From NCBI GenBank assembly GCA_039654915.1, contig CM077597.1, positions 89,530,001 through 89,594,000 of the forward strand: a stretch of 64,000 nt of DNA. Reading direction: 5' to 3'. A program made the translations under genes and the position numbers. The notes beneath the pieces are model-generated. The model saw only the letters and a program-made list of their open reading frames with translations, did not search any database and was not told the origin of the DNA. This document shows, in pieces, positions 1-64,000 of the stretch; position 1 is the first letter of the stretch; each line of letters begins with the position of its first letter. This DNA comes from Aquilaria yunnanensis (lineage: Eukaryota > Streptophyta > Magnoliopsida > Malvales > Thymelaeaceae).

Positions 1-300
1 AAAAGAAAAATAAAATTTTTAGTGAGAGTCTTTTTACACTAGGACGCCTCATAGGAATTTAAACTCCTGACTTCATCAATATGAATTGGGGCATCATACT
101 GTTAAGCGAGATTAGAGTTATGTAATTAACTTGGCCTACTTATTAAAGAAAGAGTTATAGGAATTCATAAATGCTCTAACTTGAAGTTTTGGGGTTTAAA
201 TAATACATTTGGAAAAAATAGATGGTTGTTTGAAGTTGATTAATCTAAAATAATTTATTTTTATTTTTACAGTATTTTTTTTTGTCTAAAACAAATATCA
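1..300. other. AT-rich intergenic DNA, nothing recognised
   Basis: No convincing open frame, RNA gene or transposon end was seen here. The stretch is AT-rich with short homopolymer runs. Confidence 0.6.
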
Positions 301-478
301 TTTGAAAACTAATTCTATATATGTATAACAATTCATTGAATAACATTTTTATAGTAATTGTTATGAATTTTTTAATTATTCAACCTAAACAATAATTAAA
401 ATTCAATTTCACTATAAAAATGCTATGCAATGGATTATTATATACACATTATTACTTTTAGATAATATTGATTTCAAA
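301..478. repeat. Hairpin-type MITE (foldback element)
   Basis: The two halves are imperfect reverse complements. The left arm (about 301-350) pairs with the right arm (about 425-478). The best-paired block contains AACATTTTTATAGT on the left and its near-complement ACTATAAAAATGCTA on the right. The outer ends TTTGAAA and TTTCAAA also pair. There is no coding capacity. This is typical of a small non-autonomous foldback MITE; the superfamily was not determined. Confidence 0.55.
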
Positions 479-1036
479 CAAAAAAGCCAGGAAAACATAT
501 TTGGATTAGTCTGACTTAATACTAAATTAATTAGATCTTTATCTTAATGGTTACGTTCAAGCTTTTTTGGGTTGATGCTTTATACTTGGATTTTATTCTT
601 ATAAGTTAGTTTTATATGTTAAGAATCATTTGACATGTATTAAGAATGTAGTTAAGGCTTTTCTTGCTTAGTTATAAATATTTTTCACCCTAACACTATT
701 ATCTATGTTAAAAAGAATAAATAAATTCTTATGACATATATTGAAATGTATAAAGCTTTTAAACTCTCACTAAACAAAATTCAATAAATAATTTTTTTAA
801 TCTTCACTCAATCTCTCTCTGCACAAAACCAAAAAAAAAAAAATTTTTTTTAATTATTATTTAAACTGTCACTACAAAAAATCCAAAAAAAATTTAATTT
901 TAGTTCCATGAGTAAAATTGAAAAAAATAACACAAATTACATACACCTTAATTTCCGTGCTCAAAGAAATGTTTCAATAAAAATAGGACGGAGGTAGTAT
1001 TAAAATTAAAAAGTGTTAAACTTGTTGATGAACAAT
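479..1036. other. AT-rich intergenic DNA with a Stowaway-like end
   Basis: There is no gene. At 986-999 the sequence GGACGGAGGTAGTA matches the terminal inverted repeat typical of Stowaway MITEs (compare the complete copy at 17213-17445). I did not find the partner terminus upstream, so this is probably a truncated MITE spanning roughly 900-999. Homopolymer A and T runs lie at about 828-850. Confidence 0.5.
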
Positions 1037-1224
1037 TCAATAAATAAAAGAAATACGATATAGAAACAAGGATTTTAGAACATCTTTGGTGCTTCTTTGG
1101 ATAGAGTAAAAATGGTCCGATTTAAAGGTTTTAGGAATAAATGGCATCCCCACACACAAACTGAGTACCCATTGAGTCATATACCCATTCTCTGGCAGCA
1201 GGAATAGAATAAGAGAAGACTCAC

Positions 1225-1791
1225 TCAAGTCACGGCCAGTAACAGCAAAATGAAGCGGAGTCTGGCCTTTAGGTCCTCTGTAATCGATGGCGGCCGAATT
1301 CATCCTCAAAATCAAGTCGGATATGCTAAAATATCTCAGATCGATTGAATCGAGAGCGGCGACTCTCCCTCATCGTTCACCAGCAATAGCGATTCCCGAT
1401 CCTCGCCCAGCTTCTCCACCACCTTCATCTCGTTACTCCGCACCGCTCCGTGCACCGGAGTGTTGCCGTTCTTGTCTCTGATCCTGGCAACGTACAAGTT
1501 CCCGAATCTCTTCACGTGGTCCACAAACAACTCCACGATTCCGACGTGGCCGGCCCTGGCGGCGAGGTGCACCGGCGTGTCGCCGCGGTGATTGCAGGCG
1601 AGGACAAGCGTACGGTGCTGCTCGACGAGGTGCTTGACGAGTTTATGGTGGCGGAATTTGGCAGCTGTATGGAGGGCCCTGTTGCCGCGGTGGCTCGTTT
1701 TGTAGAGGACGCCGCTGCCTTTGACTTCTTCAATGTTTATGATTTGGTTAAGCTTGCCCCGTCTCGTCGCCATCAGTAGTTGGGGATCCAT
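1225..1791 (-). pseudogene. Ankyrin-repeat protein gene fragment, frameshifted
   Basis: Read on the minus strand from the ATG at 1791-1789, the protein has ankyrin repeats with good consensus cores, including GDTPVHLAARAGHVGIVEL and NGNTPVHGAVRS. The frame stops at 1336 just after a block ending ESPLSI. The next ankyrin core, GQTPLHFAVTGRDL, continues in another frame (open from 1315), so a small frameshift near 1340-1375 breaks the gene. A consensus donor GTGAGT at 1224-1219 suggests that the first exon ends at 1225; any further exons would lie left of the window or are lost. Plant proteins of this layout (ITN1/ACD6-like, with a C-terminal PGG domain) are membrane-linked stress and defence proteins, but no PGG domain is visible. 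It could be a real gene if the frameshift is a sequencing error. Confidence 0.7.
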
Positions 1792-3101
1792 TTCGCTGCT
1801 CGCTCAGCTACGGAGGAGCTAATCTCTTCTTCTAATACGTTAGTACAGCTATTGCTTGTAGACCGGAGGAAATGGAAAAGTATGAGAATTTTGTGAGGAA
1901 TGCATAACGAAGAGATATTTACAAAAACTCCCCTATTTTTTAGTCTAATTTACATTTATCTCCTCTATTTTAAAACATGTACACTTTATCCTTGAAATAG
2001 TTACATCAGTAAGATTTACTACTATGCAACTGGGCCAAATGTTATGATTGCCTAATAAGATTTGTAAATTGTGCAAATTAACTAGTATATTCATTTCATG
2101 CTACCTCAATTTATTTTTTTTTGAATATATATTATGTTTCTAATAAACGTTATATTTTAAAATAATTTCTATCTTTATAAATTTACTAATAATTTCCATA
2201 TCTATAATATATTTTCATATTTATAAACCAATAGTTTATGTTTTTTTATTAATATTAATATTTACTTTTGTAATGTTTTATTTATTTTTTAATTAGTTCA
2301 AAAAAAGAAGTAACACATTTCTTTCAGAAAAGTAAATGCACATTTTTTTTCTGACACTTTTTGTAAATGTAATTTGGCTACCAAATTAACATATAGGTGA
2401 ATTAGCAACCCCAAATAGGTTAAAGCACGATTATCAATACTTATATGATACAATTAGTGGTAAAAGGGGGACAAGAAAGCCAAAAACCAAGATTGACACA
2501 TTGCCAAGAAAAATATCAAAAATTTCCCTGAAAGGGGAAAAGAGTAAATATCCACCATGAATTTCCTCCCAACATTCCATCATATATCCAGAAGGCTCAT
2601 GATAGCTTCCTTGATAATCCAATTTGTGGCTCTAACTAGGGACCTACTTGAGATCTTCCACAAGAAACAAAAGTTTCAAACTTATTGAATACACAACTAA
2701 ATGGTAATTAAAAAAATAATAAATGAATAATAAAGTTATTGAATGCACAACTAAATTTCACATTTATTGAGTAATATATTTTAAGACTTTTTTAATTTTA
2801 ATTTTTTTTTGTAAAAAATAACAATATCTTATTAGTTTTTTCATTAGGTAGCCTAAAAGGTTACAAAACATTATCATTTGGCTAAAAATGTAATTAATGA
2901 ATGATATAATGACACATAATTAATGATATACTTAATTAATATATTATTTATATTATGCATTGCCAAATAAATTGTAGAGTATATAAATTTCTTTCGTATG
3001 GTCAAAATTAGTTTTCAAACTAAAATGAGATTAGCTAAAATATATTTGTACTTAAAGATGATATTTGCCTGTTTAAACTAATTAAAAAATGAATAAAATG
3101 T

Positions 3102-4861
3102 TACTACTAAAAAAAATTTATTTTCCAATTGTCAAATTTCCAATGGCTAAGTTGTTGGAAATAGGAGAGATTATTTTCTAATGGCTTTTGCATTGGAAAT
3201 TTTGAAGAGCAGCATTTCCAATGGCTAGGCCATTTGAAAATTTCGAACATAAAGGCCGTTGAAAATTTCGAACGCGAAGGCTGTTGGAAAAAAGTGCTAT
3301 TGGTCCAATAAATTTTATAATTTTAGAAAATAAAATAGTATTTTGAAAATATTTAACTATAAATATTAAAAATCATAGTAATGTATTTGTATTTATTTTT
3401 ATATTTATATTTTTATATATTTACATATATTCATATATGTGTGTGTGTATTTATATTTTTGTAATATATCACACACACACACACACACACATATTATATA
3501 CATATATACGAACATATTTATGATAATAATAATAATAATAATAATAATAAATTATATATATCATGTACATACATACATATATATGTATATATACAAACAT
3601 ACACACACACACACACACACATATATATCATATATAAATACTTTTATATCATATATATCATATAAAAGCCCATAAAACTCATAAAAGCCCAGCCCATAAA
3701 AATCATAACCTAACCCATATAAAAGCCCTCATGTTTCAACCTTCCCACTTTCTGCTTTAACCTAGCTGCCTCCCTCACTTTTCCCTCTCATCTTTTGTCA
3801 CTCATCAATCTCATGTCTTTTCCCTCCACTGCCTTACCCTAAGCCTCTGTCCACCATTAACCTATATTACCTCAGTTTGTCTTCTCCTTGTCATTCTCCC
3901 TGCTCGTTTGCTCACACGCCTCTCCTTCTCCCAACCCTAACCTAGTTATTCAACCATTCTCCTCGCCGGATCACCTTGTCGTTCCGTTGTTCTCCCTCAT
4001 CGGCCTTACGATTCCTATCCATTGTTCGCCGTTTAACCTCCTCGATCTTGCGATTCCTCACCGTCATTCACCGTTTCACCTTGCAATTCCTCGCCATTTC
4101 ACCTCCTCCGCCTTGTCATTCCTCACCGTCATTCATCATTTCACCTCCTCTACCTCATGATTCCTAACCGTCGTTCACTGTTTTGCCTCCTCTGCCTAAT
4201 TATTCCTTGCCACCATTCACCATTTCGCCTCTTCTACCTCATGATTTCTTACCATCGTTAGCAACCTCGGTCTCCTCGTTCGCCCACTCGTTCTTCCCGT
4301 CAGTCCACCTTGGTCTCCTCATTCCTTTGATCTGGTTTTGAATTGTGGTGATCTGATTTTTGTGGATTATGCACACCTGATTTTGAATTATGTGGATCTG
4401 ATTTTACGAATTTGATGTGGTTTTTTGTGATTTTCTGATTTTGATCTGGTTTTGTGATTTTGAAATTCTGGTTTCTTGTGATTTTGTGTTCAAATATAAA
4501 ATATATTTTTATTAAATATAAAATGTAATTTTAATAAATATAAAATATAATTTTAGTAATATCATTTTAAAATATATTTTTCATAAATATAAAATATATT
4601 TTTAGTAATATATATATTTTTAGTTTTTTGAAAAAATGTTTCCGCTTGCTTGAGCCGTTAATATATTTCCAATGGCCCCATTCAACCATTAGAAATAATT
4701 CTACGTGGTTAAGTCATTGGAAATTTTCACCGGCTCACCATTAGGTCATTGGAAAAAATTTTTCCAACGTGTGATTTATCAATACACGATTTTCCAATGG
4801 TGTCGCTTTGGAAAATTGAATTTTTCAATGTTAAGCCGTTGGAGAAAGACGTTTTTTAGTG
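3102..4861. mobile_element. Non-autonomous CACTA-like transposon
   Basis: The left end TACTACTAAAAAAAA and the right end TTTTTTAGTG (reverse complement CACTAAAAAA) resemble degenerate CACTA termini. A 3-bp duplication TGT flanks it (3099-3101, 4862-4864). Both ends carry clustered subterminal copies of a TTTCCAATGG(C/T) motif in both orientations, as CACTA elements do for transposase binding. The interior has microsatellites (CA at 3470-3490, AAT at 3522-3550, CA at about 3600-3620) and a C/T-rich stretch at 3720-4320. No transposase frame remains. It sits inside the long-TIR element. Confidence 0.6.
3468..3620. repeat. Microsatellite cluster (CA)n, (AAT)n, (CA)n
   Basis: Simple repeats inside the CACTA-like element: CA dinucleotides at about 3470-3490 and 3600-3620 and an ATA/AAT trinucleotide run at 3522-3550. 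The frames they leave open are not genes. Confidence 0.9.
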
Positions 4862-5210
4862 TGTTAAATAAGCAAATATTAATATTAATGACAAGTATAA
4901 ACTGTTGATTTTTAAATATGGAAATATTTTATTGATCTAGAAATTATTAGTAAATTTATAAAGATAGAAATTATTATGAAATAGAAAATTTGTTATAAAT
5001 ATATTACATGTTTACAGAAAATAGATTGGATATTGTGGTTGATTTGCACAATTTACAAATCTTATTAGGCAATCATGGCATTTGGTCCACTTGTATAACA
5101 ATAAATTTGACTAATTTTCACCATTCCAGTGGACAAAGTGTAAGTTTTCTAAAATAAAGGGGGGAAAAGTGTAGGTCAGGTAAAATATTATGGGGTTTTA
5201 TAACTTTCCT

Positions 5211-5819
5211 CTATCAGGAATACTCTTTCGAGTGAGGCTTTTGCAAAATCGTTCATGTTTTCTTGCTTAATCTTTGCTAATCATTTGATCCTGTTTGGAA
5301 GCTTGTGTTTGTTTTTTTTTTCTTACAGTTGCAGGTGTGTTTGATTAGTTGTTCTTGATTGGCTATGCTCTTGATGATTTAGGGTTTGGCTCAATCGGAG
5401 TTCTTTTCCTTGCTAATTATTTGATTATGGTGTCTCACTTATTTATTGAGATAATCATCATTATGAAGTGGTGTTCAAGCTTCCACAAATTGTAATTCAT
5501 TACAGAATTGCTTTTCTGATTCGAAGGATTTCTCATCACTGACTAATGGCATTCATTTATTGACAATTGGTATTTTAAAGGCATTAGCGTGCTTCATTTT
5601 TAGTTATTTAGGATCTCAATTTTAGCTCAACACCCTCATTAGGCCAAATCGCCCTAGTTCTCTGTGGTTCCGAGGCCAAAGTTATTATCACCCTGCCGTT
5701 TAGTGGTAGAAGAATCATCTTCTCTAGATGTTTGGTGTATTTATTTAAAATGGGCTTCACTGTTGAAGACAAACATCACGCACCTCAAAATCAATCTTCC
5801 CACAAATCTCATTGTTTCT
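5211..5819. other. Intergenic DNA, nothing firm
   Basis: No gene was seen. The base composition is less AT-biased than upstream, and the stretch could include the 5' untranslated part of the LINE that follows. Confidence 0.4.
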
Positions 5820-8509
5820 AAAAAATGAATAACAACCCTCAGAATAGTTTGCCAAAGAGTATCCGTCGAATGTTATTCGATGATAGTTTCCAGGTCCCTC
5901 TCCAAGGTAACTTTGACCGATGTTTCATAGTCAGGATTTAGGATATGTGGAGGTTACAATTGCTTATCTCCAATCTTATATCGACTACATCTAGGACCCA
6001 AAAGCTCAGGCCAAAGTTATTGGCACGACGAAGATGAATTGTTTCATCATCAGATTCACCAGTATTTGAGATCTATATGTTATACTATGTAATAGCCCTT
6101 GGTTCATGAATGGTGCCCTAATTCTTGCTCATTGATTGGTCATATCAGTTAGCCTAGAGAATCATCTCTTTCGTTATGTACCTATTTGGATCCAAGCTCA
6201 CAGGATTCCACGTGTTTATCTTTTTACAAACATGGCTCATAGAATTGGCAAAATGATAGTCATTTTAAAGGAAGTTGACATCATCAATGATGCCCCCTCA
6301 TAGGTGGCATTATTTGCGAATGAGAATTGAGATCAATCTAGAAGAGCCACTTTTGGTGGGATTATACTTTTGCACTCCTAAAGGTAATGAAATGTGGGTG
6401 CAATTTCAATATAAACAGATTTATAAAATATGCAAGGGTTGTGGAAGAGTTGTTCACTCATGGCCTTATTACAAAACGTCCATTAGAAAGGCAATTTCTT
6501 TGTATAGAGATAGACAATGTTGGATGTTACCTGATAATAATGAAGACTGCAAAGAAGATAGGTTTATTTCCCTTTTTTGAATGATCTATGAGCTTTTAGG
6601 CCTTTGGATTGAAGCACAATATACAGATGTCCAGCTAGACAAAATCAACTAATAGAACAAGTTCTACAACTTGAAAGTGGGGCTTTGCAGTATTAGCCTT
6701 CATCTGATGAAAAGATTGACCAAGCTATTATAGATGCCATTATAGTCCCTTGTTAATGATCCTGTGGGTGCTATGGCAGAAGGGGTAGTGAATGATGAGG
6801 CTAATAGAGTAAACAAAGAGTAATAGTAAGGATAAAGGGGCTTATGGCAAATGGTTAAGCAACTGCCAATGCTGATTTGGCAATAGATCTTTTTTTATTA
6901 GAAACCCCTAAATTAGGATGTTGGTGAGATTCAAGGTAACTCTTCATCTAGCTTTTCATTCGGAACTCATTCAGTTTACCCCAATTTAGATTTAGATGAG
7001 GGTAGGATTATAGTGTTGACGGAATTCATGGACGTAACTAGTGACTCTTTTTCTAACCCGGTAATACTTGTAGAGTTCTTAAAATAGCAACCTCTAGTTC
7101 ATTCGCCTTATCTTTTGTTACCTAAAAAAAAAGAATATGGTGAGTCTCAAGCTGAAGGTAGTAAGCACCCCCAACAGATAGCAGATACTAAGCACCTCGA
7201 ATTATCTGTAGAAGATAAATGAAGGTTAATCAAGTTAGGCAATAGACTGATTAATGAGAGATTACCAGAGGTGGAACCTATTGAAAAGCTCAAGTTTCTT
7301 GGGATCCAAGGCAATCAAGCTAACAAGGGTCTCAATAAAGCCTTGCCTAATACTTTAGTGTTAAAAATATATCCAGAATATCTTTGGACCCTAAAGAAAA
7401 TGTGTTCATTCTCTGATCCTAAACCTCTTAAAGAAGTCAAAAATCCTCTCCAACCTTAGTGAAGTTACTGTGCAATAAGCAAGGTTGGATGGATGATGAG
7501 GTTTCATCTAATTACTCCCATCCTAAGAGAGCTTGCTCGGTCCCAATTGGTTCTGTTGGTAAGGATAAAGAGGTGCAGAATAAGGCATTGGCTAAAAGTT
7601 TTTTATGGATAATGATTATTTGGCTTTCCAACTTGCAGTTTTCTATGATCGAGATGGTGCTCCGAAATGAACTCAGGGGTTTTAGGAGGTTGATCCTAGG
7701 CAACCCCCATCGAAGCCATAAAACTCTTGATTTTCAACTATCACAGAACTGGGCAAGCTATGACAATTCATTGCATCAAGGGCCTGTTGTGTAAACATCA
7801 ACCGAACATATTGTTTTTAATGGAGACCAAGGCGAATGTGTTGAAGTAACTAGGAAATTTCATAATTTTGGTTTTGTAAATATAGCTTTTGTGAACTCTG
7901 TTGGTGCTAAAGGCACTATATAGATAAGGTGGCCTAACCAAGTGGTTTGGTCTATGGTTGAATGCTCCCAACATCTTATTCTATAAAAAGTATCAGATAA
8001 ATATAGGAACGTTTGGATGCTTATTCTTGTTTATACTAACCCTGTAACTCACATAAGGTATGCCACCTAGGAAGAAATAAAGCTAGTGTGGTTGTGTTAT
8101 TCTTTGCCTCTGCTATTGATACGAGATCTTAACTAAGGGTAAAATACTAGTGGGAAAAGTGGCAGGAACACTCATAATATCCCTGGAGTAGACTCTTTGA
8201 ATAATTTTATTTCTAGTCTCAATTTAATTTTTGTAAAGTATTATGGACCAAAGTTTACATGGACCAATGGACACATGACGATCATGCAATGCTTGAAATT
8301 TTGGACAAAGCCTTTGTGTCATTAGAGTGGCTTAACCTATTTTTTGAAGTGGTGTTTAATAATTTGTCAACATAATTAATAGATCATGCCCCTCTATTAC
8401 TTAATACAAAACCAATCATAAAGTTTTATCACCGGCCATAGAGTTTTGAAAGCTTTTGGCTTAGATATCCCTAATGTAAAGGATTCTAAGGGAGGTCTAG
8501 GACATTAAA

Positions 8510-8979
8510 GTGCCACGATCCTTTTGGTTCCAATTGATGGCTAAATGTAAAACTGCTTTATCTTCTCTATGGTCCGGGAATCAACAAGAATCGAGTAGTC
8601 TCCAAGGTCATGTTGAAAGCATCCAAAAGGAGATTGAGAAACTTCAAGTATCTGTAAACCCAATAGCTGAGATGCAAAGGCTTAATGGCCTGCGTCAGGG
8701 GCTTGGTGAATTGCTTAAAGACTAGGAACACTTTTGGGAACAAAAATCGTGTGTTCAATGGCTTGCTATAAGGATTCTAATACTAATTTCTTCCATTTTG
8801 TTACTAATCAGAGATGGAATGAAAGTAAAATTCACTCAATCTATGATTTGGACAATAATTCATGGATTATGGAATATGACCATATTAGGGCCTTGGTTTT
8901 CCAATATTTCAAGTCAGGTTATGGTGTGATTGATGCTCCAAATACCAAAATCCAGAGGTTTATTGTCCAATTTTATTAA
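8510..8979 (+). pseudogene. LINE ORF2 linker fragment (endonuclease to RT)
   Basis: Two short frames (8510-8725 and 8734-8979) correspond to the segment between endonuclease and RT in plant LINEs, where products typically read through a helical linker and then a block ending in phrases such as NFFHFVTNQRWNESKI. They are separated by an in-frame stop and continue into broken RT downstream. Confidence 0.6.
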
Positions 8980-10364
8980 ACAGAAACTGAATGCAAAGTA
9001 ATAACAAAATCTTGCCCGGCCATTCTTAGATATTGAAATTTATCAAATGGTCTTCCAGCTAGGAAGTTTCAAAGCCTATGACCTAACAGCATCCAATCGA
9101 TTATTTTTAAAAAGTTCTAGTCATTCATGTGTCAATCAATAATCAATGTGGTTCACTCTTGCATTCAAGGTATATTCATGCTAAAAGAAGCAAACTATAC
9201 ATTCGTAACCCTCATCCTAAAGACTCACCACCCATAATTTGTTCAAGACTTTAGACCAATAAGTTTGTGTAATACAATCTATAAAATTATTTCCAAACTA
9301 TTAGTGAACAAATTAAAACCTATTTTGGCAAGCTTTGTGTTGGATTACGATAATGCTTTTTCTCTTGGTTGTTCTACATAGGACAATATAATAATAGCTC
9401 AAGAAATTTTCCATGCTATTAAATTAACAAGGCGGTCGAGTGGCCCATGAAGGTTGAAAGCAGCAATAAAATTATATATGAGAAAGAGCTATGCCAAATT
9501 GCACTAGAGCTTTATTGAAATAGTTCTTCAATCAATGAATTTTTTTTAGCATTAGGTTAGACTCATCATGTAATGTATTCGCTCAGTATCATATTCAGTG
9601 TTAGTGTATGGTTCTCATACTGATTGATTTTATCTAAAGAGAGGTCTCTGCTAGGGAAAGCCCTACCCCTTTATTTGTTTATCCTCTGATGGGAGGTGTT
9701 TTCATGTTATGTGGATGCCTTACAACCAATGAGGAATGACCTAGGTCTTAAAGCTAGCATTTTAGGGTCGAGTATTAATCACATTTTCTTTTCTGACAAT
9801 TGCTTCATATTTTTTTTCCTCGATACGCACTCTATCTATACCTTCAAGGATGCCCTTGACCTGTATGCAATTAGTTGGACAAAAGATCACTTTTCAAAAG
9901 TCTGAATGGTACTTCAGCAAGAATATTCCAACAGATTTGTAAGAATGTTTCGAAAAGTTATTCCTATAATGGTTAACAATGCTATTACTAAGTGTTTTGG
10001 ATTCCTTTTAACTGTGATTACACAAAAACCACTTCCTTTGAGTTCTTGAAGGAAAGGATTGATTCTAAACTTACTTCATGGAATAGAGAATTAGGGAACC
10101 AGTCAGGTAACATAACACTAATTCAAACTTCTTTATTGTCTTTTATAGTTTATATAATGCCTCTATTTAAGGTGCCTATTATTATAAGTGATGATTTGAC
10201 TATGTCTATAGTAAATTTATAGTGGAAAGGTACTGACCAAGGACAAAGAATCCATTTTAGAGATAGGATTTTGCTTAACCTTCCTAAAGGTTGTATGGTT
10301 TGGGGTTACGGGACTTGAGGTTATTCAATCAAGCGTTGCTGGCTAAATTCATCTGGAGATATTA

Positions 10365-11041
10365 ATGCACCGTGAGCTTAACACATTGGTGCTTAAAGTG
10401 CTCAGAGCAAAATATAGAAAAAATGAATCTCCATGGAAAACGGGAGTTAGAAATAATTCTACATACATATGGAAGCACCTATATTTGGCAGAGAACTTCT
10501 GCAGCCAAATCTTTGTTAGGCTATTAGTGATGGGTGGTCGATGGAGGTCTTCAGGGATTACTGAGTGCTAGGGTTTACACCCAACAGATTAAGAGATAGT
10601 TTGAATCCCCACCCTCCTTCTCAATTACCAAATATAGTGGCTGATCTTTCATTTTTCAGGATTCAAGGTTATGGAATATGCCTTTACTCAACAATCTGTT
10701 TTAAAAGGATGTGGCCCAAGTTATGATAACAAACGTCAGATGGTCAATTGGCAATTTAGACTTGCCTGTGTGGGATGGAGCAAAAGATGGAATTTACACC
10801 ACAAAGAAAAGATATGCTCTAAATCAACTTGTGGCAACAAAAATCTCCCTTCAGACTCAGTGGGCCAAAACTTTATTAGACTTTTTAGGAAAGCATGATA
10901 GTCAAACATCCCTAATAAATTCAAGACCTTTTTTTGGAAATGTTGTATTGAAACGCTCCTTACTAAGATAACTCTTTTAAAGAGGAATATAGTTGAGTTT
11001 GCTTGTAGCCCTAAATGCATGTCACTTGATGAAGATTTCAC
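10365..11041 (+). pseudogene. LINE ORF2 C-terminal (zf-RVT) fragment
   Basis: The frame at 10365-10571 encodes a block resembling the post-RT region of plant LINE ORF2 (VLRAKYRKNESPW then IWKHLY). Overlapping broken frames to about 11041 continue the zinc-binding RVT region. Several frameshifts are evident. Confidence 0.6.
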
Positions 11042-11849
11042 CTATTTGGTTCTTAAATGCCTTGACTGCATGGTGTTTAGTCTCGTACTTTAAGCTTCTA
11101 TCATTCGAATGCTTCTCTGTGTTTCAAGGAATGAATTATTGACACTCTATTGTATGGCCCTGGAGAATTTGGGGACAAGCGTGATGTAATCATTTCCTCA
11201 ATATGGGAGATTTGGTTGAACCAAAACTCCAAGATTTTTAACACTGTCAACACGTCCCCTAACTAGATCATTCAAGCTAGTAAGGCATTACATAGAGATT
11301 TCATCATTACCAAGACCAATAAATCCTTTCTTTGGAACCTGATGCAAGTCCCCCTCCACCTTGCTTTAAAGTATAGGGTTCCAGTTAAAGTCAGGCCCCT
11401 TCATTGATCATTATGGTAGATGGAGCCTAGCAGAAGGACCTTAAGTGTAATGCTTGGGCCTGGTCTTGTCTTAACAAAAATAACATTGATTTTTCAAGTC
11501 AAAGGATCATTCATGAATTCCATTTGACGTTGGTGGCCGAAAGCTAGAGCTATTGTAGAGGCTACTAAAGCAGCTACTACAGATAAATTTCATGAGTGGT
11601 ACCATTTTAACTAATTGTATCCAAGCTTTCTAGTATATATGGGATTGGGTGCTGCCGCATCTAGAGGCCAAGCATGATATCGAGAAAATATGCATCCTCA
11701 TTCCATTCTTCGACCATTTTTCTTTTGTCAAGGTGAAGCAACAGGTGGTCCAAAAGGCTCACAGGATAATAATTCATTATTTTACATTTCTCTCATTTTC
11801 TTAGTTTGCTGTTTTACTTCTTTTCTGTATATAAACAAAATTATGAGTA

Positions 11850-13715
11850 ATTTTATTTTTGACCTATGTCCACCAGTAGCCCTTTAACTTTGCTAACTCG
11901 AATAAGTCAATCCATCAACTCAAATTTAGTATATTTAAGTCCTTAAACTTTGAGAATGACACTAAATTGTCCAAACCAGTTCATGTGTTATGAGAAAAAT
12001 TCAAAACTAATCCTTAATGGCTCTTTTGTTCATATTTATGTAATTATAGTTCATTATAGATTGATCTAGTCCATGAATAAGCAAAATTTATTTAAGTACA
12101 TGTTATTTCTATTACTATTAAATAGTCTTTCTATAAAACATTGATTAAAACTAGCTTATACTTTTTGTTTTGAACAACAACTAGCTTATGGTATACTTGA
12201 TATAAATTTTAAGACATAATTTAAAATTCTTATTTTATTTATTTTAATTTTCTAAAATTTTATTCAAATTAAAATTTGATGAATCAAAGAACCTTAAAAG
12301 CACTTATAGAATATTGTTTAACAATTTCTTGGTTTTTTTTATGGTTTGTCTATGAGTATGTGTGCGTATATTGTACAGAAGTACTTTTTATGTGTTTTTA
12401 ATAATTTTTTAGGAATAAACAAATTAATCATACCAGTTTTAAGTATCTTTATCACCAGACTTTTTGGTAATATCAAGTGGTGTTCCAATGTAATAGGCCA
12501 AATTATACTTGCTTTACATTGCATTATCATATGCCATTCCTATAAAAATTTTCAATTTCCTTTGTCTTATAAAAAAGATAGTTTTATCGCCTATGTTATG
12601 AAAAAGACTCATCTATTAATAAATGTCTCTTAGATTGCTCGTCTAATAATAAATGTCTCTCAAACTAAGTGACTATGTTTGGAAACTTTTTCTATCTTTG
12701 TCTCAATTTATATTAATTTCTTTTAAAACTTATAACTCTTCACCACACAATTAGTCTTTAAAATTTTGTAAAATATAAGCAATAATATAATAATTACTCA
12801 AACAACAAACTTTAAGTAATAGTTATTATAATAACAATTTAATGAGTATCAAGATAATTAACAATAACAAACTTTAAGTAATAGTTATTATAACCCAAAA
12901 CTTGCAGGATTTGTCAGATTAGTCCAAAACTTTGCAAAAATAACCAAATTTTCCTAGAATTTCATAAAACTGCCAGATTTAGTTCCAACTCTCTAAAATT
13001 GACAGATTTGCCCCAAACTTTCCATTTTTTGCCTAGAACTCCCTAAAAAAAACTTCAATTCTCACCCAAACTCTTCCCTTTTTCCTAAATTGACCCTATA
13101 AAACATTCAAGACTCTAAATTAGTATCAAAACTAAACAATGTAACCTAAATGTGACAAGACCAACTAACTTTAAAATAACAAAAATGACCTAAATGTAGT
13201 AACAAAACCAAATTACCCCTAAAAATGAAAATGCCTCATAAACTAATTTTTCTAACCTAAAAATTAAACAAAAGTCAGTGCTTGAAAAAAATTGGGTATC
13301 AACAGTTATGAAGTTGGGGCACAAATTTCTTTAATAAAATTTCTTTGTTTGCTGTTCAAACAAAATTGATCAATTAATGATAATAAGTTTTTCTTAGTTT
13401 ACAATTCTTTACTGTCAATTATATGATATTTTACAAATAACAAAAGCACAAATGAAACTAAATGAATTTAACCTTGCATGGACTAAAACAATAAAAAGTG
13501 GACTACAATTATCTATTTTTGGACAAAAGAGATATTAAGGATCATGTATAAAATTCCCTTCCCCCCCCCCCCCCACACACACACACCATAAGATGCCTTG
13601 GACTAACTTGTATCATTTCTGAAAATTTGAGTACTTATATATACTAAATTAGAGCTAGGAGACTAACCGGTGTAAGTTAGCCAAGTTGGAGGGCTGCTTG
13701 TACACTTTGGCCTTT
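11850..13715. mobile_element. Second long-TIR element, non-coding
   Basis: Roughly 11850-12085 and 13455-13715 are diverged reverse complements. Paired blocks include AGCCCTTTAACTTTGCTAAC (left) with GTTAGCCAAGTTGGAGGGCT (right), and ATCCTTAATGGCTCTTTTGT (left) with a matching complement near 13525-13545. TIRs of about 240 bp suggest a Mutator-like element. The interior has no transposase; it holds short duplicated AT-rich blocks and a reverse-strand LTR end (12890-13304). A C homopolymer and a CA run lie inside the right TIR at about 13558-13585. Confidence 0.5.
12890..13304 (-). repeat. LTR end fragment related to the giant element
   Basis: On the minus strand the segment begins at 13304 with TGTTGATACCCAATTTTTTT, nearly the same terminus as the large element at 41881 (TGTTGACACCCAATTTCGTC). 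The following ~400 bp has the same repeated theme of short units such as AAAATTGACAGATTTG and its complements, as in the LTR at 42110-42260. No internal region or other terminus was recognised, so this is an old partial LTR. The match beyond the terminus is weak. Confidence 0.45.
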
Positions 13716-13980
13716 TATAATATATTTATTTAATAATCACTTCAATTATTTATTTTCTTCCAAAGAATTAATATTATCAATCTTTTTCCTTACTAGCTTA
13801 AAAAAAATAAAAACTTTTAAAAATATTTTTTTCAAAAAACAAATATTTTGAAAATAATTTTTTAACTTTTTAAACCGTAGAATTTTAATTAAATACAAGT
13901 TGAGTGAATAATTATTATATATTTTTTATGAGAGAAAAGGTAAATATCACTAAGCACAAAACCTCAAATACAAAAATGCA
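13716..13980. other. AT-rich spacer
   Basis: No gene or repeat boundary was recognised. Confidence 0.5.
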
Positions 13981-13999
13981 CCCCTGGCATACGCGGAAA

Positions 14000-14720
14000 C
14001 AGAAATCATAGACAGAGAACATATCTACACCAGCTAAATGAGAGCGAGCAGGATGTGGGAATGCCATACAACCTCGTGCACAAGTCAAAAGCTACTTGCT
14101 TAACAATTTCACCACTAGCTCTAAATTTCTTGCTATGGATTCGATTGTTCGTCTCTTGCCAAAGATGGTGGAGCATAGAAGAGAAACCTGCACGCCTAAC
14201 TTTCCTCATGAAATGCTTGCCTCTAGCACCTTTAGCAAATTCCTCGAATTCCTGATATCTCCAGTAATCAACTTCATATCAAGCCAGTGAGCAACATCTT
14301 GCCAAACTAACAGCGAGAAAGGACAAGATAAAAGATTTGCCCGAGAGTCACTGCTGCACTCTCACACAAAACACACGACCAGCAAGCGAAATACCCCAAC
14401 ATTGGAGCTTGGATTGAACAGGGAGGCCATCATTCATCGACCACAAAAAATCATGTTATGCCAAGGAGCAACAAGGCGTTCCCAGCAAAATCTATATCAG
14501 CCCTCACACTGACCTCTAAGACGCATATTATCATATGTCCTACAGTGACATTAAGAGACCGAAGATGCCCATCAAACGAGGCTCTGGCTTGATTAACCCA
14601 ACCTTACCACAAAAAACATTTCAAACCTTCAACATATCCAGCCACAAAGCTAAAGCAGCGGACTTCTTGGTAACATCCCACAAATCCTTGCCTCTCAAGG
14701 ATTATTATGTATTATATTTA
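14000..14720 (-). pseudogene. LINE 3' fragment (ORF2 C-terminus), reverse strand
   Basis: On the minus strand, the frame at 14209-14006 reads like the end of a plant LINE ORF2 (RRAGFSSMLHHLWQETNNRI). The region upstream on that strand (to about 14720) can be read in broken frames as the preceding zf-RVT segment. The 5' truncation and many stops are typical of dead LINE copies. Confidence 0.6.
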
Positions 14721-15560
14721 TGAAGTGTTTCGTTTTTACATGACCCTATTTTGTATAGATGCAAAATTGCCGTATATATACGTGCCCATGATTCGGTTAT
14801 AGAAGCGCCCAAATATCACGTGAACAGGAAAATGACATGTGCTGCAATTGAATGCCCGCATGTACTGCTAAAAAAATATAAAGAAGTTTTCATGTATCTT
14901 TATGATTTGTATCATATATATTCTTTTAATATATAGGTTATATTTTACACAATAAAACTTTGACTTTTGTGATAGCCTTAGGGATGGGAAATTTTTTTTA
15001 ACTTTCATAATAAAGGTAATTAAAATTATAAAATTAGTATGGGGAAAACATGGTCCAAAATAATTGTACGGTACGGAGGGTTATATATAATATAGGGTTT
15101 ATTATTATGTATATTAAATATTTACGAAAGATGTACATGACATTGGAAGTTTATAATCGAGAAAATAACTAAAATTTATGAGAAGTTTTGTGGCTGCTGC
15201 GGCCCAGCCGGGAAATGTAAAAAGAAATTGTGTTTTAATGCAACGAAACATTATTTTGTGCAACGGAACACGCTTGACCCGTTAATTGTATTAAATACCC
15301 AGACCTAGGGACCAAGGAAAACCCAAAAAGTTGGTGGTTAGCAGTTTTCACTTGATGGTGTCTCTGACGAATCCAATCTTTTCTAATGCGTTAGATTAAT
15401 TCCGGGTAATGGTTGGACATGGACCACCTTTCCTTTTCTAAAAGACAAGGAAAGGAAAATACACACCAGTAAACTTATTAAGATTCAAGAAATGTTCCCG
15501 TTTTACATCATTCTATTTTTTGTATACAAAAACTAATCACTTTTGTTTTTGTTTAATTTG
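14721..15560. other. Intergenic DNA, nothing recognised
   Basis: No supported gene, RNA or transposon boundary. Short frames here lack recognisable features. Confidence 0.5.
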
Positions 15561-15577
15561 ACAAAAATGACATGGTT

Positions 15578-15800
15578 TTCAGCAAGAAGCCATCCATCGC
15601 ATTAAGGTATAGTGATGGATTTGCAATGAATTCTATTACCATTTTAAAGTAAAATTCATCTATTTATTTTATTTATAAAATAAAGAGATAGATTGATTCA
15701 TCATTTCAAACGTATAGTGATGGATGTGCGACAGAGTCTATTGTTAAATGAAATTCATCTCTTTATTTATAGGCCTGTTTTTCTAGTAATTATAGTGGTT
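15578..15800. repeat. Possible DNA-transposon end with subterminal repeats
   Basis: Two copies of a TATAGTGATGGATKTGCRA motif (about 15609 and 15714) and two copies of an AAATTCATCT block precede CCTGTTTTTCTAGTAA near 15774. A right terminus reading TTTTTCTAGT(A/G) after subterminal repeats resembles CACTA elements. The opposite end was not found. Confidence 0.3.
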
Positions 15801-15869
15801 GGGGTCTAATTAGTTCTTGAAGTAAAAAAGAGTAGTGCTATTGTGGACATATGTGGACCGGATCTTCCA

Positions 15870-16125
15870 CTTTCCCAAAATACCCCGCGCCACTGTCAAC
15901 AAAACTCTCTCTCGGTTCCTCAAACCAGAGGCCCTGCAACAGCACGGAAGGAGCTGCTGAAGGTGATCGAGCAGAGGAGGAAGGATCTGGAGTTCAAGAA
16001 GTTGACGGCCAACATGGTATATCGTCCCACATGATGACGTACGGTGAGCCGATGACGGATTTGGATCTCTTGATCGGCGGCCATGATACCGGTAGTGCGG
16101 CTTGCACTTTCATCGTCAAGTTTCC
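15870..16125 (+). pseudogene. Cytochrome P450 (CYP716-like) fragment
   Basis: Two frames carry adjacent pieces of a plant P450. The first (near 15940-16010) ends in RKELLKVIEQRRKDLEF, as in the G/H-helix region. The second (16030-16122) holds the I-helix signature LLIGGHDTGSAACTFIVKF. The GGHDT-type oxygen-binding motif followed by SAACTFIVK is characteristic of the CYP716/CYP85 clan, which includes triterpene oxidases. A frameshift separates the pieces. The I helix breaks off into unrelated sequence after about 16122, and the haem-cysteine region is absent. This is a gene relic or captured fragment, not a functional enzyme. Confidence 0.7.
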
Positions 16126-16129
16126 ACAG

Positions 16130-16734
16130 CCAAGTTCTTGTAAATTACTTTGCTGGGTAGAAGAAATCTCGTTATCACGAGATCAAACTCCTTTTTTTTT
16201 CTTTTCAGTTGAGCTGAACATTTAAGTGGCAGCGGTCGAATAGGAGACTAACAGTGGAGAGAGAGAGAGATCTCATTTGCAATAAGCTTTTTCTTCTTCT
16301 CTGTCGTGTCGATTATTTTCCTCTGTGCTTTCGTCTAGATTTGTTGGGTTGCCTACGGATGCAATTGGGAGGAAAAGATTTTTATTGCCCATACTTCGGT
16401 GCTTTCGTCTAGATCTCTGATTGGCTTCTGATATTTTAATATTTTTGTTTTGGAGGCCAACCTCCTGCTTTAGTCCTTTTCTTGCTTTCATTAATCATAT
16501 ACACCACTATTAATTTCCTTTTTTGATTTAGTCACTTTCACAACTATTTTGTTACAGTTAGGTCACATTAATTAGTTTATGAACAAGAACTAAAAAATGT
16601 GTCAATAGAAAACTCACAAAATGTTAATGGAATTTTGTATTACTTATGGAATTTATCTTCCTTTTATTCTAGCAATTTAGTAACAAAAAAAAAAACAAAC
16701 CCATGCAAGGAGATGAGCCTGCTGTTTTATCAAA
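16130..16734. other. T-rich intergenic DNA
   Basis: No gene. A GA-rich run is at 16255-16270. A block near 16325-16420 repeats GTGCTTTCGTCTAGAT twice, about 75 bp apart. Confidence 0.5.
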
Positions 16735-17600
16735 TAACCACAATTATTATTTTCATTGACACAATGTAATTTTGCATTGATATATCTCACACTTTTTACA
16801 TTAACCTGTAAATAGCTCTGAATAAAAACATAGGTTATTAAATTTTATATAGTCGTTGTTTCATTGACAAATTGTGAGCTTTTCTTTGAAACATCTTATA
16901 GTTTTCACATATATTCGATAAATAGCTTTGAATGATATAATAAAAGTTATTGAATTTTATATAGCTATTATTTTCATTGAAATATTGTAAATTTTTCCTT
17001 GACATGTTTCACAATTTTCATATTAGTTTGATAAAATAACTCCAAATGATAAAATAATTTTTTAAGTTTCATGTAGTTGTTATTTTCAATGACATATTGA
17101 AAATTTTTTCTTAACACATCTCACAATTTTCATATTATTCTACTAAATAGCTATAAATGATCGAACAAGTTATTGAGTTCTATGTAGTTATTGTTTTCAT
17201 CGATATATTCTACTCCTTCCGTCCCATATTCTTTGCACAATTTACTTTTCAGTAATTAATCTATGATTTTTTATTTTCAACATTTTAGCATATAAATGAA
17301 AAAATTTTATATAAGAAAGATAAATCAAAACATATAGTTTCTAAATATTTTTTTTTGATTTTTTTGAATAAATACTAATATGAATAAATTCAAGTCAAAC
17401 TAAGCGTAAAAGTCAAATGGTGCAAAAAATATGGGACGGAGGTAGTAACTTTTTTCTTGATACAATTTACAATTTTCACATTAGTTTACTAAAAATTTTT
17501 GAATGATATAATGTATTATTGAGTTTCATGTAGTTGTTATTTTTATTGATATTTTTTAAATTTTTCCTATGTTTCACACTTTTTTCAGATTAATTATAAT
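16735..17600 (+). repeat. Minisatellite, ~111-bp unit, about six copies
   Basis: A recurring block TTTCATTGACA...CACAATTTTCAYATT starts at about 16751, 16859, 16972, 17084 and 17195, and again at 17542 after the inserted MITE. Steps are 108-113 bp; the last is 112 bp once the 235-bp MITE plus duplication is subtracted. Copies are diverged and AT-rich, with no coding content. Confidence 0.8.
17213..17445. mobile_element. Stowaway MITE
   Basis: The left end CTCCTTCCGTCCCATATT and the right end AATATGGGACGGAGGTAG form terminal inverted repeats of the Stowaway (Tc1/mariner) type, flanked by the expected TA dinucleotides (17211-17212 and 17446-17447). At 233 bp with no coding capacity it is the normal size for the family. 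It interrupts the minisatellite. Confidence 0.9.
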
Positions 17601-18650
17601 TTATTTTTATTTAGAATTTGGGTAAAAAACTGACAATACTAAGATATCGATTGAAAATTGACAACCTAGGTACAGCTAATTTTATCAATTTTGAACAAAT
17701 TGTTTCTTTTTTATCAAATTTCTAACCCATGGAAAAATGGTCCATTATCCAGTATTGCGATCGCTGACGCCACCATCCTTGATTAAACCAAACAAGATAA
17801 TTGATTGAACTATTTAATTTATTATCCAGTTGCTGAATGTACATATTTAGAGTTTAGTTCTAAACTGACAAAACATATAAGATTACGGACTTCAATTGTA
17901 GTTAAAGCCAAACCATCATCTTCGCCTATGGGACTTTGTTCGAATATGGGCTATCGTGGTCGGAGCATCCCGACACTATCCCACCTACACCAACGTCCAA
18001 AACAGATGAAAAACCTCCGTGAACGGCAAGATGGAGAGCGAAAAGCCTCCGTCGGAATACCACCGCTTCTCTCTTGATCTCTCTTCCTACTAGAGCTATT
18101 TTTTTTTTTTTTGAATTTTGGTTTATTAAACCGCCGTTCCTGCCAATCTGATGCAAGTGCAAGACACACGGCAATGGGTTATGGGTTGAGGCTGCGGGAG
18201 CGCGTTTAAACAAAAGGGTTAATGTGGGAACATCAATTTACTTTTAGGGGTATTTTGGGAAGAAAGCATCAGGACCACACTGGACATTGGTCCACTCTAG
18301 ATTTTCTAAAGTTAAGACCTTATCAGATAAAAAGAACTACTAGAGAGGAAATGTTGAGGTGAGTTCAACTTTTCAAATGGAAAAGGATTGCAAGGAATCA
18401 AACAAAAATTATAGCATTAAATGCATTACTCTTTTGATTCAATGCCAGGCAAGTCCTTTATCCGTTGTTGTTTCAGTCAATTATTGAAGAGTTTGAGAGA
18501 AAAAAATACTGAATTAAGGACCTCTAACAAAGCATAATGCACATATAAATATAATACAAGTGAAAGAGTTTGATGAAGCAAATCACAAATTAAGAACCTA
18601 TACTACAAAAGGTATGACAGATATCCGGTAGATTTTGAGAAGTCTAGACG
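17601..18650. other. Intergenic DNA, no supported gene
   Basis: A slightly GC-richer patch at 17920-18200 leaves overlapping frames on both strands but none resembles a known protein. A poly-T run is at about 18100-18112. Confidence 0.4.
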
Positions 18651-19220
18651 TAGGATTGTAAATGAACTAAATGAATACAAACAGCCCATGTTTGCGTTCG
18701 TTAATTTAATTTTAAATGAAAATGAATACAAATACAACTAATAAATAAACACATTTTCCCTATTCATGTTTGTTTCTTTACAAATGAACGCATTTGTATT
18801 GGTTTGTTAATAATAACATTGTCGTGAACCAAATGAGCTGAACAAACACACATAAACACTATTAAATAAACATGTTCACAAAAAAATATGAATAAATATG
18901 TAACTAAACAATATAAATGAACAACGGATGAATGAACAAAAGTAAAATATTATTAAAAAATGAGCTTACAAAAAAAATAAATGAATAAACGAATGAACAA
19001 ATAAACCAGCAAATAAACAAATGAAAACAAATCAATGTTAACCGAATTATTCGTGAACATAAATGAACAACGACATTTTGTTCGAGTTCATTCATTTAAT
19101 TTAAATAAATAGAAAATTTTACCAATATTCATTCATTTAACTGAATAAACAAATATAAACAAACTCCAACCAAATCCTTCACAAATGATTCATCAAATGT
19201 TTTATTCATTTACAGTCCTA
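18651..19220. mobile_element. Non-autonomous hAT-like element
   Basis: The left terminus TAGGATTGTAAATGAA (18651-18666) and the right terminus TTCATTTACAGTCCTA (19205-19220) are inverted repeats with one mismatch. TAGGNNTG starts are typical of plant hAT non-autonomous elements. The interior is made of AT-rich variants of an AATGAACAAA-type motif in both orientations. No clear 8-bp duplication remains. Confidence 0.6.
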
Positions 19221-21096
19221 TCCATAGGGGCAACTGCCTTTCATTACCGCCATTTCCTCAACCATATAATCTGCTTTTAGCTTTGACGAGGATATATATG
19301 TCAACCCTCATTTGTAGCGAGTATTTTTTACAATAAACTTATCATTAAAATAAATCTTGATAATTAATTAAAAAATTCTCATTCATAAATTTATGCAAAT
19401 CAATTAATTTTTTATATCATTTCAATTTTGAGTAAAATGATTAGTTATGATAAAAAAAAATAAACTAGGAAACATAAAAAAATATGTGTTTCGAAACCAT
19501 GGATTTTTTTATCATTAAAAAATAATTCACTAAAAAAATTTCATCTATTATCAACTCATATTCCAATTCTCACTATTAAGGATAAATTTATTTAGAATAA
19601 TTCACTTTCAATTTTAGAAAGTATAATCCAAATTGCTTTTCTAAACCATAGAGCTTTCGAAGAAAATAACTCAAGTTACAAAACTCAATCATCAATAAGG
19701 AAAAGAAATGACCTAGAGATAAAATTATGTTTAATTATATTAATAAATTAAAGGTTTAACCATTAACCTAATAGTGTAAAAAGAAAATATATATATATAT
19801 ATATAAATTGATCAAATCTGAATTAACTAGAACCATACTCAAAAGTGGGCAAATCATAGTTACCAGAGTTTTGTTTGAGAAAACAATATTGAAGAAAAAC
19901 AGCAAAAAGAGTTTGGGGTCCAACAAAGAAAATAGAAAAACTTTAGATATTATTAAGGTGTTTAGCAATTGACTTAATAAAATGTAAAAAAAAATGGTTT
20001 TGCTAGAAAACAAACAAACCATGGTGGCCAAAGTTTTACTTTAGAATATAGTACATAATAAACAAGGAGAAAAAAGTTTGGAGACCAAGAACGGAAATGG
20101 AAAACTTTAGATATTAAGGGCTTAATAATTGACTTACACTACAACAAAGAAACAAAAAATCGAATGAAAAAAGTGACTGATGTTCAGTCACTTTTCAGTT
20201 CAATTGCAAATCAGCCACTTTTTATAGGGCTCATAAAAATTGCAACTAAAGCATGTCAGTCATTTTTTAGTCATAAATTGGAAAATAAATTTAAAGGTTA
20301 GTCAGAATTCAATCATTTTTTTAGTTACCGCATGGTAGTAGCTAAACAGTCACTTTTTAGGTTAAAAATTTAAAAATCAGTCGCTTTTCAGTCACAGTTG
20401 TGAAACAAAAACTCATATGCTTCCCCTCCTCCTTTATTCTACCCGCCATTTTTTTTTTCTGCTTCAACTCCGCCCCAAGCTTCTTCAATTACTCTGTTAC
20501 AAGTAAGCAAAGGATTTTTGCTGTGGAGAAATAGGTAAATTTTATTTGGGTTGATTTATTTGATATATAGCAATGAAATAAGTTTTATTTGCATATACAT
20601 TATAGATAAACTATTGAATGTCTATCAATGATTTTCGATCTTTAGGAAATACTATGTATATTAAGTAACTGCAAGCATACGCAACTATTTTATATACAAA
20701 ATAGGTCTATGTTTGGAAATCATTGAGTGTCCATGTTGGATAGTTTAGAAATGAACATACATCTCGATTGTACTTTACCATTTGTAATTTACTTTAACGA
20801 GAAATAAATTTGAGCTGCACTAAACAGTGTTCCTTAGATATTGAATATGAGATTTTGGTCTTATATAAATAGTGCACTCTAGGGAACTAATGTGAAATAT
20901 TGTAGAAATTTATTCATCAGATTAAGATAAATTACAATGTAGAAGTTCAATCTTGATGTTTCATTTTTGAATAGGTTAGGGTATTTTCCTGTAGAATTTG
21001 TTTAGGTTTTAGGTTCACAATCATAAATCTTTTTAATGTCTTATTCTTTGTAATTCAATATATATTTTTAAATTTGTAACGTAGGAAATAAAAACA

Positions 21097-21489
21097 TGGC
21101 GGGTGGATTTGAATTGATGTATCAAAGATTAATGATGGATAGATATATGAACCTAGATTTCATATCAGGTGTAGAAAATTTTATAAAAATCATTTGTAGT
21201 GAAGATATTGAACTAATTAAACGTCCAAGTCGAAAATGTGGAAACAAACATTATTTAGAAAAATGAAGTTGGAAAGCATTTGTTTCATTTTGGATGTGTT
21301 GATAACTATTATGTTTGGTATTGCCATGGCGAGCGGTATGATATGCAATATCATAATTTTCATACGGGTGAAACATCAATTAATCCATCATCTTCAGGAA
21401 CTATTTCAGATATAGATGAGAACTATAACAATATATTTGGTTATAAACAAATTGTTATTGATTTGTGTTGGACCGAGTGTGCACTGTAA
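21097..21489 (+). pseudogene. CACTA transposase N-terminal remnant
   Basis: Starting at the ATG near 21097, the frame resembles the transposase-associated domain (Pfam Transpos_assoc) found at the N-terminus of CACTA transposases: a conserved cysteine/asparagine block (RKCGNKH), then a histidine-rich stretch ending YYVWYCHGE. A stop codon near 21264 breaks the frame and the remainder is open from 21280 to 21489. The catalytic domain is missing. Confidence 0.6.
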
Positions 21490-22380
21490 TGAAAGAATTG
21501 AAATCGATCAGAACCACCTTAGATTTTGTGAGGAGTGCTGGAAGAGGGTGATGGTCGGGCATTATAAGGGACAGTGGACAAGGGTGCCGCAAGTTTTAGC
21601 ATCCCCTGATAGGTTCCAACGTGCATGATCAGAGATATTTAATTTAAATATTTAACATTTACTTACATTAATTAAAAATTAATAGATACTAACCATATTT
21701 CAAAATTAGGACTATGATGACGACCGAACAAAGCAGCTACATCGGGAGAACATAGAACTCTAGGTGTAGCTTGCTACTATTCAGGATGAAGTTGTATCAT
21801 AGCAAGAAATGCAAACTTAAACAAATGTGAAAGTGTGGGATTTGGAGACTCTGATCTTATAGATATAGCAAGGGTGGCAGGCCCGAGCTAGCCAAGATTT
21901 GATGTCGACTTACACTGTGATGGTCAACTAGATGTACGCTCAGGACAACCTACCACATGGAGTTGATCTCGGCTACATACCATCGTGGTCGGGCTCAAGT
22001 GGTCTTTTACACCTAGCTTCCTTGCCCCTATCCAGTTATGCATACAGGGATGACTGGATCCTCTATCCCTAGCCATCCTGGATCTGGAGGGTGGATGACA
22101 GGGCTGATGCAGCAGCATCTACAACGTCCGCAGACATCATCCTATCTGTAGCCATCGCCGCCACAAACAACATCAGAGTAGCAACCCCAACGTCTCTTGG
22201 ATAAGGTGACAGAATTTTTACCAGCAATTAGAAGATTATTATTTGCAAATGCCTTGGGCAACTCAACAAAATCAGAAGAGCCAGCAAACTGCGTCAGGGA
22301 GTCAAGTACCTAAAACACAAGGTACTCAAACACCTCAAGATGATAACCAATATTTTGATTATACTGATCTAAACTTGTAG
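21490..22380 (+). other. CACTA internal region, second-gene remnant possible
   Basis: Broken short frames, glutamine-rich toward the end (about 22230-22380, where a frame closes in TAG). This position suits the second (TNPA-type) gene of CACTA elements, but no domain can be named. Confidence 0.35.
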
Positions 22381-23230
22381 GATTTGCTTAATTTTATTGT
22401 ACAAATTTTACTTTGAAATTAATATTAATTATTCAGAATTATTTTTTACTTAATTAATTTTTATATTTTCTAAATTATATTTATATATTTTACATGTTTT
22501 ATATATAATTATTTCAAATTTAAATAAAAAATTTAACTATTTTATAAATAAAATATGTTACTATACAATTGACCAATATAGCGATTGAATCTTAGTTAGT
22601 TTAGTCATTATTTTATAGCTGAGTGTTCAATTGCTATTTTCCAAGCATCCCCACAAAAAGCGACTGACAGCTTCAGTCCTTTTTTTAGTCACAATTCAGT
22701 TACTTTTAGTTATTGGCTAGTATTTTTTGTGACTAAGTTCTATAGTCGCTATTCAGTCATTTTTTGTGATTGTTTGTGACTGTACCTTTAGTCGCTTTGT
22801 TATTTTCCTGTTGTAATTTTAACAAATGTAAAAAAAATGGTTTTGCTAAAAAATAAACAAATCATGGTGACCAGAGCTTTACTTTAGAAGATAGTACATA
22901 ATAAATAAATAAATAAAAGTTTAACAACCAAGATAGCACATAAAAAGACTATAGTTAAGTAATTATTAAGTTTGGGACCAAAATGTCAAATGGATCAAAC
23001 ATAAGGATTAAAATGGATAGAACCAATTCAAGATTCAAAACGTGTTTTAATAAAGAGGAACGTGCAACCAAATGAAAATGGAGAAATAGTAGCATAGGCC
23101 CTCAAAATGCTATTATCTTTTGAAAAGGTGACCGAGCTTCCAAAAGAAGCAGTAGCATCTGAAAAAAAAAATAGGGGAAAAAAACACATTATTTATCTCT
23201 ATAGATGAACAATGCATGCCTCATCTTAGA

Positions 23231-23872
23231 TAGGTATGGCAACGGTGCGGATCGGGCGCAAATTTGCCATATCCATCACCTACCCGCCAAGGCTGACAAG
23301 CGGAAAACCATAGCTACGTCCGCCACCTGCGGGTCACGGGGTCCCCGTGAATTATCCACGAAGGCACACACTATTATTCTTCAAACACCAATCGGCTAAG
23401 ACAACACTAAAAACCAAAAGAACAAAAACATTGGAAGAGATTTTAGAAATAAATCTGAAAGTTGAAAAGAAAATTGGCACAAAAAAACAACCCCAAGCAG
23501 AAACCTAGAAAATCTCAATCGATCAAATAATGAGAAGTGAGTAGAATAAGAAAGAAGACTGGCGACAGTGTGGTAAAAAATATGGTCCGGGTTGTATTAT
23601 ATAGGGTTTATATTTATTTTTCTTTGGTAAATTACACTTTGATCACTTGAGTTCCTTATTTTTTTCATATTAGTTTATTATTTTTAAAAGTTACAATTAA
23701 GTCATTAATAGATAAAGGAAACTCATGGTGGGTTGTGGACGTGGCAAGTCTACCCACGGGGTAAAATCAAAATCCATGATGGGCAAACAAGTGTAATTTT
23801 CACAAAATATACGCAACCCATCGGCCGGGTATCCATGGGTTACGGATTTCATCTTAACCACTTCCATCCTTA
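23231..23872. mobile_element. Non-autonomous hAT element
   Basis: The left end TAGGTATGGCAACGG and the right end CCACTTCCATCCTTA are imperfect inverted repeats of the plant hAT type (TAGGNRTGGCAA). The subterminal GC-rich stretches (23250-23350 and 23720-23860) contain GGGTACCCGTGGG-like words in both orientations. The flanking 8-mers ATCTTAGA (23223-23230) and AGCTCAGA (23873-23880) match at six of eight positions, as expected of an old duplication. No transposase. Confidence 0.6.
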
Positions 23873-23880
23873 AGCTCAGA

Positions 23881-25060
23881 CCAACTTCTTTGTTATATCT
23901 ACAGTTTACTATTGTTGTACGAACAACATTCGCTTTCAGCAAAGTTTAGGGACCAAAACGGAAGAAAGGAAATTTGAAGGGACTAAAAAAGGAGTTAGAC
24001 CATTACCTAAGAAAAAGAAAAAAATAAAATAAAAAAGATAGATACTACTCATGAACAGTGTTCGGATTCAGCAATTAGTTATAGCTACGAGGTTTATAGT
24101 GTTTGCGCATCTTGCCGGTTCAATCCGTGTCAATATTAAATATAAATATAAGTAGTGGTAGTCATTAACAAAGGATAAAAGTTTCATAAAAAAGAAAAAA
24201 AGAAAAAGCCAGAACTGCGACAAAAAGTCAAGGAAAAGTTTTGAGATTCAGAGAGCAAACAAAAAGACTATAAGTATTGAAAGATAAATGGTAGCAACTA
24301 AAATTTTATTTTATAATAGACAAATAATATGAAAAAGTTAATAAAATAAGACAAAAAGTGTGATTCCAGTGATAAAAAAATGGGGTTTAATGATAGATAT
24401 ATTAAAAAAACCAAAAATAATCTTCAAGCCAAGAGAGCAACTGTAAAGATTTCAGGAATTAAAGACTTAATAATTAACTTAGTAGAGGAAAAAAGAAAAT
24501 AAATAAAAACATTGGCTAAAATGAATCAACTCGAACCATACCTAAAAACAGACAATTCATAATGACTAAAGTTTTGTTTAAAAAAATAATAAAAAAAGAA
24601 AGAAAAAAAGGTTAAATGAAGTCACTATGATTGATTTAAAAAAGAAAATAAAAAACCATGGTTACCAAAATTTTGCTTTAGAAGACAATAGATAAAAAAA
24701 ATTAGAAACCAAGAGAACAAATAAAAAAACTTTAGTTATTAAGTTTGGGTACTAAAATGACTAACAAACAAAACTCAGGGGCTACAATGGGAAAACATAA
24801 ATATTCATGTATTGAAAATGCATTTAACCACAAAGAAACGTTGAACAGACTGAAATTGCAAAGATAATGACACAAGCCCTCGTAAAAGTAATTTCCATGC
24901 GAGAAAGGGATCAAGCTTCAAAACAAACCGTACACATCCTGAAAAAGTAGTAAAATTTAAAAATAATAAAAGACACATTGTTCATCTACAGTGAATTCTA
25001 CTATAAATGAACAGTAAAAAACCCCTCCTCATTTAGAATATTGCGAGATTTGGCGACCTA
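23881..25060. repeat. Noncoding repeat family, copy B (partial)
   Basis: From about 24400 to 25040 the sequence parallels copies A and C: ACCAAGAGAACAAAT, then AAGTTTGGGTACTAAAATG, then AGACACATTGTTCATCTACA. No gene; the short frames are not conserved between copies. Confidence 0.5.
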
Positions 25061-25069
25061 CAAATCATA

Positions 25070-26470
25070 GTAAACATTTTTTGTAATAAATTTTAAAAAT
25101 AAATAGTAAAAAATTTCTCACCAATAAATTTATGATAATTAATTAAAATTTTTATTTATTCAAATTTGAGTTGGGCTCTCTTCATGTTATATTTTTAGCA
25201 TATTTTTTTGTTATTAACAAAATAATTCACTAAAAATTTTCAAATCTTATTAACTCAAACTCTAATTTTTAATATTGATGAAAAATTTATCCAAATAATT
25301 CAATTTCAATTTTAATAATTATGAACCTAATTAACTAATTTTTTTTGTACACAGAATGGGACAAAGCAAACCTGACAACATGTAGCTTCACTGCTAAGAT
25401 TGAGATACGAGAAAAGGAGTTGAGCATCGAACAAATGCGTTTAACCATCCCTTCCAACTCCAGTAGCAATGGTGAAAATCTTGCGATTTGAGCAAATCAC
25501 TAGGAGCAATCTGTCATGATAGTAAGGCAATTAAAATTATGAGTAGTCATATATAAAATTGCATCAAATCGAGCTTGCACTTGCACTTCTGTACTAAGGG
25601 GCTAGGCCAACATTCGAGAAACTGCCTGTCAGAAAATAAAAAACCTGAGGATAAAGAACCTGGGGAAGGTTTATATCACTGACCAAATTACTTTATTAAA
25701 TCAAAGAGCTTGAAGTAAATAATTGATGCTAGAAAACTTAATCATCAATAATAAAAGAAATGACAGAAATACAAAAGTATGTTTAATATATGTTAATCAA
25801 TTAACAATTTAACGATTAACTTAATAAACTTAAAAAGAAAAGAAGATAAAAAAAGTTAACTAAAACTGAATCAACCAGAACCAAGCAAAAATAGTCAAAT
25901 TGTAATGATTAGAGTTTCATTTTAGCAAACAATAATAAAGAAAATCAATAAAAAAAAGGTTTGGATTAAAATGAAAAAAAAAACTTTAGATACTAAGGAT
26001 TTAACAATTGACTTAATAAAGATAAAAAATGGTTTAACTAAAAAATAAAGAAATTATAGTCATCAATATCTTAGTTTATAATATAGTATATAAAACAACA
26101 GCGAAAAAAAGCTTGGGGACCAAGAGAGCAAATTGAAGCTTTAGTTAAATAGTTATAAAATTCAAGGACCAAAATGTAACATGGACGTAACTCAAAGCCT
26201 AAAATGAGAAAGATTAAAAACTTAAGGACTGAACCTGCATTTTAACATATTGAAACACATTAAAACCAAAAAATTGCAATATAGGCTCTAAGAAAGGCTA
26301 GCACCTTGTGAAAAGATGATCTAACTCGAAATAGAGCAAATCCCATAAAAGAGAAAGAAAAAAAAGGTTAAAGCCAACAAAACAAAATATATGACATTAT
26401 TCATCTATAGTGAATCTACAGTGATCTCACTGTAGAGAAACAGTGAAAATCTCACCTCTTTTAGAATTTA
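25070..26470. repeat. Noncoding repeat family, copy C
   Basis: The most continuous copy (~1.4 kb) of the repeat at 19310-23225 and 24400-25040. It ends with a perfect inverted repeat, TACAGTGATCTCACTGTA (26416-26433). No coding content. Confidence 0.5.
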
Positions 26471-27090
26471 GTTATAATTACAATTTTATGATGACACTGT
26501 TGTTACATGATAAAAGAATGTTATGGACCAATCTTGACACATTAACCACATCATTCACTAATATTCATCATAGGATTTCTTGACTAAAAAAGTCACTTAT
26601 AAGTAATTTTATTTTTCTCAATCAACGTTATTTAAACATAATAATATATTTATCCAATAATCACTTAAAGGCCATATTTTTTGAAAAAGTAACTAATTGT
26701 TTTGAATCTTTTTTCTTGCTAACTCAAAAGAAACTACTAAATTATTTTTTGAAAAAAAATATTTGAAAAGTGATTTTTGAACTTTATAGAGTGTAGAATA
26801 GTTGAAAAAAATAATCACTAATTGTCATATATCAATAATTTCTCCTAAAATATACCCTTAGCCTAAAACCTGTATAAATTTATGGATTAATCAAATCATT
26901 TCATGTACGAAGTTTATGTCATATTCTTCTTCCGGAAGAAAAAGGTTCTTCACTCCATTGAAGTAATCAAAGTTTCATTTGAAACAAAAATAGTTGAGAT
27001 TATCAGATGTTAGGAACAGGGTCCCTTTAAGCAGGAACTTCAAAGCTCATTATAGGCTTTTGCTTTGGAAGATTTGTGGCCCTTTGTAGG
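26471..27090. other. AT-rich intergenic DNA
   Basis: No gene or element boundary apart from the hAT left flank. TTTGTAGG at 27083-27090 is the left target duplication of the hAT element. Confidence 0.5.
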
Positions 27091-30000
27091 TAGTGTTGCA
27101 CAGTGGGCTGGACCGGCTCAGGGCTGGACTAGACGGGCCCGGGCACGACCCAGCTTGACACGTACCGGGTCCGTGCCGGGCCTAACGTGGTCCCGTGTCG
27201 AGCTGGGCCGATTCCAAGCTGGCCCATATAATTTTTAATTTTTAATTTTAAATTTGTAATTTTTATTTTTATTTTTAGTTTTAGTTTTAATTTTTAATTT
27301 TTAGTTAAGCGTTAAAAGGCCCTTTATATGAATACATACCTTCGGGCCTTTAATGTTATTTTCTTTTGTATGATTCTTAATGTCTTACATGTCAACTCTG
27401 TGTCGAGTTTTTGTGATAATTAACATATTATTATTATACATAATTTGAGAAAATAATTACTACCTGGAAAAAATAATTTTGAATACCTTTTTAAAATGTA
27501 CACCAAATTAATAAATCCTTGGTATTTTTAGAAAATAATATCTCCAAATATCACATAATTTAAAATCAATTGGCAAAACCTATGTCATTTTGTAAAAAAA
27601 TTAAAAAGAATAAGAGGAGGAAGAATGAAAATGAAAACATTCTTAGGATTAAGTCCTAAAATTCTCTCTCCAAGTCGGTATCTTGTTGGCAAATTAGCAT
27701 TGAAGCCTACTATTTATTGTAGCATGCTAAAGTTCAAATCCTGACTTGTATGAGAAATTTTTCCTCTTTACAATCAAAGGGTAAGCTTTAACTGGGTGGA
27801 GTAGGATCTAAAGTAGACTTATTAATAGGATTATTTTTTGTAATTCTCTATTACATTGTAATTCTAAGTACAAAAATATATTTTTTTGTACAAAGAGAAT
27901 TTAAATAAGAGTGATAAGAAAAATTAGATATTAAAAATGTTCTAAAAAGGGAAACAACTCATCCTTTTTAGGAAAATCCATATAATTTTTAATTTTAGAT
28001 TTGTAAATTTTATTTTTATTTTTAGTTTTAGTTTAATTTTTAATTTTTAGTTTTTAGTTTTAAGTTTAATTGCATTTTATATTTTTAGAAATTGATATTA
28101 AAACAAAATTTTTATCACTGCATGTTTTAAGAGTTAAACACCACCACCGGAGTGAAATTTTATTAATTTTAAAGCCAAACGGCATCTACATACCATGGAA
28201 CGGGCTTTACATGACTCAATAGCTAAATGTTCCATAAAAATAAATGCAAAATAAAAGTCACGATCTGTGCTAAACAGAAAAATTAGATCAAATACTAAGT
28301 AAGTAAATAATAGCAAGCTGTGGATTTAAGCATCTATCTCATCGGGGTTTTCCTCGTTGGAACTCTTGTGATCTTGTAATCTTAAAGCTGCAAGACCCCA
28401 ATCACGGTTACATATACAAACTTCAACTGCATCTGGTGATAACCTTGCACGTTTATCTGAAATTACACGCTTCCCAGCGCTGAAAGCGGACTCAGATGCA
28501 ACGGTTGAGACGGGAACAGCTAGAACTTCTTTGGCAATGATAGAGAGTATTGGAAATTTGTTGCTTCTTGCTTTCCACCATTTTAGAATGTCGGTCTCAC
28601 TATTCTCCCAAATCAAGTTGAGGTATGCGTCCACTTCAGTAAAACCGGATGCTGCAACACGGGGCCGTTTGAGAAGTTGTTCAACCAGATTGAATGATGA
28701 TGAGCCCAACAATGATGAAGACCCGATGGTAAAGGAAGTAGTGTTTGCAACCTTATCCTTATGCGTGTCAGCATAAATCTTAAATAACTCTCACAAGTGC
28801 TCATCAATAGAGGCAGCTATGGCATTAACAGAAATATGTGTCATTTCTAAGAAACTATAATAACCCTCAAGTAGCTGTTGCGTACCCGTGATTCTTATAG
28901 TCGGGTCTAGTGCAGATGCAAGTAAGTAAATCGGAGGTATAGTACTGAAATATAAAATCCATTTCTCTTTCATGACTTTAATTGTGTCTTTTAAGAACTC
29001 GTCATCTTTATATTGGTTAAAAACCCATGTAATGTTGACCATATGCATTAAAACTTTGTGCGATGTGGGATAATATACACCAGAGCAAAAAATAGTGGCA
29101 TCATAAAAATATTGGAACATAGCAGCCATTTTTGACAGTTTATCCCACATCTCTTGTTTCAAAATCGTTTTCTTTTCTCTGATATTTATAAAACATGTCA
29201 TGTGTGTAGCCAATGGCATCGCATCCATCAACATCTCATAAGTCGAGTTCCATCGGGTAGGGCAATCAAGTTTAAAATGCTTCCAACTAAAATTGAGACC
29301 ATTTTCCAGACAATATTGCTTAAACTCTTTAAAAACTTTGGTCTTTGACTTAAAATAATGGATTGCCCACCTAATTGGAGTAATTTCATTACTCAAAACT
29401 TGAAGACCTTTTTGGACAACTAAGTTTAAAATATGACATACACACCTAATATGAAAAAATGCGGCATCACGGACAGGTTCTAGTGATTCTTTCAATGTCT
29501 CAGCCGCGACATCGTTGTTTGATGCATTATCAAATGTTATACTAAAAACCTTGTCATAACAAAAAAATTCTTTTAAAGTTTCTGAAATTACTTCGAATAT
29601 GCTCCAACCAGTATGATTGACCTCCATCCACTTAAATGCAATGATATGTTTTTGAGTGACCTAACTATCATCAATCCAATGTGCAGTTATACAATAATAA
29701 TCTTGTCCTAGTGGTGAAGTCCACATGTCACTAGTGAATGAGATAGAATGATCAAAAGCAGAGAAGTATGCTTGTAAGTTTGATTTACCAGCTTCATAAA
29801 TTTTAAATGCCTCTCTCTTAGCAGTAGTCCTAGATGTTCTTTTAAAAGTAGGGTTTAAGTATGATGTAATCCATTTTTCCATGTGTCTATCTTCCGATTG
29901 TGTAAATGATTTTTTAGTTAACATCATTCATTCTACCATGTCTTCTCTACAATCTTTTTTATTAAATTTAAAAATACCTGATCCGCCGGCAGTACTTGCA

Positions 30001-31070
30001 AGCTATGTCTGGCCACCGGTACTAGTAGTTGCATCTGGACATAAATTCGGATGCTTATATTCTATGTGACGTCTCAGTGTTCCTGTGCCAAAGTTCTTCT
30101 TGTGCGCGAGCTTTTGCTTGCAATGTTTGCAATGTGCGAACCTCGCATCTTTTCCATGACTATCCTTCTCAAAAACTTGGTCAAATGCTCCCAAACCCAT
30201 ACGGTGAGCCTCGACGTCTTACCTTGTGGTGGAAGTTCGGGTTGATGGCTTGTCAGGCCTTGTTGAAAACCATCTCCTCCACCAACATTCCCTGCTGCCG
30301 TTGGCTCCACTTCATCAATGTCATTATCAAAAAGTTGATCGTCGAGCCCCAAGTCATATTGACTGATATCGAATTGCTCGTCATCGTCAGTTTGTTGGAT
30401 ATGAGTCCCACGGGTCACTGGTCGAGAAAGGCCACAGAAAAATGACCTTAAACCAGTGCAGGATGAAGAGCTTGAGGCATTTCCCTTTCCTCTTGATGCC
30501 ATTTGTGTGAGAAAAAATTGAGCAGATCACGAGCTTCGAAAGTAATCGAGGATTGAATGAGAGAAAATGAAAAAAAATAATATTGAGTGCTTCAAAGAAA
30601 TGAGAGAATATATTAGTAGAGAATAAAATATTGCTAAGATTGGTGTGAAGAAATGGTGGAAATGACCTCCCTATTTATAAGAGAAGGCATTTTTTTTTTT
30701 TAACCTAAAAAGCCCTTAGAAAATAGTTGTTGGGGGGAGGGGGGAAAAAGTAACTTATGGGGTCAAAAAATTGCTACTAGCCGATAGAGGGACTAAATGT
30801 GCAAATTTCCCTTTTTTTTTTAAATTTTTTGGAGCCGTTGGAGCAGGTGACCGTTGGCTCCACCGCCGGTCCCGTGCTGAGCCCAATATTGAATTGGGCC
30901 GTACCGAGCCCACTTCACTTCCCTTCCTCCTTAGGGCCCATAAACGGCCCACTATTTGCCAAATTTCTACCGGGCCCATGCCGTGCTGGGTTTAATCAGT
31001 CATGGGCTGTGCTTGTCGGGTGCCGGTCCCGTTCTGGGCCTGTCCCAACCCGGCCCAATGTTCACCTCTA
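27091..31070 (-). mobile_element. hAT transposon, full length but inactivated
   Basis: Imperfect terminal inverted repeats, TAGTGTTGCACAGTGGGC on the left and the complement of TAGAGGTGAACATTGGGC on the right (31053-31070), are typical of hAT elements. Flanking 8-mers TTTGTAGG (27083-27090) and TTTGTGGG (31071-31078) match at seven of eight positions. Subterminal regions are GC-rich with GGCCC/GGGCC words. The element is 3,980 bp and carries a broken transposase gene on the minus strand. Within its 3' non-coding part an AT-rich ~80-bp block at 27225-27300 recurs at 27970-28055. Confidence 0.9.
28326..30502 (-). pseudogene. hAT transposase pseudogene (RICESLEEPER-type)
   Basis: Read from 30502 downward, an acidic N-terminus leads into a BED zinc finger (frame 30200-30003: FAHCKHCKQKL then RRHIEYKH), which lies in a different frame from the start. 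The core follows (29927-29661, with SFTSDMWTSP; 29627-28791, with ITFDNASNNDVA, RCVCHILNLVV and DCPTRWNST). Last is the C-terminal dimerisation domain (28712-28326, with PVSTVASESAFSAGKRVI and the RLSPD block). At least one frameshift in the BED region, one stop near 29660 and one break near 28790-28712 separate the pieces. All domains are present, so the loss is fairly recent, but the gene cannot make a full protein as it stands. Confidence 0.9.
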
Positions 31071-31078
31071 TTTGTGGG

Positions 31079-32583
31079 CATATGAAGGATTTCTCATATT
31101 AACTTTTATTCGTGTGTTGGAGCTATGATTGGTCAAGATTGTTTATTAGCTGACATTATATATGCTAAAACGCTAATCGTCAAAGCGAAGTTAGTAACGG
31201 TAAATTAGCCTGCTACACTAGCTGCGATTTTCCTTTTTTTGCTGTTTTTCTTTTTCTTTTTTCCTTTTTTTTTTACGTTGTATGTGTTGCTGTTTTTCTT
31301 TTCCCTTTTTTTTTTTTTTTCTGTGCATGTGTTTTGGGCTTTTGGCCCATGAGGCATTAGAGACCAAATAAAATGAGTAATTACAGCATAGGCGCTCTAT
31401 TGTATTTGATATATTATTTGATCCTTAAATGTTAAAAGCATATACTTTTTCTACTATATTGAAATAAACACTGAAAATGTCCTAATTTTTAGTTTTGTTG
31501 TTTTAATGGTACCTCTTAACAACTAGAAATTTTTTATAAATAAGAGGTAAGGCTTGAAGTGACGCTAATAACAGTAGTGTCTCTGCTATAGTACCATTTT
31601 TTTAATGCAATTCTTCTTTTTTTCTGCAATTAGGTTTTTTTTGCCTATATTTTTTTAATTTGCGTTTTTTGGGCCTGAAATTGTTTCTTGTAGCAGCACA
31701 TCGGTTACAGTAATTTTTTTTGTTTGGTTTAGGCCTATTTGATTTTTTTTGTTGTCCCAAAATATGTCCAATGTAAAAAAAGGGTAATACCACGTAATAG
31801 ATACCCTATTTATGTAAAATAATATCTTTTGGTCATAAAATTTTAAAATTAGGTATTTTTATTGCTCTACCCTAATAAACACAAAAAATATTCTAAATTT
31901 TTTATTTTTACATTTCCGAACCCCAAACTACAGATTAGTTACAAAAAAAATTAGTTATCGATAACATTGAAATGTTTCAAGTTTTTCAAAATCTGTAAAT
32001 AGATTATGACTTAATTTTGAATTCATAATTTTTTAAATATTTTTCTCACTATAGGATATAGATGTATTTGATATGAAAAATTTGTATTTTTGTTGATCAA
32101 CTCGTAATGAAGTGCAAGCTTTATGCAACATTTGCTCATATATCCATACATCTTTCATGTATATTGAAATCAATCATCCCTTATATTTTCACCATTGGTC
32201 ATGATCCTTTGAGCTTGATCAACTCATGAGTTTGAAAAATAAATTAATTATGAAAAGCCTTACTTCTTTTGAGTAAATTAATGCATACCCATGACAAGGT
32301 GCAACTTGCCTCTAGTATAGTACTATATTATTTTCACAGTTCTTTTTATGTTTCTCCTTCCTTAATTGTGATTTTTGTTCTATTCAATTCCTTTCTTGTG
32401 GCTTTTCTTTTAAGATGGGGGGAACACAGAGGAATAGAATTAAAAATAATTATTTTTAAATACATTTTTCTCATTCAACATCAACAAAAAATTTTAAAAA
32501 TATAATTAGGTCAATGACATCCATAAGACAAACATATTCAGAATTTTTTGGATATTACATAGCTTCAAAAATATTGAAAGTTA
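31079..32583. other. T-rich intergenic DNA
   Basis: Long T homopolymers (for example near 31260-31320) and AT-rich sequence. Short frames at 31602-31793 and 32269-32505 are compositional and have no recognisable domain. Confidence 0.5.
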
Positions 32584-34520
32584 CTATTTCTCCATAAAGT
32601 CAAAAGATAAGGTTCCTCCATGCACATCAATTTTAGTTCTGGGCGTTTTCATAAATGGTCTACCTAGCAAAATGTGAACTGACAGTGACATAGCTTTTTT
32701 CAATTTGAAATTACCAATTACACAAGGTATGGTAAACATACAAGGGTCCTTACACTTCTGAGGCAACTTCATTTGGATTATTACTAACACATTCTCACTA
32801 ACTTTAATTGTTTTATCAGCTTGTAGCTTATTTTTATTGGTTCACAGCTCCTTCAGAAATTTAGCATACTAAGGCACTTGCTTGATTGCATTTAGCAAAG
32901 GTATGTTGATTTCGACGTTCCTAAAAATCTCAAGAATTTCCTGCTCAGTCTCCTATTTCTTTGATTTAGCCAACCTGCCAAGAAAAGGAGGTGGAATCAA
33001 AAGTCTTAACTTTGGAAAAATTAGCTTGTCATTTACCTCATCAGTTGGAACATTGGAATTTGCTGGTTTTGAGCCATTTTGTTCCTTTTTAGGTGCTGCC
33101 ATTTTTTATACAATGGTCTACACTTCTTTGCCACTTAAAAGAGTCATAGCATTAGCATACTCTCTCAGGTTGATTTTAGCTTGAGATGGCAGTCTTCTTT
33201 TTTCAACTTCAATGTTATTCAATAAGGCTGCAAGTTGTGAAATTTGGTTCCCCAAGTCTTTAATGCTAGCCCTTGTTTCCTACTAAAACATTTGAGTGTT
33301 AGTGGCAAAGCTTTCACTATATCTTCTAAAGCCACACTTGAACTTGGTGCTTAGTTCTGTGGTGGAGGGGCTAGTTTGTTGTAACTGGTAAATGGGTATT
33401 ATAGCTGGTTGTTTGGCTGCCCATATCTCAAATTCGGGTGGTCTCTTCAACCAAGGTTATATTAATTGGCATAGGGGTCATACCTTCTTGGTTGGTTAAC
33501 AAATCCGTTTATCGCATTCACTTAAGGTATTATATCGTTTTATAGTTATGGGCATGATTCGGTAAGGTGTACTTGAGCAGAGCAAATGCCACAAACTTTA
33601 GGATTTTAAACCTATCCCAAGGTAACTTGTCTAACAATAATGGTTAGTTCAGAAATTTAAGCTTCAATACTAGAAGTTCCTACCTCATTTTACCTTCTTC
33701 GGTGCATGGCCTACCCTTGTCCCAAACTACTGCAAGTTTGTTGCCATTTTAAAAATTACGTCCTTTGCTTCTTCAGGCGTCTTTTCTAAAAGTGCCCCTC
33801 TACTTGTAGCATCAAACATACTTTGATCCATAAACAATAGCCATTCATAGAAGTACTGCAGCAACAATTGGTCAAAAATCTAGTGGTGTGGACAACTCAC
33901 ATATAGTTGGTTAAATCTTTCCTAGTACTCATAGAAACTCTCTCCGTTATACTGCTGAATCCCACTGATTTCTTTCCTAATTGTTACAGCTCTTGAAGTT
34001 GAAAAGAACTTCTCTAAACATTTTTTCTCTTTAGGTCATTCTAGGTTCTAATTCAATAAGAGGGAAAGTAATATGACCAGTCTTTTGTCTTGTCTAGCAA
34101 TGAGAATGGGAAGACTCTCAACTTAATATGTTCTTTTGTAGCTCCCTATGGCTTCATGGTCAGCCAAACAACATGAAATTCCTTCAAGTATTTGTGGAGG
34201 TCCTTACCTGCAAGTCCATAAAAGGTAGGCAATAAATGAAATAATCCAAATTTTAATTCAGTAGCTACCTCAATATCAAAAAAATTGATGCACAAGGGTT
34301 GCTCAACAATGTTAGGAGTTGCCAACCCCCTTAGTGTTTTTTGCACCACCATCTTTACAAGAACAACTGCTTCTTCTTCGCTTTCAGAGTTATTGTTTGC
34401 AGATGCCGAAGCTGTAAGATTGACAACTTGCCTTTTTGCTTTCCTATTTGCCTTTACTGTCTTTTCAATCTTTGGATCAAACACTAATTCACCTGTACGA
34501 GAGGCTATTGGCATAAGTTA
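32584..34520 (-). pseudogene. Ty3/gypsy gag-protease remnant (Athila-like)
   Basis: On the minus strand the frame at 34514-34146 resembles the gag start of plant Ty3/gypsy elements (LLPTFYGLAGKDLHKYLKEF). Broken gag runs through 33250-34100. The frame at 32790-32584 carries a protease-region signature (HILLGRPFMKTPRTKIDVHG). The protease active-site block just upstream has been lost or scrambled, and RT/integrase are absent. Several stops lie between the pieces. The LLGRPF-KT-KIDVH wording is typical of Athila and related env-bearing Ty3 lineages; assignment is by resemblance. Confidence 0.7.
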
Positions 34521-34589
34521 GTTTATTATAAATAGAAACTTTAGCAGAAAAAAAAATCTCCTATGCAACCGCACCATATTTTTCGTCAG

Positions 34590-36143
34590 TCGTTAAAGCC
34601 ACCAAAAATAGTTTTGGTCCCACAAACAACTCAAAATAAATAAATTTTTAGTATAATAGTGAAAACCATATCAAATCTTAAGGAAAACTTTTTAACTAAA
34701 AGCTTCCTGTCAAAAAGCTGAAATAAAATATCGTGGTGTTTTTTGAATTGATTGTTAAACTAAATTAACTGTGGAATGAAAATGAAATTAACCAATACTA
34801 AAAATGCTCAGTTTAGGGTTAATTATCCATTCTACTTACACAGTTGATCATTTAAGGAAAGGTTTTCTCCAATCCAAGTAAATAAATAGAATTCTCTTTA
34901 AAGCTAAAATGAACCCAAAGAATATAGCAGTAAAATTATCTAGAAAAGACTTTAGGTTAATTTCTTAATTTTGAATAACTAGGTACTGAAAAGCATTTTC
35001 TAATTAACTCAAAATCAACATTAAGAACAATGAACAAAAGTTTATTCCAAGCAACAATCCAAAAGCTTGAACAAGTAAATCTTTTTTACTTCTCTCGGTA
35101 TGAACTAACTAGAAATAAAAGTAATCTCCAAAATATTCACTTGTTTCTAATTAAATTCTTTTCACTCAAGCGGTTTGAAAGAAAACCAATCAAATTTCGC
35201 AGAACCAATCCAACAAGCGAGAACATGCAAATTAATTATAATAAATCTGAACTACGAAGAAGTAAATACTTAAATTTTAAAAAAAAATTCAACAAGCAAA
35301 ATCAATCCTCACAACAGTTGTTGGCGATGGAAATCGTCCCCTTGAACTGAACCAGAAAACTACTTAGCTATGTTTGGAATGAAAAGCCAATGAAAAGATG
35401 GAATCCAATACCAAACCTCCTCGCTATCCCTTTGTTTTTCCAGCCACCAGCTTTTTAAAGTTTTTGAAAGAAAATATTATACTATGAAAATAAGTTCAAG
35501 CTCACTAGGATACCTCTTTAACTTCGCAAATTATTTTTGCTTTTTACATTGAGCCATATACAATTATCCCTTTGGTTGCCATAAACACTAGGAGTCCCAA
35601 ATTTCCAACTTCTTTGCTGCCATCTCTCACGAACATTTAGTCAAACACCTTATAGGCATTAACTTCTTAAAGGGTTACTTCCATTCTTCTGCCGCAGGTT
35701 TCTTTTAAACAAGTAGAGCCAACACCAAGCTTAATTTATCTCAGCTGCTCTGTCACAAAAAAACAATGTGAAAGGATGAGGGGCAATTGGTTGATGGTAG
35801 GCACCAATTTGGACAAGAAGCAAAATGTGCAATTAAATTGCTAGAGCCTTCAGTTGTTGTTTCAATCTCAATTAGAAGCAGCAAATTGAAACAAATCAAG
35901 AGAAGGAAAATGGAGACAACAAGCCACATTGAAATTTCCCCAGGTGTGGAAAAAGGGGTTAGTTTTAAAGTAGCAAAGTAGAACTTTGCTTCTTCAAAGT
36001 TAAAAACGCATTATTCCCATTCTCTCATTATAAAAGAATTGGACAATACTCTACTTAAAAGAAATCCTGTATGCATAAAAAAAATGACATGTACAATTAG
36101 GAAAATGTAAAATTGTTCTCCTAGAGCAAAAAAAAAGCCAACA
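34590..36143 (-). repeat. Candidate 5' LTR of the Athila-like remnant
   Basis: On the minus strand the segment starts TGTTGGCTTTTTTTTTGC at 36143 and lies directly upstream of the gag remnant. A TATA-like CTTTTATAATGAG is near 36035-36023. Between the segment and gag, the minus-strand word TGGTGCGGTTGCATAGGAGA near 34580-34560 is a degenerate match to the tRNA-Asp-type primer site used by Athila elements. No second LTR was found, so boundaries are inferred. Confidence 0.4.
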
Positions 36144-39074
36144 CTCATATTTTCCTTCAAAACATAAGTAAAAATTCTATTAATAACTCTATTAACTAAT
36201 AAATAAAAACAAAAGCTAAGAAGATTATGGTAAAAATATATGAAAATTATGGATTTATCACTTGTGCCAACCCTAATAAGTTATTTTTTTATTTGTTGCT
36301 TGGTACAAGTGGTAAGCATAGTTAATTTCTATTATTAATGTTTTTACTATACTACTTGGGGATGTCTTCTAATTTTGGTTGTAGGGACATTAGTGAGTAC
36401 ACAAACAAGTTTTATCAAAGATCTTAATAAGGATCTAGGGGACCCTACTAAGGGTAAGTTAAGTGACCAATAATGAGTCAGTGGCCTTGAGAATGGTAAA
36501 TGACTTTTTAAGGGTGAATGACCCTAACCTAGTTAAGGCTAGTATGAAGGTAGTAAGTAAACCCAAGATGAATAAAATGAGAGTTTTAAGAGACTCAAGG
36601 GCCCAAAGAATTGAGGAAGCAAATAAGCAACTGAAGAAGGGTTAAGGGACAAGTTGTTTCATGGTAAGCTTGAACACTTTGGCAAAAGAAGTGAAAATGC
36701 CAAGAGCATTTTAAAAACTACCACATGGATGGAAAAGGTAAGTACCAAATAGGAAGAAGAATTACATAGGTACCCTCCTATGGAAGAGGCAAGATAAATT
36801 ATGGTGAAAAAAATTTCTGAGGAGTGTGGAGCTTAAGTAAGCCACAAAGGAGAGGAGCACAATGTTGAAGATAAGATTAAGGGCCAAAGAGCACCAAAGG
36901 TTATGTGGCTGCCTAAGACCAAGGTGAGGCATCATCACTAAGTACCAAAACTTTGTTGTCTTCAAGAACATGCAAGAGCTGAGGGGTAAGAGGTTAAGGG
37001 CACCAAATTTTAAGTGCATCTATGCTAAGGATTGCTTTGAATCTAAGGCATGGATGAGACATAGGGAAATGGCTCTGCCAAGTGATCGATCTACATTAGA
37101 AGTCAAGAGTGCTCAAAGAAAGAAGTAAGAAATTTAAATTATTAAGCCTTGTTAATTCATATAAAGGTAGTGCTTAAGTGTGCCTAATTTTCTTTAAGTT
37201 TGAGCATTAATTATGGCTAATGTATGTAAGCCATATCATTGTTGAGTGTTATGAACACTAACCAAACATGGTAATTAGCATTTGAGAATTAAATAGCACT
37301 TAATTGAAGTCCCTAAGAGTAGGTGGGTGAACTAAGTGTTATGTAATAAAAAGTTGTGCTATGTTGTTCTTAAGTGCTGTGTGCGCCAACGGAATGTGGA
37401 AAGTTATGTACATGGGGGTTGTATAACAACTAAGTAAGGTACCAACATTTTCATAATCATGTCCATGGTTGATGAACTAGTTTCATGTAATTTTTTTTTA
37501 AAAATGAGTTTTAATGACCCATTTATAACTAAGTATGGGACCACTAAGTCCCAACCAAGTTTTTTGCTAGTAATCATAGGCAGGTGCCCCTTTTAACTAT
37601 AATTGTGGCTGCCTCCGTTGCCGCCATTTCCCTAGTCATATAATCTACTTTCACTTTATGGGGGTTATGAGGGTGAGATTCTAGTTGGAAGGTCGGGTTC
37701 AGGTTGAAACACAATTTTTATAGCATGAATCCTAACCTGAACCTATTTCAGTTATAGCCCAAATTGACCCTAACCTAATTAGGGTCAGGTGAACCCGATA
37801 TTTTCAAGAAGCTTGCTACATGCTACTAGCCTAAGAGGAAAAAAATGAAAATTTTGGTTTATGTTTACTCTTTTAGTGAAGGGTAGCTTAACTTTTAATT
37901 GGTTTGGGCCATATCAGACGTTCTTGGCTAGGGAATTCAACTAACTAAGTGATTTTTGAATCAATTGATCAACTTGTGTTATGCAAAGATGATAAAGTTT
38001 TATTGACAAAAGATAGCTAATCAATTAGCCAAACTAGTCGATTAGAAGCAAGTTACTCTACAATAAAGATTATAGTTGCAAATGGCTTATTGATGGTCAA
38101 AGCAGCGATGATTGACGAGGAAGAGAGTGTGATAATGATTGACTGGAAGGGTGAGGAGAGGGTCGCTCGACATGGCAGTTGGAATGCTCGTTGTGCCTTG
38201 AAGTCAGTTGGTAGTGGCAAGTGGCTCATAGTTGGGATAAGGCAGTGCTAATAATAAAAGTGGGATGACAGGGGAGGCCAAAGGCCAATGAATCAATGAT
38301 AATAAGGTAGGAATGAGGTTGACAATCTCACCTTGAGCTTCTATTCATATAGATGTGATTATCAGGAAGAATAAGATTGACGAAGAATAAAATCCATCCG
38401 TAGTCCCTTAGTTTTTACTTTTATCCTATTGTGGTCCCCTATTTCTCAAAGTGGCCATTAAGGTCCCTTAACTTTCACAAATCGTGTTTCACTCGAGTCC
38501 ATGTTGTCAATTTTCTCATTATCTTAGATGAAAAATGATGATGTGGCCCATTTTAGGTTGATGTGGCAATTTCTAACTCTATTCCTTAGGCTTACAAAGC
38601 CATACGACTTTTTCTTCAACTAAAATGAATGACCTTTTTGTACAAAAAAAGGAAAATTCAACCCAAACTAACATAAACACATAATTTTTTTTACCTAAAA
38701 CATAGATTAACCGGCCAAATTTCTTTCTATTTCTTGATACATAGTAAGATGACAGGTGAATTTGTTGCCCAAGTCTGACTCCGACCGGGATTTGTTACCT
38801 CCAACCATTCAACTACTGTCTTTGTCATCAACCACCATTGTTCAATGCTGTCTTCAGTCATTCCAGCCAGAAATGGGCATCGGGTTGACCCGACCCAGGA
38901 CCAGCAAGCCTAAGTCTAGGTCCTAAATGGGCAAAAGTGAACTAGTCTCAGGTGGTCCGGTCCTGGCCTAAATTTGTGTGTTTTATGTTTTTTTAAAAAC
39001 TTAAAACAAATTAATTAATTACATATTTAATATTTGTTTTATGATGAAAAATAAAAACCTATGATTTGTGCTTA
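36144..39074. other. Intergenic DNA with unidentified relics
   Basis: A short basic frame at 36463-36645 (ending RAQRIEEANKQLKKG) and broken frames to about 37135 look like relics of a coding region that I cannot identify. A block near 37595-37665 resembles 19226-19290 (both contain CCGCCATTTCC, then CATATAATCT). GC-richer words at 38866-38970 resemble hAT subterminal sequence, without a partner end. Confidence 0.4.
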
Positions 39075-40083
39075 GTAGCTGTAAAGGCTCTCCTAGTATT
39101 TCCTCTACATAAAATGTTGAGGTAAGTGTTTCCCAAGTGTGACGGCTCTCCTAGTCGATTAATCAAGTAAGTGTTTGTTAAATTTAAGTACCTCAAGTTA
39201 GCGCCTTGTTAAGCAAGTAAGATAAGCTTAATTAAGTTAAGTGAGTTCCTAAGTGTGATTTGGCATAGTTAAGTCAAGACCATTAGTTATTCTAGCTTTT
39301 AGAATCATCCTAGTAAGCTTTGACAACTTGTGGCACTAAGTGTGTTTTTGGGCCATTTGAATCTTAAGTGGCTAAAGTGTTCAAGAAAATTAAGTTTGGG
39401 AAGCTTTTAGTATCCTTTAGAACAAATAAAAGTGGTTTTGAGTGAGGGTTTGGTGAGCTATTTGAAGCTTTTGAAAGCTAGTGGACTTAGGTGCAAGGAG
39501 AAGGAAAAGTTGACTTGTTTACATATATGCAAGTCTTCTTCTTCCTTAGTCATTTGCAACTAACTCCAAATTTTCGTGGCTCCACTTCCTCTCCCAAAAT
39601 CACAGCCCAAGCTTCCATTTTCTTGCAAGATTTCATCAAATTAAAGGGTGCCCAAGGTGTTAGAAGGATCACCAAGCTTGTTTGTGGTGTTCTAGTTCAA
39701 GTTTGCTCTTTGGAAGCTTGTTTTGGATCCAATTTTCGTGGGTAAGCTTCTTGAGTTTATTTGGATTGGTTCTAGGTTGTTTTAAGAGCTAGAAATGGTC
39801 TTGGTTTGATTAGTTTGGGTGCCAAATTGCTTTGGTTTTAGACTTGGAACTCAAAGAAGCTTGTGGAGCTAGGAAAGCTTATGTTGCATTGCTTGCTTGT
39901 GTGGCTAAATTGAGGTAAGGGTTTAAGTAATCAAGCTCAAATAATGCATGGTTTTGTAGTCTTGTGTGTGGGGATGAATTAGGAACAAGACCCATTAAGT
40001 TTGGATTAGAAACGAGAGAGTTTGAGTAGTTTATGTGCAAGAGCGACACGGACGCACAAACCCAGAAAAATCAAGTTGGTGAC

Positions 40084-40205
40084 GCGTCGCCAATTCGTCC
40101 GTGAATTGGCGGCGCGGCGCCAGGAGGCGAAAATGTCACAGAGCGTGATATACTGTGGCGCCGCGTCGCCAGAAGCAATTGCTCCTTGGCGCCGCGTCGC
40201 CAAGT
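40084..40205. repeat. GC-rich palindromic and direct repeats in the solo LTR
   Basis: GCGTCGCCAATTC and GAATTGGCGGCGC form an inverted repeat with one mismatch around a 6-nt loop (about 40084-40115). GGCGCCGCGTCGCC is repeated exactly at 40157-40170 and 40188-40201. The block is far more GC-rich than its surroundings. Confidence 0.85.
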
Positions 40206-41036
40206 GGGATTTGGCCTCATTTTCCGGCCATCCTAAGGTTAACTTAGGCTCTCGGTTTCTATTCCTAGGTTATCCTAAGGGGTTCCATAGCCTCGGTTGG
40301 GTCTAGAATTCATTCCTAGAGCGGGAATTTTGCATTATTTAGGAGGTAGTTAAGTTGTGTGGTTAAGTAAAAGTGTGTGACTTGGTGGCTAAGTAATTCA
40401 AGTGTGCTTAAGCTTTTGAATGAGCACTAAGGGGATTAAGAGGGGTTTTTAGACTCTTTATTGGCCGTATAGAGTATCAATTACATATGGTCAATAGAGA
40501 GAAAAACCTAAGTCGATCCCAACCGAACCATTTGGTTTGGTAGGCAAGCCACTAGTAGTGTTTGAGTTAAACCTTGAGGGTTTGACTAGTTTAACCACAT
40601 AGGATAACTACCCTGCACAATAATTTAAGGGAAGAGACGGGTAAGAAGTGAGTAGGTGGAAACTTACTCTAAGTAGCTCATCAAGGCGGGTAAGGTTGAG
40701 TAAGCAAGGTCTTACTCTAAGGTGCCCGTAAGTGGACTTCAAGGGGTTAATTAAGTGCTAGCAAGGATACGAGGGCCAGTATCCAAGTACCCCAGTCGTA
40801 AGAGCTCACGACAAGTCCAACACCTACGGGTGTAAGGAAATCCTAAGCGCATTGCATGTGCATAATTCATTCATTCATCCATCCATCCCATCATTTGCAT
40901 TATTGTTGTTTATTTACTTGCTTTTGGTTGTGTGTTGTTTGCTTGTTTGTTGATTTGTTTTGTATGCATTATTTATATGCTTGTTGTGCCTTGTTTGCCT
41001 GCATTATGTTTTTCCTGCAGGTGCTAATCCCTTACT

Positions 41037-41054
41037 GAGTACTTCGGAGTACTC
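41037..41054 (+). terminator. Hairpin at the solo-LTR 3' processing region
   Basis: GAGTACT and AGTACTC form a perfect 7-bp stem with a TCGG loop. It lies in the conserved CTTACTGAGT...ACTCACCCC context seen in many chromovirus LTRs, where it probably helps RNA 3'-end formation. The role is inferred from position and family. Confidence 0.5.
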
Positions 41055-42396
41055 ACCCCTTAAGTGTTGTGCAGGTTTAAGCACTTTTGTCTGGGCTTAA
41101 CAGTTGGTAAGGGGCACTGTTAAAGCTAAGTTCTTTTAGTTTCAAAGGTATTCTCTAAGTAGGAAACTTCATGTTTTCTAAGTTACTTATAGCATAAGTA
41201 AGTACTGACCAAAGTGTTTGCCTTACAGAGAGGCTAAGTGAGCACAAGGATAGTGTGGCTCATCACTTGAAGCTTTCTTGCTTGGGTGAAGAGCTAAGGA
41301 CAGATCTTAGTAGTTAGTAGTCATAAGATATTTCTTTGATATGTATGGTAATTTCATACATAGATTGCCTATACTAATGACCATTGGTGTGTATAACACT
41401 AAAGTTACTTTTGGGTGCATATAAGTTTAAGATGTATGCACACAGTTGTTACTTGAAGTTAAAGCAACTAAAGATTTATGTCTTGGCTTATTTGATTTAT
41501 GTTTTCATTAATTGCCGCGGCACTGTTTTCGATGAAGTTTTAATTTAATTATTATTGCATAGCCAGGACAACGCATGCATATTTTTATGCAGGGTAGGCT
41601 AAGAAACTAGTTGCACGAAATGATTTAAAGTATTTTTACAAGTAATAACTAGCCAACTGTAACTTAAGTGGGATCATAGTTCCCTAGAGCCTACCAGTGT
41701 TAGTAATTCAGGGCACTGGGGCCCTGTTCCGCCACAGTAGCATAGTCAGATCAAATACAAATTATATGTAAGAAGGAAAAAAAAATTTAAGTTTCTTCAT
41801 TGGATATTTCCTCATCTTCTGAACTATTTTGGTTTTACTTTTAGAGTGCTGCGATACCCCAATTTCGGTTGCAGACGTATTGTTGACACCCAATTTCGTC
41901 CGGCCATTAAAATAATTTTAAAAAAAATTAAATAAAAAAAATTAAATAAAAAAATGTATTATTATTATTATTGTTATTATTATTACTAATTTTTTTTTTT
42001 AATTAGTTTAAAATATATATATTTTTTGTTTTGTTTTGTGAAGATTTGATATATGTGTGTATATGTGTATGTTTGAAAGAAAAAAAGAAAACTCCATAAA
42101 AATGACAAAATTTAAAAGTTTGAGGTAAAAATGACAAAATTAAGAAGTTTCAGGCAAAATTGACAAATTCTGAAAGTTCCAGGAGCATTTGGCAGTTTGT
42201 CACATAAAATTTTGAGCCTGCCGACGTTTTTGGCTCAAATTGACAGAAAACGACAAAATTGTCAAAATCAGAAGCTTCAGGAACTTATCCAGAGGCTGAG
42301 AGACGTAAAGGACTAAAATTGTCATTTTACCAATTTAAGAGATAAGTTTGAAATTTTTTATTAATTTATCCATCAATAGTTCAGCTAAACTTCCTC

Positions 42397-42404
42397 TATA
42401 AATA
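42397..42404 (+). promoter_or_regulatory. LTR TATA box
   Basis: TATAAATA in the context CCTCTATAAATAGCCCCCC, the expected form of a plant retrotransposon core promoter. Transcription would begin about 30 bp downstream, near 42430, making the sequence before it U3. The 3' LTR has the identical box at 63309-63316. Confidence 0.8.
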
Positions 42405-42547
42405 GCCCCCCAAATTTTGTGCTGAACACAGAAAAAAATAGCAAAAAAACTTAGAGCTCCGTTTTAAAAAAAGAGAAAATTACAGCCCTTAGCCCCAGCC
42501 CTCTTCCCTTCTTCCCCAGAAAGCCAATTTTTTTTTTTCACTGCTGT

Positions 42548-42552
<5 letters not shown>

Positions 42553-42585
<33 letters not shown>

Positions 42586-42850
42586 CCGTGCCCCTCGCTG
42601 CCCGCCGCCGCCGTCCCTCTCCCTCGCGCCGCCGCCGTCCTTCCACCTTGCCGTCCCGCCGCCCATCTCGCCGTGACGCCGCCGTCCTCCTCCGCCGTTC
42701 GTTTCCTCTCCCCAGCCGCCAAGCCGCCCCGTCGCCTCGCCGCCCCGCCGCTCACACCGCCCCGCCGTAGCGCCGCCGTCGCCCCTGCCCCGTGCCGCCA
42801 CGCCAGTAGCCCCACCCCCCTGCCCCTCTCTGCCGCGTCGCGCCTGCGTA
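42553..42850 (+). repeat. (CT)n run and CpG-rich block in the transcribed LTR
   Basis: A CT dinucleotide run at about 42550-42583 leads into a very GC-rich stretch of CCGCCG words to about 42850, in an otherwise AT-rich LTR. The 3' LTR copy (63461-63760) differs here by a shorter CT run and a 20-30-bp insertion of CCG-type repeats. Frames through this block lack an ATG in context and are compositional. Confidence 0.85.
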
Positions 42851-42880
42851 CCCAGGAAATTCAAAAATTTCAACTTCTAG

Positions 42881-42956
42881 GTAAAATTCAAATTTAATCT
42901 TTCATCTTTTCAACTTCTTTCACTTTGGTCACTAACTTTTTCTTTTGTTCTTGCAG
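42881..42956 (+). other. Candidate short intron in the LTR leader
   Basis: A donor context CTAG|GTAAAATT at 42881 and a pyrimidine-rich acceptor TTCTTGCAG| ending at 42956 frame a 76-nt AT-rich segment just after the GC-rich leader. The 3' LTR has the same sites (63800-63875). It may be a leader intron, or the donor may splice to a site nearer ORF1. Not proven without RNA data. Confidence 0.4.
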
Positions 42957-43019
42957 AATTAATTACTAACCTTTTTAATTTTTACTTGTTTGTTTATTAT
43001 TTGTTTATTACTAACCCTT

Positions 43020-43745
43020 TCTTTATTGTTGTTTTTAACAACTAACAACTAACAACTAACTTACTAACTTTTATTATTGATATTATTATTAATTTAATTA
43101 ACTTTGTTAATTAACAATTAATTAATTTGACTAACTTTTTATTATTGTTGTTAATTAATTAATTTAATTAACTTGGCTAACTTTTTATTGTTGTTAATTA
43201 ATTAATTTAATTAACTTGGCTAACTTTTTATTATTGTTGTTAATTAATTAATTTAATTAACTTGACTAACTTTTTATTATTGTTGTTAATAATTAATTTA
43301 ATTAACTTGGCTAACTTTTTATTGTTGTTAATTAATTAATTTAATTAACTTGGTTAATTAACAATTAATTAATTTGGCTAACTTTTATTATTGTTAACAA
43401 TTAATTAACTTGACTAACTTTTTATTATTGTAATTAATTAATTAATTCAATTAACTTGGTTAATTAACAATTAATTAATTTGGTTAACTTTTATTATTGT
43501 TGTTAATTAATTAACTTCTAACTTTTTATTATTGTTGTTAATTAATTAATTTAATTAATTTGGTTAATTAACAATTAATTAATTTGGCTAACTTTTATTA
43601 TTGTTATTAATTAATTAACTTGGCTAACTTTTTATTATTGTTGTTAATTAATTAACTTGACTAACTTTTTATTATTGTTGTTAACAATTAATTAAACTTG
43701 GCTAATTTCTATTATTGTTGTTAATTACTTTAATCAACTTTGCTA
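43020..43745 (+). repeat. TTAATTAA-type tandem array in the LTR
   Basis: About 15 imperfect units of 40-60 bp combine TTAATTAATTTAATTAACTT, a GGCTAACTTTT piece and a TATTATTGTTGT piece. The region is almost pure A/T and rich in self-complementary words. Confidence 0.9.
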
Positions 43746-44673
43746 ACCTTTATTATTATTTATTTTTAAAATGGATGGCCAAAAAGCCCCACTTTATTTT
43801 ATTTAATTCACCTTTACCCTTTACTAATAAATAAATAAATGAAAATTAAAAGAAGATTATTTTGTAATTAATTATTAAGGCTAATAAAAAAATCATTTTT
43901 AAAAGCCAATTATTTTTATTTTTTTTATTTTATTATTTCTTTAAAAATAACAAAGTTGACTTTTTATTCCTTTTTTTAAATTAATAAATAGAAATAAATA
44001 AATAATTCCAAAAATACAAATCAATTCTATTTTTAAATATATCTTTAAAGTAATAATAATTAAAAATTCAAGAAAAATTCAATAAAATTATAATTAAAAT
44101 TAATAATTAATTAAATAATTAAATTTAAAAAAAAAATTAAAAATCCATGACCAAATGATCCGTCAGGATCCATGGCTTGGAATTATTTTTAAATAAAATA
44201 TATAAATAAATTTTTCTTTATTAAAAATAAAAACTTTGGACTAATATATTAATTATTAAAATATAACTTTTTAATTTTCTTTATTAATAAAAAGAATAAA
44301 GGAGTAAAAATTTTCTTGGGCTAATATTTTACTTATTTCTTTCAAAATAATAAAAAAAAGATATAACATTTTTTTTTTGTTGTTTTTTTTGTTTCCTTTA
44401 TTAAATAAAATTTTATTCAAATGATTTCAAATAAAGGTAATAATAAAAATCTTTTAGCAAACAAAAAGAACATAAAAAAAAATCATATAAATATCAAAAA
44501 CTTTTTATACATATAAATCTTTGATTTTCTTTAATCTTTTTTTAAAATAAATTAAATAAATATCAAAACTTTTCTTCTTTTGTTTAAAATTTTTGATTCT
44601 CTTAATAAAAAAAATAATAAAAAAATAATAAAAAAATAATAAAAAATAATAAAAAAAATAAAAATTTTTAGTT

Positions 44674-44767
44674 CATGGTATATTGGCTGGAAACTGTCTC
44701 GTGCCCGCTTTTGAGCTGCTTCACCTGGTGAAGAGGGTCTGGCTGAGTAACAACGCCCCGTACCATG
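44674..44767 (+). other. Structured island in the LTR
   Basis: CATGGTA (44674-44680) and TACCATG (44761-44767) can close a stem around a GC-richer ~80-nt segment. Inside it is a perfect palindromic hairpin, CTTCACC-T-GGTGAAG (44719-44733). The island sits between A/T-rich low-complexity stretches and would be in the transcribed R/U5 part. Confidence 0.45.
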
Positions 44768-44889
44768 ATCAAAATTTTTATTTTTAAACTCTTTAATTCT
44801 TTTAAATTAACTTCTTATTAAATAAAAATTAATTATTTTTTTTTTTAATTCTTTTATAAATTGAGTAATCCTTTAAAATAATAAATATC

Positions 44890-45300
44890 TTTCATTAAAC
44901 AAGAAAACAAAAAAAGTAAACAAGAAAAAAAAAGAAAGATAAGAAAAATAAAAGAAAGATAAGAAAGAAAAATAAAAGAAAGATAAGAAAGAAAAGAAAG
45001 ATAAAAAAAATAAAAGAAAAGATAAGAAAAAGAAAAGAAAGAAAGAAAAGACAAGAAAAATAAAAGAAAGATAAGAAAGAAAAATAAAAGAAAGATAAGA
45101 TAAAGAAAAGAAAGGAAAGATAAGAAAAAGAAAAGAAAGATAAAAGAAAGAAAAAAGAAAAAGAAAAGAAAGAAAGAAAAGAATAAAAAAAGAAAGAAAA
45201 GAAAAGAAATTAAAAGAAATTTAAAAAAAAGAAGTAAAAATAAGTAAAAAAGAAGAAAAAGAAAGAAAGTAAAAAAAGAAGTAAAAATATAAAGATAAAT
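44890..45300 (+). repeat. 400-bp polypurine tract
   Basis: An almost uninterrupted run of A and G, built from GAAAGATAAGAAA-like units. Frames in it on the minus strand encode only Phe/Ser/Leu/Tyr-rich low-complexity peptides and are not genes. Confidence 0.9.
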
Positions 45301-45898
45301 TTTTTTAGTTAGTATTAAAAATCATTCATAAACAAAAAGAATTACCATTTAAAAATTAATTTCATAATAATAAGAATTAAATAATTACGATAAATCAATT
45401 TCCATATCCGGATGATCCGGCAGGATCTACGGTTTGGAAAATATCAAACTTTTTAAAATAAATAAATTAAATAAATACAAAGATAAAAATCCATGTTTAC
45501 AATATGGATTAAATTATTTAAAATTTCACCAAATTCCGTGTCCAAATGACTCGGCAGAGTCCATGGTTCGGAATCAAATCTTCCGTGTCCAAATGACTCG
45601 GCAGAGTCCATGGTTCGGAAGTATAAAATTTCATACAAATTAATTAATTTAAAAATCCACATTTCGACTAATCCAGTTAAAATTTCTAATTTTGAAAATT
45701 AACTGAGAATTATTTAAAAGCAAAGCAAAACAAAATTAAAATCAACTAAGGTGCCAATTTTTGGGCGTTTTAACAAAGTTGTTTTAACGTAACCGTACTC
45801 CCGATCCCCGAACTCTCGCAGACCAATTTTAAGGTGACCAATCGACCTAGGTGAAACCGATTGGTGGCGACTCCCGAAAACCCGACGTTGCCACAGCT

Positions 45899-45917
45899 TG
45901 GCGACTCCACTGGGGAC
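45899..45917 (+). other. Primer-binding site (tRNA-Arg type)
   Basis: TGGCGACTCCACTGGGGAC starts three bases after the LTR. It is complementary, apart from one position, to the 3' end (CCA included) of a plant tRNA-Arg whose acceptor stem ends in GGAGTCG. Ogre elements are known to prime from tRNA-Arg. Confidence 0.85.
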
Positions 45918-46521
45918 TCGACGTTAGTGAGTCGAGCCTAAAGTTGATTTGTTTTTATTTACTTTGCTTTACTATTATGTGGATTTATATATTATATTTA
46001 CTTAAGTAAACATGCATAATGCATTCACAAAATGAAGCTCTATACCCGAGCTTCCTTAAATCAAACACGATTCTTTCTAAGCGGAATTGGTGTTGCTATC
46101 CTTGTGAGGCCACGGTCTCCAAGCCTTCACCGGTTTCAAAGTAGCAAAGTAGTGTATTGCCTTCTGAGACGGTTAGTCTCTGCATGGGCCCACGAAAAGC
46201 TACGACTCGAATTAATCCATTCCTTACATAAACCCTAGAGGGTAAGGAATCGGGCCGTCACTATGATTCAGTGACGGGATTCGGGAACTATCCCTTGCCT
46301 TTTTGATAAACCACCTTCTGCATGTAGAATTCTTTACTCCACCTTAGAACCAGCCATTAAGAATTTCCCATACCTCGGTTCCCATTTCCATAGGTTTTGT
46401 TTTATCTATATGTTTGTATGATCCTATGTGTTATTTTTTTTTACTAACTCTATTTTTCCTTATTTTTCCGGCATATACATTTCATCATTAAAGATAAGTA
46501 TTTGGTGAAAGAACTATTATC
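45918..46521 (+). other. Untranslated leader before ORF1
   Basis: There is no convincing gene; a 68-codon frame at 46032-46238 has no recognisable feature. Packaging signals would be expected here but cannot be pinpointed. Confidence 0.6.
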
Positions 46522-48216
46522 ATGGATATTCTCGATTATCTTCCCACGGCTGTTACTGGATCATGGAATGACACGGTAATCGAAACTCAGCCTGAAGCTA
46601 TGGAATATTCCGAAACGGCTCAAAAGCTTCACGGAGATGCTCTGACATCCCATTCTCACGTACAGCTTAAGGACCAGGTATCGATCCGGATAAATCAGAA
46701 CGACACCACGGAATTGTTGCAAGTCTGGAATAGTTGGAATTCTACTGATCGGGAAGCTTTTACGGCAAAATATGGTCACATCACTTGCCTACTAAAGGTT
46801 ACCGTTGATGCATCACTTGTCCGGGCTCTAATACAATTTTGGGATCCATTTTATCGATGCTTTTCTTTCGATAAGATGGATCTGGTTCCAACCATTGAAG
46901 AATACAACAGCCTCTTGGGTTGGTCCTCCGACTATCCAATCGAGACTTATCAACATGATAGAAGAACGGAGCCTCATCGAGCCCTAGCAAAATTATTGGA
47001 TATGCCAGCTTCCAGTCTTCAAACCAAGTTTGCAACAAAAGGATCTCGAAAATTTATCAGTTGGATCGACTTAAAACAATTAAGTCACGTTCTCCCTCAG
47101 AAAAATCAACGACGCAAGCTTTTCGCCTTGGCGATATATGGCCTGGTAGTCTTCCCAAGAATCGTCGGATTCATTGAAGGAGACATCATTACACTATTTG
47201 AGCAAATCTGCAATGCTCAAATAAATCCGACCTCAGTAATATTATGTGAAACTATCAGGGCATTAAACTTTTGTCGCCAAAGAGGGGGCAAATTCATAGG
47301 ATGTTCACATCTCCTCAACATTTGGATCAAAAGCCACCTTCCTTGTGAGAAGCAACATTTTGGAAATCGCTTTTCAAAGGACTTCATCCCAATCGAAGCC
47401 TTTTTGAAAAGTGAAACCATTCATCACGACAGCAAGGAAGCATGGGTTGATTATTTCAAGAACATCACCGAATTCCAAATTGAATGGAGAGCCCCCTGGT
47501 CTACCTCCACCCGCGTTGTCTACCGTTGCGGCAATTGCCCGTGGGTTCCTCTCTTAGGTATATGGGGAGGAACAAGTTATGCCCCAGCTCAAGTACGAAA
47601 ACAATTTGGGTCTATGCAATTTATACCCATGACGCATAATCTGAGTAAGTTGGAATTTTCACACGAAGATCCAAATTCAAATAAGCTCGCAATGGGTATT
47701 TCAGTTGCGTGGAAAAGAATTTTCATATTGAAGTCGGGGCCTATTATTTCTCCCACTGCTTATTATGAATGGAGAAATAACCGGAAGGAAGGAATAGTTC
47801 TATCTGAAGAGGTCATCAGAAAATTGGCGAAAAAAGAGTTGGAGAAAGAACTAGAGGAAGAAAAGGAGAAGAACAAGAGGATGCTCCTTGACATGCAACA
47901 GCTCGGTCACAAAACACAACTCCTCGAAGAGAAAGTTGAATACCAAAAACAAGTCATCTCCCAATTGGTTGATGAAACCGATAAAAAAGAGATGAGAGTC
48001 AGATACTGGGAAGATCAATACAGATTTTCTCAAGATCAATTGCAAACATTTTTGGTAGAAGTCAGAAAAGTTACAGAACAAGCCCAACTAATGGGCGAAG
48101 AAGCCAAGGAGTTAGAAGAACTGAGCTGTCCTACTCCATCAGTAAATGTTCAAAGAATGATGGTGTTCATATCTAAGGCCAGAAAGCAGTATTGTACTTT
48201 GGGTCGTTTCTTTTAA
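46522..48216 (+). CDS. ORF1: extra pre-gag protein (DUF7745-like) with coiled coil
   Basis: A 564-residue protein. Residues about 60-420 resemble the domain annotated DUF7745, related to the plant mobile domain and found in many plant proteins derived from retrotransposons; recognisable words are FDKMDLVPTIEEYNSLLGW, the GLVVFPRI block, and WIKSHLPCEKQHFG. Residues about 425-530 form a charged coiled coil rich in Glu/Lys (KELEKELEEEKEKNKRM), which suggests oligomerisation. An extra ORF between PBS and gag is diagnostic of Ogre elements; its function is unknown. The start at 46522 is the first ATG of the frame. It ends 188 bp before gag, in a different frame, so it needs a separate mRNA, splicing or reinitiation. 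The frame is intact. Confidence 0.85.
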   Translation: MDILDYLPTAVTGSWNDTVIETQPEAMEYSETAQKLHGDALTSHSHVQLKDQVSIRINQNDTTELLQVWNSWNSTDREAFTAKYGHITCLLKVTVDASLVRALIQFWDPFYRCFSFDKMDLVPTIEEYNSLLGWSSDYPIETYQHDRRTEPHRALAKLLDMPASSLQTKFATKGSRKFISWIDLKQLSHVLPQKNQRRKLFALAIYGLVVFPRIVGFIEGDIITLFEQICNAQINPTSVILCETIRALNFCRQRGGKFIGCSHLLNIWIKSHLPCEKQHFGNRFSKDFIPIEAFLKSETIHHDSKEAWVDYFKNITEFQIEWRAPWSTSTRVVYRCGNCPWVPLLGIWGGTSYAPAQVRKQFGSMQFIPMTHNLSKLEFSHEDPNSNKLAMGISVAWKRIFILKSGPIISPTAYYEWRNNRKEGIVLSEEVIRKLAKKELEKELEEEKEKNKRMLLDMQQLGHKTQLLEEKVEYQKQVISQLVDETDKKEMRVRYWEDQYRFSQDQLQTFLVEVRKVTEQAQLMGEEAKELEELSCPTPSVNVQRMMVFISKARKQYCTLGRFF

Positions 48217-48404
48217 ACAAACCTTTTGCTGAATGTAATTGAGAAATTCCATTATAGTTTTTCTTTCACCAAGTATTTACAATATTCATGCATGCATCCA
48301 TCACATCAATCATACACACATAGAATCTAATAAAATAAATATTCCTTTAAAAGGGTAAAATTGGACCTCAACACCGATATTCAACTCGACTCCAAACAAG
48401 ATTA

Positions 48405-51400
48405 ATGGCAGAACAAGCCGAAGGACGTCTCATGGAGATGGAGTCCAAGATTGAAAGTATGTCAGAACAGATGAGACAATTGATGGAATTAATCAAAGGG
48501 AAAGCAACTCAAGTCCCCATCAAAGAAGTACAAGATCCCACTTATCCCCCGGGATTCACCCCGCAACGAGTCTCAGTCCAAGAAAACCTGTTTCAAGAAT
48601 CAGGACCGTCTGCTAGTGTTCACCTGAAACAAGACACTGTACAGGAAGAGAAGAAGACATTACCAAAAGAAGAAGCAGAATCTCAAAAACTCGAAACAAT
48701 AGAAAAGCGACTGCGAGCCATTGAAGGAGGCACTATATTCGGATCTCTCTCGGTGGATGACCTCTGCTTAGTGCCAGACGTCGTAATCCCTTCAGATTTT
48801 AAGGTGCCAGATTTCATGAAATACGATGGAACGAGTGATCCCATCACTCACATCACATTGTTCCTAAGGAGACTACAACCACTCACAAAAGATGAAAAGG
48901 TGTGGATCGCACTTTTTCAGGAAAGTCTCACAAAATCAGCATTACAGTGGTATCTAAGCCAAGGTCCAAGGAACATAAAAACTTGGAATGACCTTGCTCA
49001 GGCCTTCATCGGCAACTATAAACACGTTATGGACTTGGCTCCGGATCGCCAAACTCTCCAAAACATGGAGAAGAAAAAGCCAGAAACTTTCAAGGAATAT
49101 GCGCAGCGGTGGAGGGACTTAGCTGCACAGGTTCAGCCACCCATGACAGAAAGAGAAATGGTCACTTTGTTTGTCCAGACACTGAAATACCCATATTATG
49201 ACAAACTTATTGGCAATGCGGCAACTAACTTCTCCGACGTAGTAATGTCTGGAGAAAGGATCGAGCATGGTATCAGGACTGGGAAGATTACTGAATCCTT
49301 TAGCGATCCTATGAAAAGAGGAGGACCTTCCAGAAGAAAAGATGAAGAAATACAACAAATAGGAAGAGGAAGAGGGATTCCCTTCGTGGGCACTGTGGCC
49401 ACCGGACCTCGCCTATCCTATTCTGTCAATAAGCCCAATTATTATCCTACCAATAGGCCCAATGATTATCCTCCCAATAGGCCCAATGATTGTCTTCCCA
49501 ATAGACCCAACAATTATCCTCCCAACAGACCTAATCAGTTACGGCCACCTGTTCCAACTCCTCCAGTACTTGCACCAAGACCAAGAGAAATCTTCGCACC
49601 AATTCCCATGACTTACACTGAGCTGTATCCAAAACTCATCGAAAGTCAACTTATTCGCCCAATCCCTACAAGGCCATTGGAACCCCCGTATCCAAGGTGG
49701 TATGACCCTAACATAAATTGCCCATATCATGATGGTACCGTGGGCCACGGACTGGAAAATTGCATAGCATTGAAGCGTATAGTCCAACAATTAATTGAGT
49801 CAAAGTGGTTGGACTTTTCCGATGAACCAAACGTCACTCATAATCCATTGCCTCCTCATCAAGCCAAACCAGTCAATATGATGGAAGAATACTGGCCGAT
49901 GAAGAAAACAGTCAATGATATCATAACCCCTCTTAAGCATGTATATTCATGCCTTGTGAAAGAAGGGATTATCATAGGAAAGTCTTCTGGAAATAAAGAA
50001 GTCGAGGATGAGGAGTGGTGCAACTTTCATAACAGTAAAAGTCATTCTATCCAAGAATGCCCAGAATTCCGTAAAAGTCTACAAAGTCTTATGGACTCCT
50101 CCCAAATCATCGTTTTTATGTCAGATAAAGAGGATGACGTGAATGTGATAATTAAAGAACAAGAAGTCAATATCATGCCAAGACCACTAGTCATTCCAAT
50201 ATCAAAATCTGCTCTCAAGCCTTTAAGAATTCAAGTTCCAAAGCCATTCCCGTACAAATCAGACAAAACTGTTCCATGGAACTATGGCTATACTTCTAAC
50301 ATCACATCAACTCCGTTAGAAGTTGGGGGCATGACTAGAAGCGGTCGGTGTTATTCTCCCGAGCAAATGAACAAGCTCCAACAAGAGAAGAATGTTACGG
50401 ATCCAGCAAATGGACCTATTAACACATCTAAAGAGCAAGAGATGCCTCGAGCAGTAACAGATGAACAAGCTACTGAGTTTCTCAAACTCATAAAGCAAAG
50501 TGAATACAGTATCGTGGAGCAGTTGAACCGTCTGCCAGCAAAGATCTCCATACTTTCATTACTCTTAAGTTCTGATGCCCATCGAGAAGCTCTTCTCAAA
50601 GTCCTGAATAAGGCTTATGTTGAACAAGATATCTCCGTGAACAACTTTGACCACCTTGTCAACAACATCACGGCACAAAATCTCATCACATTCACTGACG
50701 ATGAGATACCAGCAGAAGGAAGGGGTCACTCTAAGGCTCTGCATATTTCGATTAAATACAAAGATCGGATTATGGCCAGAGTTCTTATCGACAATGGGTC
50801 AGCTCTAAATGTAATGCCACTCGAAACCTTACATAAGATTGGTTTAGACCCATCATACCTCAACAACAGTCATATTGTTGTTCGAGCATTTGACGGAACG
50901 AAGAGAGATGTTGTTGGAGAAATAGAGCTACCAATAGGGATTGGTCCCTGTCTTTTCCACATCACATTCCAAGTCATGGATATTTGTCCATCTTATACCT
51001 GCCTGCTGGGAAGACCATGGATCCATATGGCCGGAGCAATTCCTTCTTCATTACACCAGAAAATGAAATTCATTATTGAAGGAAAGATAATCACGGTCTT
51101 CGCTGAAGAAGACATCCTGCTATCAAGACCTGCGGATGCTCAATATGTCGAAGTCAATGAAAATATACCTGATTGCTCCTTCAGGTCTTTTGAGATTGTC
51201 AATGCTGCTTATGTCAGCGAATATGGAGAAGAACCCATTCCTAGCATCTCTAAAACAAGTCGCATGGTTGCCAAACTCATGATAAAAGGAGGATACTCAC
51301 TGGGGTTAGGACTGGGACAAGATTTACAAGGAATCACAGAACCATTGAAAATCACCACAAATGAAGGGAAATACGGCCTAGGCTTCACACCGACAAGACA

Positions 51401-51716
51401 TGATAAAATGAAGGCAATAGCTGAAAAGAGAGAAAAGAGGATTGCACGATTAACAGGGCATCCTCTCCAGGAAAGAAATCTGGATATCCCTGAAATCACC
51501 GAAACGTTCGTGAGTGGTGGTCTCATTCCAAAAAATGACAATGAAGGCAAGCTGACTATCAACATCAACAAGTCTTTTGAAAGTCTTTCTATTCAGGCAA
51601 TCATCAGCGATTCACCTGAAGAGGAGGAGCTTGTTCAACCTTGTGGCCCACGGGATGTGCTGAACAATTGGGAGGCGATAGAACTGCCTGTTATAATCGA
51701 AAGCTCTCCAAAGTAA
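48405..51716 (+). CDS. gag-pro: Gag-protease polyprotein with G-patch
   Basis: 1,103 residues. A short coiled coil (about 1-32) precedes the retrotransposon gag domain (about 135-290, with SALQWYLSQGP). Two unusual zinc knuckles of form C-X2-H-X5-H-X4-C (from C439) and C-X2-H-X4-H-X4-C (from C539) replace the usual CCHC. A run of PNRPN-type repeats lies near 345-375. The aspartic protease has its active site at D796 as LIDNGS, with the late motif CLLGRPWIH. A G-patch (about 945-995, GGYSLGLGLGQDLQG) follows, as in other Tat elements, and probably binds nucleic acid. The frame ends in TAA at 51714-51716, but a splice donor overlaps the stop (GT at 51713-51714), which would join it to pol. All domains look intact. 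Confidence 0.92.
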   Translation: MAEQAEGRLMEMESKIESMSEQMRQLMELIKGKATQVPIKEVQDPTYPPGFTPQRVSVQENLFQESGPSASVHLKQDTVQEEKKTLPKEEAESQKLETIEKRLRAIEGGTIFGSLSVDDLCLVPDVVIPSDFKVPDFMKYDGTSDPITHITLFLRRLQPLTKDEKVWIALFQESLTKSALQWYLSQGPRNIKTWNDLAQAFIGNYKHVMDLAPDRQTLQNMEKKKPETFKEYAQRWRDLAAQVQPPMTEREMVTLFVQTLKYPYYDKLIGNAATNFSDVVMSGERIEHGIRTGKITESFSDPMKRGGPSRRKDEEIQQIGRGRGIPFVGTVATGPRLSYSVNKPNYYPTNRPNDYPPNRPNDCLPNRPNNYPPNRPNQLRPPVPTPPVLAPRPREIFAPIPMTYTELYPKLIESQLIRPIPTRPLEPPYPRWYDPNINCPYHDGTVGHGLENCIALKRIVQQLIESKWLDFSDEPNVTHNPLPPHQAKPVNMMEEYWPMKKTVNDIITPLKHVYSCLVKEGIIIGKSSGNKEVEDEEWCNFHNSKSHSIQECPEFRKSLQSLMDSSQIIVFMSDKEDDVNVIIKEQEVNIMPRPLVIPISKSALKPLRIQVPKPFPYKSDKTVPWNYGYTSNITSTPLEVGGMTRSGRCYSPEQMNKLQQEKNVTDPANGPINTSKEQEMPRAVTDEQATEFLKLIKQSEYSIVEQLNRLPAKISILSLLLSSDAHREALLKVLNKAYVEQDISVNNFDHLVNNITAQNLITFTDDEIPAEGRGHSKALHISIKYKDRIMARVLIDNGSALNVMPLETLHKIGLDPSYLNNSHIVVRAFDGTKRDVVGEIELPIGIGPCLFHITFQVMDICPSYTCLLGRPWIHMAGAIPSSLHQKMKFIIEGKIITVFAEEDILLSRPADAQYVEVNENIPDCSFRSFEIVNAAYVSEYGEEPIPSISKTSRMVAKLMIKGGYSLGLGLGQDLQGITEPLKITTNEGKYGLGFTPTRHDKMKAIAEKREKRIARLTGHPLQERNLDIPEITETFVSGGLIPKNDNEGKLTININKSFESLSIQAIISDSPEEEELVQPCGPRDVLNNWEAIELPVIIESSPK

Positions 51717-51909
51717 TCTAATAGTAAAAACCTCCTAAAGAAAGGTTCAATCAATAGGGTGTAGTCTTTGTTTAAGTGAACCTTTTAGTTATTGCTTTTT
51801 ATTCCAATAAAGTTGTGATTTATGCACATTGTAAATAAAGTACCAGTTTGCATCCATCTCATTCGTGCCATTTTTTTTCTTCTCTTTCTTTTCTCTCTGG
51901 ATAATGCAG
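51713..51909 (+). other. Predicted intron between protease and RT
   Basis: The donor AA|GTAATC at 51713 overlaps the gag-pro stop codon. A T/C-rich tract (about 51868-51898) leads to the acceptor ATGCAG| ending at 51909. Removing these 197 nt puts the last two bases of gag-pro in phase with the pol frame, which is open from 51905. An intron at exactly this place is established for Ogre elements, where partial splicing sets the gag-pro to pol ratio. The phase match makes the prediction strong, though unproven here. Confidence 0.8.
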
Positions 51910-54900
51910 ACCCAAAACTCTCTTTGATGACAATGAAAGAATGAACTTTGATAATCCTGTAAACACTACCGACTCGGATGACGAAGATCTTCAAGTATCT
52001 CCTGAGCTATTAAAAATGATTGAGCGAGATGAAAAAGAAAGAGCAACAAGTCAAGAACCAACTGAGGTATTCAACCTGGGAGACAGTCAGGATGTAAAAG
52101 AAGTCAAGATTGGCACTTTATTCCCTCCTGAAGAAAAAGAAGAATTAGTCCATTTATTGAAAGAATATGTGGATGTGTTTGCTTGGTCATACCAAGATAT
52201 GCCTGGCTTAAGCTCAGACATAGTACTACACAAAATACCCTTGAAACCTGGGGCGAAGCCTGTCAGACAAAAGTTACGAAGATTAAAGCCGGATCTAATC
52301 TTAAGAGTGAAAGATGAGATTCGAAAGCTGTGGGATGCAGGATTCCTTGGGGTCGCTGAATATACAGAATGGGTGGTTAACATTGTTCCAGTCGAAAAGA
52401 AAGAAAGCGGGAAACTAAGAGTTTGTCAGGACTACCGGCCATTGAACGAAGCCAGTCCTAAAGATAACTTCCCACTTCCTCACATTGATACGCTGGTGGA
52501 TAATACCGCAGGAAACTCCTATTTTTCCTTCATGGATGGCTTCTCTGGATACAATCAAATCAAACTTGATCCAGATGATATGATAAAAACTGCCTTTATA
52601 ACCCTTTGGGGTACCTTCTACTACAAGGTGATGCCTTTTGGGTTAAAGAATGCTGGTGCTACATATCAAAGAGCCATGGTTGCATTATTCCATGACATGA
52701 TGCATAAAGAAATTGAAGTATATGTAGACGACATGATCGCCAAAACTTTCACTGCTAAGGGGCATCTAAAAGTGCTAAGAAAACTATTCGATAGACTTCG
52801 CAAATATCAACTGAAGTTGAATCCTGCCAAATGTATTTTTGGAGCCTCTTCAGGAAAGTTATTGGGTTTCATGGTCAGCAAGGATGGGATTCGAGTTGAC
52901 CCGAGTAAAGTCAAAGCAATACAAGAAATGCAACCCCCGAAGACTCCAAAACAAGTAAGAAGTTTCCTGGGCAGAATCAACTTCATAGCAAGGTTCATTT
53001 CACAATTGACATCCAAGTGTGAACCTCTTTTCAAATCACTGAAGAAGAACAATCCGATCGAGTGGAATAACGAATGCCAAGAAGCATTCGAGAAAATCAA
53101 GCAATATCTATCAAATCCACCAGTCTTGGTACCACCCCGATCTGGAGAATCGTTGATTCTATATTTATCCATACAGGATTCTTCATTAGGATCCGTATTG
53201 GGTCAACGTGATGAGACAGGCAAGAAAGAGCACGCAATTTACTATTTGAGCAAGAAGCTTACCACATATGAAGCGAAATACTCAATAGTAGAAAAGTCCT
53301 GTTGTGCCCTTGCATGGGTAGCACACCGACTACGACACTACATGCTCAACAACACCACATTGCTAATCTCCAAGACTGATCCCATTAAGTACATTTTTGA
53401 GAAACCAGCTTTATCAGGCAGGATCGCAAAATGGCAAATGCTGTTGTCTGAATACGACATACAGTATGTCACCCAAAAGGCTGTAAAAGGGAGTGTGATT
53501 GCTGAATATCTGGCTGATAGAGCATTGGATGATTATGAGCCAATGAAAATGGAGTTTCCTGATGGAGATATAATGACAATAGAACAAGAAGTCTCTAAAG
53601 ATGATGAAACATGGAAAATGGCATTCGATGGAGCATCTAATGCTTTGGGACAAGGGATTGGAGCCATACTCATCTCTCCAAGTGGAGAGCAATTCCCTCT
53701 TACAGCAAAAATTACATTTCCTTGTACCAACAATATAGTAGAGTATGAGGCATGTGCTATGGGACTCCAAATGGCACTGGAATTGAAAGTGCGAGATCTC
53801 CGAGTTTATGGGGATTCCGCATTAGTCATATATCAAATCAACGGAGAATGGGAGACAAGGGATTCAAAATTGATCCCTTACCAAAAGCTCATACTAGACT
53901 TGGCTCGAAAATTCAACAGTATAAGCTTCCATCATCTTCCAAGGGAAGATAATCAAATACCGGATGCTTTAGCTACTTTGGCTGCTATGTACAAGATCAG
54001 TGACCCCGAGCATACTCCTGTGTTCGAGATGAGAATAATAGATTCTCCAGCTTATTGCATGAGCATCGAAGAAGAATTGGATGGAAAGCCTTGGTATCAC
54101 GATATCAAGAAATACCTCCAAGAAAGAGTATATCCACCAGAAGTATCAGAAAATGACAAGAAATTTCTACGAAGATTGTCAATGGGTTTTTTTTTAAACC
54201 TAGACATACTTTACAAGAAAACCCCAGACTCGATGCTACTTCGCTGTGTAGATACTCATGAAGCACGAAAGATCATGGAAGAAGTTCATTCTGGAATATG
54301 TGGAGCACACACTAGTGGTCATACTATGGCAAGACAAATAATGAGGGCTGGTTACTATTGGCTCACATTGGAAAGTGATTGCGTCAATCACGTAAGAAAA
54401 TGTCACAAATGCCAAATATATGCCAACAAGATCCAAGCTCCACCTGTTCCTCTTAATGTAACAGCAATACCTTGGCCTTTTGCCATGTGGGGAATCGATG
54501 TTATTGGAGCGATTACCCCTAAAGCTTCCAATGGTCACAAATTCATCCTAGTTGCAATTGACTACTTTACTAAATGGGTAGAAGCTGTGTCTTATGCAAG
54601 CGTAACTCAAAAGGTGGTATGCCGGTTCATTAAGAAAGAAATCATTTGTCGCTATGGACCGCCAGAGTGTATCATCTCAGACAATGCCACGAACCTGAAT
54701 AATGCAATGATGCAGACTTTGTGCCGGCAATTCAAAATCAAGCATCTCAATTCAGCACCTTATCGACCGATGATGAATGGTGCAGTAGAAGCGGCCAATA
54801 AAAATATCAAGAGAATTGTTGAAAAGATGATCGTCACTTACAAGGACTGGCATGAGATGTTACCTTTTGCACTACATGCTTATAGAACTTCTACCCGTAC

Positions 54901-55339
54901 TTCTACTGGAGCAACACCTTTTTCTCTGGTATACGGTATGGAGGCTGTATTGCCCATCGAAGTTGAAATTCCTTCATTAAGGGTACTAATGGATACTCAA
55001 TTAGGAGAAGCAGAATGGGTCAAAGCTAGATACGAGCAATTAAATCTAATTGATGAAAGAAGAATGATAGCCCTCTGCCATGGGCAACTTTATCAAAGAA
55101 GGATGATTCGTGCTTACAACAAAAAGGTTCGCCCACGACAATTTCACGAAGGTGACATAGTGCTCAAGAAAATTTTACCCATGCAACATGATTCAAGAGG
55201 AAAATGGACACCAAATTATGACGGGCCATATGTCGTGAAGAAAGCATTTTCAGGAGGGGCACTAATTCTGACAGAAATGGATGGACGAGAATTACCGAAG
55301 CCAGTAAATTCGGATGCAGTAAAGAAATACTTTGCATAA
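51910..55339 (+). CDS. pol: Pol: RT, RNase H, archaeal-type RNase H, integrase
   Basis: The exon continues from the intron; the first internal ATG is 51941, and numbering here is from it (1,132 residues). Reverse transcriptase occupies about 85-275 with the catalytic YVDD at 261-264. The first RNase H-like/tether region (about 395-520) has LYLSIQDSSLGSVL where active enzymes have an acidic residue, so it is probably inactive. A second, archaeal-type RNase H (about 555-690) keeps its acids: D563 (FDGAS), E in EYEAC, D in GDSAL, and D in IPDALA. Integrase follows with an HHCC finger (about 770-820), DD35E catalytic residues D853, D914 and E950 with 35 residues between the last two, and a GPY/F-like end. 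There is no chromodomain. The second RNase H is a Tat-lineage mark. No disabling mutation was seen. Confidence 0.93.
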
Positions 55340-56636
55340 TGAAGAAATTTTCGAACAGAATGGGAGAAGTGGATACAGGGTTACCAAAGTTTATTTGATC
55401 AAAGTTGTCAAAGAGAGCTTTCTTCCCTTACACTTTCATTATCTATCTGTACCCAAGATTTTCATATTCTTTTACCCATAAATAAAAGCCAATTCTCTTT
55501 AACTTACCTTAGATTCTCACGTTCAAAATGCTAAAGTCGCTTCTATCCAGTTCTTTTCCTTCAAATCTCACATTCCTACTAGCTTTAAGTGTGCAATAAA
55601 TTGTGACTTTTGAAGGAAGAATAGTAATAATTAAAACTTAGAAAAAAACAAAGACCGTAGATTACTTTGATAAGCTTTGTGAATTAAAACAGGTAAGATT
55701 GAGGTCCTGCTTTGCGAGCAGCACAGAACATAGGCTAACAAAGAAGAAGGAGTAACAAATCTTTGGGAGATAGCCTTGGTGGTAGCCTGAATGATCATTT
55801 CAGAAGTCTTAACATGTCTATGTCAGCAGGAAAGAATCATGCTCACGAATATTTCAACAGGGACAATTATCCAGAGAAGCATAAAATATGAGGCGGGCAT
55901 TAAAGAAAATTGAGGTCAAAATTCAAAAATAAGGCAAGGAAAGAGGATTTTTGAACAGAGTTGGGCTTTTGAGACAATGGACAACAGCTGGAAAGCATAA
56001 AGAGATTCAATAATAGTCCGAGAAGGAAATCACAAAGAAGATCCAGTAAAGTAAAACAAAGACATGAAGAGCTAGATTAAAAAAAAAAAAAAAAAAACAT
56101 CAGTTACACATGCCTTGCATTCATGCATTTCACATCATGCATGCATGGCTTTTACATAACAGGGATCAAATGAAAAGCATGTCCGCAGCATGATTGCAGC
56201 AGTATAAGCTGAGATCTTAATGACATCAGCTCTTACTAATTGGACGCATAGCTAATACGCTGGACCCAGCCCCATCAGGAATCCAAGGATAAAGCATACA
56301 ATATCGTCAAAAGCCTGGCAATTGAGGCTACACCTAAAAGAACAGAATTGATGCCAGCTTAGCAGCATCCAGGATGAGTGATAGCTATCGTCAAAGATAA
56401 GGCAGACATCAAGAAATATTGTCGTTGAAAATTCGTCAAAAGCGGACAATGGATTCAATAATCAAGGACTGAATCGACGTCAGCTGGATGGAATATCTAT
56501 CACATCAAAATAAAGTAGGATTCACTTTTCCGGTTAAGCGGCGGATACGGTACTCCGTGACTCTCAAGTCGGTTCTCTCAGTTGCCCATAATAACTTATC
56601 ATTTCCTCCCTCCTTTCTTTTACTTTCTCCTAGAAA
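55340..56636 (+). other. Spacer between pol and the cargo genes
   Basis: No supported coding frame over 1.3 kb. It contains an A homopolymer (about 56079-56097), CATGCATGCAT near 56137-56147 (a similar CATGCATGCAT word is near 48289, between ORF1 and gag), and ACGTCA near 56473. From about 56525 it resembles the spacers before the later cysteine-rich genes (TTTTCCGGTTAAGCGGCGGA here, TTTCCGGTTAAGTAGCGGA at 58142), but the TATA box is not recognisable. Confidence 0.6.
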
Positions 56637-57185
56637 ATGGATCCTACTTTTTCTGCCTTGCGAAAATATTTTCCTTCTCTCCCAATGAACATCCTCAAAA
56701 AGATCTACCAAGTTCGCTGTGAACGATTAAGAGCTCTGATGCATAAAGGAATCCCTGAAGATGTGCGGTGGTTAATTGAAGCTAAGGTTCGTCTGGCAGG
56801 TGAAATCCCAGAGGCATTTGTGTCTCACATGCCTGGTGTAGGCAAAAGCTCTTATGCCAAAAAACGAAGAGCGAGGAGACTAGGCGTTTGTCATAAATGC
56901 GGACGCTGGACCTGTAATACTAAATGTCGTTCTTTAGGGATGATCTCTGATAATCGAGAAGATAAAATACGATTCATTAAGAATGGCCTGAGTAAGGACT
57001 CATTGGATGATCTCCAATTGACTCTTGAGACGCATTCTTGTGGATCCGTGCAACGTGAACTTCTCGATTTATGGAGCATTTTTCATGAAGAACGAGAACG
57101 ATACAGTCCCGGGAATCTGACATTAAACGACCCTATTTGTCAGCTTGTAAGAAAACTGGATGGGAAGCAAATCCTCGACTCATAG
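56637..57185 (+). CDS. Cysteine-rich basic protein 1, virus-NABP-like
   Basis: 182 residues. A helical N-terminal half (residues 1-65, with LRKYFPS and an ILKKIYQVRCER helix) leads to GKSSYA, a basic run K75-R81 that looks like a nuclear or nucleolar signal and RNA-binding patch, and a compact zinc-type motif C85-X2-C88-X4-C93-X3-C97. Then comes an RFIKNGL block. This order (GxSxYA, Arg/Lys run, LGxCxxC) closely matches the 3'-proximal cysteine-rich nucleic-acid-binding proteins of carla- and allexiviruses (Pfam Viral_NABP/Carla_C4), which act as silencing suppressors or transcription factors. The resemblance is by motif, not by a search. It is the first of four tandem copies, on the same strand as pol, and has no obvious own TATA box. 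The frame is intact. Confidence 0.75.
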   Translation: MDPTFSALRKYFPSLPMNILKKIYQVRCERLRALMHKGIPEDVRWLIEAKVRLAGEIPEAFVSHMPGVGKSSYAKKRRARRLGVCHKCGRWTCNTKCRSLGMISDNREDKIRFIKNGLSKDSLDDLQLTLETHSCGSVQRELLDLWSIFHEERERYSPGNLTLNDPICQLVRKLDGKQILDS

Positions 57186-57344
57186 AAGCTATTAATCCCG
57201 TTACTGGACGTAAAACCAGTGGAAGATGTGAGCCACAGTCACAATCACTGTACATATAATTTATCATATTTAAAATTTTCCATTTTTCTTTTAATAATGT
57301 ATTTGCTCCCGTAAGTGTAATCGACACGTTATCCATTTCATCGC

Positions 57345-57352
57345 TATAAATG
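57345..57352 (+). promoter_or_regulatory. TATA box of cysteine-rich gene 2
   Basis: CGCTATAAATG, with TATAAA 82 bp before the ATG. It lies in a ~245-bp spacer that also holds TGTACATATAA and AACACGTTATCC-like words conserved in the next two spacers. Confidence 0.65.
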
Positions 57353-57431
57353 CATGTTCTTCCAGTCGGTTATCTAAGTTTCCTTCAATAACTGATTCAT
57401 TTCCCTCTTCTCTCAAATTCTTCTCTCATCA

Positions 57432-57887
57432 ATGGATTCTACTCTTTCTGCACTGCGAAAATACTTTCCTTCCTTTCCAATAAAAGTCCTTAAAAAGATC
57501 TACCTTGCTAGATGTGAAAGAATCAGAGTTTTTACACGCAAAGGCATTCCCGATAATGTGCAGTGGATAATTGAAGCTAAGGTCCGTCTGGCGGGTGAAG
57601 TTCCAGATGCATTTATGCCCCGCATGCCCGGTTTAGGTAAAAGCCGTTATGCCAAAAGGCGAAGAGCAAAGAGACTAGGCGTGTGTTATAAATGTGGGCG
57701 ATGGAATTGTATTACTAAATGTCGCTCTTTAGGATACATCTCCATAAATCGTGAAGATAAAAGAAAATTCATTAAGAATGGCCTGCGTAAGGAATCTCTG
57801 GAAGATATCCGAGAGACTCTTGAAACGCATTCTTGTGGAAAAGTGCAAGGTGAAATTATCCGTTTATGGAGGACTTACCATAAATAA
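57432..57887 (+). CDS. Cysteine-rich basic protein 2, truncated by a stop
   Basis: A tandem paralogue of the copy at 56637 with the same layout: helix, GKSRYA, basic run, C85-X2-C88-X4-C93-X3-C97, KFIKNGL. The cysteines fall at exactly the same residue numbers as in the other copies. A TAA at 57885-57887 ends it at 151 residues, where the sister copies continue to 182. The downstream 30 codons stay open in the same frame to the usual stop at 57978-57980, so a single nonsense change explains the truncation. The putative zinc motif and basic run are kept, so the short protein might still act. Alternatively it is an early pseudogene. Confidence 0.7.
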   Translation: MDSTLSALRKYFPSFPIKVLKKIYLARCERIRVFTRKGIPDNVQWIIEAKVRLAGEVPDAFMPRMPGLGKSRYAKRRRAKRLGVCYKCGRWNCITKCRSLGYISINREDKRKFIKNGLRKESLEDIRETLETHSCGKVQGEIIRLWRTYHK

Positions 57888-58123
57888 CGAAACCGTTACA
57901 GTCTTGGGAATGTGACTTTAAACGACCCTGTTTGCCAGATTGTAAGAAAACTGGATGGGAAGCAAATCCCCGACTTATAGATGGCATTGAAGCCATTACT
58001 GGACATAAATCAGGGGAAGATGAGAGCCACGGTCATGATTCCTGTACATATAAGCTGTCATTTGTCTTTTCTTTTAATATACTTGTTCCTGTAAGCGTAA
58101 TTAACACGTTATCCTTTCATCGC

Positions 58124-58131
58124 TATAAATG
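58124..58131 (+). promoter_or_regulatory. TATA box of cysteine-rich gene 3
   Basis: CGCTATAAATG as in the spacer before gene 2, about 106 bp before the ATG, again after TGTACATATAAGCTGTC and TTAACACGTTATCC words. Confidence 0.65.
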
Positions 58132-58235
58132 CGTGTTCTTCTTTCCGGTTAAGTAGCGGATGCAATACTCTCTGACTCTCAGTTTCCTACAATAACTGAT
58201 TTCTTCATCTCTTCTCTCAAATTCTTCTTTTATCA

Positions 58236-58784
58236 ATGGATTCTACTCTTTCCGCCATGCGAAAATACTTTCCTTCCATCCCAATAAATGTTCTTAAAAT
58301 GATTTACCAAGCTAGATGTGAAAGGATTAGAGTCTTTATGCACAAAGGCATTCCTGACAATGTGCGGTGGCTAATTGAAGCTAAGATTCGTTCAGCTGGT
58401 GAAGTTCCAGAATCGTTCTTTCCCCGTATGCCCGGCTTTGGTAAAAGCGCTTATGCCAAAAAGCGAAGAGCAAAGAGGCTTGGTGTCTGTCATAAATGTG
58501 GACGATGGAATTGTAATACTAAATGTCGCTTTTTAGGATACATCTCCAGAAATCATGAAGATAAAAGAAAATTCATCAAGAATGGCCTGCGAAAGGAATC
58601 TTTGGATGATATCCTATTAACTTTTGAAACACATTCTTGTGAAATAGTGCAATGGGAAATTATGGATTTATGGTGGACTTTCCGTAAAGAACAGGATCGT
58701 TACAGTCTTGGAAATCTAACTTTTAATGACCCTGTTTGCCAGTTTGTGAGAAAACTGGATGGGAAGCAAATCCCCGACTTATAG
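58236..58784 (+). CDS. Cysteine-rich basic protein 3, virus-NABP-like
   Basis: 182 residues, full length. It is closest to copy 4 in its first half and to copy 2 around the zinc motif. The features are GKSAYA, basic KKRRAKR, C85-X2-C88-X4-C93-X3-C97 (CHKCGRWNCNTKC), KFIKNGL, and a C-terminal block with NDPVCQFVRKLDGKQ. The start is the ATG at 58236 in the context ATCAATGG, shared with copies 2 and 4. Family resemblance and caveats are as for copy 1. The gene plus its upstream spacer repeats the ~0.8-kb unit, so promoter and gene were duplicated together. Confidence 0.75.
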   Translation: MDSTLSAMRKYFPSIPINVLKMIYQARCERIRVFMHKGIPDNVRWLIEAKIRSAGEVPESFFPRMPGFGKSAYAKKRRAKRLGVCHKCGRWNCNTKCRFLGYISRNHEDKRKFIKNGLRKESLDDILLTFETHSCEIVQWEIMDLWWTFRKEQDRYSLGNLTFNDPVCQFVRKLDGKQIPDL

Positions 58785-58934
58785 AAGGCATTGAAGCCGT
58801 TACTAGACATAAATCAGTGGAAGATGAGAGCCACAGTCATGATTGCTGTACATATAAGCTGTCATTTGTCTTTTCTTTTGACAATAATGTACTTGCTTCT
58901 GTAAGTGTAATAAACGCATTATCCCTTTCGTCAC

Positions 58935-58942
58935 TATAAATA
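58935..58942 (+). promoter_or_regulatory. TATA box of cysteine-rich gene 4
   Basis: TCACTATAAATATG, about 60 bp before the ATG at 59001. The spacer shows the same order of words as the preceding ones (TGTACATATAAGCTGTC, then a TATCC word, then TATA). Confidence 0.65.
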
Positions 58943-59000
58943 TGTGTTAGTTATGTTCGTTTCCTACAATCACTAATTTCTTTCTTTGCCTCCTTCATCA

Positions 59001-59549
59001 ATGGAGTCTTCTCTTTCCGCCCTACGAAAGTATTTTCCTTCCTTCCCAATAAATGTTCTTAAAAAGATTTATCAAGCTAGATGTGAACGATTCAGAGTAT
59101 TTATGCACAAAGGCATTCCTGATAATGTGCGGTGGCTAATTGAAGCTAAGGTTCGTTCAGCTGGTGAAGTTCCCGAAGCGTTCTTTCCCCGTATGCCCGG
59201 CTTTGGTAAAAGCGCTTATGCCAAAAAAAGAAGAGCAAAGAGGCTAGGCGTTTGTCATAATTGTGGATGGTGGATTTGCGGCAATAAATGTCGTGCTCCA
59301 GGAGTGATCACCAGAAATCGTAATGATAGAATAAGATTCATTAAGAATGGCTTGCGTAAGGAATCTCTAGAAGATATTCGAGAGGTTCTTGAAGCGCATT
59401 CTTGTGGAATAGTGCAATTTGAGGTTGTTGGATTATGGATAATTTTCCAAAAAGAACGAGATCGTTACAGTCTTGGGAATCTGACCCTAAACGACCCTGT
59501 TTGCCAGTTTGTGAGAAAGCTAGATGAGATGCAAATCACCGATTCATAG
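59001..59549 (+). CDS. Cysteine-rich basic protein 4, virus-NABP-like
   Basis: 182 residues from the ATG at 59001; the frame is open five codons further up but only to a TTG, and alignment with the other copies fixes the start at this ATG. Cysteines are at 85, 88, 93 and 97 (CHNCGWWICGNKC), so the motif is kept although the residues between differ most of the four (Trp for Arg, Gly inserted-type change). The basic run, RFIKNGL and the C-terminal NDPVCQFVRKLD block are present. The second half is closest to copy 1 (both have RFIKNGL and an ISDNRED/ITRNRND-type step). It directly precedes the repeat array upstream of LOG. Confidence 0.75.
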   Translation: MESSLSALRKYFPSFPINVLKKIYQARCERFRVFMHKGIPDNVRWLIEAKVRSAGEVPEAFFPRMPGFGKSAYAKKRRAKRLGVCHNCGWWICGNKCRAPGVITRNRNDRIRFIKNGLRKESLEDIREVLEAHSCGIVQFEVVGLWIIFQKERDRYSLGNLTLNDPVCQFVRKLDEMQITDS

Positions 59550-59589
59550 AAAGCATTGAAGCCATTACTGGACGCAAAGCCAGTGGAAG

Positions 59590-60060
59590 ACGAGGATCAA
59601 AGTCACGATTACTGTACGTGCTAGCTGTCGCTTTTGAAATTTTCCTCCCCTTTTGGTAATAATGTATCCACTCCTGACGTGAACCAAAGTCACGATTACT
59701 GTACGTACTAGCTGTCGCTTTTGAAATTTTCCTCCCCTTTCAACGATAATGTATCCACTCCTGACATGAGCCATAGTTACGATTACTGTACGTGCTAGCT
59801 GTCGCTTTTGAAATTTTCCTCCCCTTTGGCAATAATGTACCCACTCCTGACACGGACTACTGTATATAGCTGCCACTTTTGAAATTTTCCTTCCCTTCCA
59901 ACAATCACATACCTACTCCTGACGTAAGCTACAGTAGTGACTACTGTACATGCTAGCGGCTATTTTGAAAATTTTCCTCCTCTTTTAACGATAGTGTACC
60001 CATACCTGACCAGAGTCATACTCGTGACTACTGTGTATAGCTGGCAATAATGTATCCACT
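59590..60060 (+). repeat. Six ~85-bp repeats upstream of LOG (promoter-like)
   Basis: Each unit runs through a GATTACTGTACGTGCTAGCT-type step, a TTTTGAAATTTTCCTCCCCT step and ATAATGTAYCCACTCCTGAC. Units start near 59597, 59681, 59766, 59850, 59923 and 60010; the fourth is shortened and the sixth merges into the LOG core promoter. The repeats descend from the spacer that separates the cysteine-rich genes. Unit junctions carry TGACGT (59675), TGACAT, TGACAC, TGACGTAAG (59930-59938) and TGACCA. TGACG is the core of as-1-type sites bound by plant TGA bZIP factors, so the array may be an enhancer. Confidence 0.8.
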
Positions 60061-60096
60061 CTTAAAAATAAAATTATTGCCTTATCTCTTCATCTC

Positions 60097-60106
60097 TATA
60101 AATATA
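60097..60106 (+). promoter_or_regulatory. TATA box of the LOG gene
   Basis: TATAAATATA in the context CTCTATAAATATATCC, 40 bp before the likely start codon at 60137. A start of transcription ~30 bp downstream would leave a leader of only about 10 nt. This context argues against the upstream ATG at 60050 being used. Confidence 0.65.
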
Positions 60107-60136
60107 TCCTCTTTTCTCACAAGGATAAGGATAGGA

Positions 60137-60766
60137 ATGGATAAAACCCCAACTCGTAAATCCCGAAGTATTTGTGTATTTTCTGGGGCTTTTCCTGGAA
60201 AAGATGAAGAGTATTTAAAGGCAGCCAACCATTTGGGTAGAGTATTAGCTGAGCGAAAAATACATTTAGTTTATGGAGGAGGTAGTGTCGGATTAATGGG
60301 AGGTGTAGCATCAGCAGCATCTTTAGGAGGAAGTCAAGTTTTGGGCATCATCCCTGGACCTTTGAAATTTGTTTCTGGGGGTACGATTGGAGAAGAATTA
60401 GTGGTTAAAAATTTGCAAGAGCGTGTGTTACAAATGCTTTTAAATGCTGATGCTTTTATCGCTCTACCAGGTGGTTTTGGCACGTTGGGAGAAGTCTTTC
60501 AAATTGCTTCCATGGCCCAACTTAATTTGCATAAGAAACCCATTGGGCTTTTAAATGTTAACAATTTCTTTACAGGTCTGATAGCTTTTATGGATTATGC
60601 TATGCAGAAGAATTTCATATCAAGAGTGGCACGGCGAATCATAATATCCGCAACAACTGCTGAAGAATTGCTAGATAAAATACAAGCTTTTGTTCCTGAA
60701 CCAGATCCAGCAATGATTCAGATAGACTGGACACGACAGTCTTTCCCGACCAGTTCACTCCCATAA
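60137..60766 (+). CDS. LOG: LOG-type cytokinin riboside 5'-monophosphate phosphoribohydrolase
   Basis: 209 residues, the normal length for plant LOG enzymes, which release active cytokinin bases from their nucleotide form in one cytosolic/nuclear step. The fold signature GGGSVGLMG is at 47-55. The nucleotide-binding/catalytic motif PGGFGTLGE is at 111-119; plant LOGs have PGGYGTLEE, so one of two acidic residues is replaced by Gly while the final Glu is kept. Upstream LQERVLQML retains the conserved Glu-Arg. The late block KPIGLLNVNNFFTGL is typical. I chose the ATG at 60137 because a longer frame from 60050 would translate across the TATA box. The gene lacks introns, unlike host LOG genes, which suggests capture from an mRNA. 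It lies on the pol strand between the cysteine-rich genes and the 3' repeats, inside the retrotransposon. Activity depends on tolerance of the Gly change. Confidence 0.9.
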   Translation: MDKTPTRKSRSICVFSGAFPGKDEEYLKAANHLGRVLAERKIHLVYGGGSVGLMGGVASAASLGGSQVLGIIPGPLKFVSGGTIGEELVVKNLQERVLQMLLNADAFIALPGGFGTLGEVFQIASMAQLNLHKKPIGLLNVNNFFTGLIAFMDYAMQKNFISRVARRIIISATTAEELLDKIQAFVPEPDPAMIQIDWTRQSFPTSSLP

Positions 60767-61312
60767 TGGTCCTCTACTCACCCTGTTGAAGTATTGTGGA
60801 AGAAAGAAGCGATCTGATCCGTTTTTCTTGTCCTTTAGTTTTATTATCAGCATTTTCTTTCGCGTTTCAGTTTTTCTTTTCAAGGAATTTCTTTTCTTAT
60901 AAGATAGTTTCGTCCATGCTGATATTAAAACCATGGGACAATGCCTTTAGGTTGGAATGGCTGAGTAAAGAGTAATTTTTATTACTCTTGAGACGCATCC
61001 TATTAGGTCTACTAGGCATAACATTTTGGGGTAGTTAAGCTTTAACCTTATTTGGATGACATATCTCACAAGGGAATCTATATTTACTGAAGAAAATATT
61101 AGATGAACCTTGGATATTGATTCCAAACATCCGTTCCCTTTACATAATTTGTCAGTGTTATTGTCATCATCAAGATTCACTCATCTTATCGAAGTTTAAA
61201 TTTTTGCACTCACCTATTATGAAAATTCACACTTTCGAAGAAAATTATTCCAATTTCAATTGCTTTCATATAAATTTCGCTCGAGGTCCTAAGGAAAGCT
61301 CCTTAGCCTCAA
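60767..61312 (+). other. Spacer after LOG, with hairpins
   Basis: No gene. AAGAGTAAT-TTTT-ATTACTCTT (60968-60989) is a perfect 9-bp hairpin that could end or stabilise the LOG transcript. Near 61283-61310, GAGGTCCTAAGGA and TCCTTAGCCTC form an 11-bp stem with a two-base bulge, an early member of the hairpin family that follows. Confidence 0.6.
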
Positions 61313-61673
61313 AATCAATTTTCATCATCGGGGTTTTAAGGATGGAACCTTTGCCTCGAAAACAATCAATTTTCATCATCGGGGTTTTAAGGATGGAACC
61401 TTTGCCTCGAAAACAATCAATTTTCATCATCGGGGTTTTAAGGATGGAACCTTTGCCTCGAAAACAATCAATTTTCATCATCGGGGTTTTAAGGATGAAA
61501 CCTTTGCCTCGAAAACAATCAATTTTCATCATCGGGGTTTTAAGGATGGAACCTTTGCCTCGAAAACAATCAATTTTCATCATCGGGGTTTTAAGGAAGG
61601 AACCTTTGCCTCGAAAACAACCAATTTTCATCATCGGGGTTTTAAGGATGGAACCTTTGCCTCGAGATCAATC
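61313..61673 (+). repeat. Tandem array, 7 x 51 bp
   Basis: Units begin near 61321, 61372, 61423, 61474, 61525, 61576 and 61627 with TTCATCATCGGGGTTTTAAG, followed by GGAACCTTTGCCTCGAAAAC. Copies are nearly identical. Because 51 is a multiple of three, a frame stays open through the array, but it has no independent sign of being a gene. Confidence 0.95.
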
Positions 61674-62687
61674 ATTCAGTCCATCTTACAACGATAGAAC
61701 CTTTCCTATCGTTAGAGGTTCTAAGGACCTTTCCTTAAACCTCAAACAAACAATCAATCATTCAGTCCATCTTACAACGATAGAACCTTTCCTATCGTTA
61801 GAGGTTCTAAGGACCTTTCCTTAAACCTCAAACAAACAATCAATCATTCAGTCCATCTTACAACGATAGAACCTTTCCTATCGTTAGAGGTTCTAAGGAT
61901 CTTTCCTTAACCTCAAACAAACAATCAATCATTCAGTCCATCTTACAACGATAGAACCTTTCCTATCGTTAGAGGTTCTAAGGACCTTTCCTTAACCTCA
62001 AACAAACAACCAATCATTCAGTCCATCTTACAACGATAGAACCTTTCCTATCGTTAGAGGTTCTAAGGATCTTTCCTTAACCTCAAACAAACAATCAATC
62101 ATTCAGTCCATCTTACAACGATAGAACCTTTCCTATCGTTAGGGGTTCTAAGGACCTTTCCTTAAACCTCAAACAAACAATCAATCATTCAGTCCATCTT
62201 ACAACGATAGAACCTTTCCTATCGTTAGAGGTTCTAAGGACCTTTCCTTAAACCTCAAACAAACAATCAATCATTCAGTCCATCTTACAACGATAGAACC
62301 TTTCCTATCGTTAGAGGTTCTAAGGATCTTTCCTTAACCTCAAACAAACAATCAATCATTCAGTCCATCTTACAACGATAGAACCTTTCCTATCGTTAGG
62401 GGTTCTAAGGACCTTTCCTTAAACCTCAAACCAACAATCAATCATTCAGTCCATCTTATAACGATAGAACATTTCCTATCGTTAGAGGTTCTAAGGACCT
62501 TTCCTTAAACCTCAAACAAACAATCAATCATTCAGTCCATCTTACAACGATAGAACCTTTCCTATCGTTAGAGGTTCTAAGGACCTTCCCTTAAACCTCA
62601 AACAAACAATCAATCATTCAGTCCATCTTACAACGATAGAACCTTTCCTATCGTTAGAGGTTCTAAGGACCTTTCCTTAAACCTCAG
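61674..62687 (+). repeat. Tandem array, 12 x 85/86 bp, two hairpins per unit
   Basis: Units start (ATTCAGTCC) at 61674, 61760, 61846, 61931, 62016, 62101, 62187, 62273, 62358, 62444, 62530 and 62616. Each unit contains AACGATAG-AACCTTTC-CTATCGTT (perfect 8-bp stem) followed by GGTTCTAAGGA-CCT-TTCCTTAAACC (10-bp stem with one bulge). The 85-bp variants lack one A. Tandem repeats in the 3' untranslated region are known for Tat-lineage elements and can seed satellite DNA. Confidence 0.95.
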
Positions 62688-62778
62688 AGTTTAGGCGGCG
62701 AGAAGGTTTTCAATGCCTAGCTAAGCTGGACGAAATTTGGTAACTAACTTTGCATACATCATGTCCCATGAAGCATGC

Positions 62779-62791
62779 AAAGGGGGGCAGC
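62779..62791 (+). other. Polypurine tract
   Basis: AAAGGGGGGCAG lies immediately before the 3' LTR start at 62792, as required for plus-strand priming. The closest purine run is AAAGGGGGG. Confidence 0.85.
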
Positions 62792-64000
62792 TGTTGACAC
62801 CCAATTTCGTCCGGCCATTAAAATAATTTTAAAAAAAATTAAATAAAAAAAATTAAATAAAAAAATGTATTATTATTATTATTGTTATTATTATTACTAA
62901 TTTTTTTTTTTTAATTAGTTTAAAATATATATATTTTTTGTTTTGTTTTGTGAAGATTTGATATATGTGTGTATATGTGTATGTTTGAAAGAAAAAAAGA
63001 AAACTCCATAAAAATGACAAAATTTAAAAGTTTGAGGTAAAAATGACAAAATTAAGAAGTTTCAGGCAAAATTGACAAATTCTGAAAGTTCCAGGAGCAT
63101 TTGGCAGTTTGTCACATAAAATTTTGAGCCTGCCGACGTTTTTGGCTCAAATTGACAGAAAACGACAAAATTGTCAAAATCAGAAGCTTCAGGAACTTAT
63201 CCAGAGGCTGAGAGACGTAAAGGACTAAAATTGTCATTTTACCAATTTAAGAGATAAGTTTGAAATTTTTTATTAATTTATCCATCAATAGTTCAGCTAA
63301 ACTTCCTCTATAAATAGCCCCCCAAATTTTGTGCTGAACACAGAAAAAAATAGCAAAAAAACTTAGAGCTCCGTTTTAAAAAAAGAGAAAATTACAGCCC
63401 TTAGCCCCAGCCCTCTTCCCTTCTTCCCCAGAAAGCCAATTTTTTTTTTTCACTGCTGTTCCCTCTCTCTCTCTCTCTCTCTCTCTCTCCGCCGTGCCCC
63501 TCGCTGCCCGCCGCCGCCGCCCTACGCCGTTCGCCGCCGCCGTCCCTCTCCCTCGCGCCGCCGCCGTCCTTCCACCTTGCCGTCCCGCCGCCCATCTCGC
63601 CGTGACGCCGCCGTCCTCCTCCGCCGTTCGTTTCCTCTCCCCAGCCGCCAAGCCGCCCCGTCGCCTCGCCGCCCCGCCGCTCACACCGCCCCGCCGTAGC
63701 GCCGCCGTCGCCCCTGCCCCGTGCCGCCACGCCAGTAGCCCCACCCCTCTGCCGCGTCGCGCCTACGTATCCAGGAAATTAAAAAATTTCAACTTCTAGG
63801 TAAAATTCAAATTTAATCTTTCATCTTTTCAACTTCTTTCACTTTGGTCACTAACTTTTTCTTTTGTTCTTGCAGAATTAATTACTAACCTTTTTAATTT
63901 TTACTTGTTTGTTTATTATTTGTTTATTACTAACCCTTTCTTTATTGTTGTTTTTAACAACTAACAACTAACAACTAACTTACTAACTTTTATTATTGAT
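62792..64000 (+). repeat. 3' LTR (partial, cut by window end)
   Basis: It begins TGTTGACACCCAATTTCGTC like the 5' LTR and follows it base by base to the window end, about 1.2 kb. By eye I count three substitutions (near 63765-63785) and a few indels: one T in a homopolymer, a shorter CT run, an extra CCG-type segment near 63515-63540, and a shorter C-rich stretch near 63745. The TATA box (63309-63316) and the intron-like segment (63800-63875) are the same. Confidence 0.95.

Follow-up and report, generated by a model that had tools for sequence, protein, structure and literature searches.

Tandem genes resembling viral nucleic-acid-binding proteins in an Ogre/Tat-type Ty3 retrotransposon of Aquilaria yunnanensis

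Results

A 64,000-nucleotide stretch of Aquilaria yunnanensis DNA (the window) carries four tandem genes that resemble viral nucleic-acid-binding proteins (NABPs) and belong to a young Ogre/Tat-type Ty3 retrotransposon that is complete (24.9 kb) and present in high copy number. Judged by their profile matches, the encoded proteins form a diverged lineage within the Viral_NABP/Carla_C4 family, which is otherwise known from alpha- and betaflexiviruses; the literature that we searched contained no report of this family inside a retrotransposon. We favor, with moderate confidence, the interpretation that the array comprises stable accessory genes for nuclear nucleic-acid-binding factors that would help the element against host silencing, a role suggested by sequence and by analogy. 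All feature coordinates are collected in Table 1.

Table 1. Features of the retrotransposon and its NABP-like array, in window positions.
Feature	Position	Strand	Details
5' LTR	41881..45895	+	4015 bp, TG...CA; flanked by 5-bp target duplication CGTAT
Putative primer binding site region	45896..45918	+	Just 3' of 5' LTR; located by direct reading of the sequence
ORF1, DUF7745 / plant mobile domain-like, upstream of gag	46522..48216	+	Pfam PF24924 E 3.1e-56
gag-protease ORF with G-patch	48405..51716	+	Retrotrans_gag E 3.1e-11, G-patch E 1.6e-7
pol ORF	51941..55339	+	RVT_1, RT_RNaseH 403-505, RVT_3 570-680, rve 846-943 (Pfam)
Predicted 5' splice site AG/GTAAG, leader intron before copy 1	55691..55697	+	Conserved in diverged L043
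Predicted 3' splice site, polypyrimidine tract and TAG	56611..56633	+	3 nt before copy 1 ATG
NABP-like gene copy 1	56637..57185	+	182 aa; Viral_NABP E 1.3e-6, Carla_C4 E 9.8e-7 (Pfam)
TATAAA	57345..57350	+	87 nt before copy 2 ATG; also before copy-2 type in L042, L043
NABP-like gene copy 2	57432..57887	+	151 aa; Viral_NABP E 1.4e-7, Carla_C4 E 2.2e-5 (Pfam)
TATAAA	58124..58129	+	112 nt before copy 3 ATG
NABP-like gene copy 3	58236..58784	+	182 aa; Viral_NABP E 9.9e-6, Carla_C4 E 1.7e-5 (Pfam)
TATAAA	58935..58940	+	66 nt before copy 4 ATG; also before copy-4 type in L042, L043
NABP-like gene copy 4	59001..59549	+	182 aa; Viral_NABP E 4.8e-6, Carla_C4 E 1.7e-4 (Pfam)
Noncoding tandem repeat	59598..59852	+	87-bp unit x 2.9; resembles NABP 3' flank / intergenic regions
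TATAAA	60097..60102	+	40 nt before LOG ATG (-43 from second codon); also in L042, L043
LOG-type cytokinin riboside 5'-monophosphate phosphoribohydrolase	60137..60766	+	Intronless, 209 aa; Lysine_decarbox E 1.6e-30
Tandem repeat	61313..61674	+	51-bp unit x 7.1
Tandem repeat	61667..62686	+	86-bp unit x 11.9
Polypurine-tract-like stretch AAAGGGGGGCAGC	62779..62791	+	Read directly
3' LTR	62792..64000	+	Extends beyond window, to 66793 in window numbering

The array lies within an Ogre/Tat-type element

A first-pass annotation, made from the sequence alone, had placed the genes in an LTR retrotransposon. The paired LTRs, target duplication and gag-pol domains bear this out: the element is of Ty3 type, and the array sits downstream of pol, ahead of the 3' LTR. 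Alignment of the two LTRs with mafft reveals 6 substitutions in 3977 aligned columns, and blastn gives 98.5% with 10 mismatches in 4034 columns. In pol, an additional RNase H (aRH, the RVT_3 match) sits between RNase H and integrase. The gag-pro and pol regions occupy separate ORFs with a gap of 224 bp; the aspartyl protease of the gag-pro ORF gives only a weak match (Pfam E 0.076). ORF1 also matches the plant mobile domain (PMD) model PF10536 at E 2.8e-8, its 33.7 bits falling slightly below the cut-off of 34.9. The place of the aRH, the PMD-type ORF 5' of gag and the gag-pro/pol split are the sequence features that mark the element as Ogre/Tat-type. In one survey, an aRH between RH and integrase holds for Ogre and Retand alike, PMD is present in 57% of Ogre, and the mean gap between ORFs is 274 bp (PMC6317226).

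Two diverged elements, L042 and L043, hold the same NABP types in the same order before LOG. The array follows pol in L043, as it does in the window; in L042, no pol was found within 2.8 kb upstream of copy 1. The shared order before LOG in both elements and the position after pol in L043 led us to reject the idea that a separate virus-derived unit had inserted into the retrotransposon.

NABP-like proteins match viral profiles

Inspection of the window confirms the four tandem plus-strand ORFs that the first-pass annotation had described at 56637-59549, with start-to-start distances of 795, 804 and 765 nt. For copy 4, the ATG that aligns with the other copies lies five codons downstream of the listed TTG at 58986, and copy 2 ends at a premature stop after residue 151. 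The GxSxYA motif, Lys/Arg run and cysteines at 85, 88, 93 and 97 that had been noted as common to these proteins are indeed found in 4/4.

Across 70 sampled NABP-like genes, the zinc finger follows the spacing CX2CX4CX3C in 67, and a basic, nuclear-localization-like run directly before the four-Cys finger is kept in 65. Copy 3, for example, has KKRR at 75-78 and its first finger cysteine at C85; the same spacing, in which six residues separate the basic run from the first cysteine, is seen in the cysteine-rich protein (CRP) of the carlavirus CiCV1 (basic run 47-50, C57). Carlavirus CRP fingers follow CX2CX12CX4C, and that of potato virus H follows CX2CX9CX4C. The earlier assertion that the cysteines have the same order as in viral proteins therefore stands only in part: the four-Cys finger after a basic run is shared, but the spacing within the finger is not.

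All four window proteins exceed the curated cut-offs of both Pfam Viral_NABP (PF05515) and Carla_C4 (PF01623), where the two models are related, so that these 8/8 tests span two related families. Among ten shuffled or reversed control sequences, none matched either profile at E <= 1. The wider member set behaves similarly, with Viral_NABP matched in 24/25 and Carla_C4 in 25/25 at E <= 0.1 (best E 7.5e-11; member 1 scores 40.3 and 27.2 bits, respectively), and the PF05515 cut-off is exceeded by 150/150 scored genome matches. Rival zinc-finger families came nowhere near significance in the wider set, their best values being E 0.081 and 0.092 in one member each. The proposed likeness to Viral_NABP and Carla_C4 is thus upheld, and no competing zinc-finger family in this search offers a better match.

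Pfam similarity is confined to a core of about 90 of the 182 residues (positions 113-204 of 227 in the profile); 33 residues at the N terminus and about 60 at the C terminus fall outside it. Profile searches of the PDB gave nothing significant (best E 0.41 and 0.12), an NCBIfam search with copies 1 and 2 gave no match, and searches of viral_contigs returned 58 and 84 pattern matches among which no relative was confirmed. Predicted models were poor, with mean pLDDT of 46.4 (11 sequences) and 50.6 (25 sequences). A BFVD fold search with these models (mean pLDDT <= 50.6) gave no match at E <= 0.001. Among its first 8 matches, none of them significant, 5 have names denoting a viral NABP, NBP or silencing suppressor, and 6 are presumably alpha- or betaflexivirus proteins, the virus families being judged from names; the viral NABP-type matches reach TM 0.14-0.25 with these low-pLDDT queries. 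Because mean pLDDT stayed at 46.4 and 50.6, the viral fold search was not taken as structural evidence.

The restricted match, the differing finger spacing, the models without a confident fold and the viral_contigs result would each be expected if the likeness to viral NABPs were convergence on a basic run and four cysteines. The proteins would in that case be a zinc-finger family peculiar to the element that serves structurally, for instance as a genomic RNA chaperone or gag aid. We consider this quite unlikely, given that two related Pfam models are matched over curated cut-offs, that the wider set reaches far lower E values than any other zinc-finger family, and that the composition controls are empty. 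The prevalence of flexivirus proteins among the first BFVD matches, though none is significant, and the distance from basic run to first cysteine shared with CiCV1 also argue against it.

Predicted expression signals precede the genes

A predicted leader intron (55693-56633) ends just before copy 1. Its donor is the sole match of eight donor strings within the internal region; in L042, similarity upstream of copy 1 does not extend beyond window position 55881 and so does not reach the donor. The predicted acceptor ranks first among 373 internal-region YAG sites by pyrimidine content (19/20), and a similar polypyrimidine tract is found in both L042 and L043. TATAAA lies upstream of four of the five genes (copies 2-4 and LOG); mononucleotide shuffles give 0.28 on average.

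NABP-like paralogs are retained under purifying selection

Genome matches to copy 3 were scored for 150 of 8586 candidates, and all 150 are open at full length. Its neighbors are open at 28/30 loci upstream and 29/30 loci downstream. A copy-2 type was found upstream of copy 3 at 27 loci, 25 of which are open over 182 codons; the exceptions are L020 (89 aa) and L001, the copy in the window itself. Copy 2 is absent from L003, L014 and L015, and L011 contains part of a fifth, chimeric NABP-like copy. Each locus read has two to four complete copies, and 23 of the 70 sampled genes contain a stop.

The gene tree reveals that types 1, 2 and 4 each include both sampled subfamilies, and at least three paralog clades are older than the split of those subfamilies. 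The tree gives no support to copy 3 as a late addition. For NABP pairs, omega ranges from 0.19 to 0.40 and reaches 1 or more in 0/1000 bootstraps for each of 10 pairs. That is to say, the NABP-like paralogs are under purifying selection. Four more comparisons with or between old copies, which were not bootstrapped, give omega 0.36-0.72, and pol has an omega of 0.08, lower than for the NABP pairs.

Whether the array could be passive cargo, a functionless chance capture multiplied by unequal recombination, depends on how these observations are weighed. Variable copy number, the stops in sampled genes and the higher omega values seen with old copies are what such an origin would leave behind. The bootstrapped omega values, the retention of three types through subfamily divergence, the open neighbors of copy 3 and the conserved TATA-like and splice-site-like motifs all oppose it, and we disfavor passive cargo as very improbable.

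A LOG-type gene adjoins the array

The array is adjoined by a LOG-type gene in the window, L042 and L043. Its protein, taken from 60140 for the Pfam test, has as closest solved relative 2a33 (At2g37210; E 1.6e-51). Alignment with 2a33 retains PGGxGTxxE, which we take to be the motif of LOG phosphoribohydrolases. Comparison with L042 gives an omega below 1, but values of 1 or more occur in 22/1000 bootstraps.

This constant neighbor raises the prospect that the NABP relatives are transcription factors acting on host genes, which together with LOG would form a growth cassette driving proliferation rather than opposing silencing. A precedent is p12 of chrysanthemum virus B (CVB), described as a weak silencing suppressor that is also a hyperplasia-inducing transcription factor (PMC12172455), and omega below 1 for NABP pairs and LOG is compatible with such a cassette. 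We nonetheless regard it as unlikely; the finger spacing departs from that of the carlavirus proteins compared, and a growth change would cost the host as well as aid the element.

Discussion

Under the preferred interpretation of an anti-silencing role, copies 2-4 would be transcribed separately from their own TATA-like boxes, with copy 1 expressed through the predicted leader intron. The products would be small, nucleic-acid-binding zinc-finger proteins located in the nucleus, which may shield the transcripts or DNA of the element itself from RNA silencing or activate them against it, paralleling NABPs in viruses and VANC proteins in VANDAL transposons. The adjacent LOG would release active cytokinin and might conceivably favor dividing, silencing-poor cells, allowing new insertions to be inherited.

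In weighing this interpretation, we counted for it the profile matches, the complete element, the open copies, omega, the three types that hold both subfamilies, TATAAA, the spacing shared with CiCV1, the order kept in L042 and L043 and the functions of viral NABPs and VANC. Counted against it were a finger spacing unlike that of the carlaviruses compared, low pLDDT, the lack of a significant structural match, an omega above that of pol, the higher omega with old copies, the 23/70 genes with a stop, the LOG-L042 bootstraps and the lack of a nearby pol in L042.

A broader and more tentative scenario, which we hold to be possible, is that the element acquired a silencing-suppressor/transcription-factor gene, either from an RNA virus or jointly with one. 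This gene would have multiplied into at least three separately expressed, selected paralogs and joined a captured LOG, giving an anti-silencing and proliferation cassette that accompanied high-copy expansion.

If true, viral-type NABP genes in the element would connect LTR retrotransposons directly, at the genetic level, with plus-strand RNA viruses. Transfer from element to virus, were that the direction, would bear on the origin of flexivirus suppressors. The NABP-like genes are candidate silencing suppressors of plant retrotransposon origin, and their compactness makes the question of how such elements evade silencing accessible to simple reporter assays. Their pairing with LOG raises the possibility that the element manipulates the growth state of the host cell.

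Comparison with known systems

The NABP-like proteins resemble the CRPs of carlaviruses, allexiviruses and mandariviruses in their profile matches over cut-off, four-Cys finger and small size; their 182 aa compare with about 96 aa, computed from coordinates, for potato virus H and 223 aa in mandariviruses. In contrast to a carlavirus CRP proper, which is 3'-proximal and beside the coat protein gene, these proteins are encoded between pol and the 3' LTR, as tandem copies in an LTR retrotransposon with their own TATA-like boxes and a CX2CX4CX3C finger. Viral members of the NABP family can block RNA silencing (PMC12172455, PMC12115993).

Among retrotransposons, Ogre/Tat Ty3 elements share the place of the aRH, the PMD-type ORF before gag, the gag-pro/pol split and 4-kb LTRs; what differs here is that pol is separated from the 3' LTR by five accessory genes in sense orientation, the four NABP-like genes and LOG. 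The LOG-bearing elements of Citrus and Populus, reportedly Athila-like, are similar in holding a LOG-type gene within Ty3, whereas here the gene neighbors NABP genes and the element is of Tat/Ogre type. This LOG (YgdH) domain has been placed in Gypsy-type elements of both genera (PMC9289625; Steinbauerova 2011). Ty3 elements of Phalaenopsis carry AlkB, which there resembles plant RNA demethylases (PMC9289625). Those elements are likewise giant Ty3 elements that gained a domain acting on RNA, one whose type also occurs in betaflexiviruses, whereas the NABP-type profile matched here rests on RNA-virus proteins.

VANDAL elements, which are MULE-type transposons, belong to another transposon type. 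VANC proteins are the anti-silencing proteins of these transposons (PMC5735166, PMC10398659), and it is the proposed transposon-encoded, nucleic-acid-binding anti-silencing role that the NABP-like proteins may share with them. The element described here also contains noncoding tandem repeats, a further likeness by analogy only.

NABP-like genes within a Ty3 retrotransposon

The four tandem genes for proteins resembling viral nucleic-acid-binding proteins (NABPs) lie on the plus strand with a period of ~800 bp, downstream of pol and ahead of the 3' LTR, and are followed by a gene of the cytokinin riboside 5'-monophosphate phosphoribohydrolase (LOG) type. Protein identity to copy 3 is 71-77% for copies 1, 2 and 4. 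The GxSxYA motif, the Lys/Arg run and cysteines 85, 88, 93 and 97 described in the first-pass annotation are present in 4/4 copies, the run reading KKRR or KRRR; copy 2 stops after residue 151. Placement of the array inside an LTR retrotransposon, as that annotation had it, is borne out by the LTR pair, by CGTAT flanking the Ty3 element on both sides, and by gag and pol domains. The LTRs differ by 6 substitutions over 3977 aligned columns (mafft) or 10 mismatches over 4034 columns (blastn). Plant substitution rates are 7e-9 to 1.3e-8 per site per year, and at these rates the LTR divergence gives an insertion age of about 0.06-0.11 million years.

Features of the window and its Ty3 element, in window positions
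Feature	Position	Strand	Remarks
ORF of 278 aa	28791-29627	-	hAT-like transposase RNase-H match weak, E 8.3e-6, just below cut-off
5' LTR	41881-45895		begins TG, ends CA
ORF1, DUF7745/plant-mobile-domain protein	46522-48216	+	DUF7745 E 3.1e-56; plant mobile domain E 2.8e-8
NABP-like copy 1	56637-57185	+	
NABP-like copy 2	57432-57887	+	
NABP-like copy 3	58236-58784	+	
NABP-like copy 4	59001-59549	+	
LOG-type gene	60137-60766	+	intronless; putative own TATA-like box; inside same element
Noncoding tandem array, 51 bp x 7	within 61313-62686		ahead of 3' LTR
Noncoding tandem array, 86 bp x 12	within 61313-62686		ahead of 3' LTR
3' LTR	62792-66793		past window end, same contig; begins TG, ends CA

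ORF1 matches both DUF7745 and the plant mobile domain (PMD), the former far better, which suggests that the two families overlap. Next comes a gag ORF that includes a G-patch and matches a protease weakly. After a 224-bp gap, a separate pol ORF has the domain order RT, RNase H, second RNase H and integrase (Pfam). An additional RNase H (aRH) between RNase H and integrase is described as a trait of Ogre and Retand alike, while Ogre elements are credited with a PMD in 57% of cases and a separate pol ORF at a mean gap of 274 bp (PMC6317226). Since the window element shares the aRH position, the PMD-type ORF and the separate pol ORF with Ogre, its domain order, ORF1 and ORF gap argue for an Ogre-type Ty3 label. 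The two noncoding arrays might serve as binding sites or be precursors of satellites; tandem arrays are also reported for about half of Retand clusters (PMC11963269).

Family assignment

All four window proteins exceed the curated Pfam cut-offs for Viral_NABP (PF05515; 26.1-32.2 bits versus 23) and Carla_C4 (PF01623; 21.9-29.1 bits versus 20.9), with no other Pfam family listed for them at E <= 1, and 0/10 controls (copies 1 and 2, each shuffled four times and reversed once) match either profile. At a threshold of E <= 0.1, 24/25 copies from the window and other loci match Viral_NABP and 25/25 Carla_C4, the lowest E being 7.5e-11. The next-best Pfam families for these copies reach E 0.061 (4 members), and zinc-finger families do no better than 0.081 and 0.092, with one member each. 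The Pfam match spans at most profile positions 113-204 of 227, or protein residues 34-122. A genome-wide PF05515 search scored 150 of 7054 candidates, and 150/150 passed the cut-off with scores up to 40.8 bits, above the window's own copies, and an internal stop in 6/150. Across 14 control genomes there were 0 matches over the cut-off and a weaker match in one.

The finger of these proteins reads CX2CX4CX3C, versus CX2CX12CX4C (PMC10141686) and CX2CX9CX4C (PMC3689765) in carlavirus descriptions. Viral spacing is itself variable, but the element pattern falls outside those compared; the distance from basic run to first finger cysteine is the same as in the CiCV1 carlavirus protein described in PMC10141686. 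With profiles that match and a finger spacing that departs from the carlaviral one, the sequences are best classed as a divergent branch of the superfamily, and not as carlavirus cysteine-rich proteins. The carla-/allexivirus-type resemblance first proposed holds for the profiles, but the finger spacing is not that of the carlaviruses compared.

AlphaFold models of the NABP-like protein have mean pLDDT 46.4 (11 sequences) and 50.6 (25 sequences), and Foldseek with the latter against BFVD returned nothing at E <= 0.001. Ranks 2, 3, 4, 5, 6 and 8, which we take to be alpha- or betaflexivirus proteins, have TM-scores of 0.14-0.25; five are named NABP, NBP or silencing suppressor, none significant, and ranks 1 and 7 are unnamed. 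We read this flexivirus-rich list as probable sequence signal leaking through the models, not a common fold.

No report of NABP-family genes in a retrotransposon was found in the literature searched, mostly open-access papers on the two families, carlavirus proteins, extra ORFs and endogenous viral elements. The terms 'carlavirus' and 'nucleic acid binding' are absent from the available main text of a 121-genome survey whose full domain chart is a supplement (PMC9289625), and the word NABP from PMC11963269; matches to the two family names, judged by title and abstract start, were not about retrotransposons. A betaflexivirus replicase-like sequence described from the cucumber genome indicates that betaflexiviruses can reach plant chromosomes (PMC3136472).

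Genomic copies and paralog history

A copy 3 protein search of the 842-Mb genome gave 8586 first-look candidates, and the 150 scored are all open at full length with 99-100% identity. Thirty loci were fetched around copy 3; it is open in each because they were picked by it. The upstream gene is an open 182-aa frame in 28/30 loci (exceptions: the window, L001, and L020) and the downstream gene is open in 29/30 (exception: L028). Judged by identity, 27 loci have a copy-2-type gene upstream (open in 25); the other three, L003, L014 and L015, lack copy 2 and have one of copy-1 type there. Each of ten diverged loci with top-ranking PF05515 matches (L032-L041) holds at least two NABP genes (10/10), and two longer stretches from diverged elements, L042 and L043, hold three (types 1, 2 and 4, named by likeness to the window copies) plus LOG, with the pol end also in L043. 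It is very probable that these genes belong to the NABP superfamily and form an integral part of a Ty3 element that was active recently.

A midpoint-rooted FastTree phylogeny of 70 genes (22 loci and the window) resolves three clades, with 13 genes of type 1, 22 of type 2 and 35 of types 3+4 (12 type 3, 23 type 4). Because types 1, 2 and 4 each include young and diverged subfamilies, at least three genes, perhaps four, predate the split of the sampled subfamilies. Type 3 occurs only in the young subfamily among sampled genes, with a branch point preceding type 4 diversification; it may have been lost from diverged elements, missed by sampling, or gained by young ones via recombination. Array length seems to change through unequal recombination, since a copy-4/copy-3 chimera accompanies a partial fifth copy in L011:2266-3546. 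CX2CX4CX3C is kept in 67 of the 70 genes, a GxSxYA-like box in 67 and the basic run at exact spacing in 65; 23/70 read with a stop, frameshifts counted.

Selection and putative expression signals

Omega is 0.19-0.40 in six paralog pairs and 0.19-0.24 in four ortholog pairs of copies 1 and 4, with 0/1000 bootstraps >= 1 in each, and 0.08 for pol (264 codons). LOG gives 0.22 and 0.33, the latter with 22/1000 bootstraps >= 1. Values without bootstrap are 0.54 for copy 2 versus L042, 0.36 for copy 3 versus the L042 type-4 gene, and 0.48-0.76, on few changes, between the two old elements; such values are expected where one or both partners are decaying.

TATAAA lies 87, 112 and 66 nt upstream of copies 2, 3 and 4 and 40 nt upstream of LOG, a count of four genes reached in 2/5000 mononucleotide shuffles (mean 0.28), and is retained ahead of types 2, 4 and LOG in L042 and L043. 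There is none within 150 nt of copy 1 in the window, L042 or L043. Three bases before the copy 1 ATG stands a 3' splice-site-like tract (19/20 pyrimidines, rank 1/373 of the internal region). From this tract and a candidate donor at 55691, the sole match among eight donor strings tried and kept in L043, a 941-nt leader intron (55693-56633) is predicted.

The LOG gene retains PGGxGTxxE, is 95.7% identical in two diverged elements, and has two Arabidopsis LOG-family proteins as nearest PDB relatives. Plant LOG genes have introns, and their absence here suggests capture through mRNA. The product would presumably raise cytokinin. LOG is reported from Gypsy-type elements of Citrus and, under a looser filter, Populus (PMC9289625).

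Proposed role and comparison with known systems

Viral NABPs are described as acting in RNA silencing suppression and symptom determination (PMC12172455, PMC12115993), and that of chrysanthemum virus B as a transcription factor that induces overgrowth (PMC12172455). By analogy, the element protein would bind nucleic acid in the nucleus and weaken the silencing of its own element. We lean slightly towards such an anti-silencing mechanism; a viral function turned to the element's own use would be the most economical role. VANDAL anti-silencing proteins are reported to bind noncoding, often tandemly repeated regions of their own elements (PMC5735166, PMC10398659), and noncoding tandem arrays are likewise present in the window element.
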